Shown here piece after piece: positions 1-64,000 of a stretch of 64,000 nucleotides of DNA. The translations under genes were made by a program, and so were the position numbers. This DNA comes from Zygnema cylindricum. Taxonomy: Eukaryota; Streptophyta; Zygnematophyceae; Zygnematales; Zygnemataceae. The stretch lies in contig JBBHKE010001133.1 in the NCBI GenBank assembly GCA_037447655.1, positions 175,986 to 239,985 on the forward strand. The letters run 5' to 3'. Each line of letters starts with the position of its first letter. Positions within the stretch are counted from its first letter, which is position 1. Under the pieces are notes generated by a model. The model did not search any database. It saw only the letters and a program-made list of their open reading frames with translations, and was not told where the DNA came from.

Positions 1-2
1 CG

Positions 3-878
3 CCTGACCAACAACTGTAGATGAACTAGGGTTGCCAGAACAATATCACCGAAGATGCGACGGGCACCATCAAGCAAAACAACATCGATCCGACGCGAGA
101 GAATGATATGAGAAACCTCTCGACGCACAGAAAAGCCCCCTTCCGAAGCGATAGTCGCAATGGTGTCGCGAATAGTGTCATGCGCCTGGATCAAATCTCC
201 CCCATGGGAGCAACGACGCAAATGGACACCATCGGGCCCCAAGACAGGACCACATGCACAAACAAGAGAGCCAAGTAAAAGAGGATGGGGGAGGCCGAGG
301 CGAAATCGGAGGGCGGTAGTGAATTGAGCAGGTGAAATTCGGAGAGTGGCCAAAATAGGAGTGGCGAAAAGCCAAGATCCAGAACCAGGTCCACCACATG
401 AGAGAAGATGGGCACGCGAAGAATCGGAGGGAAGCGCCTTAAGAAGGTCGGATTTAATGGCGGCGACAACCCTATCAGAAATCGATTCCTGGACACGCTC
501 AACAGATTTGGTAACAAGGGTGGAGAAAATTGGCACATCCACTAGGGCATGGGGAGGAAGAGAACGTGACGCGTCCAATAGAGATCGCTGGAAGGCGAAC
601 ACACTGTCTGAAACCCGGGGGATAACAGTAGCTAGAACGGGGGTGTCCCCAACCAAGAAACGAGAAACAAGAGTAGAGGCGATAAGACACCAACTTCCCA
701 AATAGGGAGCGGGAGCAACACGAGCAGTGGATAATACTCCCAACCCCCAAGTAGAGACAGGGAGGGATGCCTGAATGCGAGTCGATGGCCCAGACTCGCG
801 TCTACCTAACAGAGTGTGGAGGACTTCCGTGAGGCGATCGTCAAAGGCCGAGAGAGAGGAGATAAATGTCAGAGTAGG
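3..878 (-). mobile_element. Retroelement ORF, C-terminal part, runs off left edge
   Basis: On the minus strand a frame stays open for 292 codons from just after a TAA at 879-881 to the window edge. I see no internal stop. It looks like the region downstream of the RT domain in some non-LTR-type retroelement polyproteins: a 'SLPVSTWGLGVLS' segment, then 'GPGSGSW', a 'TALRFRLGLP' segment, a CxC...H...C cluster around 200-275, and 'RRIDVVLLDG' followed by 'FGDIV', which resembles a restriction-like endonuclease core. There is no plausible ATG at its upstream end and the RT palm is missing, so the copy appears 5'-truncated near 880, as LINE-like insertions often are. The uninterrupted frame contrasts with the heavily broken elements at 32-60 kb and suggests a younger insertion. 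The class assignment rests on motif memory only. Confidence 0.5.
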
Positions 879-881
879 TTA

Positions 882-2555
882 AGAAATGGTGTTCAGAGTA
901 TAGGTCAAAGGCTGATAAACAGTTGGATATGTTGTAGAAGAAACAGATATAACGTTTCCAATTTTTTTCTCACTTTGTCGTAAGATTCGAAGCGCCCCAA
1001 TAGAAGGGGCTTATATATTTAATTATTAATTTCTGATGCCATTTGTGTCGATGACTTGAAATAGCTCACATTAATCGGTTTTGCGTCAGTATACGAGAAA
1101 ATGGATTATATTCATTAAGGAAGTAGAGTATACAATTTTATAGTATTTGTAGCTAAAAAAACACACATTGTCGCAATAAAAAGAGGCGTATGCATGTCCC
1201 CTTATCTTAATTAACACAAATTCTTATTTGTATATAGATTAATGACAATTCACACGACTAAGAATGATTCAATAGAACACTTGTAGAATATAATAATACA
1301 GAATGGCAAAAAACAAATCGAATTTGTTCAGCTTGACAAAAGCAGTTTCACACAACTTCAATTCGAAAAATCTCTTAAGATTTTGAGATTTGTTTGAACT
1401 TCATGGTACAAGTTTCTTAGATTTTAGATTTTAGAGAGACAAAAAATCAAAAATCATCTTCATTTTCATCGCATTTAAGCCCCTTCTGTAGAGGACAAGA
1501 GGGGCAAATATCGTAAGGAAAAACCGGAGATAAAAAAACTATTTCTTGTCATTCCATAACTTGGACTCAATTATTTTTATTTTTTTGGACTTGTTTAAAC
1601 GAAGATCCCCTTCTTCTTAAGTTGTGAAAAAACAAATGTAATCAAGGAAAAGTGTTCTAAGAAAATAAAGTCGTAAGGATGTGCAATTTCCTCTGTACAG
1701 AAAAAAAAAATAAAAAAAGGCAAGCGAAAAACAAAAAAAAAACACTGAAGCACCAAAAAAAATGTGCCACAACTGGGACTGGAAGCCATAGAAGCCAAAC
1801 TTTCAAGAATTTGAAAGCAATCAATCAATCAGTTTAACCCTCTGCTTCACAAACCACTCTTTTTTTTCCCACTTTTTGTCTTTTTCCAGTCTTCTTTTTC
1901 TATGTGACGTCACAACACCGTCTCACTCCCGTTAATCCCGAGGCTGACTTCAAATCGAGGTAAATCTTGTCAATTGAAGCGCCCAATAGAGGAAATCACG
2001 GACAAACTTTTGTGGACGATTAAAAGCGATTAAAACCGATTAAAACAATGCAGTAGTTCGAAAGAAAATGATGGTAAAAGGTAAGAAGAAAAAGGTAAAA
2101 TTCACTTGCAAATTTTCCAAGGAAAATGGGCAAGCAAAATCTCCGTCGAGCCATGATTGGTTATAACGCTCATGTTGGAAAATGGTCGCATAGAAAAAAG
2201 TCGACACTTTGTATTCTCTCGCTTACAAAAGAAACCGGTACGTTTTTTACTCTCACTCTAAACGTGACACTGGCTGATAATTTTGCTTCTCAATGCATCT
2301 CGCCGAATAGGAAAAAGGCAAGAAACATAAACAGCATTGTTTTCTACTGAAAAACCTCGCCAAAACTCAAAAAAAGACACCAAAACATGTTTGCTCCAAC
2401 ATTTCCAAAGCTGATTCTTGCCATCTACAGAGAAGATGATTCTTCTACTTTTAAGATGCTTGCCAATTCTGTTCGGTGAAATGATATTCCTCAAACTTCC
2501 AATGACATCCAATTTCAAATTTTGTCTCATTTACTCTCCCTTCAATTTTGACGAT
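882..2555. other. AT-rich intergenic DNA
   Basis: This stretch lies between the truncated retroelement frame and the 3' end of the DUF7725 gene. I see A- and T-runs and scattered short reading frames of low complexity, but no convincing exon, RNA gene or repeat array. The 3' UTR and polyadenylation site of the DUF7725 gene should fall in the right-hand part, but I cannot place them. Confidence 0.5.
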
Positions 2556-5500
2556 CTATTTGTCCTCCTGTATCTGCCCTTGAGGCTGTGGCTGTGTATT
2601 CATTCTTTGAACAACTTGAGGCGAATTGACTACCCTGGAGTGTAAATCACACAAGACAATATTAGACATAAGATAATCCTCACACAAGACAATATTAAAC
2701 ATAATACAATCCTTACACGACAATATTAGACATAAGATAATCCTCACGCAAGACAATATTAGACATAAGATAATCCTCACACAAGACAATATTAGACATA
2801 AGATATCCTCACACAAGACAATATTTTACATAATACAATCCTCACACAAGACATTATCAAACAGAATATAATCCTTACTTCGAACTTCACCAAATCTACA
2901 ACCGAAGCTATGCACAACAGAAGATAAATTCAGCATGCTTACATTCAAATCATCCAAAGTAGATATCCCTCATGTTCCAAATTGCAAAACTACATTTTAC
3001 ATAAGGAAAATAACTATACGAGAGAGTTTCCAAACTAGGAAAGCTCACCTGCCCTGTGTACGACCGCTGAAATATACTCCGTTCCTCCCATTTCCATTTC
3101 CATTTGTACTTGTATTCCCATCGGTCACAGGTCCCAAGCCATTCTGAGAACCTTCATTTGCCCCGCCACCACTTATATGACTTGTATTACCACTATTTCC
3201 ATTCCCACCTCCATTACCACCAGATTTTTCGGAAACCCCAATCGGATTGTTAACACGAGTTTGTATTCCAGAGCCTGAAGTTGTAGTACCCAATGATGAA
3301 TTTGGGTTTGAGTTTTCCTGCTGTTGTGTTTCCGAACCTATTGCTTTTTGGGTATTATGTGGTATTTGGTTATTTTTTCCACTGAGAGGACCAGATCCAA
3401 CCGTACCGTGACTCCCGGGAAGGCTCCCAGGACCTAGGAGTTGCCCTATTTGAGTAATAACACCCATAGGCTTGTTTCCGTCTCGCGATCCGGGTAAAGA
3501 AATCACCCCTACATTCCCGTTTCCTACCACTCTTGTTCCTCGATTCCTGTGTGAGTGAAACTGGGACGCGACAGGTGTCACAGCCAATAATCCGGTGCCA
3601 GGTGTCGGCAAAGGGGGAGCGATTGGCCTCTGAGTTGAAGTTTGAGAAGCGATAATGTTTCGGGCACCTTCTTTAAGATAAACACTATCACCATCGACTA
3701 AAACGAAAAGCTGTATGAAACAAGCAGAAACGACAAAAAAAACAAAAAAAAAAATAACAAAAAAAAGTATTAAGTCATTAAGTGAAGCAAATCCATGCAA
3801 AGCAACATTTTTAAGATAAATACTACCACTATCACCACTGACCAGAACAAAAAGCTGTATGAAACAAGCAGAAACAACAAAAAAACTAAATCTACGAGTC
3901 TTTGGGTGAAGCCAATCCACATAAGAGTAAAAACTCTAAAACACGTGAAGGAGAAAGCTTGGATGGCGAACGAGATTTTTCCCATGATATTTAAACCAGA
4001 TTCGTATTCGAGCCTTCCAAGAATAAAAACCATTAACATGAGAAAAATCTAAAACAGAAACTGTCATTCCTATGCGTTTCTTAAGAAGATGGATGCAGGA
4101 TGCACAGGAAACAACTTTGTTTAAAGTTTTCAGGGTTGTTAAGGGAAGAACTCACCTCAGGATGGGAGGCAATAAATTCCTCCAAACGACCGAACTTCGG
4201 AACATAGTCATTCCATGTGAGAGGAGCCAGTAACTTGGTCAGCCGATTTGTCACCTGCTCATCAACGCAAACCATAAACAAAGAAAAAAATAAATGAAAA
4301 TGACCACCAAAACAATGTCTATATTGAAGAATACAAGAGAAGAGTAAATCTGTCAGCCAACTGTCACCTGCTAGTCAAAGTAAAGCACAAAGCAAGAAAA
4401 ATAAGGAACGCCAAGAATAGTAGTATGGAAGTGCACGAAAAACCAAAATTACATTTGAAACATTCTAAGAAAAACTTTTTTTTGCAAACACTATTTTTAA
4501 TTTCTGCCAAAGCATACCAAAATTATGCCAGAGATAGACAAGCAAAGAACGATAAAAATAAGAATATAAGAATAAAAATAAGAAACCATTGCAGAACTGA
4601 GGTACTCACTGTGGTACTAATACGATTCTTAGCTGCGGGATCTGCCGGTATTGTCCGTACAATATGCGCGAGAAGAGTTCGTTCGTCCATCAACTTCACA
4701 TTACTTTCTGTCATTTTCCCGGCTTCTCCAACTTTTTGTTGTTGTTGTAATGGCAATAAAGGTAATGATTGTCCTCCTGAGGTACTATTTCCACTGATAC
4801 CTGACTGCTGTTCTTGCCTCGGACTAGGAGTTCGAGAAACAGACTGGTTTGTTTGGGATCCTTGAATACGAGTTACAGAAGAAGAAGGTTGTTGGGACGG
4901 AACTTGTGACTTAGGTGAAGATGAAGTCTGTTGTTGGGGTGTCTGCGGAACCTGGTGAGGATGTTGAGAAGATGGGGTTGGGACAGGAGAAGGAGATGGA
5001 GAGGGAGACGGATTTGCCTGAGACCCAATTGGTGTGGATTGAGAAAGAGAATTGCGAAGAGGAATAGAACCCACTGAAAGATGTTCCATACCACCTGAAA
5101 TTCCCTGTTCATGTTGTAATAACTGTAATCCTCCCTGAGAAGACGTCCTACCAAGAGGAAGTGCAGGTTGAGATTGTTGTGAAACCGTAGTTTGTGGTTG
5201 TTGGTGTTGGGAAGACTCCGAGGGAGCTGGAGAGGTAAGAGAATGGAGAGAGGGAGAGGGAACCTGTGATTGTTCTTGCGATTCTTTATGATCTTGTTGA
5301 ACTCCAAGAGCTCCGGAATGTGGACCACAGGGAGATGGGGGTAGTGCCTGAGACCCTTTCCTTAACTGAGATTGTTGGGAGACAGATTGAGTTGAAACTT
5401 TGTGTTGTTGGGAGGGCATAGAAGTCTGAGGTTGACGAGAGTTTTGATGTTGTTGCTGTAAATGAGACACATGGGCCTGTTGTTGGGACTGAATTTGACT

Positions 5501-8500
5501 TTGATTACTATGGTTATTGTTGTGCTTCGGTTGGACAGGAGGTTGAATAGGGGGATGTATGGGAGGTTGTGGGGCTCGAACATGAGACTGTTGTGGTATC
5601 TCTCCCTCCTGTGGGTGTTGTCTCTGGAGGGTTTTCCCTGATGTTGTCGATGATTGGGGAGGTAGATGAGGTAGCTGAGATCCCTACATAAAAAAATCAA
5701 GAAAATTAATTGGTTGTTCTACAGGAAATATATACCATACCTTGGTTATTCTACAAAATATATACACCATACATTAGTTGTTTTACAGAAAACACATGCT
5801 ATACAGCTTATCTGGACAAAATAATGCACTTTCCAGACTTCTTTACATAATTCGCCTACAAAAAACAAGATACATCTACTTCTCTACGTCTGCACAAAAC
5901 TCAAAATTTAGACATCGTAAAATCGTTCCGAAGTGACATAAGACCTTACAAATATACTTGTACTTAATGATGCGTATTGCGGACCTCTCACGATATCCAA
6001 TATGAGCAGCAGTAAGGCCCCTCAATATTTGACAATATCGCGGAGAACGTTTCGCACCGCGGTACTGCGATATTATTGAGATGTCACAGTACTTTTTGTG
6101 GGTTTTTTGGCCACATACAAAATCGGGCAGTGTGTAACGTAAAAAAAGATTTGGTCAGAGACATCTAATTTGAAGGTACAAAAATTCATTAAGTACTGTA
6201 CCACAACTGACATGGTCCCGGAAACAAACGTTGCGACATGTAATGTACATTCACGGTAGGACACAAGCATCCTTGTGCCAGAAAGTAAAAGGAATTTACC
6301 TCTCTATGGATCAGATACTGTACCTTTTTTGGTAATAACAGCTCAATCATTATGGACATGCCAGACAATACTCGGAAAAAAAAATGGGGTAGATCTCAAT
6401 ACGCTATTGTATGGACGACATATACAGTACATTGTGTGATTAAACAATGCGCTACAATCTGCATCACTACACTCTCATCATTACTAGAGATAATAGCACT
6501 AATTAGGTCACAACTTTTTTTGGCCAAAAATCATAACAAATTGTTAACAAGTATATTAAAGGGAGTGAACTACAATTTGCCACATCTCCTTGCACTAGTT
6601 TAGTATAACATATTTTAATTTCACATTTACACTAATATATCTTTCACTAACAACGATTTGTACCTCCATCAACCATGTAACACAGAGGCTTGAAACAAAA
6701 ACAAAAACCTTAACTCACCTGCGTTTGAGAAAGAGGGGCCTGCTGTTGCATTTGTGTAAGAGGTCCTTGAGTCAAATGTTGTTGTGGTGGCATTTTAGGC
6801 ATGGGTCCCATATGCATTCCGAGAAGAGGAGGAGGTGCCACTTGTCCAACTCCTACTTGTTGAACTTGTGGGGGAATAGCTCCCATCGGCAACCCATATT
6901 GGTGTGGACCAGTCATATGGGGAGCTTGCATTAGTGGCATTGGACCAACGGGCATCGGTAAAACTTGTGAATCCGTCTGCAAAAAAATTCACCAAACATG
7001 TATACATTCGTGACAAAAACAAAAGTAATTTTTCCTTAAGAGAGAGACTTTAAAATAAACCCCAATGTGAAAAACTATCATGATATAATTCCCAGGAGGT
7101 TAAGTGGCATTGCGCTGACAAGGACCAGTAAAACTCGTGACTTCGTCTGTCAAAAAATTTCCCCCAAACATGTGTACATTCGTGACAAAAAAATCTAAAG
7201 AATTCAAAAATTGCGAAAATACTTTCAAATCCTTTTATGATAACCATCACATTTTGAAAAACAGAGCAGCAGGAAATATTTCCGAGAGTGTCCAAAGGTA
7301 GAGAGAAATATCGTCGCCAACAAATTATCCGGTTCTTACATTTAAAAGAAAACAACAGAATTCAATAATCGACTCAATGACCTGACAAAGGTTTCAAATA
7401 TTACATAGAGAAAGCCTGGACTTCCTAACAAACGTTGAGGATTTTTTAAGGTTTACAAATATTACATTAGGAGCATCTGGACGTCCAGCGCCACTGATAG
7501 CTTGCAGAAGCGCTTTGCTCCCTTTGGCTTTGGCAGCTTCTTCTGCAGCCGCACGCTCCCTATTGGACGGCCCCAAATCGCTCCCATCGGGGGAAAATTT
7601 CCTTAACTTCTCTCTGAGTTCTGAATTATCCTGTTGAAGCCTCTGAATGACTTGTGTATGGTATCGATCCGACTCCAGAAGCTGGGTATAGAGAGATGCA
7701 AACCACCAACATGCCAGAGCAAAATTGAAGCTAGGTTTTACAGCCAATGTAGGGTTTTTTAGGGTTTTGAAACTTTTGATTAAAGTTGACCACATAAGAC
7801 TACTATGCCAACATGCGGTAACTCCCTCATCGGGGAGAGCAACAGTAAAGATAAAAATATTTTTGTTCTAAAGCACAGAAAAGAAATTTAAGAGGAACTC
7901 CTTGGAATAAGGCAGATGCCAAACAGATTCAAGCCTTAAAAGTGAAAGACTCCCTTCAACTCAAGCAAGCTCATTTTCCCTCTCTGATTTGAGCTCCACA
8001 CTATCTGACATTCAAACAATAACCACAAAGGCGATTTTCACCAATTTTAGTGTTGCCAAGCCCGCTTTCAGTTTCCAGTATCGGCAGGCGTGCCGGTTTC
8101 CGTCTTACTTGCAGTTTGGTTGAAATGACGATACATCGAATCGACGGTTTTTATAATTGTACTTTTAAGGTCAGTTGAGGTTCGTAAAAATCCATATATT
8201 CAGGGCTCTAAGGAATAACAATACAGACAAACCTTCCTCCCACCAATTTTTTTTAAGATCGATAAAAGTTGTGCCAAAAAGCTAGAAACCCGGCAGAAAC
8301 ACAAATTGAACCCTAACTGACATACCCTAAAAAACCCCAACAACGACCAAAGCGCCCTGAAGAAACCTTGAAAAAGGTTTCAAAATAGACGGTAGGTACT
8401 AGGGAACTCGTTTCGCATGTAAGCCATGTGAAAAAAAAAAATTACGAGGTGTACCGGATTTTTAGCATTTAAAGATGTAATAATATTGAAAAGCCAAAAC

Positions 8501-11500
8501 ATGCCAAATCGGGAACCGGAAAATTGCTAATACCAGTCCCCATAGATATTCTAGCAGTGGAAGCATCCATATAGGAAATATATCGTTGACACTTAGGTAC
8601 GATACGCAACACAACAAGTTTATACAAATCATCCTGGGGAGGCCCCGATGTACAGGCTAAGCTTGTAAAAAATGCCCAACAGAAAAAGCAATAAAAGATA
8701 ATGGTTTGTTTGTCAAAAAGAACTAATAGCATTGGTGTTTTGTTCCACTCTGTAAAGGATACTTAAACATTAATGGCTATCACTCCATAAACAAAAACTA
8801 TAAAAACTTGACGCCAGAACTCAGGGTCACTATCTGGTGGCATGACAAGGTTTAGTTCCTATAAGAAAGGGGTAGGAACAAATTGTTTAGCTTAAAAAGA
8901 CACTCCTAACAGGGAAATAGCACGTTTGATGTAACTGGCCTTACTGGTGGTAATCAAGGAATGCAGAAAACTGTACGATTTTGTAAAAAGCATACATTTG
9001 CATGATTACAGTGATTACTGGTCAATATCAGCCGCAATCGCGTACGTACAGTCACACTGTAATGAAATATTAAATAAATCACCGGTTTCCTTGCTGATGG
9101 TGCACCATCAACATAATAACCATTTAATGAAAGCTGAAACACTAACCTGGCTACAAAAGGGAGCTCCTAATGAAAGCTGAAAAAATTACAGCTCGGTTTG
9201 CTGATAAAGCACCATAAACATAGTAACCCTAGAACGAAGGCTGAAAGAAAAAAAAATCTGGTCCCTTTGCTGATGGTGCGCCATAAATATACTAACCCTA
9301 CAATGAAAGCTGAAATAAATAACAAACCTGGTTTCTTTGCTGATGGTGAGCCATGAAAAGCTGGTTATATTGTTCAGTGCGATCGCGCAATTCGGCAGCG
9401 AGGCTTTGAGCTGCCGCCTGGTGATGGCCGACGGCCAGTTCCATGTCCTGACCATGATGGCTGGCCCAGGTTTGAGTTTCCCTCAGCTGCTCGTCTTTCT
9501 GCCACACCTCCTCCTGAGCCACTCGCATCTGAGAGGAAAAACAAAAAAAACATAAAAGTTAAACAATAAATAAAAATAGACAAAAGCGTCTTTCTGTGCC
9601 GTTCGCATCAGAGATGAAACAGAAGAAATGGACAATAAAGAAAAAACTAAGAGAGAAGAAAATAAACACGATAATTTGATATACGAAGACGATGAAGATT
9701 TTATTTCATAACCAGAAATGGGTGACACTATCTAGGCAGAAAGCATGATTCAAAGGAAAACAAAATTGACAATCATTAAAGGCTAGAGATGAACATTTCT
9801 ACCAGCTTTAAGCATGACAGAAGCTAAGAAACATTGAGGAAATTGGCTCTAAAACTAAAATACCAAAACTAAAGTAGCAGAAATAAATACTTGAAACCCT
9901 CAACTATATGAAAAGAGCGGGGCCGAGGACAGTACAAAATGACTGATTTGTTCATATCCATTTCACAATATATCTTGGTGACTCTTGTCACAACATAGTA
10001 CAAGGAGTGCTATCATAGCTGCAATCTGGCTTAATAACTACTACACCGAGGCACACTAATAGCATTAATAACAATAATTCAGTGCCGGTTATTTTTGGCC
10101 CATGAACATAACACTGACTGTTTTCTTAACCCTAATTCAATATACAGTTGACAATAGTCACAACGCTTGGATATAAAATAGAATTAACAACACTGAAAAG
10201 ACCCCCACGAGTTATGTTTCTAACAGTAATTGACGGTGTACCACCAGAAGCATTCATGTGAAAAGGCTCTTGCGAGATTTTTCCCGACCTGGTCCTGTTG
10301 CTCTCGCAACTGCTGATCTCGAGCAGCAAGCTCCTGCTTTAGCTGCTCCATTTCCGCAAGTAGCTCATTTCTCTCTGCTTCTCTCTGGGAGGCCTGAGCC
10401 TTGCCCTCCGCCAAAGCACCGTCACGCTCACGCCTGAATGGAACACAAAGGGCATTTCAGGGTAACAGAAAGAGAGAGTGAGAGAGAGAGGGGCAGGGGG
10501 AGAGGGAGATTAGTGGGGGAGGCGGAGGGGGAGGGGGAGGAAGAGAGAGAGAGAGCTTGGAGCAAGCTATGGCTAAAGCGGGGGAACTTCAACATAGACA
10601 GTTTATTTGGGCTGAAAATGCTTAAAAGCCTTTCATCCAAAATAGTTTAACCATTTCAAGACGTCCATCCCCAGAACATCTTGTTCCTTGCGTAACACAA
10701 GGAAAAACTAATGACACCCAGATTCGTTCTAATACCAACCTCCATGCTCTCAACGGCTTGTAGACAAGTCTCGGAATTCAATAGTTGCAAAAAACTCATG
10801 TTGGCTTAAATAGCAATAATTCTTCAAAGTTGAAATAAATCAAACAACTGAAGAACTCAAAATAGTGAGTCTATCCCCTGTTGTCCCTCACATATATCAC
10901 CTAATTTTGCAGTTGGTGGCCGAAAATGATTCAACTTTCTTGCTTTGACAAATTACTCAACATCCGAAACAGTGGACATAACCATAAACTACAAACCTTA
11001 CCTTAAAACTGCTAGCTCATTTGCTTTCTCCTGCAACTGGCCCTCTGTTTGCCACACCTGTAGAACAAATGCATCAGTTTTAAAATTAGTTCAAACCCTA
11101 CAAGCAGGGCACCTAATTCCACTCCTCATGAATAATGGTTACGGTAAATTTAAGGAGAAAAAATGATGAGGGTGAGAGGAAAAAACGACTAGAGAGAAGG
11201 AGAGGAAAGAGGAGAGTGAAGAGAAGGAAAGGAAAAAAAAGGAGAGGAGAAAAGGAGAGAAGATAGGAAACGGGAATATAAAGTGAGAGAAACATTGGTA
11301 GCCATCTCCTCAGTCCACTTCAACTACATCAAGAAGAAATATACAGTATCTTGACACAGGACATGCAACAGTCAGAGCTGACTTCTTCATTCAAAATAAA
11401 CAGCAAAGCTACAGCGACATCCAAATATGTGTTCTTTAAAACGTTTCAACTTACCCTTTTCTCAATTTCGTCTTGATGAGCCTTCAACTGCTGATCGAGC

Positions 11501-13251
11501 TGTTTCACTCGCTGCTGGAGCTTGCTTAACTGCTCATCTTTCTCCTGTTCCCGAACCTTAATCTCCTGAAGTTGTGCCTGCAAACGTGCAATTTTTGATG
11601 CATTACGGAACTGAGATGATCAGATACACAGAATTTTGAAAGGACTGCCGTGTGAAACTAAAGCTAGGCAACTAACTTGAGACTAGCAGCATTCGTCACT
11701 GTTTGGAGAAAATGGAGAAAACGTCTGTAATGAGTTGCCATCGCACAACACCTTCTCTTGCTACTACACTTTCAAAATTCTTAGACAAGTCACCTGTAAA
11801 GCAGCCTCAACTTCAGCATATCCCTTTCGCTCGCTTTCAAAGGTTGCGCGAAGGCGGTTCATATCAGCACGAGCCATTACAGTCCCTCGCCTTTCTGCCT
11901 CGATACGTTGTGCCTGTTCCCTCTGCAAGACAGCTTCATGAAGAAGCTGTTGGAGCTCGTCATCTGAAGCTTGTAGAGCTGAAATTCCAGAATCTCCTGG
12001 TATAATGTTCTGATCCCCTTGATCTTGAAGAAGTTGTTGCTGTTGCTGCCGAAGACGCTCTTGTGACGGCTGTCTGTTTTGTGAGTCCACTGCTTGCATG
12101 CCGTTCAACTGTGAAACGAGATAAACCAGGAATACTATCAGTCAATCTTGGCCAAACCGTGAGAGTTTGAGAGGACATGGTCAAGAAAGACAATAAAAGA
12201 AGAAATAGATTTGTGAAGGTAGGAGAAAATGAAGTAAGACGAGAACCTTATTGCACCTTATTTATAAGCCAAAAATGCTACTAGTCAACAATGGACCTAC
12301 ACAGGGAACATTAAATTCTTTTGTAGGACAATGAAAAATGAACAATGAACAATGAACCATGAGTCGAGAGGAAATGGTCAGGAAAAACATTGTAAGAAAA
12401 AATAAATAAGAGACGGAAGGAGACTCAAGTAACATACAACTTGCAGTATCCATGCTATAGTGTATCGGTAATAGCATTGGTTTTTATTTTGGCCTTTAAA
12501 CTCATTTTTCTCTGTGACACTCGGTGGAAAATTAATCAAACGATTGCGATAAAAAGGAAAGGTCAAAAGGTAAGATTCTCATCTTTCAATTGGTGCTCCA
12601 AATGACCATCTGACTAGTGTGCACGGAGAAAATTTGATTAAAGTGACGAAAAAAACGTTATGCTAATAGCGATACACGGTTTGCTCAACAGTCAAAACTC
12701 ATACACACCTCGTCATAACGAGCTCCAGTGTTATGCTGTAACAATCCCTGGCCCATTGTCTCCACCGTTGTCGCATTTGCAGTCGCCATCCCATTCACTC
12801 CCATAGGGTTCCTGTCTTGATTTTCTGAATCACTCGAACCACCGCTGCCATTACTGGGTTGAGACGCAAACAGTCTCGGATTTCTTGTCCTCCGATTCTG
12901 AGGACGAGGCCGTACAGATCCAATCTTTCCTTGTGAATGAACTCCTATATGATTATTCCCTCCACTCCCACCTATGGGATTCCCTCCACTCCCAACAGCC
13001 TGCTGTGACATGTGATGGCCAGTATTACCCGGATGTTGTTGGACCGAATGCTGTCCCATATGATGATGTGAATTTTGCTTTAAGTGTTGTTGGGGGGGAG
13101 GAGGAGGTTCGTTTCCTCTACTATGGTTTTCTAAATCATGAACTGCTCTCCAAACTTGGTCTTTTCCTCCTCTCCGACCATGATGCATGCCTCCAGCTGC
13201 CATGTGTCCTGTACTGTTGTACGGCCCAGCATTGCCACCACCCCCATCCAT
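2556..13251 (-). CDS. DUF7725 / 'golgin family A'-like coiled-coil protein, 12 coding exons
   Basis: Coding exons on the minus strand are 13251-12709, 12108-11794, 11577-11455, 11057-11002, 10433-10289, 9528-9328, 7681-7466, 6976-6719, 5683-4610, 4254-4156, 3710-3049 and 2634-2556. All join in frame at GT...AG sites and give 1,256 residues ending in TAG. Exon 1 encodes a Gly/His/Gln-rich N-terminus with a 'VWRAVHDLENH' segment. Exons 2-7 encode a long coiled coil, including 'DEQLRETQTW' and 'ELRDRTEQYNQL', which are typical of this plant family. Exons 8-9 are Pro/Gln/Ser-rich. The conserved C-terminal module spans exons 9-11 ('LLAHIVRTIPADP', 'LTKLLAPLTWNDY', 'LEEFIASHPE', 'VYLKEGARNIIAS') and is followed by a Gly/Asn-rich tail. 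The function of the family is not known to me. The low-complexity parts make it longer than the angiosperm relatives I recall. GTG at 13254 precedes the ATG and is not needed. The least certain exon is the last. Confidence 0.86.
2645..2877. repeat. 33-bp minisatellite in the last DUF7725 intron
   Basis: About seven copies of a unit like 'acacaagacaatattagaca' plus 'taagataatcctc' lie head to tail. The first copy touches the splice acceptor of the final exon (AG at 2636-2635). Copies differ by a few substitutions and small indels. Confidence 0.85.
3800..3888. repeat. Intronic copy of the exon 11 start and acceptor
   Basis: This copies the segment around the exon 11 acceptor (about 3660-3745), offset by 144 bp into the intron. 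Both copies share 'ctgtatgaaacaagcagaaa' and on the minus strand encode the same 'CFIQLFVLV' reading followed by a GDS tripeptide. The real exon is the left copy, because only it continues into the conserved 'LKEGARNIIAS' sequence. Confidence 0.8.
4345..4404. repeat. Intronic copy of the exon 10 start and acceptor
   Basis: Plus-strand 'gtcagccaactgtcacctgc' and the A-rich run after it match the real exon 10 boundary at about 4238-4296 ('gtcagccgatttgtcacctgc'), offset 113 bp into the intron. The copy keeps the acceptor AG and the first codons but has drifted. Confidence 0.7.
5700..5812. repeat. Three-copy 32-34 bp repeat upstream of exon 9
   Basis: Three head-to-tail copies of a unit like 'ggttgttctacaggaaatat' plus 'ataccatac' lie just on the intron side of the exon 9 acceptor (AG at 5685-5684). 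Confidence 0.65.
5813..6718. other. Intron 8, no recognised element
   Basis: This is AT-rich intron sequence between exons 8 and 9 of the DUF7725 gene. Short frames on either strand have no recognisable product. I see no repeat array beyond the small one next to exon 9. Confidence 0.5.
7101..7193. repeat. Intronic copy of the exon 8 start and acceptor
   Basis: The segment matches the exon 8 boundary at 6931-7020, offset about 170 bp. Shared landmarks are 'agtggcattg', 'gtaaaact-gtga', 'cgtctg', then a run of A's and 'acattcgtgacaaaaa'. Identity is roughly three quarters by eye. In the copy the acceptor has become GACAG-like and coding is lost. Confidence 0.75.
7682..9090. other. Intron 6, no recognised element outside its repeat end
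   Basis: This AT-rich intron lies between exons 6 and 7 of the DUF7725 gene. Reading frames here are short and unsupported. The right-hand end passes into the tandem copies of the exon 6 donor region described separately. Confidence 0.5.
9091..9360. repeat. Four-unit tandem array of the exon 6 end and donor
   Basis: The real exon 6 end (donor GT at 9327-9326) is followed in the intron by three decayed copies of the same exon edge. The landmark 'tgat' after 'tttgc' recurs at 9341, 9271, 9202 and 9095. On the minus strand the copies still read like 'MAHHQQRDQ' or 'GAPSARKPV' beside the real 'MAHHQQRNQ'. The donor is GT in the real copy and GA in the next. Confidence 0.85.
9586..9645. repeat. 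Intronic copy of the exon 6 start and acceptor
   Basis: The real exon 6 opens on the minus strand with MRVAQ at 9528. Eighty bases upstream in the intron a second copy reads MRTAQKDAF, with a 'tttctg...gcatc' match and a similar purine-rich plus-strand flank. Both edges of this one exon are therefore duplicated into the adjoining introns. Confidence 0.7.
10455..10557. repeat. GA-rich simple repeat in intron 4
   Basis: This purine tract is built from (GA)n and GGGGGA-type motifs just upstream of exon 5 of the DUF7725 gene. It gives rise to spurious Glu/Arg-rich or Leu/Ser/Pro-rich reading frames. Confidence 0.8.
11163..11292. repeat. GA-rich simple repeat in intron 3
   Basis: A purine-rich tract of (GAGAGGAAA)-like motifs lies in the intron between exons 3 and 4. 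No coding evidence is seen. Confidence 0.75.
12459..12680. mobile_element. MITE, family 1, in DUF7725 intron 1
   Basis: A 222-bp non-coding element has terminal inverted repeats: the left end 'agtgtatcggtaatagcatt' and the right end 'aacgttatgctaatagcgat' then 'acacggt' are complementary. Related copies lie at 16645-16863, 18273-18480 and 63352-63565 and share internal landmarks such as 'tttcaattg', 'acggagaaaa' and a T-run after the end. Confidence 0.8.
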
Positions 13252-13283
13252 CACCGCAACTTCCTATATAAGAGACACCTCAC
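13249..13283 (-). other. Probable 5' UTR exon start of the DUF7725 gene
   Basis: Upstream of the ATG at 13251 the minus strand has a pyrimidine-rich run ending in TTTTATGCAG at about 13284-13293. This is a good splice acceptor and would leave a 32-nt leader before the ATG. It implies a non-coding first exon further upstream, whose position I cannot fix. Confidence 0.45.
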
Positions 13284-15634
13284 CTGCATAAAACATACAA
13301 GGAACACAAATTAAAAGAAGAAGAAGAATGAGGATGAGAATGAGAATGAAAATGAGAACGAGAACGATAATCATAACAATAATTGTAATCAGAATCATAA
13401 TCATGACCATAACGATAATCACAATAACGATAACATTAATATTATTAACAATAACAAAAGCAAGCAAACGGTAAAAACAAGTTACCAAGCAAATGGATTG
13501 TGAAATCTAAAGACAGACTAGATTGAATGAAAAGTCCAATGGCATGCCTTTTTTGCATCATAAGTGAATGTTTCTATGCAACCTGGCATAATCAATAAAA
13601 TACACTCTTCTGTAGTTTTGTATGCATAAAATATAAAAATGAGGATAATCAAATGAGGAAAGTAAAAACATACAAGGAAAGTACAGCCTCAAACAAAAGA
13701 AGTCAACTACGCAAGGAGAGTAAAACCTAGAACCTCAAATGACTGGATTAAGCATCTATATCCTGAGAAACCTTGATTAACCCCCGCCAGCATTCTGTAT
13801 AAACGTCCAAACTTCTTCACAAAAAATAGAAATCTGAAAGTTCACAATATTCGCGATTCTTCCATTCGTAAAAGGCGAATGGGAATGGACAATAGCATCA
13901 AAGGTAGTCATCAATGGTGTTTTCTTCTATGGACATGCGAAATGCAGCAATACAATGTCAATGAATAGTATTCCAAATCCGTTGAGTTGGCCCAGCTGAT
14001 ATACAGAAACGTAAAAATCACAATTTCTTCAATGAGTAGAGTGTGTGTGTGTGTGTGCATGTGTGTGCGTATGAAAGAAAGAGAAAGAAAGAGAGAAAGG
14101 GAGAGGGGGAAAGGAGAGAGTGAGAGACACGGATAGGGAGAGAGACGACGAGAGAAGCTGCGTTAGACAAGATAAGAACGAACTTGCTGTTAAACCATGC
14201 CCTTAACAGACATAAACCCATCATAGTTCAAAAGTGCAAAAACGCGAGAAATCGCCATATTTGGTAACCTCATATTACACGAGTTCTATACGAATACGCG
14301 TATAGTATGAGGCAAACACATATAGAAAAGGTTTCCATACATACCTTTTCGCACATTAAAACAATAAAGCCACAAAGTGTTTCAAATTCCTTAACAATAA
14401 ACAATTTATTTTCCCATTTAACAACCTCGTTGTCGCTACTGCTCTAACAATCTCAATTCACACAGAAAATACCATGAGAGTGTTGCTTCAGATTTAAAGA
14501 CAAACAAAATTGTCAAGAATTCATCGTACATCAGATAAATCAAACTGTACAAATCATTGAAGGATTCATCTTGACCCAGAATAATCTACAAGCAACATTT
14601 AAAAAAGTTAACAGCAAAATATTCTTTGATTTTTTATTTTTTTTATGACATTACTTCAGAAAGGACACAAATTGCACAGATTCTCAGTTAACTTTGCTGC
14701 AGGAACCACTTTTCTACAATGTAAGGAGTCGAAATAACTATCAAGCAGTGAATATTTCTTTCAGGAAGATTTTTAAGGAAACTTTTTTACCTGCAGAGAG
14801 TTAGCCTAGGAAACATGCCTGCCTGAGCAGTACAGTACTGTAGAGATAGGAGAGATACAGTACAGTAGCTGGCTGTTGCAATGGTAACAAACGATGGGAA
14901 TAACAAACAAACAAGTGGCAAAAGAAAACCCCGAGAAATTTCGACATACGACCTCTTTACAACCGTACTGTTTTAGGTACCGTCCAACCAATCATATACA
15001 TTTACTAAGAACTATACTGTGTAAAATTTAAAGCACGGTACTTCTTTCATGTAACTAGTCTGGACCACACTAATATGTCATGTCAATATTTTGCAAGTTG
15101 ACGATTTCACACCGTAGATATTTTAAAACTTTTTAGAATTTGGGCGACAGTTTGTATTGTCCATACTATATAAGATTCGACTTACACAGCGTTGTCCTCA
15201 CTAATTCTTGAAACTGTAATTAGCTCTTCACCTCTTGTTTGGCAATTTATAACTTTGATTAGCGCGTGAAAGTAGACGGGTGAAAACGGGGATTCAAGAG
15301 GAATATCTGGTCCGTCCGTACATTTACTTCTTAATTTTACGACACGAGTACATTGCAAAAAGGACGCAGTCGTGCCAAAACTGGTACCACAGACAGCCTT
15401 AGGAGAAAATCCTTATCCGGCTTAGAATCCATATTCCTGCATTCCACAGTCTGCCTCGGAAAGGTAACAGTGAGCGATTCAAGTTCCTGGATCCTTGTCG
15501 TCTTGACACTTGTCCTCTGTAAAGAAAGAAAGAAAGAACGATAGACGGAGACTGTGCGAGTGAGAGTGAAAGAGGGAGAGAGAGCCACAGAGAGTGAGAG
15601 AGAGGGAGAAAGTGAGAGAGAGAGAGAGCTAGCA
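13284..15634. promoter_or_regulatory. Divergent intergenic region between DUF7725 and TLP18.3
   Basis: About 2.35 kb separates the two divergent start codons, so promoters and 5' UTRs of both genes must lie here, together with a probable 5' UTR intron of the DUF7725 gene. A (GT)n run followed by GA-rich sequence is at 14041-14160. A purine-rich (GA)n tract at 15525-15630 directly precedes the TLP18.3 ATG and probably lies in its 5' UTR. I cannot fix a TATA box or start site for either gene. Confidence 0.45.
13313..13450. repeat. GAGAAT-type microsatellite and AT-rich run
   Basis: The plus strand has imperfect 'gagaatgagaatgaaaatga' repeats grading into 'ataatcacaataacgataac'. It lies just upstream of the DUF7725 5' UTR acceptor. 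The minus-strand Ile/Val/Met-rich reading frame here is an artefact of the repeat. Confidence 0.75.
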
Positions 15635-18600
15635 ATGGCTACCTGCAGCGTTACTCTTCAGGCCATTTCTTCACATTGTGGTAATGGCATCCTTGCATTA
15701 TCCTCCTCCTCCTCTTTCAAAGCCAGTCCAGTAACTCTGACGCCATCTTCACACTGCTCAACTTACAGAGTGACGTCATCATCACGGCGCTCACCTTCCA
15801 AGGTGACGTCATCATCATCGTCATCGTCATCATCTGCAGAAAAAGACAACTTCGTTTCAAAAGCAGTCAAAGGAGCTGCTGCTCTGAGTTTGGCAGCATT
15901 GATGCAGTTATCTCCCTTGGTGTTGTCAGATGCTCAGCCTGCATTTGCCAGTGAATACGATATCTTTAACTCTCCTCCTCCTCTTGAAACTCACGTGGTG
16001 GACGACGCCTCAGTCTTGAGTCGGTTGACCAAGTCTGACTTGAAGAGACTTTTGACCGATTTGGAGCAACGGACAGGATATCACATCGACATGGTCACGC
16101 TCAGAAAAATCACCGTACGTTAGGACCACACACGAAAACGTTTATTATTTTTACTTGTGTTTTTTCTTAACTGGTGCTGGATATTTTTTTGTTTTGTTCG
16201 TTTTTTTATTGACTGTTTTTTTTTTCTGCCTCGAATCTTGTAGAGACACAAGCATACACGTGAAACGTTTTTTTTCAACAGTGCTGGAAGGTTTTTTTGT
16301 TCTGTTTCAGTTCTTTTTTTTCCTTCTGTGGCGTTTTTTCGCATTTTGTTTTCAAATGAATTGATTGTTTTCGCATCTTTCATGTTTTGTCTTATTATGT
16401 AAAATTTGGTTGTATACGTATTATGTCATCTGGCTTGGCTAAAGGAGATAAAATAAAATATTTTGAAGAAAATTGGTGTTTTCTGGCGTTCACTCTTGTT
16501 CGATTTTAGAATCACTTGATGTCTTTCTTTTGTGTTATGGCGTATAGTTTCGAATTTAATCGCATTTGTTCAGGGAATAACGTCAACTGGTTTGGAAAAA
16601 GAGGTAAAACAATTACAAAGTCCTAATTAAAGAAAGAACACAGAACACGGTGTATCGCTATTAGTGTTAATATTTTTTTCGCCACTTAAAACATATTTTC
16701 TCCGTACACACTTCTCCGATTTTCAAATGGAGACTGCCAATTGAAAGCTGATAATCTTACCTTTCAATCGCAACCGTCAGATCTACAACTGGACATGTGT
16801 GTACGGAGAAAAGATGTTTTAAGAAACTAAAAAAACATTAACACTAATAGCGATACACAGTGTAGCTGCCATAAACCTTCGTTATACTCCAAAACGTATA
16901 ACTAGAGGTCTGACATTCTGGTTTTAAGTACATGGAGTTTTGATATATTTATAATCATAACTATCTGCTATTTTCATTGTTGTTGTTGCCTGGATTACAT
17001 TGTAAATCACAACAAAGTTTTCTTTTATTTCAATTTGTTTTTTTTTTTTTTTTTTTTATATCTGGGAACACATGGTCGAGTGCTGGCTGAATTTTAGTCC
17101 GCGATCTTGCGAATTGTATTTTACCCCATATCAATTAAATGGACGATCTTGGCTAAATTGATGACGACGCTGAGTGTGTAGCACAAGAACTGTCTTGTTA
17201 TCATATTTTTGTCGTTTTGATATCCACAGTTGGCATATGCTCCTCTGGCAACCTTTGGCGCAGCATTATCTGATGATGAATTGACTATTTTTCTTCCGCC
17301 CTTTTTTTTCGTTTGGAAATGGTTTTTTTGACAAAAGGAGACCTATTTTTCTGGCTCTGATGATTCAGGGGTTCCTTATTTTCCTTTTGTTTTTTTTTGG
17401 GTATGGTTTTGGGACAAGAGGAGACATATTGAATGACTGTCTTATTTTTTTGTTTGTTTTTTTTTGTGATGGTTTTTAGACTAAAGGAGATGTGCTTGGA
17501 TGATGTTGTTTTTTTTCTTTTTTTTAGGATGGTTTTTTTATCAGAGGAAACACGTCTTGAATGCCGTTCTTTTTTCTGTTTTTTGTATGGTTCTCAGACA
17601 AAATTATACGCGTTTGAGGTGGCTCTAATGCTTGAATGATGTTATTTTTTGTTTTTTTGGGATGGATTTTAAGAAAGCTCTGATGACAAAATGACAGTCC
17701 TTTCTGTTTTTGTTTTCTGTTTTTTGTTATGGTTTTTTAGATCAAGGGAGACGTGTTTGAGCTGGCCGACAAGATTATTGAAACCTGGTACCCGACATTA
17801 GAGGAAGGCAACAACAAGGCCGTCGTGCTTCTCATCACAACTTCCAAAGAAGGAGCTGTGGCAGGTGGCCCAGCATTCAATGAGGCAATCGGGGATGATA
17901 TCTTGGAGGCTGTCGTTTCTGAGAATCTTCCCGGTAAGTCAAATCTGTATTACTTGGCCACCTTTGAATGTACGCAAGTACATTTGCGTATGTCATGTTC
18001 TACTTTTCCACCCTATCATATTTTACTGTTCCACCTTTGAATGTGTGTAAGTAGGCACATTTGCATATTTTGGAGGATGTAGTCGATGATGATATATGGA
18101 GGCAATTTTCTCTGAGAATTCTTCCGGTAAGTCCAGTCATATATTCTACTTCACCACGTTACGAATGTGTGTAAGTGCATTTGCATATTTCAGGGCATGT
18201 TCGCTGGTGATATCATATTGCAGGCATTCGTTTCTGAAAATCTGCCTGGTAAGTCAATTCACATTTTAGAACGTGTATTACTAATATCGCTACTGTTTTT
18301 TAGGCCTTTGAACTCGTTTTCTTTGTGCACACTGGTCAGAATATTGATCTGGTTGTGGTGGAAGGTGAGAGAAATGACAATCCTACCTTTCAATTGGTGG
18401 TATCCAAATGAAATCAGACACATGTGCATGGATAACAGTGGATCAAAGCAGAAAAACATAAACGCTAATAGCGATAGTGTACTTTTCCACCTTCAAATGT
18501 GTGTAAGTACATTTGCATATTTTAGAGCGTGCTTGATAACATTTGGGTTCAGAAGACTTCTGGTATCTCGTGGATGCCGGTGTCGCATTGTAGTCAAATT

Positions 18601-20851
18601 TTTGTAACGAGATTACAACTGGTAAGGGAATTATGTTTTTTTTGTAGGGGGGTCAATTCCATTTCTATGCTGTTTTCCCAGTCAGAGTGATGTCAAAATT
18701 TCATTGAGGTTTTAAAAAAAGTCTTTATTTCCAGGCAAACTTATGGCATTGTCCTGCTTGTCTCATGTGAAGGAACGCGGTAAGTAAAAATGGTCTTTAT
18801 CTGTTATAGAAATCTTTACCTCATGTTTGATGTTTTTTTTTTTTTTGGCGGGACTTATCACGACCGGTAAAACAAAGGCTTTATTGCAAAACTGGCAATG
18901 GACAAACCTTTTGGGTACATAATCTTAGTTCTGTCTTTTCGCTGTCACGTTCGAACTGGCAGATGAATAGGTCCACTAACTCAACTAGTTAGTGAATATT
19001 TAAAGAATATTACCATTGTGAAAAAAATTAAAGTCAGTGCTTTCCTTTTTATGTTGTGACATCCTTTCCTATGCCTGTGACATCCTGTATATAGCCAATG
19101 CCTGGGCTTTGGAGGTTGTCGATTTCTGTCAATTTAGCGAAAGATATTAAGGGCATGATTTGGTGATCCTTGGAAAATGTATTTGACGGGCGGAACATCT
19201 GTCGAGTGTCAGTTGTCAGTTAGCCATTAGTTGTTAATAACTGCTGAGTGTCTTAGGGTCTTAGTCGTTAGTGGAAAGATAAGTCATGTTGGTCTGATGA
19301 GGGCCTTCATCACCGAATGCCTTCATTACCTTGACATTTCGCCTAAGTTCATTCAGATATTTACTTTTTGGAAGACGCATCGTTAACTTTCTTGTATAGA
19401 GAGTTGTTTGGCTATTTGAAACACTAAATCCATGTAGGCAAGCCTGTTTTTACAGAGTCATTTTGCATTTATTAGGAGATTGCAGCAGAAGCTCTGTCAT
19501 ACCGCATGAAGCGCATGACAGCATGTTTGAATTTATGGACATTGGATTTTCACCTTCCCGTTTGCTACCAATTAAGGGACTCGGAGATGAAATGTCTTTC
19601 AAAATGAGGGGCAACGCAGGTTACTGAGGGGAAAGCAATTAGTGTGGCTTGCATTGATTTTTGGGGAACATTGAAGTATCCTTGCGACCGGGTGAGGTTA
19701 GCCAAACTTATGGTAGTACACTGCCCTTCGCTATTAGTGCCTATTCGCTAGGTCAAAAATATTGGTATTTCATTGGAACCTGTTTTTGCTGAAAGTTATA
19801 AAACAGTGTTAGTAACACTATGTAAGGGAATGGTAGTCTCTGCCTGAATTTAATATTTTTGACCCTAATTTCCCTTTCATACTAATAATTCCTTCAAAAT
19901 GAGAGTGCATGGCCAAATGATTCCTATATTAGTTGACAAGGAACGAGATCAACTACAAATGCCAAATTATTGGAATTATTATTGCTTATGTGATGCATTC
20001 TGCTCTTTAGTGGATTACAGGAAAAATAGTGTGGTGAAATCAGAAAACGCTCAGGCAGATGGTCCCTGTATTTGCTGTTTGATATTGTATATTGTCGAAG
20101 CTGTTTTATCTAAGTATACTATTGACTAGTTCAAGTTTCAAGTTTTAAGTGTACTATTGATTGGTTCACGTTTGAAGTATAGTACGACCTGTACTACTGT
20201 TAGTCTTAAGAAATAATTGGTATGAGGTCTGTTTAGTGTTAAGTGTAGTATTGACTGGTTTATGTTTTAACTGTTTCACGTTTTACGCATATTATTGTCT
20301 GGTTCACATTTTAAGTATACTATCGACTTGTTCATTTAAGACTTTTTCCTTGTTCTCGTTTCAAGTTTACTACTTCCTTGTTCTTGTTTTAAGTAAACTT
20401 TTTCCTTGTTCTCGGTTTAAATACACTAATCCTTGTTCTCGTTTTAAGTATACTATTGTTTTGTTCACGTCTTATGTATTTTTTGGCTGGTTCTCGTTGT
20501 AAGTACACTATTGTCTGGTTCACGTTTTAAGTATACAGTTGTTTTGTTCACATTTTTCTCATTGTAAGTACACACTATTGGCTGGTTCTTGGTTTGTTTG
20601 CAGTTTTGGCGACGGCGGAGAAGTACAATGAAGCTCTTTACTCGACAGCGAAGAGGCTCGTGGCGAAGTTAGATGGCCTTGAAGATATGTCTGGCCCCCG
20701 ATTTGATGAGAATAAACGTATCTCCAACTACAAGACGAAGGAGGAGACAGAGTCAAAGAGAGGCCAGTTCACATTTGTGGTAGGAGGTCTTTTGGTCATC
20801 GCTTTTGTTGTGCCCATGGCCCAATATTATGCATATGTGTCAAAGAAGTAA
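15635..20851 (+). CDS. TLP18.3: Thylakoid lumen 18.3 kDa protein (TPM domain), chloroplast
   Basis: There are three exons: 15635-16114, 17741-17933 and 20604-20851. All join in frame at GT...AG sites and give 306 residues ending in TAA. Residues 1-70 are a Ser-rich chloroplast transit peptide. Residues about 77-105 are a hydrophobic lumen-targeting segment ending in AFA, a thylakoid peptidase site. The TPM domain follows, with 'HVVDDASVLSRL', 'GYHIDMVTLRKIT', 'EEGNNKAVVLLIT', 'GGPAFNEAIGDDILEAVVSE' and 'EKYNEALYSTAKRLV'. A C-terminal membrane segment 'GGLLVIAFVVPMAQY' ends near residue 303. In Arabidopsis this lumenal protein has acid phosphatase activity and supports the photosystem II repair cycle. 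The start is the first ATG after the GA-rich leader; an upstream in-frame GTG is ignored. Both large introns hold MITEs and tandem copies of exon 2 edges. Confidence 0.95.
16645..16863. mobile_element. MITE, family 1, in TLP18.3 intron 1
   Basis: A 219-bp element opens with 'acacggtgtatcgctattag' and closes with the complement 'ctaatagcgatacacagtgt'. Inside each end there is a T-run and an 'aaaacat...ctccgtaca' subterminal inverted repeat. It is non-coding. Confidence 0.88.
17319..17769. repeat. Tandem array of the TLP18.3 exon 2 start and acceptor
   Basis: The real acceptor and exon 2 start ('atggttttttag' then 'atcaagggagacgtgtttga') are preceded by about six decayed copies beginning near 17319, 17404, 17469, 17530, 17587 and 17662. 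Each has 'atggttt', a run of T's, then a match to '-acaaaggagacgtg-ttga'. Several copies keep an AG where the acceptor should be, for example ahead of 17480 and 17598. The spacing is about 55-85 bp. Confidence 0.82.
18040..18262. repeat. Two intronic copies of the TLP18.3 exon 2 end and donor
   Basis: After the real donor (GGTAAGTC, GT at 17934-17935) the exon edge recurs twice in intron 2, at about 18084-18140 and 18194-18254. Each copy ends in GGTAAGTC. The second copy still encodes GDIILQAFVSENLP, against GDDILEAVVSENLP in the real exon, and is preceded by a T-rich acceptor-like CAG at 18191-18193. Confidence 0.88.
18273..18480. mobile_element. MITE, family 1, in TLP18.3 intron 2
   Basis: The ends 'tactaatatcgctactg' and 'aacgctaatagcgatagtgt' are inverted repeats. 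Internal landmarks ('cctttcaattggtgg', 'ggcctttgaactcgttttct') match the copy at 12459-12680. It is non-coding. Confidence 0.78.
18640..20110. other. TLP18.3 intron 2, middle part
   Basis: This is AT-rich intron sequence with several T-runs. No exon, RNA gene or clear repeat was recognised. Short reading frames such as the one near 19900 lack any family resemblance. Confidence 0.5.
20112..20600. repeat. Minisatellite abutting the TLP18.3 exon 3 acceptor
   Basis: Roughly a dozen degenerate copies of a 28-33 bp unit such as 'ctggttcacgttttaagtat' plus 'actattgt' run up to the exon 3 acceptor (CAG at 20601-20603). The last copy merges with the acceptor pyrimidine tract ('ctattggctggttcttggtt'). 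Confidence 0.85.
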
Positions 20852-21502
20852 AAAGTAAAGTAAAAATAGTAATTTCGAGAACGGTCCTTTCTTTCCAGAG
20901 CTTCCCACATCTGGGAAGATCCTAACCGTCTATTTAATCAAGTTTTTTTCTTTTCTTTTAGCAAAGGTTTTGTTCAAGCAAATCTCTTTCTTTTAGTTTA
21001 AGTTTCGGTTTACTGTCCTCGCACATGTCGAGCTGTGTTTCTATGCTACAAAGATTTCCATAATGTGCAACGGGAAAAGGAACGTTGCTGTTCAGTTTTG
21101 TGTCCCCAGTCTTCAGTATTCTCAGAAGAATGTTATCGAGGTTTTGGGTTGTTCCTTCCCTCGAGGGCTATTAATTATATTAGCGTGCTTCTTATTTTCT
21201 GATGTGACATTGTGAATACGAGACCTTTTTTAATGGTGATGGACTCTGGAGAAATGGACTCTGTTTATTCCCATTAACAGATGGGACAATCGGCTCAAAA
21301 GCTTTATATTGGGATCGATGAAAGGGTGCTTTATGAATTGAAGAGAGACTGGATTATTATTAATTATTACCATGCGAGAACGTGCTTCAGTGTATATATA
21401 TATTGTTGATACTGTGGGTTTGCTGGTTGTATATACTGTGTACTGCAGTAGGCTGTGGGTAATAGACAAGGTTATTATTACTGTACGGTAGAATACTGTG
21501 TA
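20852..21502. other. 3' flank of TLP18.3
   Basis: This is the probable 3' UTR and downstream intergenic DNA of TLP18.3. No further gene was recognised before the MITE at 21503. Confidence 0.5.
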
Positions 21503-22173
21503 TTAGGGTGGACTTCCATTATGCGTCTCAGTAATTGTACGGAAAATATTACTGAAGGGCGTGCCTTCAATTAGGTCGCGTCTGGAGATCACTTTCTATT
21601 TGCGTGGCTTATTCTGGTTGGTAACACGTAGGTTAATATTCGATGCTTAAAATCTTGAAAGAATCTTCGAACGCAATGTCAGAATGCAATATCTGTACGA
21701 TCGAAGGTAATATCTGAACCAGCGGAGGTAATTAATGACTCGTACACAGCGCATTAAATGGACTACCCAAAATTTCAAAACGCAGCGGCAAACTTTGATG
21801 GTGGGAGCGTGACGAGATAATTTTGACAGATTCGCAGCAACCCAAGGCACGTGGCCCTTGCGACGTGTACGCACATATGCGCGCGCCCATCGTGGATGTT
21901 TTTTCCCTTTTCCACGCGGCCCATTTTTACACGTTCTGTATTCGAGAACTGTCCTCCCTGTGCACGGTCTTAACAAACTGTAGGGTTGGTGACGTGGCGT
22001 CACGGATAAATAGTGTAATTAAATCCGACGGTCCTAATTTACGCCTACAACCTTGGACAATTTTCTGTAATGTTGTTTTTGTTGAAAAAAAACATTTTCT
22101 GTACGAACTTGTACGAAACGGTACGGCCGTCAGTAAAAAACCCCACTTTTTCACTAATGGAAGTCCACCCTTA
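21503..22173. mobile_element. MITE-like element with TTAGGGTG termini
   Basis: A 671-bp non-coding element has 18-bp inverted ends: 'ttagggtggacttccatta' on the left and 'taatggaagtccaccctta' on the right. Its right half, with 'ttctgtaatgttgtttttg' and 'ctgtacgaacttgtacgaaa', resembles the element at 28456-29128, whose ends start 'ttagggtatgg'. Both therefore belong to one superfamily. The target duplication is unclear. Confidence 0.82.
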
Positions 22174-23276
22174 TACACTTTCTGGTGACAAGTCAATTGA
22201 CCCTATTTCTAAATGCAGGAGTTCCCCTATTTATTAGTATGCTGATAAGGTAATCACACTATTGAAGTTCTACCCTCGTTTTGAGAGCAAATTGTACAAT
22301 TCTTACATGTTTTTGGGTTAATTTATGTATGGCTTGCCCTAAAGCTGTACTATTTTATCCTCAACCTAAGGGTAGCTTTCTTCAATGTATTGACCCTTAA
22401 AAAAAAAAAAAAAAAAAACAATTGTACACATTGATATTGTTTTATCAGAGACTTAACTCACAGGTACTTGGACAATTGTGTGTATTTGTAGTATTGCTCG
22501 AGTGTAATGTGAGCAATGGGATTGCATTTGATTTCACACATTTCTTTCTTAAATCAAACTCAAATTAAATGAAGGCTTACATACAATGATCTACTTTATA
22601 TCAACTTGTACTATTTTGCTGGTTGACAGAGCATTTACTATTCCAGTTCGAAATATATATCAGATTGAATTAAAAAGCGCGATGTTTAAGGGTAGAAAAG
22701 AAAAAGAAAAAAAAAATGGGGGTGGCATTCCATTACAGAACATTTGTAAATTCTACAATTGTAGGTTTCTGTTTCAGTGACCGTAGTTCAATTCTGGACA
22801 GTTTTTGTTACATGATTAAAGAAACATGAAACCTGTAAGAAAACGATTTCTACAGGTGTCACGCAAATAACCACTATTATTTTCATTTAATGACAGATGT
22901 ATGCTCATAGTAACACTACTAATTTTACTCACAACGTTGCATGACTTGGTCTGGTCCATATTTGAAAAGAACAGGTTCTATGATATGTGTGTTTTGTGCT
23001 AACAAAACAACTCACATTACAATAAGTGCTCATGTTCATATAGTACGCTCATATGATATGCATACTATTTTTTGTACACCGTGCACACCCCATATTTCTG
23101 AATGATGATGTGATACTGTATGGACTTTGTGGATATAGTGCCAGAAAACATGTCGTATGCATGTTATATGGGCCTATTTCGCAGATTAATACTGTGGTAT
23201 GTCACCCAACCATGTTGACCTTTGAGGCTTATCAGAAAAAAAAAACACACAATATGGAATGACTGTCGTCTTCATC
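22174..23276. other. Intergenic AT-rich DNA
   Basis: I see a poly(A) run near 22399 and no supported gene or repeat family in this stretch. Confidence 0.5.
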
Positions 23277-23420
23277 TCGCTCTCCCTCTCGGTCTCCCTC
23301 TCGGTCTCCCTCTCCCTCTCGCTCTCCCTCTCCCTCTCACTTCCCTACCCCTCTCTCCCTCCACTTGCCCCTCCCCCATCGTCTCCCCCTTTCTTCCCCC
23401 TCCCCCTCCCTCACCCTTTT
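23277..23420. repeat. CT-rich simple repeat
   Basis: A pyrimidine tract is made of 'ctctccctctcggtctcc' type motifs followed by C-rich CCCCTCC runs. It produces Leu/Ser/Pro frames that are not genes. Confidence 0.85.
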
Positions 23421-23523
23421 ACTGACATGTTGTCAGGACAGGGTGTGAGTCAATGTGGAAACAAATTGCTTCATAACATATTACCGTACGTATATAGAAT
23501 TACATATTACATTTAATATATAT

Positions 23524-23820
23524 CATAGTTCAAAAGTAATCGTTTATATGGTAGGCTTTTGGTCGGCGCCTTTATCGTAAGTTGTGTTATGGGCTTTTCA
23601 TGTGATCTTCTACTTTGATCAGCGACCGTCTGATCGTCCGAATCTGACGGTGTAAATAAAATTTTTTGGTCCGAATGTTTTGTTTGGTCCAATTTTTGGT
23701 CCGAATGTTTTAATTGGTCCGAATAGGTCCGAATACAATATGGGTCTTAGGGTCATATTGTATGTTTTACATACAATAGGCATATTGTATGGGCCTACTT
23801 TCACCTACTTTTGAACTATA
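23524..23820. mobile_element. MITE, family 4 (ATAGTTCAAAAGTA ends)
   Basis: The ends 'catagttcaaaagtaatcg' and 'cacctacttttgaactata' are inverted repeats, with a second subterminal match of 'ggtaggctttt' to the right-end 'gggcctac'. Internal landmarks 'gggcttttcatgtgatctt' and 'gaccgtctgatcgtccgaat' recur at 30784-31207 and, reversed, at 60890-61115. The right half carries 'tggtccgaatgtttt' direct repeats. Confidence 0.82.
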
Positions 23821-24104
23821 TATACACACCCTATAATAATATGCGACGGTTTAAACCGAAAAGAAAAAATGGCACAAAAAAACAAACAAATGATACGAAA
23901 AATGAAAAACTATTACTATATCCACAGTATGTATTCCCTCACACGAAACCCCATTTAAAAATAAAAGACTAGGGACAAAAACAGTAAAAAACTCCATAGA
24001 CACGTAATAATACGCTTTTCTTACAACTCGTACACATATACAGATTTCTATTTTTTACACGAAAAGATAATCAATACCAACTTTCGCTTCCTATCTTCTG
24101 CACT

Positions 24105-25045
24105 ACCCTCAGAAACCCTAACATCCCCAAAAACACTAATTAAAACTATAAAAAACCCTAAAAAACATTAAGAAACCCTACAAGAATCCTGGGAAACCCT
24201 AATAATCGGTAGCCCTGAAATTAGTTCTATGAGGGGCTTGCCTTCAAGGCAAGATCAATGGACCTGTCCAAAAAAACAAATGCCAGAGGACAAAAAAATA
24301 TAAACCTCTTCGCGGATTTTCCTTTGTTTTAAAATATTAAAAAAACCTAAAATACATACTCATCCTCCACTGTCACTTCCCTCCTCCCTCCTCCCTCCTC
24401 CCTCCTTTCCCCTCCTCCCTCCTTTCCCCTCCTCCCCCCTCCTCTCCGAGTCACCAAGTCTCCCGATCTTATTTCCAACTGCACAATTCGAATTTTCCGA
24501 ATCTGATTCGAATTTGTCACAAATGAGAGAAGAAAACGACAAAAAAGAGACGAAGAATGAGGCCACGAGATCAGGTTTTTGAAAAGGGTTTTCTAGGGTT
24601 TTTGAAGGGGTTTTTGAAACCACGAAGAATGAGAGCCACAAGATTAGGGTTTCCACAAACTTACAGAGTTTCCGTTTCCACATCCGTTTCAGTTTCCATT
24701 TTTCAGTTTCCGTTTCCGTTTTCCTCTTTGTTCACATTTCCATTTCCAACCTAAAAAGGTCCATTTTCCCTCTTCGTTCAAGCTTTTCCCGTCATTTATT
24801 CCTCTAAAAACCCCTAAAGAGCTTAAAAAACCGTAAAAAACCCTAGAAACCTACAAACCCTAAAAACCTCAAAAAACCCTGAAAAACCCTAAAAATACTA
24901 AAAAAACCCTAAAAATACTAAAAAAAGCCTAAAAAACCTTTCGAAACCTAAAACCCTAATACCCCCTAGAAACCTAAAAACCCTAAAAAACCTAGAAAAA
25001 CCCTGAAAAACCCTAAATACCCCTAAAAAACCCTAAAAACACCGG
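24105..25045. repeat. Telomere-box-like AACCCTAAAA repeats
   Basis: Many irregular copies of 'aaaaaaccctaaaaac' occur, most densely at 24780-25040. They resemble the plant telomere heptamer CCCTAAA but have variable A-runs and no perfect tandem array. The block ends at the 3' side of the NAA38-like gene. A separate run of 'ctccctcctcccctcct' lies at 24366-24445. Reading frames at 24360-24754 are products of these repeats. Confidence 0.75.
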
Positions 25046-25059
25046 AAAAGAGATTTTTC

Positions 25060-25443
25060 TCACGAAAGAAACTCTAACTCCTCGTCCGTACATACCTCCG
25101 CTTCACAAGAAACCCTATGCTTGGAGGGGATAAGGACAAGCCCTAAACCCCTCTGCTCCATAAAAGATTTGGAGGAGGAGAGAGAGGAACTCTTTTTCCC
25201 TCCCTCTTCTTCTTTACTAGAAGAAGAATTTCCTCCTATTGGAACTTTCCGTACAACTGTCGTATCATGGAGAATGATATTTCCGTATTTGTCAAGACAA
25301 TGGAGACGGCCGGTAAAAATTCTGCCGTCACTGACGGCGATTTTCAGTCGCCGGTAGAGGAGTTTGCGGACTTGACGGATCGAATCGCGAGGATCCGATT
25401 CTTGTACGGAATCGAAGTCGGTTGGATGGAGGTCGGATGCCAT
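25060..25443 (-). CDS. NAA38: LSM-domain protein, NatC auxiliary subunit-like (NAA38/LSMD1)
   Basis: This intronless 127-residue protein runs from ATG at 25443 to TGA at 25062-25060. Residues about 24-60 carry an Sm1-type motif ('LYRRLKIAVSDGRIFTGRL', then 'CLDKYGNIILHDT'), and residues about 95-115 an Sm2-type motif ('GLGLVLIPSKHRVSCEAEV'). The acidic tail ends 'DEELEFLS'. A Ser/Glu/Lys-rich loop lies between the Sm motifs. This arrangement fits the LSMD1/NAA38 family, small LSM proteins that act as an auxiliary subunit of the N-terminal acetyltransferase NatC. A different small LSM-domain protein cannot be excluded. The first 20 residues are acidic and non-conserved. Confidence 0.82.
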   Translation of the reverse strand: MASDLHPTDFDSVQESDPRDSIRQVRKLLYRRLKIAVSDGRIFTGRLHCLDKYGNIILHDTTVVRKVPIGGNSSSSKEEEGGKKSSSLSSSKSFMEQRGLGLVLIPSKHRVSCEAEVCTDEELEFLS

Positions 25444-25584
25444 GGCGGAATCAATTCTGAGTTTCTGATTGGTTCATGGATTCTAAATTTCTACTCGATG
25501 GGAGTACCAAGGATTTGGGAAAAAGATGATGTGGCTTTAGATTTTATTATTTTTATACAATAATGAATTTGTATATTCCGTACA

Positions 25585-25656
25585 GCGCCGGTAGTCCAAC
25601 GGTCAGGATAGATGCCTTCCAAGCATCAGACCCGGGTTCGACTCCCGGCCGGCGCA
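25585..25656 (+). tRNA. trnG-UCC: tRNA-Gly (anticodon TCC)
   Basis: The 72-nt sequence folds as a full cloverleaf. Acceptor GCGCCGG pairs with CCGGCGC, with discriminator A at 25656. The D arm contains 'tagtccaacggtcagga'. The anticodon stem GATGC/GCATC encloses loop CTTCCAA, giving TCC. The T arm is CCGGG-TTCGACT-CCCGG. The A-box and B-box are intact, CCA is not encoded and there is no intron. It is a nuclear glycine tRNA. Confidence 0.95.
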
Positions 25657-25969
25657 TGTTAAAAATTGATAAGTATGAAAGGACAAATTTCGTGATATCC
25701 TGTCAGAGAAAGGCCTGATTTCTGAATTGACTTTTTTTCGAGTCATGTATCTTTTTCAACATTGATTTGCGGCTTTGGAGTGTAACTGGAAGGTAGGGTC
25801 ATTCGTTGGCGGGTTTCAGCTGGGAAGCAAAGAGGCTCCAACTGGATAGAAACGTTATCGTGGGCCCTTTACTCATGTACACCTAAGAAGAGTGAAAAAT
25901 AAAAGGAGGCAAAAAAAAAATTGACTTGAAGTGTATCCGTAGAGATAATCTATGTGCAACTTATTTCTT

Positions 25970-26827
25970 ACCTATTTATAATCGATATGTACCTTCTTTT
26001 TACCCATCTATAGTCGGATATGTACCTTCTTTTCAACCATCTATAGTCGATATGTACCTTCTTTTCAACCATCTATAGTCGATATGTACCTTCTTTTCAA
26101 CCATCTATAGTCGATATGTACCTTCTTTTCAACCATCTATAGTCGGATATGTACCTTTTTTTTACCCATCTATAGTCGATATGTACCTTCTTTTCAACCA
26201 TCTATAGTCGGATATGTACCTTCTTTCAACCATCTATTCGGATGTACCTTCTTTTCACCATCTATAGTCGATATACCTTCTTTTCAACCATCTATAGTCG
26301 ATATGTACCTTCTTTTCAACCAATCTATAATTCGATATGTACCTTTTTTCAACCATCTATAGTCGATATGCCTTCTTATCAACCATCTATAGTCGGATAT
26401 GTACCTTCTTTTTACCCATCTATAGTCGATATGTACCTTCTTTCTACCCATCTATAATCGATATGTACCTTCTTTTCAACCATCTATAGTCGATATGTAC
26501 CTTCTTTCTACCCATCTATATTTGATATATAACTTCTTTTTACCCATCTATAGTCGATGTATAATTCTTTTTCCCTATCGATAATCTCTTATGTATCTTT
26601 TTTTACCTATCAATATGTACCTCCTTTCGATATGTAACTTCTATAGATATATACCTTCGATCGATGTGTACCTTCTGTCGATATGTATTTTTCACCTATC
26701 GATATGTACCTTTTACCATGTACTTTTTAGTTATCAATATGTACCTTTTACCTATCCGTATGTACCTTCCTTTTACATATCAATAATCGATATACAACTT
26801 TTTCGAACCTATCGATAATCTTTATGT
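25970..26827. repeat. 33-bp minisatellite, about 20 copies
   Basis: Copies of 'cgatatgtaccttcttttca' plus 'accatctatagt' run head to tail from about 25980 to 26570. They then become degenerate to 26827 as shorter 'cgatatgtacctt' units. The array is split by a MITE at 26829 and resumes at 27366-27530. It produces spurious Tyr/Ser/Phe-rich frames. Confidence 0.92.
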
Positions 26828-26828
26828 A

Positions 26829-27365
26829 CACCGCGAATCGTAATTAGAGTAAAGAAATAATTAGATTAAAAATATGAAAGAAAATAATTAGAGTTATTAA
26901 TTCTAATTTGGGTAATCAACCCTTAAAAAAAAAAAACTCTAATTTATCAATAACTCTAATTTAGGTTTCTTATCGTAAGAATTATCCTCGCTGAATATCT
27001 CTACTGTAAATTAGGTATACGTACATAATATGACAAAACGTACAGTTTTGCGTCATTATGAAGTTTGCACTACGCCGTTTGTGAAAACGCAGTTACATGA
27101 TAACGACATGTATTAAATCATTTTTTGTACTTATTTAGTTAATAAAGTATTATTCTAGTTAATAAAGTACAATTTTGACGGTCAGACACCGACCGTACGC
27201 CACACTGTTTCAAACGGCACTATATAAGAATTATTAACGCTAATTAAAATGTACCTTAAATATTGTAAAGAAAAATTTAGAATTATGTACTCTATTTAAC
27301 GTGATAGAGTCAAAATTTAGGGTGACGCAATTAGCGTTCATAACTCTAATTACAATTCGCGGCGT
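26829..27365. mobile_element. MITE, family 2, inserted in the 33-bp minisatellite
   Basis: A 537-bp element has ends 'tacaccgcgaatcgtaatta' and 'taattacaattcgcggcgta'. Internal landmarks include 'gacaaaacgtacagttttgc', 'gcagttacatgataacg', 'gtacgccacact' and 'gatagagtcaaaattt'. Copies lie at 61370-61876 (inverted) and 62586-63093. It is non-coding. Minisatellite units flank it on both sides. Confidence 0.9.
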
Positions 27366-27535
27366 AGTTTATAGTTACTTACCAATAACCGATTTGTACC
27401 TTTCTTTGACCCATCGATAATCGATGTTTACCTTTTTTTATCCATTAATAATTGATATCTACCTTATTTTGACCTATCAATAATGTACCTTTTTTCGACC
27501 TATAGATAACAATATTTCAATTAGATATCGGAAGG
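27366..27535. repeat. Continuation of the 33-bp minisatellite
   Basis: Degenerate units of the type 'accgatttgtacctttcttt' and 'cgataatcgatgtttacctt' continue the array interrupted by the MITE. Confidence 0.7.
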
Positions 27536-28455
27536 AACTTATTTTGATATTGTACGAGTACAACGGCTTGGTATGCTGAAAAAATAATACCTCGACAACT
27601 GATTTGACTTTTAGAGATTTTGATTGGGTTTCATTCGTTTTAGTGCCCTCATACCCTTTCTACATAATGTCTTTATCCTAAAATAATGATTTTTACTTAT
27701 TACATGATAGATTTGTCATTGCAAACATAAAAAATTATTATAAACATTAGAAACTAGAACCAACTTTTAAACCCGACTACATTGATTATAGTTTCTCATT
27801 ATTGTGCTTCATAGATGTTGTCTCATACAAAAGATGACAAAAACCACAAATCAGTACCATGTGTACATTCACTAAATAAGATTATCACGTAAGTAAAAGA
27901 CCAAAAAATATATATCTCTCAGTATCAAAGTAAGGTACATCTACATGCATGTACAAAGATTGCTCAAAGTTTTATGTGAGAATAAATTTCAAAAAGGAAA
28001 GAATTTCTTTGTCATTTCTTCCTAAAATTTTGGTCCTTCACTTTTAGTCTTGTAAACGTTTTCGTACGTAAGTGTTGCCCAACATGGATTGGCTTTTGTT
28101 CTAGCCAACCGGATTGTGATACATGTTATGACGTACGATGGACTATAACAAGTATAATACAATATAGTATATAGTATAGTACAATATAGCATATTGCATT
28201 AGGGTATAGTACTACGATATATTTACATATATATCGGCGACAACATTTTTTTCCGTCCCCGGATGACATATTGGGCCCCTTTGCGGCTCGATAACCGGTA
28301 ATATTGGTTATCAGTACAGCAATATGAAATTTACCGTTACAAAACACTTTTGAATAGTGTGTTAAAAATATAATAAAATATTAGCCGGTAGTGAGCTAAA
28401 CAAGATGATTGTGAAAAGTATAGAAAATCAATTTCAGTGGCCATAGTTGTTAGAG
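27536..28455. other. Intergenic AT-rich DNA
   Basis: Short 'agtatagtacaatatagcat' runs occur near 28160, but there is no supported gene, RNA or repeat family. Confidence 0.5.
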
Positions 28456-29128
28456 TTAGGGTATGGTTACATCAAGAGGTCTCTGTAATAGTACAGACAG
28501 GAAAAATTTTGTATTACAGAGGCCTCGGTTACATCGCGTATCGTCTGTAAACAAGTTTTTACATACGTGTTCTAATTTGAGTGATTCCACATAAGTCGAC
28601 AATCAAATCTATAAAATCGTCAAAGATTTGGAAACCGACCATTTGCGTAAAATAATCCGTAATTGTGTATTACGTACGTGTACTTCACAAGTGTTTCGCG
28701 TCAATGTACCTCAGAGATCTACTTCACGCTGCTGAATTTCAGGAAAAAACCGTATTTCTTTTCGGCAAAAATTTTACGGTCACCCTGTCCGAAGGCACGT
28801 GACTTTGGGGACGTGTGAAAATTTTCATTTTTCATCGACGCACGTGTCTGACATCCAGGTGTAGCGATTTGACTGGTCCTGTATTGCTGAACCCACCTCG
28901 GTGAGGTGGGTTCACCAATACAAAGGCGTATGGAGCAATTGCTTCGCAGATGAAGACCAAAATGTAATCGGAAGGTCGACGTCTTCCCCTGGATACTTAG
29001 AGAATCTTAATTTTATTTTTTGTAATGTTGTTTTCAAGAAACTCACGGAAGTATTGTATGGCATGGTTCGGGAAAGTACAAAATTGTGTATTAAACCTCA
29101 CTTTTTGTTTGATGTAACCATACCCTTA
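28456..29128. mobile_element. MITE-like element with TTAGGGTATGG termini
   Basis: A 673-bp element has inverted ends 'ttagggtatggttacatcaa' and 'ttgatgtaaccataccctta' (one mismatch). A nested inverted repeat 'tgtaata...gacaggaaaaattttgta' lies inside the left end. Its right half resembles the element at 21503-22173. A GC-rich hairpin at about 28890-28915 ('aacccacctcggtgaggtggg') has perfectly complementary arms. It is non-coding. Confidence 0.82.
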
Positions 29129-29491
29129 AACATTAATAACTTCAATAATACTTTCCGGGCAGTCAAAGTACTTTCTTTTATCACTTTTACCCATTTTCAA
29201 TCGTGACATCACGATCGAAGGTAAAACCATTGCCGTTCGATTGTTTGCGTCGAAATAGAATCCTACGGTTGATTACAAAGGCTTTTTTTTGCCCGAAAAA
29301 TGTTAAATAACAAAAAGACAAAAACGACGGGCGGTGTACTGTTTGGTGTCAATTCGTACCAGGTTTATAGAACATTTGTACCTCTTTGTACTCGTTACGT
29401 AAATGATAATTCCAAGTTAAATATTGTTTTAACGTGAAATAAATATTTAAAGTTTTGAGTTAATTTTGTTTATGTAAGATAAAAAAAACAT

Positions 29492-29563
29492 GCGTCGGTA
29501 GTCCAACGGTCAGGATAGATGCCTTCCAAGAATCAGCCCCAAGTTCGACTCCCGGCCGGCGCA
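29492..29563 (+). pseudogene. Decayed tRNA-Gly(TCC) copy
   Basis: This 72-nt copy is about 90% identical by eye to the tRNA at 25585. The acceptor stem still pairs (GCGTCGG/CCGGCGC with one G-T). The anticodon stem has lost a pair (GATGC/GAATC), and the T stem is broken (CCAAG against CCCGG). The B-box keeps only AAGTTCGACTC. It is probably not functional. Confidence 0.88.
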
Positions 29564-29830
29564 TTCTGTATAATTTTTTTTTAATTTTTTAGTTATTGAA
29601 ATGTAATCTTGGCCGGTTACCAAACGTTACCAAACTTTTACATCACTTATATGCGGGTCATCAATGTGAGTGGAACAAAGGAGACTACAGAACCGTATTG
29701 AACAAACTGGAGGACCATAAATATTTGTAGGCTGTCACGTCAAACGTGGAAACAAACAAAAGCGGTTAAAGTTTGACATACTTTGTCTTTTCTGAAGTAA
29801 GAGTGTTAAAAAGTAATAACAAAATATTAC

Positions 29831-29932
29831 CCGGTCGTGATATGCCAGCCGGTCGTGATATGCTAGCCGGTTGTGATATGCTAGCCTGTCGTGATATGCT
29901 AGCCGGTCGTGATATGCTAGCCGGTCGTCGAG
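29831..29932. repeat. 18-bp tandem repeat, six copies
   Basis: The unit 'gccggtcgtgatatgcta' repeats about six times with one or two changes per copy. Because 18 is a multiple of 3, all frames stay open, giving hexapeptide repeats on both strands. I do not regard either frame as a gene. Confidence 0.88.
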
Positions 29933-30134
29933 GAAACAGGTCGATTTTGAAAAAGTCTAGAAAATCAACAGGTTTGTACCACTTTGTACCTTTCTTTATT
30001 TGTTGACGTAAACTCTCGCGCAAAAGTGAATATATTATTTTAACGTGAAATAGTTATTCCTAGCGTCGACGTGACCAAAAAACCATGCTAAATCTCGTTT
30101 GTCACAAAAAATCATTTACGTGGCATTGTGATAC

Positions 30135-30339
30135 TACACCGTCGATCGTATTTAGCGTGTTGAACACTAATTCGGCGCCCCTAAATTTTGACCCTTGAAC
30201 CTTAAATGGAATAAATGACGCTATTTAAGGACGTGGACCATAATCTGCCACGTTTCCTGACACTGAATTAGAATTAATGACGCTAATTTTTTCTTTTTCA
30301 ATAATAATTTATACACCTCAAATACGATCGACGGTGTAC
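30135..30339. mobile_element. MITE, family 3 (TACACCGTCGATCG ends)
   Basis: A 205-bp element has ends 'tacaccgtcgatcgtattta' and 'aaatacgatcgacggtgta'. Its core 'ctatttaaggacgtggacca' recurs at 62530, inside the truncated copy at 62438-62585. It is non-coding. Confidence 0.88.
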
Positions 30340-30783
30340 AGTACAGTAACGTACTATACACTATACGAAATTATTTAATATCATTGACACTTTTGTTCGC
30401 CCGTATCGAATATCGCAAGGACGTCCCCGATACGCATCATTAGAAGTTTACTGTGAATATTGCATTCGTATTATTTTACATGTTTCGTCGGAACCTTAGT
30501 ACTTGAAACTTAACGTCACCATGTACTTGAAACTTAGAGAATTTACTTTGTTTTTTAGGGCAGATCCGGCGAACACGATTTCGGGTGTCCCTATGTGTAC
30601 CAAACGAAGTTGTCACTTAAGGGCGTGACGATTGTATACATCAACAATGCCCGTGACGACTGTTGACAGTGTACAAGCTGTGATGACGCACGTTATTTTT
30701 TGTAACTGCTTGTGACGTCGCATGACTTTTGGTGACATTGTAGACGTACGGCCATCCAACCTGTGTCGTTTCACGGTTGAAGG

Positions 30784-31207
30784 CATAGTTCAAAAGTAGG
30801 CGTTTTTTGGTAGGCCTTTTGTAGGCCGCCTTTAGCATAAGTTGTGTTCTGAGTTTTCCATGTGATATTCTTAGATCGCTACTTTGATCAACGACCGTCC
30901 GATCGTCCGAATCTGACGATAGTCCTATCGTTAGTTGTGTTATGGGCTTTTCATGTGATCTTCTTAGATCGTTACTTTCATCAATGACCGTTAGATCGTC
31001 CAAATCTGGCGGTTTGAATAAAAAGTCACTCAAAACTCACAGAAAAATATTTTTTTGTCCGATTTTTTTTTCAAATTTAGACATGACGTTTAATTCTCTA
31101 TCGATCCATGTGCAACTCAACCTTGTTACTATTTTATTTCATTTTGCGGCCAATACAACATGGGTCTTAAGGCCATATTGTATGTTTTGCATACAATATG
31201 CATATTG
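30784..31207. mobile_element. MITE, family 4, right end missing
   Basis: The left end 'catagttcaaaagtaggcg' matches the element at 23524. Similarity continues to 'catacaatatgcatattgg' at 31207 and then stops. A segment of about 80-90 bp is tandemly duplicated inside it (30829-30915 and 30920-31005, each with 'catgtgat-ttcttagatcg'). The minus-strand frame across 30641-31033 follows this duplication and is not a gene. Confidence 0.75.
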
Positions 31208-31595
31208 GAAAAAGAACACATTTTACAGTTAAGTTTGACTCTAAGTGAGTCACGATTAGAAGATATCTTAATTAATCTACGTAACGCGACATATTATTGG
31301 ACGATCACAATTACACGTGGCCAATTCATTAACCATGGAAGCGTCATGCCTGCAAAACAACGATAATACACAAATCGTCTGTCCCTTTGGTCTCTTTTGT
31401 AAGAGAATTCCGTACATTCAATAACCTGCATCATTTTTCAATAATTACAACTCTTTCATAAAAAATTTTGCGGACAACTTTTTCAAATCCCCGCTTCGTT
31501 TTGAGTTTTTAAAAAGGTGAGATTTCAAATTTATACATTTTTTTTAACACAATTTTGCAATTTTGCAGTTTGATTTCAGTTTCCAGTTGAATATT
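31208..31595. other. Intergenic AT-rich DNA
   Basis: No gene or repeat was recognised between the truncated MITE and the retrotransposon block. Confidence 0.5.
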
Positions 31596-32777
31596 TGTCG
31601 AGCGTGCCTGAGTAACGTGAGGGAAGGGCCCACAACCCGGAGTCGTCGGCATCGAAGTTCTGCAAATAACCCCCAAATGCGAATGCTTCCAAGAATGATG
31701 ATCATGCCCACTGCTGCCCACATCCCTCCTATAGATATGCATGCAAAATAGGGATGACGCTAGGACATGGAATAGGGATGAGTGCAGGGGAAGGCGAAAA
31801 TGATCCCCTACCCCTTCCTTCCCCCCCCTTTGGCCGGGGAAATGGATTTGGGTCTCGGTTATCGGGCTAATATCCCAATTTCACTTTGAATGAGGAGGAA
31901 CAAGCTGAACTTCAAGCTTTGCGGAAGCTTAAAAGAAAGCAAGTGGCTAAGAGCGGGTCAGAAACTAGCTACGGGAGCAGACAAGAGGGTGTTCCTTTAC
32001 AATTGCATGAATTGTCAACAACCAGGCCATGGGTGGAAGCACTGCAGCCGGAAACTGAAAGCGGAGCTAGCACTAAAGCTGAAGAAATGGGAAAAGGAAC
32101 GTGCAAAGAGGAACCGAAAGCAACACAAAAGGCTCAAAGGAGAAAGAGGGGGAGAGAAAACAACGGTAACTAAGGATACTTACTGTCCAACTCCCCGGAA
32201 CGAAACCTCCTAGATGTCCCAAGCTCGGTTGCGGCAAATCAAACATCAAAAGTTTGATGACGCTCAAATCTCCAACGAGATCCGGAGCAAATATACCACC
32301 GTGGGCCCCAAGTGTGAAGCTTGAGGTTTCCTAGACACAAGAAAGGGCAATGTTTCCGGAAGAATGGAGTTCCTAAAGAAATGATGCAATTTGCTTTGTT
32401 AACTGGAGAGGGGGAAGCGGCCGTTAACCCTCTCCCCCTTCAACTTCTTTACCATTGGTGACGCCAAGTTCTGTCCATGACAGAGAGACTTGAGTGGGCA
32501 TCAGCTGCTCCGGCAAAGATTATGCCGGAGATCATCATACAAGAACAAAGTCAGCAACTGGCCGCAATTATTGCAGAGTTAGCTGCCCTCCGCCTGGGGT
32601 CTTCTTCTCGGTCTGCTCCTGTAACAGCAGCACAACGACTCCAAAAGCACAAACAAGAGTTGTTACAAAAGCTCGCGGAGCTTGAGCTTCACGGCTCAGC
32701 GGGTGCCAATGATGACGACTTAATGGGTTAGGATTTAAAACCCCCAAATGCCCACCATGCACGAACTTTCCTGTCCG
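31596..32777. repeat. Gypsy LTR plus gag-like segment, direct repeat copy 1
   Basis: This unit and 34186-35367 are direct repeats offset by 2,590 bp. Bases 31596-31883 (TG...CA, 288 bp) are LTR-like. They match, inverted, the LTR at 42979-43223, which follows a polypurine tract, so the LTR here probably points to the minus strand. Bases 31884-32777 hold plus-strand gag pieces: a zinc knuckle CMNCQQPGHGWKHC (frame 31890-32213) and an Ala/Gln/Leu-rich frame (32477-32731). The first 100 bp differ from the other copy at more than ten sites; the remaining 1,084 bp show no difference I can see. Confidence 0.7.
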
Positions 32778-34185
32778 TGACCATGTGTAAAACATCCCCC
32801 GGATGGGGAGGGAGTGAAGTTCCATTCTTCCCTTTTTGTCAAAGGCACCTTTCATCTGGTCACAGCAAGGGCACGTCTGCACCATGCGGTTGGACCTGGG
32901 TCGGCAAACCATGCCACCAGTACGACCTTGTGACCTGTGAGGTGGTCGTTTATGTCTGAAGTGCCCGCATTGCTGGTGAAGACGAGCAATGAGGGTTTCC
33001 CAATCTGTCGGAAGAGGAACCACTTTCCTCGTCCCATAGGCCCATTTCCGGAGAAGAATGCCTCGATCCCATTCATACGTCGCCATTCATATCTAAACAC
33101 GAGACAAGTGAATTATGGCCAGGTTGGGAAGAGGGGTGCCTAACTGCATGGATTGAAGGGAATTGGTATCATTCCAAATATCCTTACAGCCGGCTCCAAT
33201 GGGAGCGTGCCCCTGGACATTCGCAGCAAAAGTTGACAGTTCTCATTCAGCACGAGGCAGCCAAATGAAGGAAGAGGAAGCCCGGATAAGTCCCATGCTA
33301 AGCTCCGGGTCTTCATCGTGCCTAAACCCGGTAGAGTCTCTAGTGGAAGGGTCTGGATTCTTGCTGAGTCCGTCTGCATTCCCATGAATCTCCCCTGCTC
33401 GGTGGATGATGTTGAAATTGTATTCCTGCAAGATGAGAACCCATCTGGCCAGCTTGCTGGTCAACTTACTGTTCTCCATTATCTATTTGAGGGGCTGGTG
33501 ATCTATAATAAGGGTGAAGTGTATTGCATAGAGGTAAGGCCTGAAATGCTGGATTGCCCATACTGAGGCGAGTAATTCCCCGTGATAATTGCTCTAATTC
33601 CCATTGGCTATAATATTGCTCCGGCTTGCGTATGCCACTACGTACTCCACCCTTGCATTGTCTAATTGAGCGAACACTGCTCCCAATCCAAACCTGCTTC
33701 AATCAGTATAAAGGAGGAAAGGTCGCTGGTGATCGGGCATCCGGAGCACAAGATGCTGTTTGAGGGAATCTTTCAAGAACTGAAAAGTGACCTGCTCTTC
33801 TTCTGCCCACTGTCACGCCTGGTAGTTTCGCAATAACTGATTCAATGGCTGGGCGTGGCTATTGAATTCGGGAATAAACCTCCGGTAATAGTTGGCCGGA
33901 CAGAGGAAAGTGCGAAGAGCCGAAATGTCCTGCGGGGGTGGAAGGGCGTCAAGGGCTGCCACCTTAACCATGTGGGGACCCACTGTCCCAAGAGTCACTT
34001 CATGACCAAGATAAATGATTTATCTGCACCCCAAAGATGCCCTTCCCCGTAGGGCACTTCAAGCCCGCCGCTTGGAGAGCCCAGGGAACGATCTTTTATG
34101 CTCCAAGTGTTCTTCGAATGTCTTAGAAAAAATAATCACATCGTCGATGTAACTGCGTGCGCAATCAATTCTTTGTAGGGCCTCG
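32778..34185 (-). mobile_element. Ty3/gypsy pol fragment, same family as the 34-43 kb element
   Basis: Read on the minus strand it contains the end of the RT palm ('SYIDDVIIFSKTFEEHLEH' near 34150), the thumb region ('VGPHMVKVAALDALPPP', 'NYYRRFIPEF'), RNase H remnants ('WVLILQEYNFNIIHRAGEIH' near 33400) and an integrase zinc-binding remnant near 32900-33000. Frames are broken by stops and shifts. It begins abruptly in mid-RT against the LTR-like repeat at 34186 and ends at the repeat at 32777, so it is a deleted or rearranged copy. It closely matches the plus-strand pol at 40.4-42.7 kb. Confidence 0.82.
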
Positions 34186-35367
34186 TGTCGAGCGTGCCTG
34201 TTTAACGTGAGGGAAGGTCCCACGGCCTGGAGTCGTCGGCATTGGAGTCTTGCAAATAAACCCGAAATGCGGATGCTTCCCAAAATGATGATCATGCCCA
34301 CTGCTGCCCACATCCCTCCTATAGATATGCATGCAAAATAGGGATGACGCTAGGACATGGAATAGGGATGAGTGCAGGGGAAGGCGAAAATGATCCCCTA
34401 CCCCTTCCTTCCCCCCCCTTTGGCCGGGGAAATGGATTTGGGTCTCGGTTATCGGGCTAATATCCCAATTTCACTTTGAATGAGGAGGAACAAGCTGAAC
34501 TTCAAGCTTTGCGGAAGCTTAAAAGAAAGCAAGTGGCTAAGAGCGGGTCAGAAACTAGCTACGGGAGCAGACAAGAGGGTGTTCCTTTACAATTGCATGA
34601 ATTGTCAACAACCAGGCCATGGGTGGAAGCACTGCAGCCGGAAACTGAAAGCGGAGCTAGCACTAAAGCTGAAGAAATGGGAAAAGGAACGTGCAAAGAG
34701 GAACCGAAAGCAACACAAAAGGCTCAAAGGAGAAAGAGGGGGAGAGAAAACAACGGTAACTAAGGATACTTACTGTCCAACTCCCCGGAACGAAACCTCC
34801 TAGATGTCCCAAGCTCGGTTGCGGCAAATCAAACATCAAAAGTTTGATGACGCTCAAATCTCCAACGAGATCCGGAGCAAATATACCACCGTGGGCCCCA
34901 AGTGTGAAGCTTGAGGTTTCCTAGACACAAGAAAGGGCAATGTTTCCGGAAGAATGGAGTTCCTAAAGAAATGATGCAATTTGCTTTGTTAACTGGAGAG
35001 GGGGAAGCGGCCGTTAACCCTCTCCCCCTTCAACTTCTTTACCATTGGTGACGCCAAGTTCTGTCCATGACAGAGAGACTTGAGTGGGCATCAGCTGCTC
35101 CGGCAAAGATTATGCCGGAGATCATCATACAAGAACAAAGTCAGCAACTGGCCGCAATTATTGCAGAGTTAGCTGCCCTCCGCCTGGGGTCTTCTTCTCG
35201 GTCTGCTCCTGTAACAGCAGCACAACGACTCCAAAAGCACAAACAAGAGTTGTTACAAAAGCTCGCGGAGCTTGAGCTTCACGGCTCAGCGGGTGCCAAT
35301 GATGACGACTTAATGGGTTAGGATTTAAAACCCCCAAATGCCCACCATGCACGAACTTTCCTGTCCG
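34186..35367. repeat. Gypsy LTR plus gag-like segment, direct repeat copy 2
   Basis: This is the second copy of the unit at 31596. Bases 34186-34473 are LTR-like. The plus-strand gag frames lie at 34480-34803 (zinc knuckle C-x2-C-x4-H-x4-C at residues about 38-51, then a Lys/Arg-rich stretch) and 35067-35321. From here plus-strand gypsy sequence continues rightwards to the protease. 'Accattggtgacgccaag' at 35041-35058 precedes the ATG at 35067 and could be a leader or primer-site remnant. Confidence 0.68.
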
Positions 35368-36624
35368 GAGCTTGGAATGTTGGGGTGGGAGACAGCCGTC
35401 GCCAACTCCGCAATTCCACCTCTATTCAAAGGCACCTCTATTCAAAGGCACGCCAAGCAGAAAATGGGTTAGAGGGACCACAACCAGAAAGCTACAGGTC
35501 CTTTGTCATTTACTCCCAAAGCAGTAATGCTCCATCGGGACATCGACCTCGGAATCAAACCCAATAATCCGCCATCTCTTCCTCCCAAACCTAAATTGCC
35601 TCTCGGTTTCAAAAATTACCAAAACGAGAAATAAGAGCGGGAGGAGGGGTCATTGGAATGGGTGAAAAAGGAGAATCAGGACTGGTTTGAGAGATACATG
35701 GCACAACGCCCGGAAAAGGACACTCCCCAAATACCTCTAGTCCTAGACTCCGGCTCCGAGAGTGAGAAACAAGGACAAGACCAGGATCTCCAGGAACCAA
35801 ATTCATCTCCATCTTCACCGACATGGACACATCCTTCCTCCAAACCAGTTGGCATGCTAGTCCGACACCTCATGCAAATGCCCTCACACACGTGAAGACT
35901 CTAGCATCCTCCCACAACTTGCCCAAATAAATCCTCATTCAGGCATTAGGAGAGGAGACCCACTCTTGAAATGGGAGGGTTGACAGGACCACTCCGCCAA
36001 CCGCAGTCTTTTTGTCCACTGATCCTAAAACCCCTATGACGGATAGGGACTACAAAGCCTTTTTAGTGGCCTTTATACTGAACAAAACCGGAAACTTCAA
36101 GCTGGGGATGGTACTGGGGATACCAGGATGTTGTGGTTGACTGGGCGCTCCTCAACCTCATCACCACCCCTGTTTTGCAAAAAATGCCCGAGGAACTCCA
36201 GCCCGAAATTTGCTTTAGCAACATCTGCTTAAGCACCGTAAGCAGCGGCAGTCAGCCAGTCTATGGGATTATCAGGGCCATGGAAATTGAGTTTTCTGAT
36301 GATGGAGGACAACGGGTGAAAATTGAGCTTCCCTTCTTAGTGGTGGAAGGGGTTCAATTCAAAATTCTGTTGGGAATGGCCACTTAAGCCCAGCTCAATA
36401 TGAGTTTGAGCGTGTGGAAATAACAATGTACAGTTTGGGACACCGGAAATCCGAACGAACCAAAGAAGTGGTTCTTTTGGATTTCTAGATTCGGGGGAAG
36501 ACCAATGTCTTGGTGTGTGGGTGCTACCCGGTGTTTACTACATCATCTACGACGGAACTGTTTGGGTGTTCCACAGATATTGACAAAGAAATTTAGCAAT
36601 TCCCAATTTCTAAGCGCTGGGAAG
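35368..36624 (+). pseudogene. Gypsy gag/protease region, degenerate
   Basis: An acidic segment (frame 35653-35895) is followed by a retropepsin-like region at about 36130-36400. 'VVDWALLNLIT' stands where an active-site DSGA would be expected, with the Asp codon at 36139-36141 and an apparent small deletion just after it. Downstream are 'QPVYGIIRAMEIEF', 'ELPFLVVEGVQFKILLGMA' and 'AQLNMSLSVWK', a typical C-terminal half of a Ty3/gypsy protease. Stops and shifts break the frame. It precedes the solo LTR at 36625 and belongs to the methyltransferase-bearing element. Confidence 0.7.
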
Positions 36625-37574
36625 TGTAATTGTGTGACCTCCATTGGTACACAGAATGTCAAGCTTATGTGAAGCCTCTAGGATAGTATATGCACTTTTG
36701 ACTTTGACAATGAATAAGTCACACCCTGAGACGCAAAATCTTTGACCGACTACACCCCTGTGTAGCTTGGACTCCCCTGAGTCCGCTGCAAAAAGAATCA
36801 CTCAATTTGCTCACTTGAGCATTAAGTTATGGCTGGCCAAAGATGGCCTATAAATACAGAGGCACTCTGGGAGAGAGGCTGAATCCAAGAAATATTCTAA
36901 GTCCTAAACTATCTCTCTAGGCCTACTACTAGTGTACCTATCCAATCAAATGACTGTAAGGTACAAGAAGGTACTGGTACCGCTGTACTTCTTGTACGGC
37001 CATAGTACGGCATGGCTGCTCCGCTGACGTGTATCAGTTCCTGAACCAAGGTTGCTCCCTCTGTGATACCCGTTGTCTAATCATCCTTTGCCACGTGTCA
37101 CCCGCCGACATATGCTCAGCAAACCGCCAAAAACCATTCCGGAATTTTGGCTCCTTCGCGAGCTGTCGATCGCGAACGACTTTCAATTTCGTCCGTCGAA
37201 ATTTGATGTCGTTTCGTGCGGTACTTTATTTCGTGCCGTCTCGCACGTTTCATGTTCTCTTTGTCCCGTAATATGTTTAAGTGAAGTATGCCGACGTGTT
37301 AAATTATAAATAAACATTGAACCCAGTATGTATATCGTTTCGGTAGGACCTAGTGGATAAGGTTAACGGCTGCGCCGTACGGCCAATTTCCGGAGATCAC
37401 CGGTTAAAGTCCTATTAGGGGCTGCCTAAGTTTTGCATGAATTTAAAGCTTCTGCTCTGTCTCCTTACCTGTATGAGACAGCCATGGCTGCCTGCAAGTC
37501 CTCAGTGACTACGACAAGTATGAGGGCTACTGGAAGACCATTAAGGACAAGACTATAAAATACCTTCTTCAACA
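36625..37574 (-). mobile_element. Solo copia-family LTR (a), minus orientation, with tRNA-like module
   Basis: The 950-bp element is TG...CA on both strands. Its minus-strand start is 'tgttgaagaaggtatttt' and its end is '-atggaggtcacacaattaca'. Flanks GGAAG (36620-36624) and AGAAG (37575-37579) look like a slightly decayed 5-bp target duplication. It is inserted between gypsy protease and methyltransferase. On the plus strand, antisense to the LTR, it carries 'ggataaggttaacgg' (37355-37369) and 'ggttaaagtcc' (37402-37412), which resemble tRNA A- and B-boxes. Confidence 0.82.
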
Positions 37575-37626
37575 AGAAGGGCAATATAAGAATAGATTAT
37601 TGCAGGTGGCGAAACTCTGACGGGGA

Positions 37627-38884
37627 GTGCATCATACATTTTCGGCTTTATTAATGAAGGAAGCAAATTTTACACCCATGTCTAAAGCTTCCAAATTCAA
37701 GTCCGGTAACATGGAGTTCGATCGACAAGTGATGTCATTGGCAATCCTCGATTTCGAAATCCGTATTTTATCTCTCTTTTCGGGAATTAGTTCCGATTTG
37801 GAAGCGGTCTTGAAAAAAGATATCTGGTGGAGTCATATGTAACCGTGGACATATCACCCGAGGCGCGGGCTGTCATCAAACACCACCTATACCAACTTCA
37901 CCATCTATACCCTCAACAGCTTCCAAAAATGATTGCCTTTTCCAACGCTCACCGGAGTCTTCCACAAAATGTCGAAAACATCATGGCACCCCATATAGCC
38001 AGTTTGGGAAGGGTGGATTTGATGTTGGCAAGCTGGCCTTGTTAGGGATACTCCCTAGCGGGTCAAGGAAAAGGGCATCAAAACAGCAGAAGTGGAACAT
38101 TTTACCGGATGATTGAAATAATCTCGTGGCTTCACCAGATCCAGGACACACCGGTGGGGCACGTTCTGGAAAATGTCTACCCGGAGACGATTAACAGAAA
38201 CAAGTTGTTGATTGTTGGAATCACGTAAGACGGATTTTAGGAGCTCCCTTGGTTTTCGACACATCACAGATGGGATCCAGGGCAGACAGAGTAAGGGCAT
38301 ATTGGACCAATATGATCTCGCTTACCGTCCTTCGGCAACTGATGGACAAACAAATACCCGATCCAGAGAATTCTGTACAGTAGATTCTTCGGGAAGGCAG
38401 GATGGCTACCCTTATGACGCGACCTGACCGCTCACCTTTCTTTCGGTGCAACAAACTGGGATTCCCACGGAAGGCACTCCTGACTTTGGTCTCTTTTCCT
38501 CACAGTCACGCTTATCGGAAAAGAGCAGCGCGCATGATTTTTGACAGTAAAGCGAGAATTTGGACAACACCGACGATTGCAAAATGGGAACTAGCCATGG
38601 GATTACATAAAGACACCACGGCATCACCTTTCTTTCAGTGCAACAAACAGGGATTCAAACGGAAGGCACTCCCGACTTTGGTCTCTTTTCCTCACAGTCA
38701 CACTTATCGAAAAAGAGCAGCGCGCATGATTTTTGACGGTAAAGCGAGAATCTGGACAACACCGATGATTGCACAATGGGAATTAGCCATGGGATTACAT
38801 AAAGACACCACGGCAGCACCAGGTATTTCAAACATCCATAGGTGTAGCCTTATAGTGCAAAGTATGGATTTGAATGCCATCACA
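37627..38884 (+). pseudogene. Retrotransposon-borne C5-cytosine DNA methyltransferase domain
   Basis: Successive frames show the C5-MTase motifs in order: motif I 'ILSLFSGISSDLEAVLKK' (about 37760-37815); motif II 'YVTVDISPEARAVIKHHL'; motifs III-IV 'GRVDLMLASWPC', stop, 'GYSLAGQGKG', with catalytic Cys at 38040-38042 and the PCQ glutamine now TAG at 38043-38045; motif VI 'VGHVLENVYPET' (ENV at 38169-38177); motif VIII 'GSRADRVRAYWTNM' (about 38273-38314); and the C-terminal motif 'MGLHKDTTAAPG...SMDLNAIT'. A 192-bp in-frame tandem duplication (38432-38623, 38624-38815) precedes the end. A frameshift near 37825 and other breaks make it inactive. Removing the two copia LTRs places it between protease and RT of the plus-strand gypsy element. 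It resembles de novo-type methyltransferases more than bacterial ones. Confidence 0.87.
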
Positions 38885-39103
38885 TGAGTGCTCAAGCATG
38901 CACTGGCCTTTTCTAGTCTCTAGTCCCCGGCATCAAAGGCTGTTTACCTTCAAGCTCCTCAGTTGTTAGCGCTGCAGGCAACTTTGCAGCTTGAGGGGGG
39001 AAGACAAAAGAGAAAAATTCACATTTCACCATTGCACATTTTCCCAGTGAGTGGGGGGGGGCGGCGGCTCAGATGGCGACAACTTAACGGAAGTTGTCAG
39101 CAG
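38885..39103 (+). other. Gypsy internal spacer between methyltransferase and LTR (b)
   Basis: The sequence continues the gypsy internal region after the methyltransferase, with a Leu/Gln/Ala-rich frame near 38950-39000 and a G-run at 39052-39060. No domain was recognised. Confidence 0.5.
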
Positions 39104-40321
39104 TGTTGGAATTCAAGTATTTTCTCGGTCTAGAGATTGCAAAATAAAAAGCAAAATAGTAGATATTGACAGCCTGCCTCTAACTCCTCACTCAAGTCCG
39201 CACACTTGTCGCAGTCACTAAAGACTGGAGGAGGAGTTAGCCATGGCTGCCTGTGCTGTCTAGAGAGAGACAGGCAGTTATTTTATAAGGATTTCTCTAA
39301 AAGGGAGTTTTGACAGAGCCAGGATTTGATCCAGGTACCTGGCATTCTTCACACCCGCAATCTGGCATTCTTCACACCCGCAATAGCCGGTAACCTTATC
39401 CAGATAGTCTAAATCATATGATAGAGTGTATGGGGTATGATATTAATTTAAACAGTTACAATAAGACTAATTTATTTAACTAGAACTAAATGCATACTGC
39501 ATAGAAACAGTTGTGTAAAGTACGACGTACGATACGGATACAAAATAAATACCGCGCACTTTGTTTGACGCCGGAAAGAATACCGCGCAGGTATTTATGA
39601 CGGCCACGATTGAAATCCAAATTTGATCGGACGGCCGCGAAGGATGCCGAGATCGCGGAGTACGATTTTGGCAGCTTGCAATCACCGCCACATTGAGTGA
39701 CACGTGGCAACACTACATTGGATTGCGGCAACTCCGGGGATTACGGAAACGAATCCGGATATGACACGTGTCAACATTTTGGCCATGTCGTACTATGGCC
39801 GTACATAAAAATACACCGGCACCTGTACTTTTCTGTACGACACAGTGTTTTAATTGGTGTCGTACTTCAGTAGATAGAGTTTTAGAGGGAGATAGGACTT
39901 AGAAAAATTTGGCAGATAGGACCCTCTCTCTATGAGAGCACCTTGTATAAATGGCTAACTTTGGGTAGCCATAACTATCAATTTACTTGACCATTTTCAG
40001 TGATTCTTTTTGCTGCAAACTCAAGGGAGTCCACTCTACACAGGGGTGTAATCGGTCAGAGTTTTTGTCTGCCAGGGTGGCTGCATTTCTAAGGGAAAGT
40101 CAAAGTGGGTGAATGTGTCCAAATCTCATATTCTAACTTTGCTTTCTGTGGTGCAACTGAGCACACAGAAAGTGTTATTTCACAGGGGTGAATCTATATT
40201 GGGGTTCTGACTGTCAAGGGGTCAGTCACTTGGGTTCATATTAACTTGAAGTCGGCACTATCTAGATTAGCTTCTTTTGGATCTGCATACTCTGAGGGCC
40301 AATGGAGGTCTCAGAGTTTCA
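39104..40321 (+). mobile_element. Solo copia-family LTR (b), plus orientation, with antisense tRNA-like module
   Basis: The 1,218-bp element runs from 'tgttggaattcaagtatttt' to 'atggaggtctcagagtttca' and matches LTR (d) at 50384-51563 along its length. No target duplication is visible (AGCAG left, TCGCG right). On the minus strand it carries a B-box-like GGATCAAATCC (plus 39322-39332) and an A-box-like GGATAAGGTTACCGG (plus 39387-39401), with a 23-bp tandem duplication between them. It splits the gypsy element between the methyltransferase and RT. Confidence 0.82.
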
Positions 40322-42978
40322 TCGCGTCCTAGCAGGAAGGGTAGAGGGAGATCCACAAGTAGGATTGGAATTCGACATTAACCTCTAGGGTAGACCGCCA
40401 AAGGCTTTGGCAGCTGTAGAGCCTGGGAAAATGGATTGGACTATAGGGGAGCAGTTCGATCTACAACAGAAGGCGCGGCTCTCCCAACTCTTTGCCATAA
40501 ACAATTCGGTGTTCTCATTGTTAGAAAAAAGATGTCGGTATTTACAAAGGAACACCCTTCCGAATCGACTTGATCGACAAGACGACTACTGTTTGGCAGA
40601 AGCAATATCCTCTCATCTTCATAGAGAAGGAATTTATCACGGCTAAAGTCTAGACTTTGGTGGAAGCCGATTTGGTTCAAGAAAGTACACGACTTCATGG
40701 GTTTGCTTTCGCGGCAGTTCTCCCTCCCAAGAAAGACTTGTTCGAGAAGACTGTAGATTTGCAAATGTGTGGAGACTATCGAATGTTGAACCGGGCCACC
40801 ATCTCGGACCGGTACCCTATTTCGACCTCGGAAGAGATATTCGACTCTCTTGCTGGCGCCACGATGTACTCCACTCTAGACATGAAGAACGGTTTCCACC
40901 AGATTGCCATGAAACTGAAGCACCGGGAGAGAACCGCACTTTGGGCAGGTTCCAGACTTTATGAAAGGATTTACATGCCAATCGGGCTCAAGAATGCATT
41001 GGCCAAATTTTAATGGGCAATGGACGAAGCGCTCCGAGGAATGTATTGTGCCCGGTGCTATATTGATGATGTTATTATATTCTCAAAGACCTTTGAGGAA
41101 CACCTAGAGTATGTCCAGATCGTTCTCCGTGCACTCCAAGCAGCTCGCTTGAAATGTCACCTGAGCAAAGGTATTTTTGGGGTGCAGAAAATCATTTACC
41201 TCGGACATGAGGTTACTTCCGCGACTGTGGGTCCCCACATGGTCAAGGTGGCTGCCCTAGACGCTCTTCCCCCAACGAAGGACAACTAGGCCCTTCGCAT
41301 CTTTCTAGGCCTGGCAAACTACTATCGGCGGTTTATCCCCGAGTTTAGTAGTTAGGCCCTGCCACTTAACCAGCTATTGCGAAAGGACCAAGAGTGACAG
41401 TGGGCCAAAGAACAACAGGTCTCCTTCCAGTTCTAGAAGGATGCTCTGAAGCAGCACCCCGTGCTCCGGATGCCTGATCACCAGAGGCCTTTCCTTAATT
41501 ATACTCATTGGAGCAGGTTTGGATTTGGAGCGGTTTTGGCTCAAGTCGATGATGTCGGAGCTCAATATGTGGTGGCCTACGCTAACCGGAGCAACAACAG
41601 GGCAGAGGGGAATTATAACAGTTACCACGGAAAGTTACTCGCAGCGGTTCGGGCCATCTAGCATTTCCGACCTTATTTGTACGGAGTCCATTTCAAGCTT
41701 ATTACGGATCTCCAACCTCTGAAATCGATTATGGAAAATAGTAAGTTAACCGGCAAACTCGCCAGATGGGTTCTTATCCTGCAGGAATATGATTTCGACA
41801 TTTTTCATAGGGCGGGGGAAATCCATGGGAATGCCAACGGACTTAGCCAGAATCTTAATCCCTCCACCTTGGATTCTACCTGGGTCATTCAACCTTTTGG
41901 GACCTCTTTTGACCAGCTGGCGGGGGAACCGCTTCGTGTTGGTCATGATAGAACATTTTTCTAAGTGGATCGAGTTTGTGGTTTTGCTCGGAAGGAGTCC
42001 AAAGCAATTGCAGACGCTTTTTTGCAGAGGGTTTTAGCCCAATTCGGTGCTCCTGCGGAAGTTCTAACCGACCATGGCTCCGAGTTGCCGGAGAAATTTC
42101 CAACCTCTTGGAAAAATGTCAGGTTGACCATTGGCTGACTAGCCGTGTTCACCCGCAAGCCGACGACTTGGCCGACATGTGCGTACAGACAGTGAAGCGG
42201 TCACTACGAAAATATGCAGTTGAAGAAGATTTGGGGGAGTGGGACAAAAGGGTGCCTTAGATTGCTATGGGCTACAAATTCAGTATACAGGCTACTCTCC
42301 ACTCCTACAACCCTTATTTCATTCTATTTGGACGACATCCCATCTTGCCCAGGGATGCATCAGCCCTAGCGGTGGTCCTCTCGGAGATGGATGATAAGGG
42401 GACAGTCGAAAAACTGATCGTCAACAGAGCCAAGATATTCTATCGAGAGATGCCTCTGGCCATGGGAAATTTGCAGGCGGCTCAACACCAAGATTAGTTG
42501 TGGTATTCTCAACCCCGAAGCGGGAATTATATGCCCCGACAGCGACGATTTATGCCGGGGGACTTTGTATATTGGATGCAACAGAAGAAGGACACGCAGG
42601 ATATTTTTGCCGGAAGAGTAATTTTGAAAGTGGTCGAAGTTTCCAACAAAAGGGTTCTTACATTGGAGGGAAAGGATGGTCAAAGAATTAAAGAAAATTA
42701 GATCAATGTGGCCCCTTGCCATCTTCGAGGATTGGAGAACGAACCGACTTTCCACTTAACTTACTTTGCCGACCCTCCTTCTTGTTCATCAACTTGCAAT
42801 TAGTCCTCCCAGCTGCCCGACATATTGGTTTGCAATCAGTGTTGTCAGTGTTGGCATTCAGCCTGTCTACCCCACTCTTGGGAGCCACAACCTCTACCCT
42901 CCACCACCTGGTTCTATGGGAACTCCGAATGAAGCGGGTAATTATTTTTATATCTTAGTCCCGGTTGACTAAAAGGGG
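40322..42978 (+). pseudogene. Gypsy pol: RT, RNase H, integrase (degenerate)
   Basis: Ordered domains on the plus strand: RT start ('LQMCGDYRMLNRATISDRYP' near 40760), palm ('YSTLDMKNGFHQI', 'YIDDVIIFSKTF' with YIDD at 41059-41070), thumb ('GHEVTSATVGPHMVK', 'FLGLANYYRRFIPEF'), RNase H ('FGAVLAQVDDVGAQYVVAYA', 'LITDLQPLKSIM'), and integrase core fragments ('SKWIEFVVL', 'AQFGAPAEVLTDHGSELPE'). Stops near 41012, 41288, 41354, 41435 and 41660 mostly replace expected Gln codons. A purine tract 'ctaaaagggg' at 42969-42978 directly precedes the LTR. The RT start connects in sense to the protease/methyltransferase segment left of LTR (b). Confidence 0.88.
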
Positions 42979-43223
42979 TGGAAATTAGGATATCAGCCCG
43001 ATTACCGAGACCCAAATCCCTTTCCTCGGTTAGGGGGGGGGGAATAAGGGGGAGGGGATCACTTTCGCCTTCCCTTGCACTCATCCCTATTCGTTGTCCG
43101 AGCGTCTTCCCTATTTTGCAAGCATATCTATATGAGGGATGTGGGCAACTGTAGGCATGATCATCATTCTGGGAAGCATTTGCATTTGGGGGTTATTTGC
43201 AGGACTCCGATGTCGACGACTCC
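42979..43223 (+). repeat. Gypsy 3' LTR (partial)
   Basis: It begins 'tggaaattaggatatcagcc' right after the polypurine tract. It matches in inverted orientation the LTR-like segments at 31596-31883 and 34186-34473, including 'tgcatttgggggttatttgc' and 'gtcgacgactcc'. The end is cut by the copia LTR fragment at 43224. Confidence 0.75.
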
Positions 43224-43740
43224 ATTAGACCACAGAATACAAAAAGCCTCTAGATAGTATTTAGCTAACCCACTTCAAGCCACAACCACTGCTGTCCAAA
43301 ATGGCAAACTCACAGTTTGAATGCACCCTTGTGTAGCCTGGACTCCTTAGATTCCGGAGCAAAAAGAATCACTGAAAACGGCCAACTAGCCTATAAGTTA
43401 TGAGGTAGTAAAAATGCCAATTTGTACAAACTCTCAAAGGGAGAGGTGACTACCTACCAAAATTTTCTAAGTCTTGATTCCCTCTAATAACTTCTATCTA
43501 CCAAAGTACGGACCAATCAGGTTATTGTATCGTACCAAAAAGTACTACTGCCAGTGTACTTTTTTTACGCCATATGTAGGACAAGGCTATTAAGCTGACA
43601 CGTGTCCGCTTTTCACTCGTCTGTACGTTCCTCGGAATTCCCATGACCGAATGTCATCTCTCCACATGGCTCCAGGTCATGCCACGTCATAAAACGCCAA
43701 AGTGACCTTTCCGGAATCTCGGCGAAGATGTAGAAACTAA
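43224..43740 (-). repeat. Copia-family LTR fragment (c), minus orientation
   Basis: On the minus strand it reads through the 3' two thirds of the same LTR family ('gtgattctttttgctccgga', 'agtccaggctacaca', 'gtgggttagctaaatact'). It is truncated at 43740, where the copia element starts in the opposite orientation. The pair thus forms a head-to-head inverted repeat. Confidence 0.75.
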
Positions 43741-44106
43741 TGGTTTTATTAGTATTTTCTAGGCCTGAAAAGAAATATAGAAGTTGAGGCAGTCTATCTC
43801 TAACTAGGGGTTGTGAGAGAGAACTAAGAAAAACTAGGACTTAGGAAAAATCAAGTAGATAGTCCTCTCTCTCTTTGAGAGTTTGTATAAATTGGCATCT
43901 TTGCCACCCTATAACTAATCGGCTGGTTGGCTGTTTTCAGTGATTCTTTTTGCTACGGACTTAAGGGAGTCCAAGCTGCACAAGAGTGTAGTTAAATTGT
44001 CAGTTTGCCTTTTTGGGGAGCAGTGGTTGTTGCTTGAAGTGGGTTAGTTAAAAACTATCTAGAGACTTCATGAATTCTGTAGTCCAATGGAGGACACAGA
44101 ATTGCA
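43741..44106 (+). repeat. Copia element 5' LTR, internally deleted
   Basis: It starts 'tggttttattagtattttct' and ends 'ggaggacacagaattgca', matching both ends of the 1,044-bp 3' LTR at 48459-49502. About 680 bp in the middle are missing, with the join near 43803 ('ctctaacta' to 'ggggttgtgag'). The deletion removes the tRNA-like module. Confidence 0.75.
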
Positions 44107-47100
44107 GGTTATGGGCCCACCCTCTAGGGTGCCCACCTTCAATGGATTTGGGTTCATCTATTGGGAAGCCATGATGATGGGAGCTTTGTGTGAAAAACGA
44201 TACTGGGGTATCATCAGTGGACAAGCGAAACATCCACCTTCGGGAACTCCACCAGGATTTGGAGGAGTAAGATTTCCTGTAGCAACGGCTGCCTAAGCGG
44301 AGGAGGCAGATGATGTGGACAGCAGTGTGTCCAAAAATGGGAAAGGGAAGGAGACAGCCCTTACTCCTATTGCCACAATACCAGGAGCGACGACCGTGAA
44401 GACCACGGAGAACGATACTCAAATGTGCGAGGATGTAAACATGGCTGCCAAGAACTTTATTCTCAGGCGTCTTACTCAAGCTTTGGCCACTCCTCATCTT
44501 CACATTTACAAGGCCAAGGAGTTGTGGGTGAGTTTGGTGGAGATTTATAGAGCTGGAACTATTCAGGAGCTCTAGTTGGCTGAGCAAAAGCTAGTGAGTT
44601 ACACTTACAAAGGAGGAAAGATGTTAGATTACTGTAATGATCTTTCTTGTTTGTATATGGAGATGGGAAGTGCCGGGTGGACAGGTACAATGAAAATGAA
44701 AGTTTACACTCTTATCATGAAGTTACCAGATGAGTTCGAGAACATAGTGTATCGAGTACGAAAATGCCTGATAGTTCATGGAAATCGAACACAGTGGTCA
44801 GGATGATACTTGTGCAGGAAAACACAATGGAGATTAGGAGGGGAGGAAAGAGCATTCAAGCTCTAGCAGCAAGAGGGGACCAATGGGGGAAGGATCCGAA
44901 AAAACCGTACAAAGGGGAAAGAGATCATCCAGGAGGACCGAGGCCCCCAAAGGGTGTTTGTCATTTTTCCAAAAAGCCGAGACACTTCATTGCAGATTGT
45001 GTCAAGCTGTCGGAGCTGAGGCTTCAAGAGAACCGTGGAGGGGGATCCTCTAAAGGGAAGAAAAAGACACTTGTGGTTTCAAAAGTGACAGGAGAAACCG
45101 AGGATGAGTCCTCTGAGGAGGATGGGGAGCTTCTTCTTGACGAGAGTCTAGAGGAGAAAGAGATCCCTCGGAGACAAAAGTGTGCCCTTGGAGCAATTCG
45201 GGAAGCTCCACAGGAATGATGGATTATCGACTCAGGTGCATCCATGCATATGTGTCGTGATAAAGAACTCTTCACTAAGTTTAGGAAAATCCCTACTATA
45301 GAGATAGAATATGGGGATGGGAGAGTAGTTACTATAGATCAAGTGGGATCAGTAGTTCTGAAAGTCTTAGTGGAGGGTAAGACTTCTATACTTACATTCT
45401 TAGATGTACTCTACATTCATAAGTAAAAATCTTGTCTCTACGTCTGTGTTAGATGACAAAGAGTTTGATACCTTCACTCGAAAGGGAGTCTTTACAGCTA
45501 AGTATGGGGATGAAGTTTACTTCACGGCGATAAGGGTAGCAAAGGAATGTTTAGGCTCAACCTGAGTAATGAAAAGAAGAATGATTATTATGTTGGTGTT
45601 CCTAAGATGATGATTTTGCATAAGCGGTTGGGGGTTGTGCATTTTGATAAGTCGAGGGAAATGAAAAAGCTTGGGGTAGTAGAAGGCATTCAGTTTGGGG
45701 ATAATGAAATGATGGATAATTGTAGTGGTTGTGCTCAAGGTAAGTCTCATTGACTTCCCTTTCCCAAAGCCGCCACATATAGAGGTGAGAAAGTGTTAGA
45801 TTTGGTCCACACAGATATTTGGGGACCTACAAAAGTACCTTCGGTTGGAGGAATGAGGTTTATGATGACAATAACCAATGACTGGTCTAGGTACTCTAGA
45901 GTCTACTTTCTGAAAACAAAGTCTGAAGCATCAACTTACTTCAAAGAATATAAAGCGTGGAGTGAGAGTTGCATGAAACCCCCATTAAGAGGATAAGGAG
46001 TGATAATGGGGGGGAATATACCTCTAACCAGTTTGAGGAGTATCTGAGAGATGAGGGAGTGCAGCACCAGAAAACTGTACCATATAACCCGGAACAAAAT
46101 GGGGTAGCTGAGAGGTTGAATCAAACACTAGGAGATAGTGTATTCAGTATGTTGGCCGACAAAAAAATAGGAAAGAGATTTTGGGCAGAAGCAATGAGCT
46201 CTACCAACTACATTAAGAATAGAGTCCTTACCTCAGCTGTAAAGGGAGTGACACCTTATGAGAGATTGGTTGGGAGGAAACCACATATCTCACACCTTAA
46301 ATTATTCGGTAGCCAAGTGTACAGTTTTGACACGGATAGGAAAAACTGGAAACTAGATGCTAAGGGAAAACCTGGATACTTTGTGGGATAAAATGAGGAT
46401 GTTAAGGGATATAGAGTCTATGACTTAGCAAAGAAAGATATCATTCTGGTTAAACACTTAGTTGTCATGGATGAAGGGAAGTCATTTGACCCCTTCAAAT
46501 ATACAAAGAAGATAAGAATCAGATTTGAGTCCGAAAGTGAGGAGAACTCGGTCGTTCCCGAAAGGGACATGAGTGAAACCGTGATTGCAGATTCAGGGGA
46601 GATCCAAGATGCAAGAGACTCACCAGAAACCTCACATACTCCTATGGACTTCGAGGAGATAGAAGAAGCGGGACAAGAACCGGCTTCCATGGACAGGGGA
46701 GCCGATGAGACAGTGAGAAGAAATCTAAGACTTCCATCCATTCCAGCTTCGGAGTTTGAGGGAGGAAGGAGGAGCAGCAAAAGGATACAGGAAAAACAAG
46801 CCGCTCATAAGGTAACTAAGCTATCTCACCCAGATGCGCCTTAACCTTACTCGGAGGTAGTGAATAGTCTAGAGAAAGAAAGATGGATTAGAGCCATAAA
46901 TGATGAGATGGCTTCTATCATGGAAGCAAATACTTGGGAACTAGCGGATTGCCCCCAAGATAGAAAACATATTGGGTGAAAATGGGTATTTTAACTAAAA
47001 TTGAACCCAGATAATACCATTGAGAGATGTAAGGCTCGATTGGTAGCGAAGGGGTTCACCCAAAACGAGGGGATTGACTATGAGGAGACCTTTGCTCCAG

Positions 47101-48458
47101 TTGTTTGGTTGCTCTCAGTAAAGATTCTCCTCAGTCTGGCAGCAGCGCAAGACATGGAAATCCATCAAATGGACATTAAGACAACTTTTCTTAATGGTGA
47201 GTTAGAGGAAGAAATTTTCATGAGGCAACCCGAGGGGTTCGTATGAGAAGGAGAAGAGAGCAAAGTCTGCAGGCTCATAAAATCCTTATATGGATTGAAG
47301 CAGGTCCTACCGACAGTGGAATAAAAAACTAGATGAGTTTCTCACCGGTCTGGGATATATCCAGATCAGCTATGACCATTCTATCTATATGTTTGAAGAT
47401 GAGAATGGTGTCATTTTTATTGCAATTTATGTGGATGATTTGCTTGTATTGAGTAAGTGATTGGAGAAGATCAATAGGCTAAAGAAAGATCTTAGGTGCA
47501 GATTTGATATGAAGGATTTAGGTGAGGCAAAATATATTTTGGGGATCCAAATGGAGAGAGATAGGAAAAAAATGATTATCAGACTTACTTAGAAAGAAGG
47601 AATAGGTACTATGCTTGAAAAAAACAAGATGGAAAAGGCTAAAATTTGTACAACTCCCATGGACTTGAAAAAGTAAGTGATGGGAATGTAGAAGGAGGAA
47701 TGATTATCTTATATGATCTGATATGTCCAGAGGAGAGAGAGTTTATGAATTCTTTCCCTTATAGATAGGTCGTAGAAAGTTTGATTTATTTTATGAACTG
47801 TACTAGGCAGGACATAACCAAGCAGGACATAGCGGCAGCAGTACGAATCCTCAGTAGGAGTCTTAATGATCCTAAGAAGAGAGATTGGGAGGCACCCAAG
47901 AGAGTCATAAGATATCTGGTAGGAACTAAAGAGTTATGGTTACATTTGAGAGGGGAGCACACTGATACCACTACTTGGAGTGATGCTAGTTATGGGGATG
48001 CACCTATGAGAAGATGCATTTCTGGGTATGTGTTGTATGTGGGGGAAGGTGCTTGTTGTTGGAGCTGTAAGCAAAAAAAGGTGTTTGCTTAGTCTACTAT
48101 GGAGGCTTAGTATATGGCCTCTTGTTTAGCTGTGAAAGAGTTGATGTGGGTCAAATCCTTGTTGCAAGAATTGGTGTATATGAAGGAGGGAGTGCATGAC
48201 GTTTTTTGTGATAATCAGGGTGCCATTTCCATTGCTGCCAATCCAAAACATCATTTCATGTCTAAACATATGGACATAAGATTGAGCTTTGTGAGGGAAA
48301 AAGTTGAAAATAAAATTGTAAATCTTGTGTATAAATCCGATGAAGAAATGGTGGATGACATGATGACCAAACCTGTGTCCTCTCCAAAGTTAAAATATTG
48401 TAGGGAAAAATGTGGATTAAAAGAAAAGTTAATATTAGACTGGAAAATAAGGGGAGTG
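44087..48458 (+). pseudogene. Ty1/copia polyprotein (gag, PR, IN, RT, RNase H), degenerate
   Basis: Domains appear in copia order. Gag starts at ATG 44087 with 'FNGFGFIYWEAMMMG'. The zinc knuckle at 44959-45000 has its second Cys changed to Ser. Protease has 'WIIDSGAS' with GAC at 45229-45231. Integrase has 'HKRLGVVHF', 'LVHTDIWGP', 'RSDNGGEY' and 'PEQNGVAERLN'. RT has 'NPDNTIERCKARLVAKGFTQ', 'DYEETFAPVV' and YVDD at 47428-47439. RNase H has 'WSDASYGD', 'STMEA', stop, 'YMAS' and 'DNQGAISIA'. At least ten stops and several shifts break the frame, many of the stops at expected Gln codons. The gag ATG lies just inside the 5' LTR as defined by solo LTR ends. Confidence 0.9.
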
Positions 48459-49502
48459 TTGAAATAAGTAGTTTTTGTATTTTATAGGTCTAAATTAATT
48501 AGTGGAAAACATATAAAGAAAATGTAGGCAGCCTGCCTCCATCTCTTCTCTCTTACCCCCATACTTGTCGTAGTCATTGAAAGAGAGAGAGAGAGCGATG
48601 GAGCCATGGCTACCTCAGCTCCATAAGAAGGACTAAAGAGTGACTTAATTCACTCTCAACAAAAGGTTGAGTCCGGCAGGAATCGAACCCCCGACCGGCA
48701 GAGCGCGGCGGAGCCGTTAGCTCTAACCAGTCTGTCGTAGAAGTCCGTTAGGAGATAAAGGTTTTCATTAATATTTAAACCATTGCGTTATACAGAAATC
48801 ATTTAACTGAAACTCTTCACGACACGCATAGATACAGTTTTACGAAATACGACGTACAATACTAAATTGAAACGGATATTGCGCATTTGTTTCGACAGCG
48901 AAACAAATATTTCGCAAGTATTTATTACGGCTGAGATTCCATTTCACGTCAAATCTAATGGCGCACATCATCACCGAAATCCCGGAATGGTCACTTTGAC
49001 ATTTAGTGACGTGGCATGACCTGGCGCCATGTGGAGAGATGACATTCGGTCGCGGGAATTTCGAGGAACGTATGGACGAGTGGAAAATAGACACGCGTCC
49101 GCCTAATGGCTTTGTCGTACAGAGGCCGTACAGAAAGTACATCGGCAGTAGTACTTTCTGGTACTGTACAATGTTCTGATTAGTTCGTACGGGTAGTAGA
49201 TAGGGGTTGTGAGAGAGAACTAGGAAAAACTAGGACTTAGGAAAAATCAGGTAGATAGTCCTCTCTCACTTTGAGAGTTTGTATAAATTGGCATCTTTGC
49301 CACCCTATAACTAATCGGCTGGTTTGCCGTTTTCAGTGATTCTTTTTGCTACGGACTTAGGGGAGTCCAGGCTGCACAAGGGTGGAGTAAAATTTTAATT
49401 TTGCCTTTCCGGGTAGCAGTGGTTGTGGCTTGAAGTGGGTTAGTTAAATACTATCTAGAGGCTTCCTGAATTCTGTAGTCCAATGGAGGACATAGAATTG
49501 CA
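48459..49502 (+). repeat. Copia element 3' LTR with antisense tRNA-like module
   Basis: It starts 'tgttgaaataagtagttttt' after a 'ggggag' purine tract and ends 'ggaggacatagaattgca'. On its minus strand, GGTTCGATTCC (plus 48679-48689) is an exact tRNA B-box consensus match, and TGGTTAGAGCTAACGG (plus 48714-48729) resembles an A-box. This is the best preserved of the four tRNA-like modules. The flanks (actaa left of the 5' LTR, tcatg here) are not a target duplication. Confidence 0.82.
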
Positions 49503-50383
49503 TCATGCACGCTCAACAACTATCAAGCTCGTATGCTTTTTAGGCATACCTTTATATCACCAAGGATTTCCGGGCCATTTTTACCCTGTATAGTCTTTAG
49601 AGTACGGAGGAGTGAGTGCACCAAGCCGGACGAGATCCTTGTATTTCCTAAATTGAGGGGAACGCATTTTATTTCACGCCTAACGGAGGCATGACGACAA
49701 ATTTCTACTGTCTCAAAGATAGCAATTCCGTTACATGGGACTAGTTTCCACAAGCCCGTGTGGGGGGGTACATTGTGGATAGCCACGTAATTTTCAGGAT
49801 TTGCATCTAAATTATGTTGTTAGCCGTCAGTAAGAATTTAGTTCACGCTCAGCTGACCTTGAGTCCATTAATTACGTCAGGTCAAAGTCTAGCAAGTTAG
49901 TGTCGTTTTCAGGACATTGTCTTATAATAATGGACCAAATAATCACTTCAGGCCGCGGATCTAGCCGCACTAAGGAGCAGAACTGTTTGCCCCAAGTTTT
50001 CTACGGATTGTTTTGTCTTGTGTCAGTTCCATTACACTTGCTTGCCGCTCATTGGTTAATAGCTTAGCTTTGACTTTTGGACCTGCAATTTGACAAACTT
50101 TGATGTATAAGGCACTTGGGGTCGAAGGAGATAGGTTGCTTTTTCAGTATTGTCTCCTGTGAAAACCCTCAAAAATTCCAACAAACCTTATTTTGGAGAA
50201 TTTTTGTCCTGTTGTGACTCTACTGCCATCTTGGTTTTTGATTTGTCTTTTGAGGGAATCAGAGTCCAGGCGGGTAGTTGGCACTATCTTCCTTTTGGGT
50301 GATTTTGGAAACTTTTTGTTGTTTGGAACCGAGAAGAGTCTAGTCCGTCCCGAGCTGCGAACACCGAAGATTGAAAGAGTACC
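49503..50383. other. Unassigned sequence between copia LTRs
   Basis: I find no domain, tRNA or known repeat here. Joined across solo LTR (d), it would continue into 51569 onward, so this and the following stretch were one locus before that insertion. An unrecognised LTR or leader is possible. Confidence 0.4.
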
Positions 50384-51563
50384 TGTTGATATTTTTGTAT
50401 TTTCTAGGTCTGTAATAGGATAGAAAAAGGTAGAGGCAGTCTGCCTCTAACTCCCGTCTCCAAGCCCCCACACTTGTTGTAGTCACTAAAGGTTGGATAT
50501 GGAGCTAGAGCCATGACTGCCTAAGCTCTCTAGAGAAGACAGGGGGTAAATTAGTAAGACTTACCAAAAGGTACTTGACGGACCCAGGAATTGATCCTGG
50601 TACCTACCGTCCGTCAAATCTGCCGTTAGCCGGTGACTTTATCCATTTAGACTAGAGTTAGTATTACGACGTATGGGGTTTGATAATTATTTAAATAGTT
50701 ACACGTAGACTAGTTCATTTAACTAGAAATGTATACGTATTGCATGGATACAGTTATCGATAGTACGGAGTACAGATTTATTTATTGAAACGGCTACCGC
50801 GCATTTGGTTCGACTGCGAAACAAATACCTCGCGTCTATTTTCAACGGCTAGAAATGTAGCCGGATTTGATCGGACGGCCACGATAAACGCAGCGATCGC
50901 GGGATATGTACTTTTGGCGGTTTGCGGTCATCGCCACATAGGATGACACATGGCACGTCAACATTGGATTGCGCGACACTGGAGATTACGGTAACAAATA
51001 GATATATGACATGTGTTGAAATTTCAGCCATATCGTACGATTGTCGTGCAGAAAGTACACCGGCACCAGTACTTATCTGTACGGTACAGTAAAGTGATTG
51101 GTGCCGTAAGTCAGTAGATAGGGTCTTAGAGTGAGAATAGGACTTATAATATTTTGAGTAGGTAGTCGCCTCTCCCAGAGAGCATCTTTAAATGGGCTAA
51201 CTTTGGGTAGCCATAACTATCAATTTACTCGACCATTTTCATTGATTCTTTTTGCTGCAGACTCAGAGGAGTCCAGGCTACACAGTGGTGTAGTCGGTCA
51301 GAGTTTTTGTCTGCCAGGGTGGCGGTATTTCTAAGGGAAAGTCAAAGTGGGTGAATGTGTCCAAATCTCATATTCTAACTTTGCATTCTGTGGTGGAACT
51401 GAGCACACAGAAAGTGTTATTTCACAGGGGTGAATCTATATTGGGGTTTTGACTGTCAAGGGGTTAGTCATTTGGGTTTATATCAACTTGGAGTCGGCAC
51501 TATCTAGATTAGCTTCTTTTGGATCTGCATACTCCGAGGGCCAATGGAGGTCTCAGAGTTTCA
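50384..51563 (+). mobile_element. Solo copia-family LTR (d) with 5-bp target duplication GTACC
   Basis: The 1,180-bp element runs from 'tgttgatatttttgtatttt' to 'atggaggtctcagagtttca'. GTACC at 50379-50383 is repeated exactly at 51564-51568, which fixes the ends of this LTR family. The minus strand carries GGATCAATTCC (plus 50587-50597) inside a perfect 5-bp stem (CCAGG/CCTGG), and GGATAAAGTCACCGG (plus 50630-50644). Confidence 0.92.
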
Positions 51564-51669
51564 GTACCATACCCATTTCCAATACTCCCGGGAGAAGGGT
51601 CGCCTTTTTCTCATTGTCATCGTAATTTGTTGGGGTATGTTAAGCTTGCTTCGCTTTATTTTACAATTA

Positions 51670-53760
51670 CTATCTTTTATTCTTTTTTCTGGGCAAGGTG
51701 ATATTGTTAAATCTCGAAAGCCAATCATATTTATTTATATATATATGTGCGTGGTAGTGCATTTGTGTCTTCGTCTGGAGTTCTCTTTTGCTTTGGGAGT
51801 GACCGTTGCGGAGTAAACTGTAACCCCCTGGATCGGAACAGTGGGTTTTGGTTGCTACTGGTGCTGCCAGGTCACCCTCCGCTTGTATTACTGCAGCATC
51901 AAAGGCGGGATCCAAAAAATTGATGCTTGGGGCCATCAAAAGTGGTGGACGCTCCTTGTAATCCGACAACGCCCCTCCACAAAGGTAGTTGACCATCATG
52001 GGGAAGAGAGTTGTCTCGAAGTCATCCACAATGGCTCCTCCCTTGTATTTGTTGATTTCGGATTGTGTGAAAGACTTCCACAAAAACTCGATATCCGAAA
52101 ATGCGATCCCCAAGCTATCTTTTGTAAAGATCCAGACATCCCTCATTTCCTTTTCTTCCTCTGCAGAATTGGTAAAATGGGAAGAGGGAGGCTCGGTGGG
52201 GCTGACAAAGTAAGCCGGTGAGATGACTCTTACATCGTCTTCCTCAAGACCAGAGTCGTGTCCTCCTCATGTAAAAGGTGCTTCCCTGATAGGTGTGGAA
52301 CCCCCTCCCACAGAGGAAGTACCAGCGGGTGAACATATCGTGGGAGGAAGGATATTCCCCACTACTCCTCTATATCCATAATAGTATTGTTCTTCCCGGA
52401 GGACATGATCCATCGATGGGATGTGGAGCCTTGGTCCCGCTGAACGTTACCTACTCAAGGAAACTGCAACTGCCAGAGTATCTCGTAAGTATCCTCGCGG
52501 TACTCCTTAAGTTTCTCGTAAGTATCCTCGCGGTACTCCTTAAATTCCTGCCGCAGGGTGTCGAGTTGATATTCTAGTTGCTCACATCAAGTCTCCAGCA
52601 GCGCGATATGGTGGTCTGCCGCTACCAAACGCCTCCGCCTGATTCGCTCTCGAACTTAGTCCTCCCCTTCCTCCGGTTCTGTAGCTGCTACCTCAGGTGG
52701 TGGCGGAATGGTCGTCAGTGCCGGTGCTTCGAGTGTAGGAACTTAGGGAACTTCGGTTTCCTCGGCTTGCTCTTCTTCTTCCACCACTTCCTCTACTGGT
52801 TCCCACCGAGGAACCTTCCTTAATTTAAAGGAAATATGTTTTCTAGCCGCTCGGGCCCGCTGCAAAGCGTTCTTCCGGGCCAACTTGACTGCCCCTCGTG
52901 TGTGACCTCCGCCCGAGAGATGATGTCTTGCAGGCGGACATCCCACGGGTGATACTGGCGGAGTAACCCGAGAACATCTACCCTGTACCGGTAGTGATCT
53001 TCGACCACCTCCACAAATCGCAGGGCATGGGGGTTTAGCGGCACATAACCCTTGTGTTTGTTCCCCATGTCTTTTGTCCTCATAAAATTCCAAGCCGGGT
53101 GTGACGATACGACGGCGAGGATATTGATAGGGTCCCTGGGCTTTCCGGTACGCCACTCTCTGGGCCACTCCGAAGGGTCACAATAAAAGCACTTCGAGAA
53201 GCTGAAGGTGAGATTCGGATGCCGGGCGTCGCTAGGGAGTGGAAAGAGATAGCCGGGAATTTCTTCCCCCTTTTCACTCTCTTCGCCCGCGTCCTCATGA
53301 CCCCCTCGAAGGAGAAACACGTCATCCCCGCTGGGGTACTGTGCATCTGCCTTCTTTTTCTCACTTTGAGAAGAGTGCTCATCTGCGGTACTCTCCTTAT
53401 TGGGGTCCCACATCACCTCTAAATCAGAGGAGCGCTCCTCAAATGGCGGAGGTGTTAGTTCGCTCTCCTGCTCCTCAGCATCCGAGAGTTCATGGTCTTC
53501 CTCATCCTCTTGATCCCTTTCCTTTAGTTGGTTGTATTCGGGGTCCTGTGAATTTTTTGACCCCTCCCCACCACTGGTCTATACGGGCCCTGCCTCGCTT
53601 CTAGTTGTTTCCTCCAGTTCCAGCTCCCCTTCTACCTTTCTCCTCTGATCTGCCTCTTACCATGGCCTCCGCCGCCACTAACAATCTATCAAGACGGGGC
53701 ACATCCCCTTGCCCCACCCGTACTAGTCTCCTCCTTTTGGTGGTGGGGAGGACGATGACG
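51670..53760 (-). pseudogene. Unclassified acidic protein remnant, possibly retroelement gag
   Basis: Two neighbouring minus-strand coding stretches show protein-like composition and higher GC than their surroundings. The upstream part (about 53610-52745) begins acidic ('QEDEEDHELSDAEEQESE'), passes 'FYCDPSEWPREWRTGKPRD' and 'NPHALRFVEVVEDHYRYRV', then after a shift near 52950 'VKLARKNALQRARAARKHI' and a Glu-rich end. The downstream part (about 52250-51840) has 'EEDDVRVISPAYFVSPTEPP', 'FETTLFPMMVNYLCGGALS' and 'LMAPSINFLDPAFDAAVIQ'. A few stops break them. I recognise no domain. It lies just beyond the 3' end of the chromovirus pol on the same strand, so it may be gag or an extra ORF of another element. 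Confidence 0.45.
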
Positions 53761-53791
53761 TAATAGATACTATCGTGTAGGACAATTCAGG

Positions 53792-56700
53792 TCATTCGAG
53801 AAGTGAAGGTAAGCTGGCTGTGCAGAGTGAAACACTCTCCAAACTGCTTGGATTGGGTTGATCGAGAGAGCGGGTGGCGGCTTTATCAGAGAGGGTTGAG
53901 GGTTTCACAATTGGAGTCTTCCATGCGTTGCAGCGTGCGAGAGAATCGCAGCGTCCAACATTTAGTAACCTGCGCTGCTGCGACGACACCGAGGGTTTGT
54001 CGTCACCAATGTGGGAAAACAAAACTGCGCCGTTGTGCTTTTCTGTCAGCAGAGCGATAGCGCTGCGATTCTTTGATGGGACAGCGATAACGCTGCGCTT
54101 TGGTGGTTGCGCAACCACAGAACTGCGGTCCGGCAACATCACCGCTGCGTTTCTTCGCCGCGTCCCTACTATGATTGCGATGGTTGCGACACTGCGATTT
54201 GCTCCTTTATCTCGTCCGCTGCGATTGCCCCTCCGGTTAAGCCGATTGTCCTCACTCTGCTGAAACCGGCGTAACAACTCAGGTGAGTGCAGATCTTCCT
54301 CGTCCACCCAAGAGTCGTCCTCAACTCTATAGCCCTTCCAACGCACCAAGTATTGGCTAGAGTTAGAAATCCGAGAGCTACGCGACTAAAGGATCTCTTC
54401 AACGTCATACTCGTCCGATGTACCCCGAATAGGAGGTAAAGGGGTATTCGACCTTCGATTGGTAAAAATCGAATCGGGGTCGCGAAACGGTTTGAGAAGG
54501 GAAACATGAAAGACATTGTGGATATGCCAGTCCTTTGGTATATCGAACTTATAAGCCACCTCTCCCACCCGTGAAAGAACAGTGAACGGCCGCGTGAATT
54601 TCGGTGCCAATTTCTTAGACCGGGCACCCAGTGATGATAAGTTTGCCATACTAAGGAGGACCATATCACCCACGCTAAAAGCGGTGTCCTTCCGGTGACA
54701 GTCCGTTTGAGACTTTTGCCTATCCTTTGCAAGTTGGAGCACCTTCGCCCCTCTTTCCAGATTTTCTTGCAGCATTTTGGCAAAATCGAGGGCTGCGAGT
54801 AGAGGGCAGTCGGCTACCAACAAATTTTGGAGAAGGGTGGGTTGTCGTCCATTGAGGAAGAATGGCATAGCGTTCGTGGACGAGTGCACCGAACTGTTGT
54901 ACGCTACTTCGATTGCCGTTAAGTGGTTCACCAAATCTGTTTGGTGTACCGGTACGTACGCCCGCAAAGCCTCATCCAAAGTCTGATTCACCCGTTCGAT
55001 CTAACCATCAGTTTTAGGGTGGTAAGCGGTGGACACGGCCAACTGCGTGCCACACAGCTCAAACATATTTCTCCAAAAGTGACTCACGAACTTCCGATCG
55101 CGGTTGCTAACGATTCTTTTGGGAAGTCGGTGATGACGGAATATCTCGCGAAAGAATAATTCCGCCACATCTCGCCCTGTTGCAGTGGTTGTTGTGGGTA
55201 GAAAATGCGCCATTTTTGTTAGATAATCCACGACGACAAAGATAGAGTCATAGCCTTCCCGAGTCAACAAAAGAGCCACGATGAAATCCATCGAAATTGC
55301 CTCCCTAGGAACCGTCGGTATCGAAAGGGGTTGTTACAGACCTTTTTGCCCTGATTCAGATTTATTCCTATTACAAGAGTCACACGTCTGTACATAATCC
55401 GCACTGTCTCGAGTCATGTTTGTCCAATAATACGCCTCAGCGACACATGTCATTGTTTTATCCCGCCTAAAATGTCCGCTGAGTGTCTTGTCATGACTCA
55501 GTTTATGTATTACATGACGTAATTCCTAGTTTGCTGGAACGTAAACTCTTGTTGTCTTACTTGGTCAGTACCGCCACATACCATTGGCGGTTCAAATAAA
55601 TACCTTACGTTTATTGAGTTCCTTGATTGTCTCGTCTTCGTCGTAAGCTGCATTGATTCTACTCAACCACTACTCGTCCATTAGTACCGTACTGGTGACT
55701 ACGCTGAGTTTCGGATCTTCCACTGCAGCTGTCGCTGCGGTGTTCTTTTTCGAAGAGCTTACGCTTTCATCCTATGATGTTTGCGATCGTTGATCTGTCA
55801 CTGGCGCTGCTACTCCTGGTCTCCTCGACATTGCATCTGTCGGGTTTGTCTTGCTCGGCTTGTACTCAAAAACAAGTTCCGGTCCGAAGGTCTAAAGAAA
55901 CGTCATCCATTGGACAACTTCGGCTATATCTGTAGATACTGTAGAGCGTGGTGATCGGTGATGACTGTGATCCGCTTCCCTTGGACGTAACATTTCCAAA
56001 CTTCCTGCGCATTAATGATTGCAATTGTCTCTTTTTTGTGAGTGGCCCAGTTAAGCTCTACTGCCTTTAGTTTTCGACTGTCGTAGGCAATGGGTTATAG
56101 GCCATTTCCCTGATCGTGCACAATGATCGCTCCAATGGTTGTATCGTTGGTGTCTTTGATTATCGTCCAAGGTAAGTCCGGGTCGGGAATAACTAACACA
56201 GGGGCGGTAACCAACCGCTCCTTTAGCGTTTTAAAGGTTGCCTCTTGCGCTGATTTCCATTCGTTGGGCACGTCGTTCTTGAGTAATTCTGTAAGTGGTG
56301 CAGCGGTTTTTTCAAACCCTTCAACAAAACGCCAATAGTAGGAGCATAATCTAAGGAAGCTCCGTAATTCCGTAATGTTGGCCGGCTGCGGCCACTCCTT
56401 CACTGTCCTAGCTTAGTTCGGATCCACTGTGATGCCATCCCGACTCACCACATGGCCCAGATAATCATCTTTCTCCTTCATGAAGTCACATTTACTTCTT
56501 TTCGCGTACAACGTGTTCTCCCGAAGGACTTGTAGGACCGTTTGCAAGTGTGTCATATGATCCTCCAGCGTTCGGCTATACACCAAGATGTCGTCTAGAA
56601 AGACGATTACAAACGCGTTCAAATATTGCCGAAAGATGGAATTCATCTAATGCATAAACGTTGACGGTGTATTAGTAAACCCGAACGGCATAACTCGAAA

Positions 56701-58752
56701 CTACAAATGGCTGTACGGAGTTCTAAATGCCGTCTTTTCCACATCTTCCTCGGCAATTCTGATCTGATGATAACCGCTTCGCAAGTCTATCTTCGAAAAC
56801 TATTTAGCACCTCGTAGTCGATCCAACAATTCGTCAATCCTTGGTAGTGGGTATGCATTCTTCACCGTTAACTTGCTTAGCGCTCGGTAATCAATACACA
56901 TACGAAAACCTCCATCTTCCATATTTACGAAGAGGACGGGGGCTCCATACGGTGACTTGCTTGGTTCAATTGCTCCTATTTCGACCTCTTCCACAAGTTG
57001 CTTTTTTAGTTCGTCCAATTCGGTGTTACTCATGTTGTACATCCGAGTAGCCGGGGGTACCGCTCCGGGAACAAACTCTATCTTGTGGTCTACTTCACGC
57101 TTTTGAGGTAATCTTTCTTGGAGCTTCGGGAGAAAAATATCTACGTACTCCTCGAGAAGTTTTGTCACGACTTTCGGGGCATCTTCGGAAGTCTTTCTGG
57201 TGTCGTCACTTTCTTTTGAGTCGAGGTCGCGGTCCTTCTTCTTCCATTCCTCAAGAATCTCCTCCTTTGCCTCCTCCATAGGTCGGACGTCCGCCATACC
57301 AATCGTTTTCCCTTTATTGAGTGCCCTTTTTACCTGTAAGGCCGAAAGTAGGCGTCCCTCTTCCGCTCCCTTACCAACCGCTCCCGCTTTTACCTCAAAC
57401 ACTTCTTCACCTTTCCTCACTCTCATGTCGCCATTTCTCCAATCGATCGTCGCATTCCATTTTTGTAGCCACGACTTCCCTAGGATTACCTCATGGTCTC
57501 CAAGAGGTAATAGATTGAGGGTGTCATACCACTGGAACTTTCTGATTCTGACGCGTATCCTTGAAGTACAATAAGTAATGGTTAGGAAACTTCCGTTGAC
57601 CAAATGTACCGACTGACGATCCTTTAGCACCACGAGAGGGAGTTTCATCTTTTTCACCATCACCTCATTGATGAAGTTTTTCGATGCACCGGAGTCCACC
57701 ATGAAGTTAGTTGCGTTCACTGCGCTTCAACCTTTGAATATTAAAGGGTCTCCTCCTACACCAGCTAGCCTCATGACGTTAAGTTTGCCCTTCTTAGAAC
57801 GTCTCTTTTTTGGGCATTCTTGGGCCATATGGTTCGGGGAACTGCATTGGAAGCATAAGCCATTTTGCTTCCTTCGTTGCAGCTCCTCGGCGGACAAGTC
57901 GTTGGTCTTGGTCTTGGTAGCCTTCTTCTTTTTCTGCAGCATGTTGACCACTTCCTTATCCTCATCAATTGCACCGAGCTCCATGGGGGTTGGACCATCA
58001 TCTCGTCGACCTCCTCCGCTGCTGCTCGACCCATAATGGTTGGGTCTACGGAAAGTGAAGTCTACGTAATCGGTCCGTTCCGCAAACTAAATAATTGCTG
58101 AGAGACTAGGGGTCTTACTTTCCCGGGCAAGCCATTGCTCCACATCCCTCCGAATGGAAGCCTTAAGCCTGTTCACGTAACGATCCACAAATTCATCCTC
58201 CGTCATCGAGGGTATGTGAACTTTACACTCCAAAAACCATTACGTGTATTCCAACACCGAGGTTTGTGGCCTCAAAATCGCGATCCTATCCCTTGCAGCC
58301 TTAGCCGTATTGACACGTTGCCCAGAGTCACGGAGGAGTTGGATGAATAGAGCCCAAATAGTCGGCATCTCATCATTTTCCACCATTGTCCTCCACCATG
58401 CTCCAGCTGCTGCTTTAAGAAGACCACCCGCGTAGTGGATCTTCTCACGGTCTGATATACTCGGGAAATTTTTGAGATAATTTGCAATAGAAAACAACCA
58501 CGTGTCAAGGTTCTTGTGCCTGGCCAGATCGAACTCGTCGAGAAGTCTTAACTTTGGTCTCCTTAAGTCTCTCTCCATACCTCCATGGGGTCGTTCACCC
58601 GAACGAGATTCCAATATTGCGACGGTGTTGCTCAGTTTCGCATTCTGTAATCTCAGGTTTTCTAACTCCCAGAGAACCTGCGCTAACATTTCTGTGGTGG
58701 ACACGCCGTGTTCGTCCATACTGTCGAGTCACGAGGGATAACTTTGATACCA
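53792..58752 (-). pseudogene. Chromovirus (Ty3/gypsy) gag-pol with chromodomain, degenerate
   Basis: Minus-strand order: primer site TGGTATCAAAGTT at 58752-58740; gag from ATG 58719 ('LDTWLFSIANYLKNFP', then after a stop 'FVDRYVNRLKASIRRDV'); zinc knuckle CFQCSSPNHMAQEC at 57855-57814; protease '[12 protein letters not shown]' with the Asp codon at 57696-57694; RT ('PYGAPVLFV', '[19 protein letters not shown]', 'FLDDILVYS' with FLDD at 56601-56590, 'GHVVSRDGI'); RNase H ('SAQEATFKTLKERLV', 'ITDHHALQYL'); integrase ('FVVVDYLTKMAHF', 'IVSNRDRKFVSHFW', 'YHPKTDG', stop, 'IERVNQTL'); chromodomain 'LVRWKGYRVEDDSWVDEEDL' near 54350-54290. About 180 residues follow the chromodomain. At least eight stops occupy expected Gln or Arg codons. 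No 3' LTR was found. Confidence 0.9.
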
Positions 58753-58753
58753 G

Positions 58754-59258
58754 TGTAAAAAGGACAAAGTACCACAATGCACAGCTGAAGATACCAAGGA
58801 TCTCCTCGTAGCAAGAGCAAGAACACACAGCCAAGACAGTTAAAAGTTGCGCTTTATTACTCAAGAGAAGATTACAACATTCAACGCTCGCTGCAAAGGT
58901 CTACTCAAAGAGTCTATTTCGCACTACGTCCGCTCCACTATTTAAACTAACTTTCGCCTAGTCAACCTATTACTGTACAATTGTACACGTGGACCTTCAT
59001 GGTCACCCGAGATCTATCCAAAACATACTCCTAAAACAATACAGTTCAATCTACATTCAGCGTTGCTATGCTGCGTTGCTAAATTGTTACGCTGCTCTAC
59101 TACGTTGCTACGCTACTATGCTGCGCTGGTGTGGAATCGCAGCTGCGCGTCTGTGAAACCACAACTATAGCAGCCTAGTTCTTAGCCACTAAGTACTAAA
59201 CTATGTAACCCATTTACACTTTTGTACTTAATATGTACGGTAAACCCACCTCCCAACA
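58754..59258 (-). repeat. Chromovirus 5' LTR
   Basis: The 505-bp LTR runs on the minus strand from 'tgttgggaggtgggtttacc' (59258) to '-tcctttttaca' (58754). One base separates it from the initiator-methionine-type primer site. It contains repeated 'cgttgctacgctgctct'-like motifs at 59080-59140. Confidence 0.85.
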
Positions 59259-59455
59259 AATCTATTGCTGTATTTTTTTTTTGGTCCGAGAGTGATATAT
59301 TGAGCTCTTTGACCGTTCGATATTCAATACATCAAATATCGACTTCATCGCGAAAAGTTTTTACCAAACACACACCAATAATAATTGCACTGTAAGCATA
59401 AATGTACTGTAGTGGTTGTTAATATTTTTTTTCGCCACCTAAATAGGGAGTCCTC
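59259..59455. other. Unassigned, with a MITE family 1-like remnant
   Basis: Plus 59405-59455 ('gttaatattttttttcgcca' then 'cctaaatag') matches the end region of family 1 MITEs, but no partner end is visible. The rest is AT-rich and unassigned. Confidence 0.4.
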
Positions 59456-59948
59456 TAACAAGTAAAGTTGCCTGCTAGAACTAAGGAAATGAGCCACCAG
59501 CAAACGAATGTGCATCAATCAGAGCACGAAAGTTATCACAATATTCCACCATACTCCCCCCGGAGTATTTATAGTCCCAGATTTGTCCAGCCACCAGAAG
59601 TTCCTCCTAGAGATTAGACTTCTCAAAAGCAGTTTTTAGTGATTCCCATATTTCTTTTGCTTTCTTCATTTTGAGCTGAGACATGACCAAATTCTCGGAG
59701 ATGCACAGAATCAGATTTTTTTGCGCCAATGAGTTTTTCTTCGCCCAGCTCGCATCTGTTTCATCTAAAGTACCATCCAAGACCCCCAGTAGATCAGCAG
59801 TTTCAATTGTGGATTCAACCATCGCCGCCCAATATGCATACTTTTGGCCATTGAATATGGGAATTCTTGATGAAAGAATCATAACCTGTTGTTCTACAAC
59901 CACAGTAGCAGGAGGAGAGCCAGAAGCACTAGTAGTGGAAGTAGACAT
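59456..59948 (-). pseudogene. Copia gag fragment
   Basis: From ATG at 59948 a 113-codon frame shows a copia-type gag N-terminus ('IPIFNGQKYAYWAAMVES', 'LDETDASWAKKNSLAQKNLI', 'KAKEIWESLKTAFEKSNL'). Beyond a stop, degenerate gag-like sequence continues to about 59460. Protease, integrase and RT are absent, so the element is truncated. It is a different copia family from that at 43.7-49.5 kb. Confidence 0.85.
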
Positions 59949-59959
59949 TTAAAGCAGAA

Positions 59960-60872
59960 GCTAACAAGCACCCTACTCAACAGCCAACTTCAAGATGTGA
60001 TAGAATGCAACTCAGTAATCTATGCAGACTCAAATTATGCATAACAATAGCAAGCACAGTGTAGAATCACTCTACAAAGATTCAACTCAATTGATCTAGT
60101 CAACCATAAGATATTCACACTGCAGATTCACAAAAACTGCCTTAGTTTATTAATATCCCAAGACTTGGATAATCACAATTTGTCTAAGTCCTAAACTATA
60201 TACTCATAGTGAGTATCTACTGTTCACACTTATTTATGTGAGTGTACTGTAGTACTGTCCTATGCTACGACAAAGTACTTAAACTGTACTTACTATTCCA
60301 ATAATACTTCCAAACCTAATTTTGCCTTTTCTCTAAATCTGTATGGTGCGACACTATTTTGAATTAGCTAAACTACAAAGCCTTGTTTCCAAATATTTAC
60401 AGATAGAAGACTGTACATTAAATGTTCCTGGCGCTTAGTCAGCAGTTGTCCATAGCATCCAGCTGACTGTTGTCGTGTAGTACGAAACACCTGATACCGT
60501 CCAAGTGTGCTTCGTCATTTACGGTCCCTTCTGAATCGCGTCCGTCAATTCGATGTCAATGAACCGCCTTTCTTGGCTGACCGTACCATACTTTTCCAAA
60601 TATGCGGTTTGCATTCCGTTCGTCCGATTTCATCAATCCGCTCGTTAATATCCCGACACGTGTAACTCGTCATTTGGGCTACCCCGTAAAACCTGCAACA
60701 TCCTTTTCCTGCCCACGCGTGTCCAACTGGTCGTACAGTACACTCTCTTAGTTTTCTATTAATGTAACACTATTTTGGGTAAGAATTACAGATTTTCACT
60801 TCCCAAAACATTCTATGTCCTTAATTCCTCCTCAAAGCTCTATCTACTGAGTAAAGATTTCTAATTTCAACA
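59960..60872 (-). repeat. Copia LTR and leader, minus orientation
   Basis: On the minus strand it starts 'tgttgaaattagaaatcttt' at 60872 and leads to the gag ATG at 59948. The LTR end and primer site within about 59960-60120 are not certain. I see no tRNA-like module in it, unlike the other copia family. Confidence 0.65.
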
Positions 60873-60889
60873 TCCTCAAGACCCGTATT

Positions 60890-61115
60890 ATATTGGCTAC
60901 GAATTGAAAAAAAATTGTAACGGGGTTGAGTTGTACATCGATCGAGAGAGAATTAAACATCATGTCTAAATTTTGAAAAACTTTCGGACAAAAAAAAATT
61001 CTATGAGTTTTGAGATATTTTTTATTTAAACCGTCATATTTGGACTATCGGACGGTCGATGATCAAAGTAGCGATCTAAGAAGATCACATGAAAAGCCCA
61101 TAACATAACTCATCC
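60890..61115. mobile_element. MITE, family 4, truncated inverted copy
   Basis: In reverse orientation it matches 30920-31160 ('agaagatcacatgaaaagcc', 'agagaattaaacatcatgtc', 'ggttgagttgtacatcgatc'). Neither terminus is intact. Confidence 0.7.
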
Positions 61116-61369
61116 TACGCTGTGTCAATTTGCTGAAAATTTCGTATAGCGGCGTGAGCTGTACTATGATCATACGTTAAATTCGTACGTTCATACAAAA
61201 GTGTGCACAAACGCACACACGTACAGTATGCCAACTCTACGCGAGTTTTGTGCCAAGTTTTGTGGGCCTATTAAAGGCCCAATCCATATTGTTAAATACG
61301 TAATAATAAAGACTGCTACAATGTTACACCGTGTATCGCTACTTCGCTACAGGAGTACTGTATAGTACA

Positions 61370-61876
61370 CCGCGAATCGTAATTAGAGTAAATTACTCTA
61401 ATTCGGTCGCTCAAAATTTTGACCCTACCACATGAAATAGAGTAAATTGTTTTATTTTTTTCATTATTCTATTTAAGGTAAAGTTTAATTAGCTTTTTTT
61501 ATTATAATATAGGTTCGTTTATATTTCTGTGGAGTATGGACGACCTCCGACCGTGCAAAATTGTACTTTACTAAGTAAAAAAGCGTAAATAATGATTTAA
61601 TACATGCCGCTATCATGTAACTGCGTTTTAACAAACCGCGTGGTGGAAACGTTGTAATGACGATAAACTGTACGTTTTGCCAAATTCTGTACGTATACCT
61701 TATTTACTGTAAAGGATATTAGCGTGCCAAATTAGAGTACATAAATAAATTAGAGTAAACTTCATAGTTGAAAAAGCTCTATCGCAAAAATTAGCGTTCA
61801 TTACTCTATTTGTTTTTTTTTTTTAGTTTTTCTACTCTATTTTTTTCATAACTCTAATTACGATTTGCGGTGTACT
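61370..61876. mobile_element. MITE, family 2, inverted copy
   Basis: Ends 'tacaccgcgaatcgtaatta' and 'taattacgatttgcggtgta' match those of 26829-27365. The interior matches it in reverse ('gcaaaattgtactttactaa', 'catgtaactgcgttttaaca', 'aaactgtacgttttgcc'). It is non-coding. Confidence 0.88.
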
Positions 61877-61881
61877 GTACT

Positions 61882-62437
61882 GTACACCGTCAATGGCTAT
61901 TTGAGTAAATGAATAAATAGCGTAAAAAAAAAATTAGTGTTTTTAACACAAATCGGAATTTATTTTTTTTGAAAAAAATATATATATATTAGTTAATCCC
62001 TAACTGTAATTTGGGTTGTCCTAAATAATAAATACATGCCCTTTCGATGTCTACAGTAATCTGTGTATCTGTACAAAATATGACAATTCGTACGCCGTCA
62101 CGTTGTTCACACGGTCGACGGACGAACATATGAGAACGTGAATTTTGTCGACGAGTTTGCGTCTCTTTCTTTCATTGCACATTCACATGTGTGCGCAATA
62201 ATGTTTAGTGTCTTTTTATGCCTTTGTAATTCAAAAAGTACCATTTCGTACGGAGATTCCCTGTCCGTACGCCACACTATTTCCATCGCAGTGTACTTTC
62301 CTTATTAACGCTAATTGAAAAAAAAACCTAATTAGAATAATGGAAAAAATAAAATTATGGATTGTATTCCGGGTTTTATTTTTTGGAAAAGGGCACCGAA
62401 TCGGCGTTATATACTCTAATAGCGATTGACGGTGTAC
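61882..62437. mobile_element. MITE, family 3, long form
   Basis: A 556-bp element has inverted ends 'gtacaccgtcaatggctatt' and 'tctaatagcgattgacggtg'. It shares subterminal pieces with family 2 ('caaaatatgacaattcgtac', 'gtccgtacgccacactattt'). It abuts the next elements on both sides. Confidence 0.8.
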
Positions 62438-62585
62438 AGTACACCTTGAATCGTTATTAGCCTTATGTACTCTATATCGACACCCCAAAATTTTGACATT
62501 GATACCTTAAATAGAATAAATTACACTATTTAAGGACGTGGACCATAATATGCCACGTCTCATGGCACTAAATTAGAATGAATGA
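62438..62585. mobile_element. MITE, family 3, remnant split by a family 2 copy
   Basis: It starts 'agtacaccttgaatcgttat' and carries the core 'ctatttaaggacgtggacca' also seen in 30135-30339. Sequence stops at 'gaatgacacta', where the family 2 element begins, so that element inserted into it. Confidence 0.7.
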
Positions 62586-63093
62586 CACTACACCGCGCAT
62601 CGTAATTAGAGTAATGAAAAAATTAGAGTAAAAAAAGAGAAAAAAATAATTAGAGTAATTTATTCTTATTTATGTGATAGAACTGTTTCAAAAAGGAATT
62701 TACTCTAATTTCTGCGGTGTACTCTAATTTGGCAAGCTAATATCCTCTACTGTAAATAAGGTATTCGAACAGAATCTGACAAAACGTACAGTTTATCGTC
62801 ACTATGACTTTTGCACTACGCGGTTTGTTAAAATGCAGTTTCATGATAATGGCCTGTATTAAATCGTTATTTGTACTTTTTTACTTTTAAAAGTGCAATT
62901 TTGCACGGTCGGACGTCGTCCTTTCTCCACACTATTTAAAACGAACATATATTAGAATTAAAAACGCTAATTAAACCTTACCTTAAATAGCATCATGAAA
63001 AAATTAGAATCATTTACTCTATTTGATGTGATAGAGTCGAAATTTCGAGCGACCGAATTAGAGTAATTTACTCTAATTACGATTCGCGGTGTA
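62586..63093. mobile_element. MITE, family 2, direct copy
   Basis: The start 'tacaccgcgcatcgtaatta' and end 'taattacgattcgcggtgta' are inverted repeats. The interior matches 26829-27365 in the same orientation ('gacaaaacgtacagtttatc', 'gcagtttcatgataatggcc'). Confidence 0.88.
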
Positions 63094-63149
63094 ATTAATA
63101 CTTGACAGCTGACACTAATAACTTCTATAGTGTAACAACGATTCACGGT

Positions 63150-63375
63150 GTACTGTACAACGCCAATCGTTATTAGCGTTGTGTACGCTAATTCCGTCCC
63201 GCTTTTTTTTTTTATCCTCAAATAGAGGTATCCACGCTATTTAAAAAAACCTTAATTCCTAATTAGAATAGACGATTTCTTCGAAAATTTTCAAATTCCC
63301 AATTAGCGTAAACCACGCTAATTATTCGTATACGCTAAAAAAACTTACACGCTAATAACGATTGGCTGTGTATTT
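63150..63375. mobile_element. MITE with CGCCAATCGTTATTAG ends
   Basis: The left end 'acaacgccaatcgttattag' and the right end 'cgctaataacgattggctgt' are inverted repeats. The interior is AT-rich with 'ttcctaattagaatag'. It overlaps the start of the family 1 copy to the right. Confidence 0.72.
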
Positions 63376-63565
63376 TTTTGTCTCTTAAAACATCTTTTAT
63401 CCGTACATGATTGTCTCGTTTTCAATTTGGGACCGCCAATCGGAAGCTGAGAATGTTTCCTTTCAACCCAAGCGTCAGATTCAAAATGCCACAAGTGTGT
63501 ACGGTGAAAGATGCTTTAAGTGGCGAATAAACATTAACACTACAGTAATAGCGACTCACGGTGTA
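63352..63565. mobile_element. MITE, family 1, right-hand copy
   Basis: It shares 'ttaaaacatcttttatccgt', 'gaccgccaatcggaagctga' and 'aacattaacac' with 16645-16863. The right end is 'agtaatagcgactcacggtg'. The left end is shared with the neighbouring element, which suggests insertion into or next to a related terminus. Confidence 0.75.
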
Positions 63566-64000
63566 CTTTTACATGATTAGATTTGCAAGAATAATATATT
63601 TCGTACAATTTCGTACAAATACCAAACGTCAAAGTAGTAAATTACCTTCCGTCCTTTCCGCGAGGAAGGGAAGACTTTCCGGACTCTTCGAAAGTTCGAA
63701 ACTAGGGTTAGGTGACAACTTTTTCGAAAACGACAAATCCAAGAAAACACGCACGCACCAGAATAAAAAAGGAAACCAATCAAAGACCTTTTCCGTACAT
63801 CCATGGCGTTGAAAGATTGTAGCTTTTCTTGAAACCCTATTTGTAACGTCACGTCCTCTTTTTTCTTTTTCTGCTGCGGCATTTCGTCCTGTCTTTCTCT
63901 TCGCTCGGAATTTGTCCTATCTGTTTTTTAGGTTTTTTCCGTACTTGTACTTATTTTTGAACACTCCCGAACCCTAATATATGGATTAAGTCAAAGATTT
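63566..64000. other. Right-edge sequence, possible minus-strand first exon
   Basis: A minus-strand frame opening 'MPQQKKKKED' at 63882 has a plausible leader, but no donor site or family match that I can defend. The rest holds 'aaaccctattt' telomere-box-like motifs and no clear gene. Confidence 0.25.

What the first reader, a model, noticed from the sequence alone, without database searches (positions are those of the whole stretch)
34186..43223. Gypsy retrotransposon carrying a C5 DNA methyltransferase between protease and RT
Motifs I, II, III-IV (PCQ), VI (ENV), VIII and the C-terminal 'TTAAPG...SMDLNAI' block of a C5-cytosine methyltransferase lie in order at 37.63-38.88 kb. Protease-like sequence is on the left and RT/RNase H/integrase on the right, all on the plus strand. 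The two interruptions are later solo LTRs of another family. Retrotransposon-encoded methyltransferases have been reported in dinoflagellates and charophyte algae, so the class is not wholly new, but it is rare. This copy points to an element that could methylate its own DNA. The copy is dead: frameshift near 37825 and PCQ changed to PC-stop.
Basis: partly seen in the sequence, partly recalled or inferred. Interest (0 to 1): 0.93.

Follow-up and report, generated by a model that had tools for sequence, protein, structure and literature searches.

The report
Retrotransposon family carrying DNA methyltransferase
The window holds a dead, rearranged copy of a jumping gene that carries its own DNA-methylating enzyme; the same genome holds more than a hundred relatives, at least one of them whole and very young, so it is a living example of a rare kind of element first described in a green alga and in dinoflagellates.

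Summary
Confirmed. A DNMT3-type C5-methyltransferase (MT) lies between protease and RT in a broken Ty3/Gypsy copy. It belongs to the family. The window's assembly (352.8 Mb) holds at least 123 loci with this MT; lists were capped. All 20 fetched loci (mostly picked for open frames) have PR-MT in order, and 18 of 20 have RT downstream. One has MT-RT-RNaseH-INT-PHD in a single 2395-codon frame between identical 931-bp repeats. MT dN/dS is 0.12-0.36 in 8 usable pairs. MT and RT identities correlate (Mantel r 0.86). Six of 11 extended copies show split repeats A-coding-B-A-B, as reported for KnitGypsy-Dnmt3 of Klebsormidium nitens, the closest known kind. Relatives occur in Marchantia and unnamed public contigs, some with a second domain order; I saw no report of these in the papers searched. 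Self-methylation of cDNA is the likeliest function but is inferred. Kinship with K. nitens sequences was not tested.

The parts
34186..43223 (+).
31596..32777 (+). Second copy of the left part (inverted 3' end plus gag zinc-knuckle region), 98.7% identical to 34186-35367
32777..34186 (-). Inverted pol fragment (mid RT to integrase H2C2) nearest to another subfamily, 83-85% to L015/L016/L025/L026/L029 (75% to L032)
34186..34472 (-). Inverted copy of the element's 3' end, 87% to 43224-42981 over 245 bp; matches L032 9396-9109
34594..34635 (+). Gag zinc knuckle (CCHC, by eye), degenerate gag downstream to about 35330
   Evidence: sequence; weak match to P0002 nearby, E 0.006; DNA alignment to L032
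36012..36384 (+). Aspartic protease remnant
   Evidence: P0002 588-710; no Pfam match of the open piece; PR model match upstream of MT in 20 of 20 own-genome loci
36625..37574 (.). Later insertion 1 (TG..CA ends, flanks GGAAG/AGAAG); absent from L032
37747..38887 (+). DNMT3-type C5-methyltransferase domain, two frame changes and three stops against P0001
38432..38815 (+). 192-bp tandem duplication (94%) inside the MT C-terminal part, 38432-38623 and 38624-38815; single copy at this point in L032
39104..40321 (.). Later insertion 2, repeat family also at 50437-51563; absent from L032
40392..41880 (+). Reverse transcriptase and RNase H
41885..42600 (+). Integrase core and C-terminal part; about 540 bp with the H2C2 zinc domain deleted relative to L032 and P0001
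42783..42920 (+). Degenerate PHD finger (Cys/His pattern, by eye)
   Evidence: PHD in relatives
42955..42984 (+). Hairpin TTAGTC/GACTAA directly before a polypurine tract
42981..43223 (+). 3' end stretch of the internal region; the 3' repeats A2 and B2 are missing, another repeat begins at 43220

Best explanation
The window carries a dead copy of a living Ty3/Gypsy family in which a DNMT3-type cytosine-5 methyltransferase is a standing part of the polyprotein: gag (zinc knuckle)-PR-MT-RT-RNaseH-INT-PHD, within split direct repeats A-coding-B-A-B that end TGTC..GACA and (4 of 6 copies exactly) make 4-bp target duplications. Shown: anatomy, co-inheritance of MT with RT, conserved catalytic residues, purifying selection, young insertions. 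Inferred: MT is made with Gag-Pol, is packaged, and methylates the element's cDNA de novo before or at integration, so a new copy enters the genome already marked; the PHD finger at the integrase end binds histone H3 and steers the integration complex to suitable chromatin. The use to the element would be passing as host DNA or lying quietly where damage is low.
For: Anatomy. DNMT3 class: a profile of six family MTs scores DNMT3A/B/C chains up to 89 bits, against 41 for the next PDB entry (4onj, labelled DNA methyltransferase), 39 HaeIII and HhaI, 36 and lower for tRNA C38/DNMT2 enzymes, 30 DRM2; an own-genome MT from an unbroken frame gives DNMT3A E 1e-10 and HaeIII/HhaI 0.004. Catalysis kept: motif IV Cys in 39 of 40 relatives (the other a gap), motif VI Glu in 40 of 40, motif VIII Arg in 40 and 39 of 40. 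Selection: MT dN/dS 0.12-0.36, median 0.20, in the 8 of 55 pairs (11 open MTs, pairs not independent) with 0.02<dS<1; RT 0.02-0.28 (7 pairs); INT 0.08-0.74 (6 pairs). Co-inheritance: Mantel r 0.857, p 1e-4, 16 proteins; MT and RT trees agree on the window's neighbours and on type B. Youth: A repeats 931 bp 100%, 1388 bp 99.64%, 1475 bp 99.5%. Number: 123 of 123 scored matches to the family MT at E 1.2e-84 or better, of 1757 first-look candidates. CG activity of related retrotransposon MTs in yeast is reported for SymbioDIRS-Dnmt3 (PMC5890265 section 10).
Against: No methylation data for this genome. The KnitGypsy-Dnmt3 MT showed no activity in yeast, called inconclusive by its authors. Motif IV has Glu instead of Pro in 10 of 40 relatives, which may weaken catalysis there. 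Five of 11 extended copies showed no paired A repeats. Two young copies, L018 and L019, have their coding region split over several frames. P0007 sits with the window's group in the MT tree but outside in the RT tree and in the MT tree; it is a long branch. PHD ligand unknown; PHD model match in 12 of 20 own-genome loci and in 13 of 18 relatives with an INT match. The structure could not be predicted.
Confidence: 0.6

Rival explanations
1. The methyltransferase was a chance capture in one copy: a host gene, gene fragment or other insertion that has nothing to do with the element's life.
For: In the window alone the domain sits between two insertions and is broken.
Against: At least 123 family MT loci in the genome, a near-constant distance to RT where both are listed (68 of 137), one open frame through MT-RT-INT-PHD, purifying selection, the same order in relatives and agreeing MT and RT trees.
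Confidence: 0.02
2. The MT acts mainly on host chromatin: with the PHD finger reading histone H3 it marks the integration site or rival elements, a write-and-read pair like the DNMT3 catalytic domain with its ADD reader, rather than the cDNA.
For: PHD passes the Pfam cut-off in an own-genome copy with an unbroken frame (38.1 bits) and in P0006, P0007 and P0015; my PHD model matches in 13 of 18 relatives with an INT match and in 12 of 20 own-genome loci. MT is DNMT3-like.
Against: PHD is fused to INT, not to MT; polyprotein cleavage probably separates them; no binding or methylation data; no PHD match in P0001, P0028, P0037 and P0039 (P0031 is cut in INT).
Confidence: 0.2
3. The MT modifies RNA, or has a non-catalytic part in the particle (nucleic-acid binding), and DNA methylation is incidental.
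For: In the L002 relative gag-PR-MT ends at an in-frame TAG before RT, so MT might be made in the amount of Gag, as a structural protein would; the KnitGypsy MT was inactive in yeast.
Against: Catalytic residues are almost invariant; nearest solved kin are DNMT3 DNA enzymes, well above DNMT2.
Confidence: 0.13
4. Independent capture: the window's clade and KnitGypsy-Dnmt3 took DNMT3 separately and share only the architecture by convergence.
Against: Same class of MT, same Gypsy composition and the same unusual repeat layout; the search reaches only proteins of 0.55-1.75 times the query length that share exact 5-residue words.
Confidence: 0.2

Closest known systems
KnitGypsy-Dnmt3 of Klebsormidium nitens (de Mendoza et al. 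2018, PMC5890265; part 1 of 7, sections 9-11 and passages read; figures and supplements not seen)
   Same: Intronless DNMT3-type MT inside the Pol frame of an LTR Gypsy element; conserved key residues; purifying selection; repeats laid out as in DIRS (A-coding-B-A-B)
   Different: Another host (assembly 352.8 Mb) with at least 123 MT loci; PHD finger at the integrase end (the word PHD is absent from that paper's main text); relatives with a second domain order and in Marchantia; sequence kinship untested
SymbioDIRS-Dnmt3 of Symbiodinium (same paper)
   Same: DNMT3-type MT in Pol of a retrotransposon with split repeats; de novo CG activity shown there
   Different: Tyrosine recombinase and DIRS backbone, against a DDE integrase and Gypsy backbone here
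Chromoviruses (Gypsy with chromodomain at the integrase C-terminus)
   Same: Gypsy backbone with a chromatin reader after INT
   Different: PHD finger instead of a chromodomain; DNMT3 domain; the window's own chromovirus-like element at 53-58.7 kb (class by eye) gave RT and INT matches but no MT match to P0001-P0007

Membership tests
KnitGypsy-Dnmt3 kind | Gypsy domain composition with DDE integrase | tested here: met
   Window: RVT_1 and RT_RNaseH, integrase core by tblastn; own-genome copy L013: RVT_1, RNase H, H2C2, rve above cut-off
KnitGypsy-Dnmt3 kind | DNMT3-type MT | tested here: met
   DNMT3 chains best in PDB by sequence for window read-through, family profile and own-genome copy; no tree with plant host DNMT3 was possible
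KnitGypsy-Dnmt3 kind | MT in the Pol frame, no introns | tested here: met
   One frame PR-MT-RT-RNaseH-INT-PHD in L013; MT and RT in one frame also in L014, L015, L016, L017, L019, L020, L022, L023; the window copy is broken
KnitGypsy-Dnmt3 kind | DIRS-like repeats A-coding-B-A-B | tested here: met
   11 copies were extended: 5 of 10 and L032 have paired A repeats, and all 6 also have B before and after A2 (in L032 only 53 bp of B). 5 of 11 have no such pair. The window copy itself lacks A1, A2 and B2
KnitGypsy-Dnmt3 kind | Conserved catalytic residues and purifying selection on MT | tested here: met
KnitGypsy-Dnmt3 kind | Common descent with the K. nitens elements | not tested
SymbioDIRS-Dnmt3 | Tyrosine recombinase | tested here: not met
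   rve DDE integrase instead; no tyrosine recombinase match in P0001-P0007 or L013
Chromovirus | Chromodomain after integrase | tested here: not met
   PHD finger there; no chromodomain match in P0001-P0007, in five further relatives or in L013

The most novel reading that the evidence does not exclude
An old, widespread clade of Gypsy elements in streptophytes (this host, Marchantia, Klebsormidium and unnamed hosts) carries both a writer (DNMT3) and a chromatin reader (PHD). It replicates by a non-canonical route in which the integrated ends lie inside the LTR (A-coding-PPT-B-A-B, no TGG-type primer site directly after A1, a hairpin abutting the polypurine tract), and it has kept the MT for long enough that the MT moved to a second place in Pol in one branch. 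It would be a self-methylating element lineage with its own way of closing its ends.
Probability: 0.35. Interest if true: 0.82.

Novelty: new member of a known kind. Interest (0 to 1): 0.63.

Why it matters
Methylation is the host's tool to silence transposons, so an element that keeps its own de novo methyltransferase under purifying selection is a paradox. The 2018 paper left the role of such enzymes open. This genome has many copies in at least two lineages, with at least one whole copy between identical repeats and others with near-identical repeats, so the question can be asked directly by reading methylation on young against old copies and on element cDNA. [quoted passage not shown] It also brings the question to a model plant with genetics.

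Tried and rejected
Chance or host-gene capture: rejected. Inverted terminal repeats as the family's true ends (my reading): rejected; copies with paired ends have direct A and B repeats, and the window's left piece is an inverted 3' end. Decay by deamination: stops facing Gln, Arg or Trp of P0001 were 3 of 3 in MT, 2 of 7 in RT-RNaseH, 2 of 4 in INT-PHD and 5 of 9 in the inverted fragment, against 12-17% of residues, but only 1 of 3 in MT against P0002; too few. Fold of the inverted left piece: no excess stability (z 0.80). Viral and bacterial scans gave one contig each: L001, an IMG/VR contig with a phage-like methylase (by eye), and L002, a retrotransposon in a contig labelled as a cyanobacterial MAG (the script stopped half-way and was redone). 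Host species: not identified. Structure prediction did not complete.
Full report
What is in the window. Between 34186 and 43223 lies a decayed Ty3/Gypsy copy. Relatives found by sequence align to it in order: protease at 36012-36381, methyltransferase (MT) at 37747-38629 plus a second copy of its C-terminal part up to 39043, RT-RNaseH at 40531-41880, integrase core onward at 41885-42920. The MT read with X at breaks passes the Pfam DNA_methylase cut-off (26.8 bits, E 4.3e-6), and its best solved relatives are DNMT3C, 3A and 3B (E 4e-4 to 1e-2). Open pieces taken singly match no methyltransferase, so the copy is far gone; there are two frame changes and three stops in MT against P0001.

The left end is not the element's 5' end. 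34186-34472 holds an inverted copy (87%) of 42981-43224, and in L032, the nearest kin among the 20 loci fetched, the matching stretch is the end of the internal region just before the 3' repeat. The gag zinc knuckle follows at 34594 (by eye), but no gag capsid was found with seven query stretches from six relatives (gag diverges fast, so this alone is weak), and bases 1-2452 of L032, upstream of the gag part that aligns, have no match in window 31501-43300. The whole left part is present twice, at 31596-32777 and 34186-35367, 98.7% identical, with an inverted pol fragment of another subfamily between (83-85% to L015, L016, L025, L026 and L029). The integrase H2C2 domain is deleted (about 540 bp against L032). 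A 192-bp tandem duplication lies in MT. A degenerate PHD finger follows the integrase (by eye).

The insertions. The alignments to L032 are 16 and 19 bp apart where the window has 971 and 1237 bp, so both interruptions are later insertions. Insert 1 has TG..CA ends and near-identical 5-bp flanks; insert 2 resembles 50437-51563 but has no exact duplication at the stated ends. I did not remove them to search the joined element, as the finding suggested; pieces were searched apart.

The family in this genome. The assembly has 352,776,454 bases in 2689 contigs. A Pfam search scored 123 of 782 first-look candidates, and a search with the P0001 MT scored 123 of 1757, all at E 1.2e-84 or better and 43-58% identity. 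The window's own copy is in neither list, so the lists are far from complete. The union is 203 distinct loci, but some Pfam matches may be host methyltransferase genes; 123 is the safe lower bound. I fetched 20 loci, picked mostly for long open frames and so not a random sample. All 20 have PR then MT on one strand; 18 of 20 have RT after MT (not L030 and L031); 12 of 20 show PHD. L013 has one frame of 2395 codons with zinc knuckle (below cut-off), MT, RT, RNase H, H2C2, rve and PHD by Pfam and PR by my model. Of 137 scored RT matches (of 3702 candidates), 68 have a listed MT 50-2500 bp upstream, median gap 439 bp, and none downstream; the other 69 are undecided because the MT lists are capped. 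Two of these could still be fetched; both hold MT sequence, one only its C-terminal part.

Ends of the element. For ten loci I fetched the neighbouring stretches. Paired A repeats were found in five (L013, L017, L018, L019, L020); the other five had none, also at a laxer threshold, apart from a 233-bp, 72% match in the flanks of L015. L032, extended later, has them too. All six also carry B once before and once after A2: A-coding-B-A-B. A repeats are identical in L013 (931 bp), 99.64% in L018 (1388 bp), 99.5% in L019 (1475 bp), 96.3% in L020, 96.7% in L032 and 80% over the longest match in L017; B is 186-243 bp at 96-100% in five, and 53 bp at 92% in L032. The outer ends read TGTC..GACA, and the B1-A2 junction has two extra bases (GC). 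Read by eye, four of six have identical 4-bp flanks (TTGG, AAGG, CCCT, CCCC) and two match in three of four. In the five lineage-2 copies a polypurine run reaches the start of B1; in L032 its runs lie 243 and 171 bp before the 53-bp B. So in lineage 2 the classical LTR would be B-A, yet the integrated ends lie at the B/A border. No TGG primer-site start lies within the first 40 bases after A1 in six of six. This layout is what the Figure 4 legend of PMC5890265 calls the structure of a DIRS retrotransposon with Gypsy domains.

A hairpin beside the polypurine tract. An exact-stem search finds a hairpin directly abutting a G run in 14 of 20 loci, once each, against 1 match in 20 base-shuffled loci; the shuffles hold few G runs, so the control is lenient. 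Stems differ between lineages (CCAGCTCCT, CCTCTTAGTC, CTTCTTAGG), which argues for a kept structure. The window copy has TTAGTC/GACTAA at 42955-42972 before AAGGGGTGGAAA.

Selection and co-inheritance. Among open MT, RT and INT frames of the own-genome loci, pairs with 0.02<dS<1.0 gave dN/dS medians of 0.20 (8 of 55 pairs of 11 MTs), 0.12 (7 pairs of 12 RTs) and 0.17 (6 pairs of 11 INTs); two INT pairs with very low dS reach 0.59 and 0.74. Across 16 relatives with MT, RT and RNase H, MT and RT identities correlate (Mantel r 0.857, p 1e-4); the catalytic Cys is present in 39 of 40 relatives and the motif VI Glu in 40 of 40. The MT tree puts the window with L032 (100/98) inside own-genome lineage 1 (100/100); P0001 and P0003 are next (94/87, not starred). 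Lineage 2 groups with P0004 and P0015 (92/99). The RT tree, from one open 119-residue piece of the window, puts it with P0003, P0001 and P0002 (100/98). P0007, a long branch, is placed differently between trees; warnings on long branches were printed.

Wider distribution. Of three protein searches one found none and two gave P0001-P0039. Nine of the 39 are named Marchantia polymorpha. Nine have MT after RNase H (type B; P0023 ends there) and three partial ones have MT directly before INT. These 12 form one clade in the MT tree (100/100), and the nine with RT form one in the RT tree (100/99). In L002, gag-PR-MT and RT-INT-PHD are in one frame separated by a TAG followed by CAATCA, which resembles the leaky-stop context of tobacco mosaic virus (recalled, no call).

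How it probably works. From the anatomy: transcript, Gag-Pol translation, cleavage by PR, packaging of MT with RT, methylation of cDNA, integration by a DDE enzyme with a PHD reader. Only anatomy, selection and youth are shown; the rest is inference. The 2018 paper proposed self-methylation of cDNA, showed CG activity for SymbioDIRS MTs and none for the K. nitens MT, called inconclusive.

Novelty. The kind is known. New, as far as the held papers that I saw show: this host with over a hundred copies, PHD, type B order, Marchantia members, hairpin. Searches for earlier reports: (listings). Passages were read in PMC12344493, PMC6338049, PMC9516144 and PMC10952607, and part 1 of 7, sections 9-11 and passages of PMC5890265. 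PMC12344493 names LTR Copia and DIRS for the streptophyte and dinoflagellate cases, where the 2018 paper says Gypsy. Subscription papers, supplements and figures were not seen, so earlier notice elsewhere is possible.

Noticed in passing
window 42955-42984 and 14 of 20 own-genome loci (L013 9301-9342 and equivalents): Hairpin directly abutting the polypurine tract, with stems that differ between lineages but stay paired.
   Followed up: partly
L002 3489-3497: Gag-PR-MT and RT-INT-PHD frames are separated by one in-frame TAG followed by CAATCA, a TMV-like leaky-stop context (context recalled); MT might be made at Gag level.
   Followed up: partly
P0005, P0021, P0022, P0023, P0026, P0027, P0029, P0030, P0039 (and partial P0006, P0032, P0035): Second domain order with MT after RNase H; one clade in MT and RT trees.
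   Followed up: yes
P0004, P0015 and others, motif IV: 10 of 40 relatives have Glu in place of Pro before the catalytic Cys (WECQ in P0004 and P0015).
   Followed up: no
L002, contig CADCWO010000201.1: A retrotransposon of this kind sits in a genome bin labelled as a cyanobacterium (Synechococcales MAG), probably contamination.
   Followed up: partly
G000:C961:71695-72543: An RT match of this family lies in an open frame of 5743 codons.
   Followed up: no
window 31596-34186: Left element part duplicated at 98.7% around an inverted pol fragment of another subfamily; how it arose is unexplained.
   Followed up: partly
window 53000-58700 (minus): A second Gypsy element, chromovirus-like, without an MT match, and a Copia-like element at about 44-47 kb (class by eye).
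   Followed up: no
window 25945-26616: Tandem array with about 32-bp period, beside an Lsm-like reading frame (by eye) and a tRNA-Gly gene; a second tRNA-Gly lies at 29.5 kb.
   Followed up: no
window 15545-16120: Reading frame that looks like the first exon of a chloroplast-targeted thylakoid lumen protein, which points to a green-lineage host (by eye).
   Followed up: no
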